This document shows, piece by piece, positions 1-23,339 of a stretch of DNA of 23,339 nucleotides (positions are counted from its first letter, which is position 1; each line of letters begins with the position of its first letter). Source of the DNA: a virus; IMG/VR virus record IMGVR_UViG_3300027782_003235, positions 1-23,339 of that record; one strand, written 5' to 3'. The position numbers were made by a program, and so were the translations under genes. The notes under the pieces were generated by a model, which worked only from the letters and a program-made list of their open reading frames with translations, did not search any database and was not told the origin of the DNA.

Positions 1-84
1 TATTTCTAGTATTTTACATGGGTTGACTTTATCTACATATTTTTCAAAAAACCATTTAGCATTTTTTAAAGCTGTGTCGTGCAT
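1..84 (-). CDS. Partial class I SAM methyltransferase (N-terminus only)
   Basis: This is a 28-codon fragment that starts with ATG at position 84 and runs off the left edge in an open frame. The visible residues begin MHDTALKNAKWFFEKY and end in KILEI. Small SAM-dependent methyltransferases often start like this: a short helix with an H-D/E-T-A-L segment, followed by the first beta strand leading into motif I. Motif I itself lies outside the window, so the assignment rests on N-terminal resemblance alone. The gene follows the 95-883 glycosyltransferase with a 10-bp gap and is the last visible member of the carbohydrate block, which therefore continues to the left. It would be the second methyltransferase of the block. 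Confidence 0.55.
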   Translation of the reverse strand, partial: MHDTALKNAKWFFEKYVDKVNPCKILEI

Positions 85-94
85 ATTTTTTATT

Positions 95-883
95 TTATAA
101 TTGTTTTATTATTTCTATATCTTTTAAATAATCAACTATCTCATAATCTTTCCAATGAGTATATGTTGGGTATAAATCAGGTCTTTCGTGATACCAAGTT
201 TGAACCATTTGCTCATTCATTGCTACTTCATATCCACCCGCCATTATAACCAATTGTGCTAAACAATCCGACCATCCTATTAGTTTATTTTGAGATGCAA
301 TCATATCATAATTTAACTCTAATATTGGTCTGAACTTTTCCCAACTATTAATCCACTTTTGACAATCTATGATAAATCCACCTCCTGCACCATAACCTTT
401 ACCCCATTTACCAAACGGTATATTTGTGTTACCACCAACCTGTTCAATAACATTTAATAAAACATCAGGTATAGTGTTTGTGTTATATTCAAATACCGAA
501 ATACCAAATTCATTATCTTTTATGATGCTGATTGGTTTTAAAATAAAACTATCCTCTTCTAATATAATCATAAATTTAGAATCAGATTTCTTACACGTCC
601 AATATATGTTATCACACCAAAGTAATGAATTATCCATTGGCCAACATTCTCTACCAACATTGTGTTGTTGGTGGTTTCCTGGATATCCTATTTGGAATGG
701 GTTTTTAGAACATTCTGCATTATACTTTTCTGCAATTTTTTTGTAGTTCTCAAAATCACCATTATCATCTACTTTAATGAATATATCACCTTCTGGATAA
801 AACTCTCTAAACTTACGAAATACATGGTCAGCTGCTTCCCAATTCTTATAACCCCAAAGATATGCGTTTAATAACTTTGTCAT
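95..883 (-). CDS. Putative GT-A-type glycosyltransferase
   Basis: The 262-aa protein has the look of a nucleotide-sugar glycosyltransferase with a GT-A fold. A hydrophobic strand leads into an acidic triplet (FMIILEEDSFI, with EED at residues 109-111) in the place where GT-A enzymes keep their metal-binding DxD. A glycine-rich GGGFIID segment follows at 167-173, and a late SDCLAQ segment at about 205-210 may carry the catalytic acid. I see no signal peptide or membrane segment, so it is probably a soluble enzyme. Its start codon overlaps the stop of the upstream C-methyltransferase by one base (TAATG), which suggests translational coupling. The donor and acceptor cannot be told from sequence. 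The family call is by motif and context, not by a recognised named homologue. Confidence 0.6.
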   Translation of the reverse strand: MTKLLNAYLWGYKNWEAADHVFRKFREFYPEGDIFIKVDDNGDFENYKKIAEKYNAECSKNPFQIGYPGNHQQHNVGRECWPMDNSLLWCDNIYWTCKKSDSKFMIILEEDSFILKPISIIKDNEFGISVFEYNTNTIPDVLLNVIEQVGGNTNIPFGKWGKGYGAGGGFIIDCQKWINSWEKFRPILELNYDMIASQNKLIGWSDCLAQLVIMAGGYEVAMNEQMVQTWYHERPDLYPTYTHWKDYEIVDYLKDIEIIKQL

Positions 884-2109
884 TATATTATTTTAATTTC
901 TGGTAAAAATGTTATAAACTTTCCTTCATAATTGTTTTTAAAACTATCAATTATGTAATCAGCAAAGTTATGTGCCAATACTACAATATAATCAATTTCT
1001 TTGAAATTAACAAATTCTCTACTAACAATTTTAATACCTGTACCTGGCATATATTTACTCTGCTTAATATCGGTATCATCAATTATAAAATCAATTTCCG
1101 AATCAGTAATACCACAAGCATTTAAAAATATACATCCTTTTGCCGCTGCGCCAAATGCTACAATATTTTTACCTTCCAATTTAAGTTGTGTAATAATATC
1201 TTTACATTTATCTAAATGAGTATAAACTTTATTACCCCAATTTTTGTAATATTCTAAATCATAATTCTTTTCATTTTCTATAATGGAATCCAATGAATCA
1301 TCTGCTTGAATATTAGAAGTTTGCTTTGCCATTACCAATCTTAAAGTTCCACCGTGAATGTTTTGCTTTTCGGCTCTGATAATTTTAAAACCATGCTTTT
1401 CCATCATCAATTGTAATGCAGTAACTGAATAGTAATAAACGTGTTCGTGATATATTTGGTCAAATTGATTTGTTTCTAAATCATGTATCCAATATGGAAA
1501 CTCCAATAACCATAATCCATCATCTTCTAATAAATGATAAACACCATCTGCAAATGAATTAGTATCTCTTAGGTGTTGAAATACGTTTGTAGATGTTACT
1601 ATCTTTACTTTATAATCTATATTTTTAGCAGTTTCTAATGAAAAATAATCATTCAATACTGGTATCCCCTTTTCTTCGGATAATTTTACTAAATTTTTTG
1701 ATGGGTCAATATTCAAATAATTTAATTCAATGTTTGTCATTCTTTTGAATGCATCTAACAAAGTTCCATCATTACCACCAATATCAACTATAGAATCATT
1801 TTTGTTTAATTTTGTTAAACCTGATATATAATCAAACATTCGTTCACAATGTTTTATATATGGTACGTTAACTTCTGATTTAAAAAGATAATTACTAAAC
1901 ATTAATTCACTATTTACCGAATGGCTTAATGTTGATAAATTTGATTTAGTAAATAGGTTAACTCTTAACGGGAATCTTTTACAATTAATTGATTCTTCTT
2001 TTGTATCACATAAATTATTAACCAATGGAAAATCTCCCAAGTCAAAATAAGTTATATGTTCACTATCATCCGTAATTGGACATTTTACAATCTCTGTAAC
2101 TTCTTTCAT
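883..2109 (-). CDS. TylC3/NovU-type sugar C-methyltransferase
   Basis: This 408-aa protein has the three-part layout of TylC3, NovU and TcaB9 enzymes, which methylate carbon 3 of nucleotide-linked 4-keto deoxysugars. The N-terminal region (about 8-80) corresponds to their zinc-binding domain. The central SAM fold has motif I IVDIGGNDGTLL (107-118). The C-terminal Rossmann-like domain contains FGAAAKG (319-325) and the late YMPGTGIKI segment. The family's active-site signature is kept as YHEHVYYYS (220-228), followed by HGG..R (252-257). The zinc ligands are mostly missing: C10 remains, but its CxxC partner is T13, and the second pair reads FTKS around 53-56. It overlaps the upstream RmlD-like gene by ATGA and is coupled by TAATG to the next glycosyltransferase. 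It probably acts on a keto sugar made by neighbouring enzymes (inference). Confidence 0.82.
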   Translation of the reverse strand: MKEVTEIVKCPITDDSEHITYFDLGDFPLVNNLCDTKEESINCKRFPLRVNLFTKSNLSTLSHSVNSELMFSNYLFKSEVNVPYIKHCERMFDYISGLTKLNKNDSIVDIGGNDGTLLDAFKRMTNIELNYLNIDPSKNLVKLSEEKGIPVLNDYFSLETAKNIDYKVKIVTSTNVFQHLRDTNSFADGVYHLLEDDGLWLLEFPYWIHDLETNQFDQIYHEHVYYYSVTALQLMMEKHGFKIIRAEKQNIHGGTLRLVMAKQTSNIQADDSLDSIIENEKNYDLEYYKNWGNKVYTHLDKCKDIITQLKLEGKNIVAFGAAAKGCIFLNACGITDSEIDFIIDDTDIKQSKYMPGTGIKIVSREFVNFKEIDYIVVLAHNFADYIIDSFKNNYEGKFITFLPEIKII

Positions 2110-2807
2110 TTATTTAAAAATTTGTTTAATTTATCAATTGAAAATGATGTATCTTTTGGATAACCATCTGGCACTTTAGTAGGTATTACATTTGGAAAAT
2201 CAGTTTTAACTAAATCATATATAGATTTAGATTCAGTACCAACATTATATACCCCCGATTCATCTGCATTTACTAATTCAATTATCAATTCTGCTATTTT
2301 ATGTGTATAATCAAAATTACCAATTCTATCTACAAATGCATTTTCAAATGGAAATGGATATGGTTTATGAGTACATCTACATATTAAATAATTATCTGAT
2401 AATAATTGAACAATCCCATCTCCCAATAGTTTAGTATAAGAATACCAATGTTCTGAATGCACCGGTACATCCTCTTCTGTTGCTTGTTTGTTTATGTTAT
2501 TTGCAAACATATAATCAGTTCCGATATGTACCAATTTTATATTATTCAAATTACAAAAGTTTATTAACTTATAAATTGATTTATAATTAGTATTCCAATG
2601 TGCATCTCTATCAGTAGAATATGTATTTGTATTTGCTATACAATTTACTATAACATCATATTCCAATAATTTTGAAAAAGTTGATTCATCATTTATATCA
2701 AATCCATTTTTTTTACGAGATATTAAACTCCAATCGGTTTGTTTTACGATTTCAGAACCCAATAACCCATCACCTAATACTACAATTGTGGGAACACTTC
2801 TATACAT
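2106..2807 (-). CDS. RmlD-like NAD(P)-dependent sugar reductase (SDR)
   Basis: The 233-aa protein is an extended short-chain dehydrogenase/reductase of the dTDP-4-dehydrorhamnose reductase type. It has the nucleotide-binding glycine motif VLGDGLLGSE (10-19), the conserved VNCIANT segment (54-60), HIGTDYMF (94-101), which matches the family's STDYVF, and the catalytic Y-x3-K at Y122 and K126. Near the end, PKDTSFSIDKL resembles the RmlD P-x-D-x-S-L-D-x-x-K-L tail. The family is usually about 280-300 aa, so this is a compact member. It probably reduces the 4-keto group of a nucleotide sugar in the cytosol, after the 3-dehydrase and possibly after C-methylation. Its start lies 28 bp inside the preceding 69-aa gene. 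No better start exists, because the nearest upstream ATG in another frame stops at once. Confidence 0.8.
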   Translation of the reverse strand: MYRSVPTIVVLGDGLLGSEIVKQTDWSLISRKKNGFDINDESTFSKLLEYDVIVNCIANTNTYSTDRDAHWNTNYKSIYKLINFCNLNNIKLVHIGTDYMFANNINKQATEEDVPVHSEHWYSYTKLLGDGIVQLLSDNYLICRCTHKPYPFPFENAFVDRIGNFDYTHKIAELIIELVNADESGVYNVGTESKSIYDLVKTDFPNVIPTKVPDGYPKDTSFSIDKLNKFLNK

Positions 2808-2989
2808 AATACATTTTTATCGTTTATCAAAATCATTCTACCATCCTTTGTCATAAGTTTGGTAAATTGACCTTGCTTAATATATTCTGATTCTATATTT
2901 TCAAAAGTTCTTTTTTCACCACCCACAAAGTGTATTATTTGGGTGGTAAATTTTCCTTGTGATTTAACGCTTGATTGTAAATCTACCAT
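2780..2989 (-). CDS. Hypothetical 69-aa protein
   Basis: I do not recognise this small protein. It is 69 aa, without cysteine clusters, a signal peptide or a membrane segment. Residues 18-34 and 42-66 read as alternating hydrophobic and polar strands (TTQIIHFVGGEKRTF, then LMTKDGRMILINDKNVLCIEVF), consistent with a small all-beta fold. The evidence that it is real is its tight packing: its ATG overlaps the 3-dehydrase stop by one base (TAATG at 2989), and its end overlaps the next gene by 28 bp. It sits between two sugar-biosynthesis enzymes but has no carbohydrate-enzyme motif. It may be an unrelated phage gene inserted in the operon. Confidence 0.6.
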   Translation of the reverse strand: MVDLQSSVKSQGKFTTQIIHFVGGEKRTFENIESEYIKQGQFTKLMTKDGRMILINDKNVLCIEVFPQL

Positions 2990-4275
2990 TATTTAAATTT
3001 TTTAATAACTTCTTCAATATAATCAAAAACTGTATCAGTATAGTGAGGTGCTGCTCCAATAAAGAATACTTTATCTAATACTTTATTTGCCTCTGGATAA
3101 TTTTTAAAATCATCTAAGAATTCATATCCTGGATGTAATAAGATGTTTCCTGCAAAGTAATTTCTTGTCTGAATTTTATTTGCCTCCAAGTATTCAACTA
3201 AACGATGTTTCAATCCAGGTTCATTGCATATGAATGGAGTTCCAAACCAACAAGGGTCTGCTTTATCTATTATGGATGGTGCTCTCAAACCTGGAATGTT
3301 ATCAACAAATATTTGAGTAATTCTTTCTTTACTTCTTTTTCTATTTACTTCAATTTCATCCAATTTTTCCAATTGTTCCAATCCGATTGCTCCTTGTAAA
3401 TCCAATGGTTTTAGGTTATATCCCATATGACTGAAAACATACTTATGGTCAATTACACCATCGTAATTTTTTAACCATTTATCAAATCTGTTTCCACAAG
3501 TTCCACACGATAATAAGTTTGAAGAACCAATACAATAACAATCTCTACCCCACCATGAGTAACTTACAAATAATGCTTTTAACTCGGCATCATTAGTACA
3601 AACCATCCCACCTTCTCCTGTTGAAATATGGTGTGCAGGATAGAATGAATTTGAAAATGCAACGTAGTAATCGGTTAATGGTTTTCCGTTCCATTTTGTT
3701 CCTAAAGAATCGCAATTATCACCAATTATCTTTAAATCATACTTATCAGCAATTTTTTGCAATTTATCCATATCTGGTGGATTACCCAAAACAGGTGATA
3801 CAAATATACCTTTTGTTTTTTCGGTAATTTTTGATTCAATTTGGTCTAAATCAAAGTTTAAAGTATCCCACTCAATATCAACAAATACAGGTTTCAATCT
3901 ATGTTGATACAATACTGAAATTGTAGTTGCAAATCCAACGGGTGATACAATGATTTCATCATCATCTGCCCAATTAAATCTCTTCTTTAATGCTGCAATT
4001 AATACTAAATTGGCTGAACTACCAGAGTTAACCATATGTGAATATGTAACACCAATTTTTTTACTAAATTTGTTTTCAAACTTATAAACTTTTTCACCTG
4101 CAGTAATCCACTTACCATTTAAGAAAGTATCAATTGCTGCTTCTATTTCTTTGTTATCCCAATAAGGACCAGAATAGTAGATTGGTGTTTTTCCTGCTTC
4201 AAAACTCTTAGCATTGTAAATGTAGGGTGCTACGTGGTTTCCTACTAAACCTTTGATATTATTTAAATCAATCAT
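2989..4275 (-). CDS. rfbH: RfbH/E1-type nucleotide-sugar 3-dehydrase (PMP, [2Fe-2S])
   Basis: The 428-aa protein is a DegT/DnrJ/EryC1 fold-type I enzyme of the CDP-6-deoxy-4-keto-glucose 3-dehydrase (E1, RfbH/AscC/DdhC) branch, which removes the C3 hydroxyl on the way to 3,6-dideoxyhexoses. Two features separate it from ordinary sugar aminotransferases. First, the PLP lysine is replaced by histidine: FYPAHHISTGEGG puts H215 at the lysine position. Second, C188, C246, C248 and C257 give C-X57-C-X1-C-X8-C, almost the family's unusual [2Fe-2S] motif, which I recall as C-X57-C-X1-C-X7-C. C260 is an alternative fourth ligand. SGSSANL (84-90) and GDNCDSLG (185-192) fit the cofactor pocket. Known E1 enzymes need a flavin/Fe-S reductase (E3), which is not in this window. 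The acceptor sugar nucleotide is unknown. Confidence 0.87.
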   Translation of the reverse strand: MIDLNNIKGLVGNHVAPYIYNAKSFEAGKTPIYYSGPYWDNKEIEAAIDTFLNGKWITAGEKVYKFENKFSKKIGVTYSHMVNSGSSANLVLIAALKKRFNWADDDEIIVSPVGFATTISVLYQHRLKPVFVDIEWDTLNFDLDQIESKITEKTKGIFVSPVLGNPPDMDKLQKIADKYDLKIIGDNCDSLGTKWNGKPLTDYYVAFSNSFYPAHHISTGEGGMVCTNDAELKALFVSYSWWGRDCYCIGSSNLLSCGTCGNRFDKWLKNYDGVIDHKYVFSHMGYNLKPLDLQGAIGLEQLEKLDEIEVNRKRSKERITQIFVDNIPGLRAPSIIDKADPCWFGTPFICNEPGLKHRLVEYLEANKIQTRNYFAGNILLHPGYEFLDDFKNYPEANKVLDKVFFIGAAPHYTDTVFDYIEEVIKKFK

Positions 4276-4278
4276 AAC

Positions 4279-4983
4279 TTATTTTATATATTCTTTAAAC
4301 GTTGTTTCTTTTCTATATGGTGCTACTTCTCCACATTCAAATATTGGTGCTAATTTTGCATTAGGATTTGAACCAATCCAAAACTCTGCTAATAGTGAAT
4401 TTTGTGGTCCTAATAATTGTTTATCATATAGATAATTATGGTCTAATGTATTAATTAGTTCGGATTTTGCCCACCAAAAGTTCCCACTAAAATGAATGTG
4501 ATTTCCAACGTGTGAATTTGGTCTAAGATTACATCCTACTGCATCGTATCCTTCATCCATTAATTGAATGCAATCTCTCCATCTATCTATTGTATTATAT
4601 TCCATACTAACTCTCCACAATTCGTTTTTAACAATTTGTTCCTGAGTTATATCTGATTTCATTCCTGTATTTGTTGCTACATTTTTAGTCATATAATAAT
4701 AGAAATAGTAATCACCTTTAGTTGCCATATCCATTAAAAATCTTAATGTTGACATTTCAGCATCATTTTCTTCAAATACCAATGGAACTATTTTATCATA
4801 ATCTTTTATCAAATCCAAAACCCATTGAGTATTATTATCATCGTGTGATGAAATACCAATGTATATGTTTTGACATTCATTGTATAATCCTGATGTGAAT
4901 ATTTTCAATAATTGTTCGTGTATTAGTAACTTATAATTACCAACTAAATATGTGTGATAATAAACTAATAATGGTCTAGTCAT
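4279..4983 (-). CDS. Putative glycosyltransferase (HFSGNFWWA family)
   Basis: This 234-aa protein resembles a group of bacterial and viral glycosyltransferase-like proteins marked by the segment HFSGNFWWAKSELI (164-177), where an SGN-F-W-W block lies near the presumed acceptor site. The N-terminal half alternates strands and helices (LLVYYHTYLVGNY at 5-17, NIYIGISSH at 39-47). There is a WRD-C helix at 135-138 and a YDAVGCNLR strand at 146-154. No clear DxD is present. The gene begins 8 bp before the end of the upstream glycosyltransferase gene and ends 3 bp before the 3-dehydrase start, so it is inside the operon. A glycosyltransferase role is inferred from the motif and neighbours; donor and acceptor are unknown. 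Confidence 0.58.
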   Translation of the reverse strand: MTRPLLVYYHTYLVGNYKLLIHEQLLKIFTSGLYNECQNIYIGISSHDDNNTQWVLDLIKDYDKIVPLVFEENDAEMSTLRFLMDMATKGDYYFYYYMTKNVATNTGMKSDITQEQIVKNELWRVSMEYNTIDRWRDCIQLMDEGYDAVGCNLRPNSHVGNHIHFSGNFWWAKSELINTLDHNYLYDKQLLGPQNSLLAEFWIGSNPNAKLAPIFECGEVAPYRKETTFKEYIK

Positions 4984-5677
4984 TTTGATTTAATATTAAT
5001 TGTTCAACGGGAATGTATAATAAATTAAAATCCAATCCGTTTGTTTTAATTATCTTTTCTAATAAATTTTTATGTTTAATATATCTAAAAATATTTTGTT
5101 CACCACCTGGAATTATTTTAGTATTGTTTATAACTTCAAGCGTATAATAATAATATTGTAAAAACATATTCTTAATTGTAGAACGTCTACCTACCATAAT
5201 GTTATCATCAAACATATCACTATCTGCCCAATGATTACTACACACATATAACTGATTTTCATCAATAGATGTTTTAATAAGTTCAACAAATAATTCTGGA
5301 TAGTGTAATTCTATATCCATTCTACATCTAACAATAACATCATATTTAAATCCACCAATATTTCTTTCATATTCATCTAATATTTTAAATGATTTTGAAA
5401 TACTATATGCTTGTTGCATACCATGATATGATTGACTTTCAAATTTACAATCTTCTGGAATTAAATCTAAAAACCTATGTGGTTGAGATATGTTAATTTC
5501 TTTTGGATTTAAATCTGAAATTAATTCATCTATGTTGGTAACCGAACTTGCTCTATCCTGCCCATACCAAGTGTGAATGAAAACATCTGCTTCCAATTCT
5601 TTTATTACTTTTTGCCAAATTGGTAAAACCTGTTTGTAAAATCTAGGTTGACCGTAAAAACATATTGCTATTCTCAT
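4976..5677 (-). CDS. Putative glycosyltransferase (FYGQPR-type)
   Basis: The 233-aa protein begins MRIAICFYGQPR, the opening of a family of glycosyltransferase-like proteins found in capsule and LPS clusters. It continues with DVFIHTWYGQDR (31-42) and a central KYDVIVRCRMDIEL (111-124), where the R-x-D segment is the family's likely nucleotide-sugar or metal-binding acidic site. A later IIPGGEQNIF stretch resembles the region with the catalytic acidic residue. No membrane segment is seen. It is coupled by a 4-bp ATGA overlap to the upstream GDPD-like gene and overlaps the next gene by 8 bp. The enzyme class is recognised by motif; the specific reaction is not known. Confidence 0.62.
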   Translation of the reverse strand: MRIAICFYGQPRFYKQVLPIWQKVIKELEADVFIHTWYGQDRASSVTNIDELISDLNPKEINISQPHRFLDLIPEDCKFESQSYHGMQQAYSISKSFKILDEYERNIGGFKYDVIVRCRMDIELHYPELFVELIKTSIDENQLYVCSNHWADSDMFDDNIMVGRRSTIKNMFLQYYYYTLEVINNTKIIPGGEQNIFRYIKHKNLLEKIIKTNGLDFNLLYIPVEQLILNQND

Positions 5678-6108
5678 TTATAATTGTTTATATAATCCGA
5701 ACAAATTCCTACACAAGCACTCAAATCATCATTATGGATTTCAGGTAAAACGGCTATACTCCCCTTAATTGTTTGTTTGCCAGGGTATGCCCAAATTATA
5801 TTCATTGATGTAAGTGTTACAGTATCTTCTTCATGCCAAAAGTAATTAAAACCAGGAAATGAATTAAACCACTCCATTGCTTCTACATTTTTACAATGTA
5901 TCCACAATTTTTCATATCTAGTACTTAACCAATTATGTATTATTTTATATTGGGGTTTGTCATGACCTAAAAATAATTCATTATCTACCACCCATACATC
6001 TATTTCTACATCATATCCAGCATGGATTGCTTCATCAATATAATCTGGATGATTTTCGTTTTCTGGCATTTTGCCATTTAAATTTCCTCTATGTGATATT
6101 AATATCAT
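5674..6108 (-). CDS. GDPD-like mini phosphodiesterase
   Basis: This 144-aa protein has the first half of a glycerophosphodiester phosphodiesterase/PLC-like TIM barrel. ISHRGN places H6-R7 at the start, ENEN lies at 16-19, and VEIDVW supplies the metal-binding E35 and D37. FLGHD supplies the second catalytic H49, and LWIHCKN a lysine at the position of the usual E-x-K strand. Thus all the residues needed for GDPD chemistry are visible although the protein is about 100 aa shorter than normal GDPD enzymes (about 240 aa). Both ends use ATGA overlaps, which argues that the short length is natural and not a truncation. It may hydrolyse a glycerophosphoryl or sugar-phosphodiester group on a surface polymer or lipid (inference). 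No signal peptide is seen. Confidence 0.72.
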   Translation of the reverse strand: MILISHRGNLNGKMPENENHPDYIDEAIHAGYDVEIDVWVVDNELFLGHDKPQYKIIHNWLSTRYEKLWIHCKNVEAMEWFNSFPGFNYFWHEEDTVTLTSMNIIWAYPGKQTIKGSIAVLPEIHNDDLSACVGICSDYINNYK

Positions 6109-7475
6109 TTTTTATTTTCTAAGTAGTATTTTAAATCTTCAGGTGTACCTAACCCCCACATCTTTTCAATATTGAATGTTTTAATTCTTTTACAATCTGC
6201 AATTGCTTCATTAAAAGTTGGACAAGTATAGAATTCACCATTAGTTCTGATATTTTTACTAATCATTTGTTCTGCATATTTTACATAATCAGAACCTTTT
6301 GCCCAATAATAAACACCAACAGTTGCTATATCTGAAATTGGATTCTTCTCTGCAACTTCGGTTACATATCCATGCTCATCTATCTTTGCAAAACTCCATT
6401 TAGGGTGTGTTGCTTGGAATGTTAAAATTCCACCATCTAATTTTTGTTCAATCATTTTGTACATAAACTCATTACTATCCCATTCTACGAACTGGTCAGA
6501 GTTTGCCATAACTAATGGAGAATCATTGTCAATAAATTCTTTTGCTAATAAAGTAGTACAAGCTGCACCTTCTGTAATTCCATCAACTTCTACAATTTTA
6601 CAATTGGGTGTAATTAGATTTAGAAGAGTATCTAAATTGTATTTTTCTCTATGTTCTTTTTGAACTACATAGATGTATGTTGCTTCTATATTTAGATTAT
6701 CAACAACAACTTGAATCATTGGTTTACCCTCCACATCAATTAGTGGTTTTGGAAATGTATAACCAGCTTGTTGGAATCTACTTCCTGCTCCTGCCATCGG
6801 AATGAGTACATTCAATTTACCCCCTTGCCATTTTGGTATACGCATAATATGTTTTGTTTCGTCTAATTTACGAAGAATTTTTGATAAATCCAAATCTTTT
6901 GGAGAATTAACTCTCAAAACATTTGCTCTACTTCTACTTGCTGCTAACAATCCATGTGGTGAATCTTCTATTATAAGGGTTTCTTCTGGCAATACACCCA
7001 TCATACTCATTGTCTTCCAATACATTTCAGGATGTGGTTTAGAGTTCTTTACATCCTCATTAGAAAGGATTAAATCCATATACTCTATAATCCCTATTTT
7101 TGCCAACATTACCAATACTGAACGTCTGATTGAATTAGATGCACAAGCTAATTTATAACCCCTACTACGAAGTTCTTTAAATAGTTCAATTAATCTAATA
7201 TCTGGTTTTAATTCAGATATTGCTTCAATTGTTAATTCTTGTTTTCTATTCCAAACCGTTTCATATGTGTTTGGATGTAATCCTTTATTTTGAGTAAGTA
7301 ACTCTAATTTTTGATTGGTTTTTAATCCATCGTATATAGAAAGATGTTCGGCTTCTGAAATAACGTATTTATTACTTTCTCCAATTTCCCATAATGCAGT
7401 ATTTAATGTATCATAGTGTATATGTTTGGCTGAAACTAAAACACCATCAAGGTCAAATATAATTAATTTTGTCAT
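6105..7475 (-). CDS. HAD phosphatase-sugar nucleotidyltransferase fusion
   Basis: With the start at 7475 the protein is 456 aa and has two domains. Residues 1-205 are a HAD-superfamily subfamily IA hydrolase or mutase: D8-x-D10 in FDLDGVL, S113 in CASNS, K146 in NSKPHPEMY, and IEDSPHG (169-175). Residues 221-450 are a GT-A-like nucleotidyltransferase: LIPMAGAGSRF (224-234), FPKPLIDVEGKPM (241-253), the metal-binding ANSD (324-327), and late ENIEK/GTPEDL elements. This pairing could dephosphorylate or isomerise a sugar phosphate and then activate it as an NDP-sugar. An ATG at 7493 would add six residues, but 7475 gives an ATGA overlap with the preceding stop, the arrangement used repeatedly here. 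It is the only NDP-sugar-forming enzyme in the window and so probably feeds the 3-dehydrase pathway (inference). Confidence 0.85.
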   Translation of the reverse strand: MTKLIIFDLDGVLVSAKHIHYDTLNTALWEIGESNKYVISEAEHLSIYDGLKTNQKLELLTQNKGLHPNTYETVWNRKQELTIEAISELKPDIRLIELFKELRSRGYKLACASNSIRRSVLVMLAKIGIIEYMDLILSNEDVKNSKPHPEMYWKTMSMMGVLPEETLIIEDSPHGLLAASRSRANVLRVNSPKDLDLSKILRKLDETKHIMRIPKWQGGKLNVLIPMAGAGSRFQQAGYTFPKPLIDVEGKPMIQVVVDNLNIEATYIYVVQKEHREKYNLDTLLNLITPNCKIVEVDGITEGAACTTLLAKEFIDNDSPLVMANSDQFVEWDSNEFMYKMIEQKLDGGILTFQATHPKWSFAKIDEHGYVTEVAEKNPISDIATVGVYYWAKGSDYVKYAEQMISKNIRTNGEFYTCPTFNEAIADCKRIKTFNIEKMWGLGTPEDLKYYLENKK

Positions 7476-8212
7476 TTTCCGTATTTTTGCCAATCGTTAT
7501 GTTTAAATAAACCCTCCCCATGTGCGACACCATATGATTGTTTTGCCCACCATTTACTAATATTACCTTCTAACGCAATACCATCTCCTGCAAATTGTTT
7601 AACTATATCCAAATAAAATTGTTTTTTATACAAACACGGGTTATTTGTCCAATTACCATAACGAGAAGTTGATGTAAAATATTCACCAGATTGTCCAATT
7701 TGTTCTGGAAATGATTCCTTTGGATTACACCAATGTACCGAATCTAATAAATGTGGCGATGTACATTCAATTTCACTATCATAATACTCTAATTCTCTTC
7801 CTTTGTATTGAAATGAAAAATGTGGATTACCAGGTTGATATCTGTGTCTATATCTAACTACATCTATATTTGTATCCAACAATTCTAATCCAGATTTTAA
7901 TCTATCATATGTTGTTTCGGCATTTTCTATTAAATTCCAATCATGCTCTAATACCAATACATTATCTGTTTGAGCATTTTCAGTTAATTTAATAAATGCT
8001 TTACCTATTCCTATATTGTTAGTTAACCCAATACAATCTAATCCAAAATGTTTTGTTATTTGATAATCTTGCTCATTGAATTCTTGAAATAATATAGTAG
8101 TATCATTTACCATATCAAATAATCCATTTTCGTAATATGTAGTCAATGTATCTACTAATACTTGCCCACTATGCCAGGAAAGTATTCCTATACTGATTGG
8201 TAATTTCTCCAT
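7472..8212 (-). CDS. Putative GT-A-type glycosyltransferase
   Basis: The 246-aa protein opens with a GT2-like strand, ISIGILSWHSGQVLVDTL (6-23). It has a family-like NNIGIGKAF turn (65-73) and an acidic motif in VLVLEHDWNLI (86-95), where E-H-D occupies the DxD position. Later aromatic-rich segments and SGEYFTSTSRYGNW look like an acceptor-binding region. A C-terminal GEGLFKHNDW segment probably supplies a metal-binding histidine. It overlaps the upstream GT2 gene by 25 bp and the downstream fusion gene by 4 bp. No alternative start removes the 25-bp overlap, since the next methionine is at residue 34. Donor and acceptor are unknown. Confidence 0.62.
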   Translation of the reverse strand: MEKLPISIGILSWHSGQVLVDTLTTYYENGLFDMVNDTTILFQEFNEQDYQITKHFGLDCIGLTNNIGIGKAFIKLTENAQTDNVLVLEHDWNLIENAETTYDRLKSGLELLDTNIDVVRYRHRYQPGNPHFSFQYKGRELEYYDSEIECTSPHLLDSVHWCNPKESFPEQIGQSGEYFTSTSRYGNWTNNPCLYKKQFYLDIVKQFAGDGIALEGNISKWWAKQSYGVAHGEGLFKHNDWQKYGK

Positions 8213-8862
8213 TCTCCTAATATTTTATGCCACTCAATTAAATCATTATCAGTAACTACTTTTACCCAATCTACTGATGTATCTGCCGATGAACTCATTT
8301 TGGTTTCTACGGGAAATCCTTTTATTTGTAATATTGGTTTAACTGCCATTTGTAAAAAATTATCACCATAATAAATTTTTATACCTTCTGGTACTGGCAC
8401 CCAATTACTTTTATGATAAATTAAACAACATGCCCATCCGCCACCTTTATCGTTATCAAAGTTAATCAATTCCAATTCAGGTTGATTATCTGATTCCATA
8501 TAAAAGTTATCCAAATGCATTCCAATAATACCTAAGTTTTTTAAACTATGTCCTGCCGAATCTGCATAGTTAATAAACTGTGTTAAGTTATCAACATCAA
8601 ATACTAAATCATCCTGTGTGTTTATTATATAATCATATTTTGCAAGTCTAACTCCCATATTCCATGCAGGGTTTACAAAAATGTTTTGATTTGGTTCAAC
8701 ATACACCAATTTCTCATGTCTTTCAAAATCAGGTGTTTTATCTTTTGCATTATTAATTAAAATAACCTCACCAACTTGCTCACATTCATATAAATTTTTT
8801 AATAATTGTGGTAACTTTGTACCATTCCATATCGTTGGTATGATTACTGAGAATTTTTCCAT
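8188..8862 (-). CDS. GT2-like glycosyltransferase
   Basis: The 224-aa protein begins FSVIIPTIWNG and has EVILINNAKDKTP (32-44), the classic first strand and second-strand Asn/Asp region of family 2 glycosyltransferases. NPAWNMGVRLAKYDYIINTQDDLVFD follows the GT2 pattern of N-x-G-x-x-x-A leading to a D-D pair (residues 84-85) as the metal-binding DxD equivalent. The later GGGWACCLIYHKSNW resembles the GT2 acceptor-side segment. It is short for a GT2 protein and ends soon after the catalytic core, without a membrane or processivity domain. Its ATG is 19 bp inside the end of the upstream gene. Specificity cannot be inferred. Confidence 0.72.
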   Translation of the reverse strand: MEKFSVIIPTIWNGTKLPQLLKNLYECEQVGEVILINNAKDKTPDFERHEKLVYVEPNQNIFVNPAWNMGVRLAKYDYIINTQDDLVFDVDNLTQFINYADSAGHSLKNLGIIGMHLDNFYMESDNQPELELINFDNDKGGGWACCLIYHKSNWVPVPEGIKIYYGDNFLQMAVKPILQIKGFPVETKMSSSADTSVDWVKVVTDNDLIEWHKILGEWRNYQSV

Positions 8863-9725
8863 TTTTCTATTAATTTGTCTACTACTTGAACTTGTGTATA
8901 ATTGTGTAATACTTTCATCATTCCATTGTGTGCAATTTGTTCTCTTTCCTCTTCGTTTTCATTGTAGTAGTTCATCTTTTCTATACAATCAAACATCTCA
9001 TCGTAATACACAATATCTTCACCTTCTATAAACATTTCGGATAGACCTGTTTCTTCTGGCAATCTATCAGTTAGAACCATTTTACCACATGCCATTCCTT
9101 CAAAAATTCTACGAGTAATTTCTTTCCATCTACTATTCTGAACTACCATCAATCCACTATTCAAAAATTCGGTATGTTCTTTGGCATCCATTCCGTTTTT
9201 ATTTCCAACACCACCTTCTGCCCATCTTGTAAGATAATCTAAAAATTCAGAATTACCGTATCCTCTACTTGTAACTGCCACATATTGTGGTTCTGTGTTT
9301 AATGGAAATTGAACTGCAGTATCTGCAAAGTGTGGAATCCAAAGAGAATCAATTCCCTTCTTACTATATTCCTCTGCACATTGTTTATCAGGTGTGATTG
9401 TTAAATGAAATCTATCTGCTTTTGGTGAATTTCTTTCAAAGTTTTGTGGGTCATCTCCACTTTCTTGTATCCAAAATGCGTTTGGTAATAACTTTTTATC
9501 TAAATAAGGTGAATCAAATCTACCCCAATCTAAAAACATTACTATATCAGTTTTTGGATTTAATTCTAACCATCTTTGCAATTTTAAATCATGATAACTG
9601 CCAGTTTTATTAGAACCAATTGAAACAATTTCAGTTTGCCAACCTCTCAATTGAAACTCTTTAACAATCGCCATTGGTGTAGACCATTCTTCACCATCAT
9701 AAGCGTATAAAAATGTTATTTTCAT
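8844..9725 (-). CDS. GT-B glycosyltransferase, CgeB/GT4-like
   Basis: This 293-aa protein fits a two-Rossmann-domain GT-B enzyme. The N-terminal domain starts MKITFLYAYDGEEWSTP and has a strand with IVMFLDWGRFD (61-71) and WIQESGDDPQNF (85-96). The latter segment is typical of CgeB-like glycosyltransferases. The C-terminal domain has the donor-binding segment EITRRIFEGMACGKMVLTD (202-220), matching R-x-F-E-x-x-A-C-G, and a following EGEDIVYY motif that family members use for the sugar nucleotide. It is coupled to the upstream GT2 gene by ATGA at 9722-9725 and overlaps the next gene by 19 bp. The sugar transferred is not known. Confidence 0.8.
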   Translation of the reverse strand: MKITFLYAYDGEEWSTPMAIVKEFQLRGWQTEIVSIGSNKTGSYHDLKLQRWLELNPKTDIVMFLDWGRFDSPYLDKKLLPNAFWIQESGDDPQNFERNSPKADRFHLTITPDKQCAEEYSKKGIDSLWIPHFADTAVQFPLNTEPQYVAVTSRGYGNSEFLDYLTRWAEGGVGNKNGMDAKEHTEFLNSGLMVVQNSRWKEITRRIFEGMACGKMVLTDRLPEETGLSEMFIEGEDIVYYDEMFDCIEKMNYYNENEEEREQIAHNGMMKVLHNYTQVQVVDKLIEKWKNSQ

Positions 9726-10345
9726 AAAGTTGAATAGTAACTGTTTTGTTTTTCTTGTCTTTTAATATCTTTTATATGTTTAATACAATATACCTCATCA
9801 CCTGGTAGGTTTGTATAAGATTCAAACCCACCAATTCTCTCATGTACTTTACCACTCCAACCTATAGTTGGTTTGTTTCTGTAAATACGAGTCTGTGCAT
9901 CTGGAAAATTAACCCAACCTTTTTCATTTACATTCCAACCCCATTGTTTAATGTGCTCATCGGTTAAACCATTTACTATGTTTATACGAGGAACTAATAT
10001 TAAATCTTTATCTACATTTGCATCTAAGATTTCTTCTAAATTAACAATCAAATTTTCATCTAAAAATTCATCCGCATCCAATTGAAATATCCACTCACCT
10101 TTGCATTGTGAGTTTAACAGATTCTTCCATTGTGCAAAATCATTATCAAATTCAGATTCAATCAATGTGATTTTATCAGCATTTGCTTGTAATTCCAAAT
10201 ATTCTATTAATTCTGGTTGTGCTTTGGGTGTATCCAATAGAACTACTACTTCTGAAGTTTCTCCTTTGTAGTTTAATAACTGAGTAAGTAATTTAATTGT
10301 TTCATCAAATTCATTACATATTGCAATTGCATAACTTATTTTCAT
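9722..10345 (-). CDS. GT2 glycosyltransferase
   Basis: The 207-aa protein is a compact family 2 glycosyltransferase. ISYAIAICNEFDE (3-15) is the nucleotide-binding start, and SEVVVLLDTPK (31-41) carries the second-strand aspartate. DNDFAQWKN (67-75) resembles the DFAxARN region, and GEWIFQLDADEFLDENL (83-99) holds the metal-binding DxDE. GWSGKVHERI (162-171) has the histidine-glutamate pair seen in the waaE/KdtX-like branch. This branch includes LPS-core beta-glucosyltransferases, so a similar transfer is plausible but unproven. It shares one base with the stop of the upstream gene (TAATG) and overlaps the next gene by ATGA. Confidence 0.82.
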   Translation of the reverse strand: MKISYAIAICNEFDETIKLLTQLLNYKGETSEVVVLLDTPKAQPELIEYLELQANADKITLIESEFDNDFAQWKNLLNSQCKGEWIFQLDADEFLDENLIVNLEEILDANVDKDLILVPRINIVNGLTDEHIKQWGWNVNEKGWVNFPDAQTRIYRNKPTIGWSGKVHERIGGFESYTNLPGDEVYCIKHIKDIKRQEKQNSYYSTL

Positions 10346-10845
10346 TATTCTTCTGTTTTTATAACTTCTTCTTTATTATCTGTTGAATATGGTGGTTGGT
10401 ATGGTTTATAATATGTCATTCTTGCTTGATGTTCATTCCACATATCAGCTGATGGTACATATGTATTATTTGTATAACTTACCGTACTACCAGTAGGATA
10501 TCCATACGCAGTTGATGTTACATATTGAGGTGTTGCGTATGTAATAGAACTTTGACCAGGTGTTGTTGTTATTGTTCCACTACTACCCGATGATACTGTT
10601 AGTGTTGTACCACTTTCACTAGTTATCTTATATGGGTTGTATGGGTCATATGGTTGGATAAATGGTAATGTTTGTATTGGTGTAGTATTTGGAACTCCAA
10701 ACGGAATAGAGTATGTTGGTTCATCCTTAACCTCTGCCAATTTTTCTTTTACAATATCCCATAGGATTGGAGAAACGCCATTTTTATATTCGTGTACTCC
10801 TTCTGTGAATCCTTTTAACCAAAGGATAAATTCTTTTGATGTCAT
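10345..10845 (-). CDS. Phage hypothetical protein with Ser/Thr/Tyr-rich tail
   Basis: The 166-aa protein has two parts. Residues 1-40 (FILWLKGFTEG, then P-x-L-W-D-I-V-K-E-K-L-x-E-V) look like a short helical module that recurs in many phage proteins: an EF-x-x-WLKGF helix followed by a W-x-x-I-x-x-x-L helix. I know no function for it. Residues 50-150 are low-complexity, rich in Ser, Thr, Tyr, Pro and Gly with no cysteine, and probably disordered or extended. The C-terminus is charged (NKEEVIKTEE). It is embedded between glycosyltransferase genes, 2 bp after its upstream neighbour and TAATG-coupled to the GT2 gene. A hydroxyl-rich tail beside many glycosyltransferases could be an acceptor, but that is speculation. 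Confidence 0.65.
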   Translation of the reverse strand: MTSKEFILWLKGFTEGVHEYKNGVSPILWDIVKEKLAEVKDEPTYSIPFGVPNTTPIQTLPFIQPYDPYNPYKITSESGTTLTVSSGSSGTITTTPGQSSITYATPQYVTSTAYGYPTGSTVSYTNNTYVPSADMWNEHQARMTYYKPYQPPYSTDNKEEVIKTEE

Positions 10846-10847
10846 AA

Positions 10848-11321
10848 CTATTGTTCTTTTAGTAACGATTTATTTGTTGGTTCTGCTTTTGGTAATTTGT
10901 TTTTGGGAACTAACTTAGTGTTATCCATATTGATATGAGTAATACTACCTAATCCACTCAATTTATAGGTTCTATATGAATCATTTGATATTATAGGTAC
11001 TGAACTTACTACTTTTTCATAAAAGTTTTTAGCACCACCTTTTATTTTCAATTCAGTATCTTCATTTACAAATTTACCAAAAAACTTTTTTATTAATTGT
11101 GGATTTACATTTGATACTTTAATTGCATGAACTATATCTTTTGCTTTTGATACAAATAAAGTATAAATTATTGGTGCAGATGCTGCCGAGTAATTGCCTT
11201 TATGTCCATCTACATATTCGTATTCTTTGATTATATAGAAATTACCCCTAACCATTTGACTAGGGATAATTTTATTAGATTCATCAATAAATCTTCTATA
11301 TAGTGGATTGAAATTACTCAT
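10848..11321 (-). CDS. Hypothetical 157-aa protein
   Basis: I do not recognise a named family. The 157-aa protein starts with a short amphipathic helix (NPLYRRFIDESNKI). A beta-rich segment GNFYIIKEYEYVDG (26-39) follows, then APIIYTLFVSKAKDIVHAIKVSNV (49-72) and a helix with IKKFFGKF (77-84). The C-terminus is lysine-rich and likely flexible. No signal peptide, membrane span or catalytic motif is evident. It overlaps the upstream glycosyltransferase by 8 bp and is followed after 2 bp by the Ser/Thr-rich protein, so the two unknown genes form a pair inside the glycosyltransferase run. The reading frame and packing support it as real. Confidence 0.6.
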   Translation of the reverse strand: MSNFNPLYRRFIDESNKIIPSQMVRGNFYIIKEYEYVDGHKGNYSAASAPIIYTLFVSKAKDIVHAIKVSNVNPQLIKKFFGKFVNEDTELKIKGGAKNFYEKVVSSVPIISNDSYRTYKLSGLGSITHINMDNTKLVPKNKLPKAEPTNKSLLKEQ

Positions 11322-12585
11322 CTTTTTTTAACATCTTCAATTTAGGTAATTGCAATTGTTGAAACTTAGGTTGTACTTTAGTATAAATACCATATTGATT
11401 CAAAATTACATCAAATAATTTGGTCATTTTTTCTAAACTAAAGTTTTGTTTATTTTGTTTACCCAATTGAAATGCTTCAGTTTTGTATTTATCATAATTC
11501 TTATAAACATCTTTAATTTTACTCAATGCGTTTGAAATATTTACATTAAACCATCTTGCTTCTTTCAATAAAAATTGGTCTGCCGCCGATTCATGTACTT
11601 CTTTCAATTCACCATCTAACAATACTGCACCACTTTTTAAGAAATCCAAATGACCACTCCATCCACTTACAATAATTGGCTTTCCTGTCAAACTGAATTC
11701 TAACAAAGGTCTTCCGAATCCTTCACCTTTTGTAAAGTTTAACATTGCTTTTACTTTTGGATGTTCATATAATCCGTTCATTTCAGCTTCAGTTAAATCA
11801 CCATGTAATAAATAAACTGGAACTTGTCCGTAATCTTTACCTAATACATCTCTAATCTTTTTAACAGTTGTTTCTCTATCCAATATACTAAATCCTGCTG
11901 AACTTGTTTTAAGAATCAATGCTGGCTTTTTCTTTTCATTTTTGAATGCCATTGCGAATGTTTTAATCATCATTCCAACATTCTTTCTATCTTCTCCCAA
12001 ATCACCTCTCAACCAATGCCCTACAAATAAGAATGCGAAATCTTCTTTGATTTCATCTAATTCTGAAACATATTGAAAATCATTAGTACCAAAGTTTTCA
12101 TTAAATCCTTCAAAAAGAACTTCAACTGGTTTTTCAATTTTATGTTGTTTGATTATTTGTTTAGTTTGGTTATCGGCTTCATTATAAACCGAATCTACTA
12201 AACTCTTTTTAGAATGCTCCGATGGAACTATAATCAAATCCATTCTATTACATCCATGTACCCAATCAATTGGTGAATGCGTTGTTTCAATTGCTGCAGT
12301 AATTCCAATGTTGTAAAATCCAACGGGTTGAAATTCATTTGGAACTGTAACCTGAATATAAATATCAGGTTTTTCTTGCACGTTTGGAACTATATTATCA
12401 ACTACCCATTTATGAAATTCATTATCATAATTAAGAGCATCCATTGGGGTCTGTCCCCAACGAGTGCTGATAATTTTAATATCAAATTTATCTAATTTAT
12501 ATAGAGAATGTAATAAATCTCTTGCGTGGTCACCATAACCACTTCTTGTTGCTACTGGTGCTTGAAATACTAATGTTGGTTTCAT
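11314..12585 (-). CDS. GT4-type glycosyltransferase (GT-B fold)
   Basis: The 423-aa protein is a GT-B enzyme of the GT4 type. The N-terminal domain opens with LVFQAPVATRSGYGDHARDL (5-24), where the SGYG loop is the usual acceptor-side glycine loop. IIVPSEHSKKSL (118-129) is the family's interdomain V-P-S-x-x-x-K segment. The C-terminal domain has FLFVGHWLRG (185-194), a donor-phosphate region ALILKTSS (222-229), and the signature FTKGEGFGRPLLEFSLTGKP (284-303), in which E288 and E296 are the E-x7-E pair. It follows the 460-aa GT4 gene with a one-base gap and overlaps the next gene by 8 bp. It is cytosolic by appearance; substrate unknown. Confidence 0.88.
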   Translation of the reverse strand: MKPTLVFQAPVATRSGYGDHARDLLHSLYKLDKFDIKIISTRWGQTPMDALNYDNEFHKWVVDNIVPNVQEKPDIYIQVTVPNEFQPVGFYNIGITAAIETTHSPIDWVHGCNRMDLIIVPSEHSKKSLVDSVYNEADNQTKQIIKQHKIEKPVEVLFEGFNENFGTNDFQYVSELDEIKEDFAFLFVGHWLRGDLGEDRKNVGMMIKTFAMAFKNEKKKPALILKTSSAGFSILDRETTVKKIRDVLGKDYGQVPVYLLHGDLTEAEMNGLYEHPKVKAMLNFTKGEGFGRPLLEFSLTGKPIIVSGWSGHLDFLKSGAVLLDGELKEVHESAADQFLLKEARWFNVNISNALSKIKDVYKNYDKYKTEAFQLGKQNKQNFSLEKMTKLFDVILNQYGIYTKVQPKFQQLQLPKLKMLKKDE

Positions 12586-12586
12586 A

Positions 12587-13969
12587 TTATAATTCTATAA
12601 CTTTAAATTTTTTCTTTGGTGTCCAATTTTCAAATGCCCCATCCATACCTTCTACTAATGCATTACACATTGCTTCTCTACTTAACAACCCATCACCCAA
12701 CATCCACTTTCTACCTTTTTCTGCTGCTGCTTTTCTTTCCTCTCTACCCATTTTATAAAAATCCATAATTAGAGGAGCAATATCTTCAAAATCAACTCTA
12801 TCATCAAAGATATATGGAGTAGGAACTGAACCTGTTGTTGAACGAACTGGCCAAATTGGTTTAACCCAATCTCCCCAAACTACGGTATTCTTTTTGTATC
12901 TATCATGTAAAGAACCAATTTCTACATAATCTTCAGCAGTTAATAACTTACCCGTACCTTTATCTCTGAATCCACATTGGTCTTGTAAACCACCGGTTAC
13001 GTTAACTATGATTGGTGTTCCCGCCATTACTGATTCTGCTGTTGCCAACCCAAATCCTTCATTGGATGCTACATTTATTGTTACATCTCCTAAATTGTAA
13101 AGATAATTTAATTCAATCTCTGTATAACGATTTGGTGCAAATATAACATTTGTTTCCGGTGTACAACATTCATCTATTGTTCTTGGTAAATCTGTACCAT
13201 TTTCATCTACAGGTTGTGTGTGCATTAATAAACATACTTTATCTCTATGTTCTGGTGCCAATGCTTTTACAAACTCATTAAATGCAAGAATTACATCAAC
13301 TGGTTGTTTTCTACGAATGTTTCTGTTATTCCAATAAAGAACAAAATCATATTCTTTTTCACCAAAGATTTCTTTTTTAAATTCAGCGGGTACTTCAACC
13401 GATTTATATAAGTCAGAATTGATACCATGTGGTACATAACTTACTTGCCAATCAGCAGGTTTAGTCCAATGTTTTTCTCTATCCCAACTCCAAACTCTTT
13501 TAGTAATACCATACGTTTGTTTTGAAATACATCCAATCCAATCACAACTTTCGTAATAATCTCTGTTGTATTTTGGGTCTGGTAAGTCATCCCAAATGTG
13601 ATAGAAGAAAAGGGGTACTGATTGACGAATTTCGTGCTCAATCTCATATAACCAAATCCAATATCTTGGGTCTGTAAAGTGTAAGATTGCATCGGGTTTC
13701 TCCATCATTAACAATTGACGAATAACATCTGGATTACCATACCCATCAAACGGAATAATTTTTACATTTGCATCCGCTACACCAGTTTGTTTACGAATAT
13801 CATCATTTAAATCTAAAATTTTACCTGCTTCTGGATGTTTGATTGCTGCTCCTAATTGTACCCAATCGTACTTATCAACCGTTCCCATAACTAACTGTTT
13901 GGAAACATTGGCTATTCCACTAGCCATTCGGAGGTCATCCGATAATAATAGTATTTTCTTTTTTGCCAT
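12587..13969 (-). CDS. GT4-type glycosyltransferase (GT-B fold), first gene of the sugar block
   Basis: The 460-aa protein is a GT-B glycosyltransferase. It starts KKILLLSDDLRMASGIANVS, with the SGIAN loop at 17-21. It continues with a Rossmann strand at KPDAILHFTDPRYWIW, a YVPHGIN interdomain segment (178-184) and WNNRNIRRKQPVD (213-225), the phosphate-binding arginine/lysine region. The signature NEGFGLATAESVMAGTPI (303-320) contains E304 and E312 of the GT4 E-x7-E motif. It is the first gene of the carbohydrate block and is separated from the nuclease gene by a 32-bp gap with a T4-like late-promoter box only six bases from its ATG. The leader has no Shine-Dalgarno sequence. Its substrate is unknown. 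Confidence 0.87.
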   Translation of the reverse strand: MAKKKILLLSDDLRMASGIANVSKQLVMGTVDKYDWVQLGAAIKHPEAGKILDLNDDIRKQTGVADANVKIIPFDGYGNPDVIRQLLMMEKPDAILHFTDPRYWIWLYEIEHEIRQSVPLFFYHIWDDLPDPKYNRDYYESCDWIGCISKQTYGITKRVWSWDREKHWTKPADWQVSYVPHGINSDLYKSVEVPAEFKKEIFGEKEYDFVLYWNNRNIRRKQPVDVILAFNEFVKALAPEHRDKVCLLMHTQPVDENGTDLPRTIDECCTPETNVIFAPNRYTEIELNYLYNLGDVTINVASNEGFGLATAESVMAGTPIIVNVTGGLQDQCGFRDKGTGKLLTAEDYVEIGSLHDRYKKNTVVWGDWVKPIWPVRSTTGSVPTPYIFDDRVDFEDIAPLIMDFYKMGREERKAAAEKGRKWMLGDGLLSREAMCNALVEGMDGAFENWTPKKKFKVIEL

Positions 13970-13975
13970 AACTTT

Positions 13976-13983
13976 TATTTATA
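13976..13983 (-). promoter_or_regulatory. Possible T4-type late promoter box TATAAATA
   Basis: The minus strand of the 32-bp gap between the nuclease gene and the first glycosyltransferase carries TATAAATA, identical to the consensus -10 element of T4 late promoters. It ends six bases before the ATG at 13969. A T4-like start site would fall at or very near the start codon, which implies a leaderless or nearly leaderless transcript. On reading through the minus strand I found no second copy. The gap is AT-rich and an all-A/T octamer can arise by chance, so this is a candidate only. Confidence 0.35.
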
Positions 13984-14001
13984 ATTATATGTATTGGAAA
14001 T

Positions 14002-14874
14002 TTAGATTTTTCCATCACATATTCCCCTTTGGGAGAACTCACACCATTTACAATTCTTTTTATTTTTACCAGGGTTCTTTACAAATTCTACCTGTTTGTA
14101 ATCACCATTCTCATCAAATACACTATCTACAAATTCCTTAAATGAATTCCATGCTTTAGTAACAGATGGTTTACCATTTGCAGGTATGTGCTTTGAAATA
14201 CGAGGTATTGTATAATCGGTTGATTCCGATACTTTTCGTTTTAGTATGATGAATTCAACATCAATCATATCTTGAGATATATTTAATAATTCTGCATAAA
14301 ACTTTTTATAAAGAAGTATTTGTGCATTTTTAATCTCATCTGCTTTTTGGTATTTGTTCCAACCCATTGTAGATGTTTTAAAATCTATAATACGATAGCG
14401 ACCTGAAACTTTGTTTCTAACCACCATATCTAAAAATCCTAAAAAACTTACATTTTCTGCAATTTTAGTATTAATAGGTTGTTCAATTGCTACCAACTCA
14501 TCATTTGTTAATGAAAAGAAACTGTTGAAGTTTTTAGGTTTTTGAAAATAATCTAATATAAGATTTCCATCTTCTAAAAACTCAACTAATTCTTCTTTTG
14601 TACAAATAGGATTAGTACCATCTAATGATTCTTTTAAATATAACTCACGCATCTTCTCTTTCAAAAATGCCTTTGTATCCATTAGTTTATCTGCTTGTGA
14701 TTTTGAAATACGCAAACACTTATCCAAATAAGTTTGGAGTGTTTCGTGCATTGCAGTTCCAAATACTAAATGGATATTTGATGTAGAGATAGATAATCCA
14801 TCAATATAATTTAACTTATACTGGTATGGACATCCGCTCCACATTGAGTATTGACTAAAAGAAACTCTTCCCAT
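14002..14874 (-). CDS. Cas4/AddB-like Fe-S PD-(D/E)XK nuclease
   Basis: The 290-aa protein is a RecB-family nuclease with an iron-sulfur cluster. The N-terminal FSQYSMWSGCPYQYKLNY (6-23) supplies C15. H43 in FGTAMHETL is the helical-domain histidine, and E131 precedes the core. GFLDMVV (146-152) supplies D149, and RIIDFKTS (161-168) supplies D164-x-K166 of the PD-(D/E)XK motif. NAQILLY (183-189) is the RecB-motif Q-x-x-x-Y. The C-terminal C275-X2-C278-X7-C286 completes a four-cysteine cluster with C15. Cas4 and AddB proteins use this architecture to degrade or resect DNA ends. It is TAATG-coupled to the clamp-loader small subunit, suggesting a job in phage replication, recombination or host DNA breakdown. 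No helicase domain is fused. Confidence 0.85.
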   Translation of the reverse strand: MGRVSFSQYSMWSGCPYQYKLNYIDGLSISTSNIHLVFGTAMHETLQTYLDKCLRISKSQADKLMDTKAFLKEKMRELYLKESLDGTNPICTKEELVEFLEDGNLILDYFQKPKNFNSFFSLTNDELVAIEQPINTKIAENVSFLGFLDMVVRNKVSGRYRIIDFKTSTMGWNKYQKADEIKNAQILLYKKFYAELLNISQDMIDVEFIILKRKVSESTDYTIPRISKHIPANGKPSVTKAWNSFKEFVDSVFDENGDYKQVEFVKNPGKNKKNCKWCEFSQRGICDGKI

Positions 14875-15326
14875 TATATTTTAAGTTTAAGTTTGGTAAT
14901 CTGTTTTGAGTCAATACCATATTTTTGACAAATAAATTTAATGTTTTCTCTACCTTCTCTCGAAGAATATAGAATTTCTATGTAATCAATAGCTTGGTGC
15001 TCAGAACAAATATACTCAGTTTTTATGAGATTTACAAGCCATTCCTCATATTTTTCTCCCGCTTTTCCTTTAATATATTTTAAGTAATACTTACCTTTGG
15101 GTATGATATTAATATACAACTTATACATTTCCTCTGGTGATAACGTTTGAGTTAAAGGTAGTATAGTTGCAATGAGTTCTACCCATTCCGGTTTCATAGA
15201 AAGGAATCTATTAATCATAAAATTACTCCAACTCTTAATATCTTCCTCTGATAATTTATCAAAGTAGTTTGGGTCTTGCTCCGATGTAATTGCAGCAATG
15301 TGGTCAAATAACTTTTTTCCTGCCAT
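14874..15326 (-). CDS. 62: Clamp-loader small subunit, T4 gp62-like
   Basis: The 150-aa protein resembles the T4-type clamp-loader accessory subunit. It begins KLFDHIAAITSEQDPNYFDKLSEED, followed by WSNFMINRFLSM (33-44), a pattern typical of gp62 homologues of T4-like phages. It carries no ATPase motif, as expected, because gp62 bridges the gp44 AAA+ ring. T4 gp62 is 187 aa, so this is a shorter form. It sits one small gene downstream of the gp44-like subunit and shares TAATG junctions with both neighbours, which would help keep subunit stoichiometry. The C-terminus is basic (ITKLKLKI). Confidence 0.82.
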   Translation of the reverse strand: MAGKKLFDHIAAITSEQDPNYFDKLSEEDIKSWSNFMINRFLSMKPEWVELIATILPLTQTLSPEEMYKLYINIIPKGKYYLKYIKGKAGEKYEEWLVNLIKTEYICSEHQAIDYIEILYSSREGRENIKFICQKYGIDSKQITKLKLKI

Positions 15327-15565
15327 TATTCTACTATTGATGATGGTTTATCTCTTAATTCCAAAGGTAGTAACTCTTGCAATGCTTTACCACATTGAGT
15401 ACAAAGATACATTTCAACTGGAATGATTGAATCTTGTGCTTGACCTGTTACTAATCTTGATAATTTTTTGAATCTAAATCCTGGCATAAACACTTTGTTG
15501 CCACATTCGCAATCCATATCTCTTGCATCATTTATATTGATGCCCATTGGTAATCCTTGTTGCAT
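15326..15565 (-). CDS. Small zinc-binding protein of T4-like phages
   Basis: The 79-aa protein has a split zinc-ribbon: C19-x-C21 in DMDCECGNKVF and C55-x2-C58 in YLCTQCGKAL, with a basic segment RFKKLSRL between them. Proteins with this DxxCECG...F-x-P-x-F-x-F-K-K layout are known to me from T4-like phages as uncharacterised, so no function is assigned. It lies between the two clamp-loader subunit genes with TAATG overlaps on both sides (15565 and 15326), so it must be translated with them. A role in binding nucleic acid or the replisome is plausible from the zinc-ribbon and its position, but is inference. Confidence 0.75.
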   Translation of the reverse strand: MQQGLPMGININDARDMDCECGNKVFMPGFRFKKLSRLVTGQAQDSIIPVEMYLCTQCGKALQELLPLELRDKPSSIVE

Positions 15566-16512
15566 TACTTTATAATGTTTAAAATTTGAATAATTGTACT
15601 CATAAATATTATTTCTTTATCTACGACTAATGCATCTTTAGATATACCTTCTGCTATAGTTAGGATTACATTTGCCGTATTACCTGATGCGTATTCATCT
15701 ACTTTATCATATAACATAGAATACATTTCAGAATAATCATTTAATCTATTATCAGCAATTGCTTGTCTGATATTCATAAACATATTACGTTTGTCATCAT
15801 TTGCTTTTAACAAATCTACCAATTTAGTTTGGAAGTTAGATTCCACCATAATTTGATGGTCTACTTTTAATTCTCCTTTTGCAGATTGTAATTGGCAAGT
15901 ATTTAAGATTCTACGAATATCTGGATAATATGAACTGATAATATCAGCTACATTTTTTAAATCGTATTTAATTTTTTCTGTATCCAAAATCTTAGTAACC
16001 TGAATTGCTACATCTTTTTTAGTTGGAGGTGTAATTGCAAATGATTGGCATCTACTTTGAATTGGGTCAATAATTTTTTCAATATAATTACAAGTCAAAA
16101 TAAAACGACAATGTTTACTAAATGTTTCCATCAAATTTCTCAAAATTGCTTGAGCGTTTGGAGTCATATAATCAAACTCATCTAAAATGATTATTTTAAA
16201 ACCTGCAAATCCAACTGATGATGCAAAGTTCTTCACTTTATTACGAACCGTATCCACATTGTTTTCATCCGATGCATTGATAATCATAAAATCACATTTG
16301 ATTGTGTTTACGATTAATTTAGCAAGTGTGGTCTTACCCGTACCTGCTTTACCATAAAGTAATAAATGCGGAATATCGTTGTTATCCAAATATTGTTGGA
16401 TAGTTTCTTTTACGGTTTCATTGCCAACATATTCGGCAAGAGTAGTCGGACGATATCGTTCTACCCATAAACTATGCTCTTTTTTATTAATGTTATTTGC
16501 GAAAAAACTCAT
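15565..16512 (-). CDS. 44: Clamp-loader AAA+ ATPase, T4 gp44-like
   Basis: The 315-aa protein is an RFC/gp44-type AAA+ clamp-loader subunit that uses ATP to open the sliding clamp and place it on primed DNA. It has WVERYRPTTLAEYVGN (16-31), the usual RFC-box start, and Walker A GKAGTGKTT (54-62). Walker B is IIILDEFD (107-114, a DE-x-D box), sensor 1 is LTCN (139-142), and the arginine-finger SRC motif is at 153-155. A sensor-2 region lies in DIRRILNTCQ. The length is close to T4 gp44 (319 aa). It follows the dUTPase gene by 6 bp, with an A-rich leader and no Shine-Dalgarno sequence, and is TAATG-coupled to the zinc-protein gene. Confidence 0.94.
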   Translation of the reverse strand: MSFFANNINKKEHSLWVERYRPTTLAEYVGNETVKETIQQYLDNNDIPHLLLYGKAGTGKTTLAKLIVNTIKCDFMIINASDENNVDTVRNKVKNFASSVGFAGFKIIILDEFDYMTPNAQAILRNLMETFSKHCRFILTCNYIEKIIDPIQSRCQSFAITPPTKKDVAIQVTKILDTEKIKYDLKNVADIISSYYPDIRRILNTCQLQSAKGELKVDHQIMVESNFQTKLVDLLKANDDKRNMFMNIRQAIADNRLNDYSEMYSMLYDKVDEYASGNTANVILTIAEGISKDALVVDKEIIFMSTIIQILNIIK

Positions 16513-16518
16513 CTTTTT

Positions 16519-16944
16519 TTATTTACCTGTTGAACCGTATCCACCTTTACCTCTACTACTTTCACTCAATTCATCTACCACCTCCAATTGAATTACAGGA
16601 TGCGGAACTATGATGATTTGGCAAACTCTATCTCCTACATTATATGCAATAGAATCCAATCCATTTAACTTATTAAAAGTTGCTTGCAATTCGCCTCTAT
16701 ATCCCGCATCAATAACACCAACTGAATTACTTAGTATTAATTCGGTGTTTCGTATTGATGAGCGAGGAAATACCAAACCAACCATGCCTTCTGGTATTTC
16801 CATCGCTATACCTAAACCATATGTTATTTGAAATGTGGTGTTTGATATAATTTTAGTTGCTACTAAATCTAATCCTGCATCATTTTCTTTTGCATACTTT
16901 GGTTTAACTGAATTTTCATCTAACAATTTAATCTTTACTTTCAT
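16519..16944 (-). CDS. dut: dUTPase
   Basis: The 141-aa protein is a trimeric-type dUTP diphosphatase, which turns dUTP into dUMP and pyrophosphate, keeping uracil out of phage DNA and supplying dTMP synthesis. All five family motifs are present: AGLDLVA (23-29), PRSS (60-63), GVIDAGYRGE (76-85), GDRVCQI (104-110) and RGKGGYGSTG (131-140). The frame stays open upstream to an ATG at 17145, but the extra 67 residues lie inside the neighbouring 104-aa gene in another frame. The family starts at MKVKIKLL, so I place the start at 16944. This leaves a 17-bp overlap with the preceding gene. A clamp-loader gene follows after 6 bp. Confidence 0.95.
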   Translation of the reverse strand: MKVKIKLLDENSVKPKYAKENDAGLDLVATKIISNTTFQITYGLGIAMEIPEGMVGLVFPRSSIRNTELILSNSVGVIDAGYRGELQATFNKLNGLDSIAYNVGDRVCQIIIVPHPVIQLEVVDELSESSRGKGGYGSTGK

Positions 16945-17242
16945 TTTGTTCTGCTCTTGCTTGTTTACTTTCTTCTGAAATTGGTCTTGGGAATATTCTA
17001 AATGCCATTCCATTGTGTGTAAACGATAAACCTTCGGTTTCAACTGGTTGAATTTGTAAAACCAATGGCGCAGGTTCATCTCCTTCACTTGAGTATGCAA
17101 ATACCACAGGTTCGTTGTTAAAAAATTGAAAACACCATTCTGCATCTACGATTGGTTGTACTTCTGATGTACTTACTTCATTTGTTTGATTGAAGTCTTG
17201 CTCCACTTCTTCTTGTGGAAATAATTCTAATTGTTCTGTCAT
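16928..17242 (-). CDS. Hypothetical 104-aa protein with QLELF clamp-binding-like motif
   Basis: I do not recognise a named family. The 104-aa protein is acidic at its N-terminus (EQLELFPQEEVEQDF) and has a probable small beta domain from about 30 to 90, with AEWCFQFFNNEPVVFAYSS (34-52) and GLSFTHNGMAFRIFP (71-85). The C-terminus is a charged helix. Residues 4-8 read QLELF, which fits the bacterial beta-clamp-binding consensus QL(S/D)LF. The gene is the next one after the clamp gene and just before dUTPase, so a clamp-binding role is suggested by both motif and position but is not shown. The leader is A-rich without a Shine-Dalgarno sequence. It starts after a 37-bp gap. Confidence 0.7.
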   Translation of the reverse strand: MTEQLELFPQEEVEQDFNQTNEVSTSEVQPIVDAEWCFQFFNNEPVVFAYSSEGDEPAPLVLQIQPVETEGLSFTHNGMAFRIFPRPISEESKQARAEQNESKD

Positions 17243-17279
17243 TTTTTTGTTAATTTGAAATTTCTACTAAATAAAAATA

Positions 17280-17993
17280 TTAATTACTTATCTCAACAAG
17301 ATAATATTTACATACAAAATCATCAATTTGGAATTCAACATGTGATAATCCATCTACTGATACTTTTAATTTTGCATTTGTTGCTTCTTTGTTTGCTGTC
17401 AAAATCTCTTTTAAATACTTTGCTGAAAAAGAAATTGGTTTAATTGTTTCAGAGTATCCTTTAATTACGGTAAAGGTAACTCTATTTGTAGAGATAGAAG
17501 AATAACCAATTGCCATCTTTAAATCACCACCTTCACTAAATACAGTAAATGTATCTATATCGGATAATGCACCTTTTGCTTTGATAAACTTATCAATCAT
17601 ATTTGATGCCATATCAATTGAAATACCAAATTCAGGCAATTGCTTTAAATCTGGAACCGGCGGAATAACTCCCAAATCTGCTAACTGATATGATGTTTCA
17701 GTTTCATCGGAAAATAATTTTAAAGATACTGCTCTATCGCCTACAATATCAACTTTTAATGATAAATCATTATCTAAAATACCAATCATATTTTTTAATA
17801 AAGATGTAGTATATACACCAATTCCAAATGGAGTAGATGTATAAGCGTTATACTCAACTTCACCCAATAACGTTTTATCATCGGAAATAAATCTTACTGA
17901 TAATTTGCTACCTTCAGCGTTCCACGCTACTGATTCAATTAATCCACCCAATGAATACTTTTGAATGAATTTTAATAAATTGTTTTTGTTCAT
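17280..17993 (-). CDS. 45: Sliding clamp, T4 gp45-like
   Basis: The 237-aa protein is close in length to the T4 sliding clamp (228 aa) and has its two-domain, beta-rich look. MNKNNLLKFIQKYSLGGLIESVAW is the start, and FISDDKTLLGEVEYN is a first-domain strand pair. An interdomain region follows around ADLGVIPPVPDLKQLPEF (125-142), with repeating strand segments in the second half and a C-terminal FVCKYYLVE strand. The clamp rings DNA and tethers polymerase; in T4 it also activates late transcription. It lies just downstream of the polymerase gene and upstream of the clamp loader, the T4-type neighbourhood. The 46-bp gap before it contains a good Bacteroidetes-type promoter, so it may be transcribed separately from the polymerase. 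Confidence 0.9.
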   Translation of the reverse strand: MNKNNLLKFIQKYSLGGLIESVAWNAEGSKLSVRFISDDKTLLGEVEYNAYTSTPFGIGVYTTSLLKNMIGILDNDLSLKVDIVGDRAVSLKLFSDETETSYQLADLGVIPPVPDLKQLPEFGISIDMASNMIDKFIKAKGALSDIDTFTVFSEGGDLKMAIGYSSISTNRVTFTVIKGYSETIKPISFSAKYLKEILTANKEATNAKLKVSVDGLSHVEFQIDDFVCKYYLVEISN

Positions 17994-18020
17994 GTTTTAA
18001 TTTTTAATTATTATGTTTTA

Positions 18021-18051
18021 CAAATATACGAAAAATTTTTTAAAAAGCAAA
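18021..18051 (-). promoter_or_regulatory. Bacteroidetes-type promoter before the clamp gene
   Basis: On the minus strand, TTTG (complement of 18048-18051) is followed after 19 bases by TATATTTG (complement of 18021-18028). This fits the -33 TTTG and -7 TAnnTTTG elements used by Bacteroidetes sigma factors. The -7 box is in the intergenic gap, about 27 bases upstream of the clamp ATG, while the -33 box lies in the last codons of the polymerase gene. The start site would leave an A-rich leader of roughly 20 bases. Similar but weaker boxes occur inside genes, so the location in the widest gap is the main support. Confidence 0.55.
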
Positions 18052-20595
18052 GAATTTCTTTGCCGTTTTTGTATCTTCTGTCACTTTTTCCCATTTTAGG
18101 GCGTTATAGAAATCATCTACTTTATTTTCTAATTCAGCTTTGTAAATCATATCTCTATCAATATATTGTTCTACAAAGTCTATAATCTCTTTTGGGTCAT
18201 TATAATCCTTAAATGCCACCGTATCTAATCCTAATGGATTTGTTTTAAGATATACCCATTTAACTTTATCACCATCTCTTATTGGTTCGTGTTTATATGG
18301 ACAATTAAAGAATTTTAATAATCTATTATATGATATTCCCGCTTTAACGTGCGCAGGTGTTCCTTTTTCAAAGTTTGCTACCGAATCACCGGTTCTCCAA
18401 CTACCATTATCATATTTACTCAACTCTTTGATTGCTCCACCTTTAGCTATTTTATTAACTGGCAAATTAATCATATTCTTTTTAAATTCTAATAACTTAC
18501 CATCAACGTAATCATTATCCTTGCCCATCAAAATATCCTTTAACATACCGGACATTTGCTCCTGAAATGCTTTTGGAAACGATGAACGAACTACATCCAA
18601 TCCCTTAACATCTAACTTATCACAAGGAATACCATTCTTCAAAATCATCCATTGTGCATATCGTTTTTTTGCTACCCAAAATCCTGCTTTACTGATATAT
18701 TCTTTTTTGATTTCAAATCTATGTTTATCTTTTGGAATAAAGAAAAACCTTTCTGCCAACATATCATAGAATGAATTTAAGAATGTTTGAGTTTCGGTTG
18801 CAATGGTATCTACTTCAATTGCCATTCGTTTTTCATCAAACTCTTTGTATTGGGGATATCTATGTTTTACCAAAGGTTCTGCCATCATATAAATAGAATC
18901 GGTATCTATGTATACGTTGTAATCTTCTTTAGTTCCTAATTCTTTCCAATATTTGATGTTTGCCATCTCTGCCGTTTTCTTAATAACAGTTTGACCCGTA
19001 ATCGTAACTGCCTCTGCATTATCAATATCGTAAAACCGAAAGGCAGGAAGACCAAGAACACCATACATAGAATTAAGAAGAATCTTCTGAACCAACTGCC
19101 TTTTAGCATAAAATTCATATTTCTCCGTATCACCCGCTTCACCATATTTTTTTTCTAATTTTCTAAATTCTACACGTTTATCAAACCAATTATTAAGAAT
19201 ATCTGCAATTAGACCTGGTTTATCTTGTGTATACAGTACTCCGTTTGCAGCAACACCCAAATTACTATCTTTAATAACTTCCTTTAGTTCCTGAGTAGTA
19301 TATGAGTATTCATCACCATCCTTACCTACTAGTTTATATGTCGTATCTAATCCTTTAATATTAGCTTCTGCATCCCAATTTTCAATCTTACCAACTTTTG
19401 TTTCAGGACTAATATTAAGAGTCATAATAATTGATGGATATAGAGATGTTAAGTCCAAGTCATAAATCCAATCATACTTACCAACAATAGGTTCTTTTAC
19501 ATAAGCTCCAATAAACTTCTCTTGATTATTATCTTTTAAAGCTTTCATTCTTTCCTTTCTATCCTTTGGTTTGTTAGTTGCAATCAATCCTTTGGTTTTA
19601 AGATATCCCAAACAAGCACCCTCTAACCATTTTGATGAATATATGTAATCTTCATATGGAACAAATCCAGCGTGACAAACGGCTCTACATAATTCAATAA
19701 ATTGTAATTTTTCATCCATTGCTACTACCAACTCCACATCGGTAATGTTATATTCAATGAATTTTTCCAAGTCAGTTTCAAACAAATCATCCAAACTTCC
19801 TTCGTATTCAATCTTACCTCTACCTAATTCTTTAGTTGCAATGTAATTCAATGTATACGATGCTTCCAACGTATATGTGTAGGTTTTGTATAGATTAATA
19901 TAATCCAAAATACTTACACCACCAAAACTAAACTTCTCTCTATATGGTGACCAGAATGCTTCTCCAATACAGGATAATCGTTTAGCATGCCCTTCTCCGC
20001 AAACATTTCTGATACGATTATAAAGATATGGAATATCAAAGAAATCTATATTCCAACCTGTTAAAATTGTTGGTCCAATTTGTTGGTAATAGTTAAGAAA
20101 TGCAAGTAGGAGGTTTTTCTCATTATCAAAAATATGAACATTAACTTTCCTACCATCCTTATCAAAGTTTTTGGCATTGTTTTTTACTTTTCTTTCTTTA
20201 TCTAATACAAATACATCATAATTCTTTGTAATAGAATCATGCGATGCAATTGCTGTAATTTCATTTTGAGCTTCTCGTGTTGATGGTAGACCTGTAATCA
20301 TTTCCACCTCAATATCAAATGTTAATACAACGTGTCCATTTGATGGTAAATCCGTATTGTAAATATCAACTAACATTCTAGTTGTTTCAGGTACATCCGA
20401 TTCAAATAAATCATCTGCCTCATCTTTTTCCCATTTTGAAATACGAGTCAATTTATCTCCATAAATAGATTGATGTTGCCCATATGGGTCTTTCTTATAC
20501 GCATACTTTCGGTATGGCATTGTGGAATATCCATTGGTATCATCCCACAGATGAATTAAATTTTTTGCTCTTTGATAGTATATATTTTTGTACAT
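18040..20595 (-). CDS. 43: Family B DNA polymerase, T4 gp43-like
   Basis: The 851-aa protein is a replicative family B polymerase with 3'-5' exonuclease (T4 gp43 is 898 aa). Exo I is FDIEVE (93-98), Exo II GWNIDFFDIPYLYNR (180-194) and Exo III YNITDVEL (282-289). Polymerase motif A is DLTSLYPS (381-388), motif B KRQLVQKILLNSMYG (498-512) and motif C YIDTDS (562-567). All catalytic aspartates and the exonuclease D94 and E96 are intact. The protein ends TAKKFFAF, an aromatic tail like the C-terminal clamp-binding peptides of phage and archaeal polymerases. The start at 20595 is preceded by AGGGAG seven bases upstream, one of very few Shine-Dalgarno-like sites here, which may support strong translation. 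It follows the DruA-like gene by 3 bp. Confidence 0.96.
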   Translation of the reverse strand: MYKNIYYQRAKNLIHLWDDTNGYSTMPYRKYAYKKDPYGQHQSIYGDKLTRISKWEKDEADDLFESDVPETTRMLVDIYNTDLPSNGHVVLTFDIEVEMITGLPSTREAQNEITAIASHDSITKNYDVFVLDKERKVKNNAKNFDKDGRKVNVHIFDNEKNLLLAFLNYYQQIGPTILTGWNIDFFDIPYLYNRIRNVCGEGHAKRLSCIGEAFWSPYREKFSFGGVSILDYINLYKTYTYTLEASYTLNYIATKELGRGKIEYEGSLDDLFETDLEKFIEYNITDVELVVAMDEKLQFIELCRAVCHAGFVPYEDYIYSSKWLEGACLGYLKTKGLIATNKPKDRKERMKALKDNNQEKFIGAYVKEPIVGKYDWIYDLDLTSLYPSIIMTLNISPETKVGKIENWDAEANIKGLDTTYKLVGKDGDEYSYTTQELKEVIKDSNLGVAANGVLYTQDKPGLIADILNNWFDKRVEFRKLEKKYGEAGDTEKYEFYAKRQLVQKILLNSMYGVLGLPAFRFYDIDNAEAVTITGQTVIKKTAEMANIKYWKELGTKEDYNVYIDTDSIYMMAEPLVKHRYPQYKEFDEKRMAIEVDTIATETQTFLNSFYDMLAERFFFIPKDKHRFEIKKEYISKAGFWVAKKRYAQWMILKNGIPCDKLDVKGLDVVRSSFPKAFQEQMSGMLKDILMGKDNDYVDGKLLEFKKNMINLPVNKIAKGGAIKELSKYDNGSWRTGDSVANFEKGTPAHVKAGISYNRLLKFFNCPYKHEPIRDGDKVKWVYLKTNPLGLDTVAFKDYNDPKEIIDFVEQYIDRDMIYKAELENKVDDFYNALKWEKVTEDTKTAKKFFAF

Positions 20596-20598
20596 TTA

Positions 20599-21825
20599 TT
20601 ATCTCCCTACTTCTTTTAAATAATTATCTTTCATTTGTTCCCATGTCATTCCTATTGCATTTACATAAAATAGAACTTCGGGTTTAATCCTCCCATCATT
20701 GTATAATGTGGTATATCGTTTAATTGCTTTATCTTTCCACCATTTAATAGTATAATCATTTCCATCAGCGAATTTCTTTTTAAGAACTAAATCCTTCTCT
20801 TCTATTTTAGAACAAAGGAACTCATTACCATTATCATACATTTGTGCAAAATACACTCCTCTTTGGAATCCGTGGTCATAGGCATTACCTTTGATACCCA
20901 ATTCTTTAAAGATTGCCTGAATAATCTTTTGTTTAATTCCACTTACAGGCCCGTTTCTATCGTAACCCATATTAGCACCATTTCTTTCTCTCTCATCCAT
21001 AATGTGCATCTTATACCAATCAGCACGATTTTCTTTCAACCATTGATGCCACGGGTCATAAACCTTATCATCTGGCTTTGTAGAAATCTTACCTTTAGAT
21101 TCTCCCAATGTTTTGAAATGTGGAATACCATTATATTGAGAATGTACACCATATAACGATGTAGTTCCAACTCCAACTAATGGATTATCATATTTCTTTT
21201 TCCAATAATCTCTAATTTCAGGGCAGGTTGCCAATGCTGCAATTAATTTACCACCTAAGAAATTATATCCAAATGGTTGAGTTGATACAATAGTAGTTGC
21301 AATTGTAGTACAATTTAATTTACCATTCTTAAATTTATCTTCCTTTTGCCACCCAATGTAATTATCTCTAACACCTAATGATGTAATATCAGAACCTAAG
21401 CAAATTTGTCCTAATATTTTACCAGTAACTCTATCCTTTACATAACATTTTACATTACGACCTGGATTCGCCTGAAACTCCATTGTATGGATTAATCTAC
21501 GAATTTCAGTCCATCGTGTGGATTCTTTTGCATTATCATCCACAATATCAACATAAGGTTCTATTGCTTGAATTTCAGCAATAGTTAATTCCTTATTCAT
21601 TATATCCGTAGGTTTCCATAATGAATCATAATGAGATTGTAATACAGGTAATTTTTTCATATTACCAATTAAATCTTCATTCCACTCCATCCATTTTTTG
21701 TAAAGAGTTTGCTCTTCAACTGACATTGTTCGTAAATAATCCAAGTTCTCAATGAACTTTTTTTTCATTACATCATAATCAAATACTTCTGTGTTGGTTT
21801 CTTCACCACTATCCCAAAATTTCAT
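20599..21825 (-). CDS. DruA-like (DUF4338) protein
   Basis: The 408-aa protein matches the conserved core of DUF4338, the family of DruA from the Druantia anti-phage system. Visible segments are PGRNVKCYVKD (121-131), GKILGQICLGSD (135-146), VRDNYIGWQ (152-160, the RD-x-x-IGW hallmark), a following FGYNFLGGKLIAAL block (185-198), RDYWKKKYDNPLVGVGTTS (205-223) and YNGIPHFKTLGESKGK (231-246). A helical N-terminal region (1-105) and a C-terminal extension (250-408) flank it. The molecular role of the family is not known to me. It sits one base after a glycosyltransferase gene and 3 bp before the polymerase gene, so a part in phage DNA metabolism is more likely than defence. No partner resembling DruB-E is present in the window. 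Confidence 0.65.
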   Translation of the reverse strand: MKFWDSGEETNTEVFDYDVMKKKFIENLDYLRTMSVEEQTLYKKWMEWNEDLIGNMKKLPVLQSHYDSLWKPTDIMNKELTIAEIQAIEPYVDIVDDNAKESTRWTEIRRLIHTMEFQANPGRNVKCYVKDRVTGKILGQICLGSDITSLGVRDNYIGWQKEDKFKNGKLNCTTIATTIVSTQPFGYNFLGGKLIAALATCPEIRDYWKKKYDNPLVGVGTTSLYGVHSQYNGIPHFKTLGESKGKISTKPDDKVYDPWHQWLKENRADWYKMHIMDERERNGANMGYDRNGPVSGIKQKIIQAIFKELGIKGNAYDHGFQRGVYFAQMYDNGNEFLCSKIEEKDLVLKKKFADGNDYTIKWWKDKAIKRYTTLYNDGRIKPEVLFYVNAIGMTWEQMKDNYLKEVGR

Positions 21826-21826
21826 A

Positions 21827-22930
21827 CTATATAATTTTCCAATTTTTTAAACTATGTTTCCAATATAACTTCTCAGCTATTACCTTTGTATTAGGTCTTT
21901 CTATTTTACCATCCAAATAATCAACTAGCATTTTTACAAATTCTTTTTTACCACTATAAAGTAAAGGATAATCTTCACCAACCATTTCTTCATAACATAA
22001 ACCTTTAGGTAAAATATATGGTACATTCATACTTAATCCATCGGTTGTACTCATACTCCATGCTGAATATTTTGTGAAACACCCAACACCTATATCCGCA
22101 CTACCCACATTATTTTTATAATGTTCTCTATTGGGATGTCGTATTGATTCTGTATATGGTTTTGAAACACTAGCTATTGATGTAAGAACTTTAAAATCTT
22201 GCCTTTGTTCCCACAATTTATCCATCTCTTCAAAGAACCAATCAGCGCCAGTATACCCATCTGCTCTATGATTAAATAAAATTGTTTTTGGTTTTACCAC
22301 ACCTTCTACCCATTCATCGCATCCTAAATACCAAGGCTGAATGATTGTATCTAATTTTTCCAATTGTTCTTTATTCAGAAACTCACTTGCTCTTTTTAAA
22401 ACTAAATTTTTAACCCATTTTGAGTTTACTCCACATACACTCATTTTTAACATACCTTGTACATTTGCCCAAAAAGAATTGTGATTATATGCACCATTTT
22501 CAGGAATTTCCCACCAATGGCAATATCCTAAAACAGGTTGAGTAACTGTGTTGTATCTTCTAATGATTAATAATTGATTAGTCCATTCCGGCAAATGTGA
22601 CCAAATGATATCAATCCCTTCTTCTGAAAATATCTTTTTAAATGCAGATTGGGGAAATTGAATTCTCATCAATGGTGGAAATGTGCTAATATTCCCCATA
22701 TTAATAAGTTTTACATTTTTATATTTCATAAAATCCGTTGGCATATTACCATTTGGATATGGAATTATAAATTGTAAATTATTGTAATCGGTATTATCCA
22801 AAAATGATTTCATAACTAACACAAACGAATCTGCGTTTATATTTTTACCTTCACCAAAATGAGTGTAGTTTGGTACTACCAATACCTTCTTATGAAAATT
22901 ACCTATTTCTGATTCCCAAAATTTATTCAT
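21827..22930 (-). CDS. GT-B-like glycosyltransferase beside the polymerase genes
   Basis: The 367-aa protein has the outline of a GT-B glycosyltransferase. The N-terminal Rossmann-like domain starts KKVLVVPNYTHFGEG (14-28) with later strands LQFIIPYP and IDIIWSHLPEW. A middle segment, MSVCGVNSKWVKN (163-175), matches the usual V-x-S-x-W interdomain stretch. The C-terminal domain has ILFNHRADGYTGADWF (217-232) with a likely donor-binding histidine/arginine, and MSTTDGLSMNVPYILP (293-308), an acidic-glycine donor site. It is separated from the main glycosyltransferase block by the replication genes, lying one base upstream of the DruA-like gene. That position makes glycosylation of phage DNA worth considering, but no DNA-base modification gene is visible, and a protein or polymer acceptor is equally possible. 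Confidence 0.65.
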   Translation of the reverse strand: MNKFWESEIGNFHKKVLVVPNYTHFGEGKNINADSFVLVMKSFLDNTDYNNLQFIIPYPNGNMPTDFMKYKNVKLINMGNISTFPPLMRIQFPQSAFKKIFSEEGIDIIWSHLPEWTNQLLIIRRYNTVTQPVLGYCHWWEIPENGAYNHNSFWANVQGMLKMSVCGVNSKWVKNLVLKRASEFLNKEQLEKLDTIIQPWYLGCDEWVEGVVKPKTILFNHRADGYTGADWFFEEMDKLWEQRQDFKVLTSIASVSKPYTESIRHPNREHYKNNVGSADIGVGCFTKYSAWSMSTTDGLSMNVPYILPKGLCYEEMVGEDYPLLYSGKKEFVKMLVDYLDGKIERPNTKVIAEKLYWKHSLKNWKII

Positions 22931-22938
22931 AATTATTA

Positions 22939-23339
22939 TTATATAATACCCAATTTATCCGTATAAACTACCACTCTATCTTTATCTATTTTTAATTCTC
23001 CAAAAAAAGTATCTAAATTAGAACTAGCTAATTTATGCATATCAACGGTAGCATAAGCTGCGCCAGCTTTATTCCAAATATCCCCACTCGTTCTACCATA
23101 CGAAACATAACATCTATCATATTCAGGTGTAAATCCAGCAAAAAGGAAATATCCATCTTTTGGATTTTTACAAACATACTTTATTTTGTTACCATCTTTA
23201 ATTAAACATGTCTTTACTTCAATTCCACCATTATGCATTGGGAATTGGATATCCTCATCATTATGTTTTTTTGGCGGAAATGCCGTAACCTCATCGGGAT
23301 TATTAGCTCTATGATTTATAGAATGTGCAATAGCATTAG
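22939..23339 (-). CDS. Hypothetical protein, 5' end beyond window
   Basis: The frame is open from the right edge to the TAA at 22939, about 133 residues. An ATG at 23238 is present, but the 33 codons upstream of it are also free of stops and read as ordinary coding sequence (for example NAIAHSINHRANNPDE). The real start is therefore probably outside the window. I do not recognise the protein. The visible part is mostly beta-like, with TCLIKDGNKIKYVCK (two cysteines), DGYFLFAGFTPEYDRCYVSYG (as short stretches) and a C-terminal DRVVVYTDKLGII. It ends 8 bp before the glycosyltransferase ATG. It has no signal or membrane segment in the visible part. Confidence 0.65.
   Translation of the reverse strand, partial: NAIAHSINHRANNPDEVTAFPPKKHNDEDIQFPMHNGGIEVKTCLIKDGNKIKYVCKNPKDGYFLFAGFTPEYDRCYVSYGRTSGDIWNKAGAAYATVDMHKLASSNLDTFFGELKIDKDRVVVYTDKLGII

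Follow-up and report, generated by a model that had tools for sequence, protein, structure and literature searches.

The original description of Druantia reportedly assigns to DruM, a methylase, the position in type II that DruA occupies in type I. The product of Mom, a DNA-modifying protein of phage Mu, is N6-carbamoylmethyladenine. Mom catalyzes acyl transfer to adenine N6 (PMC7824862, in the accessible text), the defence literature treats what DruA does biochemically as unknown (PMC7251935, in the sections available), and the accessible part of PMC8565338 names DruM and gives no function for it. DruA-like proteins of phages have already been published, with six Synechococcus phages reported in the available text of the Phold paper (PMC12774648). 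The same is true of the GNAT assignment of DUF4338: the accessible part of PMC10853773 describes a DndF fusion whose DUF4338 portion is a GNAT domain, and proposes this domain to be a protein-targeting co-effector. An exchange of DruA with Dam, a link between DruA and Mom, and a role of DruA in DNA modification were not found in searches of open-licence PMC text.

Here, we analyzed a DruA gene located in the replication region of a T4-like phage and compared its setting with that of its relatives in other phages and in bacteria. Throughout, the window denotes the full 23,339-nt stretch that was analyzed, positions 1-23,339 of IMGVR_UViG_3300027782_003235.

Results

A DruA-family gene in a replication operon

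The earlier note on this DNA had assigned the protein encoded at 20599-21825 to the DUF4338 family, described it as carrying an added C-terminal region, and placed its gene between a glycosyltransferase and a DNA polymerase. The features of the window that bear on this description are the following.

14874..15326, minus strand: clamp loader small subunit, gp62-like (phrog_225, E 4e-16)
15565..16512, minus strand: clamp loader large subunit, gp44-like (phrog_168, E 2e-83)
16519..17145, minus strand: dUTPase (phrog_135, E 2e-49)
17280..17993, minus strand: sliding clamp, gp45-like (position; weak matches to PCNA_C and phrog_12062)
18040..20595, minus strand: family B DNA polymerase, gp43-like (phrog_262, E 2e-179)
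20599..21825, minus strand: DruA/DUF4338 protein, 408 aa, predicted GNAT fold, proposed DNA-modification enzyme (profiles, model, dN/dS)
20815..21570, minus strand: PF14236 DruA domain, residues 86-337 of the DruA ORF (profile match)
21827..22930, minus strand: GT-B-fold (GT4-like) glycosyltransferase, 367 aa (predicted structure)
22939..23337, minus strand: C-terminal part of a protein truncated at the edge of the window (intact form on contig L221)

The DruA ORF starts with ATG, and profile searches confirmed its family membership: PF14236 matched with E 8.9e-19 at 68.2 bits, above its cut-off of 27, the PADLOC DruA profile with E 1.7e-20, and phrog_19197 with E 7.6e-31. Profile searches of the same protein for PF25680 (Mom) gave no match up to E 10, and those for PF02086 (D12 methyltransferase) gave none. 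The two neighbors were also correctly named. The family B polymerase, recognized by profile, lies 3 nt downstream of DruA. One nucleotide upstream, the 367-aa ORF at 21827-22930 has no Pfam or NCBIfam match in a profile search, and its model matches GT-B glycosyltransferases with Z 19-24 over about 270-335 aligned residues. Regarding the C-terminal region, the last ~70 residues do fall outside the Pfam model, but calling them an addition is right only in part, as defence DruAs are likewise about 400 aa long. These residues contain a WW-x-K-A-x-x-RY-x-x-L pattern that is common to the cyanophage copies and partly to the pelagiphage copies. Conserved polar residues elsewhere in the protein (R123, R153, K193, S223 and Y231) suggest an active site, and comparison with 13 relatives places the gene under purifying selection (dN/dS 0.05-0.10, NG86).

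The clamp, the dUTPase and both clamp-loader subunits are encoded on the DruA strand, and together they constitute a T4-like phage replication operon. Downstream of these replication genes, positions 95-13969 hold a long same-strand run of glycosyltransferase-like and sugar-nucleotide genes, among which aminotransferase-like, reductase-like and nucleotidyltransferase-like genes were recognized by eye, and two genes give weak glycosyltransferase family matches. Decoration of the virion, or of modified DNA bases, is a possible function of this run.

Relatives of the window gene occur in 31 annotated phage records (25 Synechococcus phages, one Cyanophage, three Pelagibacter phages and two marine single-cell viruses) and at 64 loci in IMG/VR, of which 63 enter the position tallies, locus L064 containing too little DruA to count. 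A same-strand replisome gene (gp43, gp45 or gp44) lies within 3 kb of DruA in 59 of the 63 loci and within 60 nt in 39, an opposite-strand replisome next to DruA was seen in none of the 63, and the remaining four have no replisome gene within the DNA retrieved. A glycosyltransferase directly adjoins DruA in 29/63 loci. Gene order differs, with DruA before gp43 or between gp45 and gp44, and with or without the glycosyltransferase. DruA nevertheless remains within the operon, and in distant T4-like phages as well it belongs to the replisome operon and shares its strand. These positions support the earlier suggestion of a housekeeping, non-defence role beside the polymerase. Tandem duplicates of DruA are present in L052/L053 (copies at 8839-9999 and 9989-11212 in L052), and L050 has a second, partial DruA at 4057-4776.

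A predicted GNAT fold

We built an AF2 model of DruA from 18 phage sequences (pLDDT 83.1, pTM 0.81). Mom of phage Mu (8bv8_A) ranked first among 998 chains aligned by VIA-align, with Z 10.9, an rmsd of 3.9 and 177 of 222 positions aligned to residues 84-339 of the model; the next entries were spermidine and aminoglycoside acetyltransferases (Z 9.5-10.0, 141-151 aligned). The titles of the 50 solved entries listed, with Z 8.7-10.9, all name GNAT or GNAT-fold enzymes. The fold of DruA, as modeled, is that of a GNAT; because the lead of Mom, Z 10.9 versus 10.0, counts as a tie in VIA-align, we claim a GNAT and not a Mom. Past the DruA-like proteins of phages and giant viruses, the next BFVD match with a name was the Mom of a Salmonella phage (E 0.02, probability 0.98). 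A Foldseek search of the model against the PDB gave weak GNAT matches, none below E 0.001, and a PDB sequence search with DruA returned nothing relevant. Profile-profile comparison of a 29-sequence DruA profile was non-significant both with Mu Mom and with a 14-sequence Mom profile (hhalign probability about 1% for the latter), the weak local matches falling on plausible strands. BFVD also contains matches to DruA from giant viruses (A0A3G4ZXG3, A0A5K0UAJ3 and A0A3G4ZRA1; Faunusvirus, Yasminevirus, Dasosvirus), which are structurally significant (E 3e-16 to 3e-9) at 18-22% identity.

DruA and Dam alternate at one locus

In 13 of 14 annotated cyanophage regions with DruA, the gene is located between gp44 and gp62, as judged by position; in S-PRM1 and S-SRM01, the gp62 gene is not labeled as such. 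The exception is S-B68, in which DruA lies beside gp47 and gp46. The same slot in the DruA-less phages S-SM1 and Sf-FP1 is occupied by a D12 N6-adenine methyltransferase, referred to here as Dam (PF02086, 1e-27 and 3e-33). We then considered the best 80 IMG/VR matches to gp44 of a DruA-carrying phage, a sampling that inflates the share of DruA. The 57 complete gp44-gp62 slots held Dam in 35 cases, DruA in 19, neither in 3 and both in 0, an exclusion with a Fisher value of 2e-12 that is uncorrected for relatedness. In 13 of the loci counted as Dam, the called gp62 ORF overlaps Dam; another 12 of the 80 loci are truncated and were classed by the visible gene (Dam 8, DruA 4), and 11 are uninformative. 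Mapping DruA versus Dam onto a gp44 tree with 84 rows requires 17 changes of label, of which supported branches force 11 or more; restricted to the 54 complete one-gene slots, the mapping requires 12, of which at least 8 are forced.

Searches of whole records found the slot Dam absent in 17/17 DruA phages and present in 2/2 controls; this check covered 17 of the 31 DruA phage records, and to judge by their names most of the other 14 are repeat entries or sister isolates. S-SCSM2R, a DruA phage, encodes a distant D12 methyltransferase outside the slot. Tallied by organism name, and not paired record by record, Synechococcus records of the phage collection number 330 with Dam, 25 with DruA and 376 with gp44, and Cyanophage records 60, 1 and 61, respectively. 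By these tallies, most cyanophages are without DruA and carry Dam there instead. Since DruA and Dam are unrelated, replace each other repeatedly at a single locus and are never found together in it, the simplest reading is that their jobs are equivalent or incompatible. The job of Dam is DNA base modification, and DruA, which swaps with it, therefore probably marks phage DNA. The ratio of observed to expected GATC showed no difference between DruA and Dam cyanophage loci (0.68 vs 0.74), and the usage of other 4-mer palindromes showed no informative difference between them.

Mom genes accompany DruA in the clade of the window

Within the clade to which the window belongs, DruA is usually preceded by two tandem genuine Mom genes (PF25680, E about 1e-44); in L230, for example, Mom genes at 6033-6794 and 6781-7581 are followed by DruA at 7610-8836 and then by gp43. 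Contig L221, which shares 15,297 nt with the window at 99.993% identity, extends past the window edge. On it, the edge-cut ORF at 22939-23337 is intact as a 399-aa protein (L221 1190-2389), which has a weak ParB_N match below the cut-off (E 0.003). Beyond this ORF, outside the window, L221 carries one complete copy of Mom and a stub of another.

Over whole records, Mom was found in 13/14 window-clade DruA records versus 0/9 DruA-less gp43 relatives, a contrast that, like the others within this clade, is confounded by relatedness. The absence of DruA from these nine was established by whole-record search (0/9), and two of their records are above 200 kb. The single window-clade record with DruA and without Mom measures 148 kb and is perhaps incomplete. 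The gp43 scan behind this comparison covered 80 loci, of which 10 repeats were dropped and 70 counted, 40 with DruA and 30 without, many of them truncated. Among cyano- and pelagiphage DruA records, Mom occurs in 1/16, and it occurs in 0/2 Dam cyanophages (whole records); as 15 of the 16 do without it, Mom is not a required partner of DruA.

A putative amino-methyltransferase of ~523 aa is present in 9/9 DruA-less relatives, between gp45 and gp43 wherever gene order was read, and a search of 30 DruA records found it in none. Contig L021/L248 (one contig) has DruA and Mom together with a match to this protein. When three copies were compared with PF01555, one was over the cut-off (E 4.7e-6, the best), one just under it, and one gave no match. 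The D12 methyltransferase profile PF02086 matched in 0/23 window-clade records. The DruA-less relatives G415-G423 mostly have a second, and some a third, related amino-methyltransferase copy at 36-39% identity. Separately, the T4-like Methylophilales phage Melnitz-2 contains a Mom-family gene annotated as DUF465 (L135 5992-6801), for which 165 IMG/VR relatives were confirmed.

The window has 0 GATC sites versus 55.9 expected from shuffles of its 23,339 bases. The observed/expected ratio is 0.04 in pooled DruA relatives, 0.09 in DruA-less relatives and 0.68-0.74 in cyanophage loci. This extreme avoidance in the phage group of the window suggests that the host has a strong system that cuts GATC or is linked to Dam.

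Phage and bacterial copies of DruA

A complete DruABCDE set is present in P. putida pKF715A, and DruA was over the cut-off in 16/398 Pseudomonadota genomes. DruE was found in 0/30 DruA phage records, with 2/2 plasmid controls positive. The DruA tree, from which we left out bacterial DUF4338 proteins with a matched part of <150 aa, rows >85% identical and the L050 fragment, places phage and bacterial copies on two sides of one long branch (support 97/88). It had been suggested that the phage gene displays an ancestral, non-defence function of DruA. The phylogeny does not bear this out, because the tree is unrooted with long branches, and neither the order of descent nor the direction between phages and bacteria can be read from it. 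The Pseudomonadota matches L114-L129 include several short DUF4338 proteins (frames of roughly 90-330 aa) that match the model in part; two further matches are interrupted by stop codons.

Discussion

We consider it probable, with appreciable room for doubt, that the window DruA is a GNAT enzyme that modifies the bases of newly made phage DNA and is expressed with the replisome, a reading in which we infer both catalysis and the DNA substrate. Phage DruA would be made together with the replisome and would act on newly made phage DNA at the fork. Its target base would most likely be adenine, as for Mom and Dam, and the group transferred would probably be a small acyl or related group. The resulting mark may shield the phage genome from host nucleases, or may separate phage from host DNA. 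In this role, DruA would fill the place of the DNA methyltransferase of sister phages; in the clade of the window, it may work beside two Mom-family enzymes and possibly also the adjacent GT-B glycosyltransferase. The base, the transferred group and the benefit of the modification are what we infer.

The main rival to DNA modification is that DruA is a protein or small-molecule acetyltransferase, whose protein targets, for instance the clamp loader or RNA polymerase, would come from the replisome or the host, and whose action would favor phage replication. Most GNATs on the structural list do act on proteins or small molecules, and the gene lies inside a replisome operon. However, this explanation leaves unaccounted for both the exchange of DruA with a DNA methyltransferase in one slot and the linkage to Mom in the window's clade, and we regard it as unlikely. 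A non-catalytic replisome accessory on a GNAT scaffold, serving as a DNA-binding or clamp-loader partner, would fit the tight coupling to gp45, gp44 and gp43 described above, yet most cyanophages dispense with DruA and have Dam there by the name tallies, and the conserved polar residues suggest an active site; we judge it very improbable.

The homology of the phage protein to defence DruA, combined with the lack of DruE, would also suit a DruA mimic that poisons the DruABCDE complex, and the earlier note had raised such a decoy or inhibitor of host Druantia. The proposal does not predict the one-for-one replacement of Dam or the linkage to Mom, an exchange with Dam being unexpected for an anti-Druantia factor. 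Moreover, DruA is kept in the replication operon across phages of hosts as different as cyanobacteria and Pelagibacter, and the core GNAT positions it has in common with defence DruA are retained. We give this explanation very little weight, and a phage DNA-modification enzyme is most likely what DruA is, rather than a decoy. Least credible to us is a phage-borne defence gene directed against competing phages, an orphan Druantia. PADLOC and Pfam do name the protein as Druantia, but the DruE searches described above were negative in the phages and positive in the controls, the gene occupies a replisome operon and not a defence cargo site, and the phage copies form a separate clade.

The recurrent exchange with Dam at a fixed phage locus and the linkage to Mom give the DruA family a specific, testable function. 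If DruA modifies DNA, modified bases should await discovery in the genomes of cyanophages, pelagiphages and freshwater T4-like phages, and a mechanism for Druantia type I suggests itself. More tentatively, and as a whole more doubtful than not, DruA may represent a distinct GNAT family of base modifiers that replaces the Dam mark at the fork in T4-like phages, with Druantia type I being coupled to modification and the clade of the window possessing a hypermodification module. If true, DruA of Druantia type I would serve the helicase-nuclease DruE by marking or reading DNA, and the window-clade DruA, the two Moms, the ParB-like protein and the GT-B glycosyltransferase would form one module.

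Among described systems, the Phold-paper phages encode proteins of the same family as the window DruA, and S-PRM1 is also among the loci studied here; the accessible text of that paper (PMC12774648) notes structural similarity only and gives no context, exchange or role. For the DndF-fused DUF4338 (PMC10853773, in the text available), the fold assignment agrees with ours, whereas protein targeting is proposed there and DNA modification here. DruA of Druantia type I (pKF715A) belongs to the same Pfam family over about 250 residues, and has the GNAT core and the total length of phage DruA; the two differ in that identity is about 20%, the phage copies form their own clade, and the phage gene lies in a replisome operon without DruE, whereas the Druantia gene lies in a defence island. 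Mu Mom (PF25680), which modifies DNA adenine, is likewise phage-encoded with a GNAT fold, and is the top match, in a tie with other GNATs, and the longest near the top of the listed solved structures for the DruA model, but its sequence relation to DruA is non-significant. The Dam-type D12 N6-adenine methyltransferase of cyanophages (PF02086) occupies the same gp44-gp62 slot as DruA, the two being mutually exclusive there, although one is a D12 methyltransferase and the other a GNAT, members of unrelated families.
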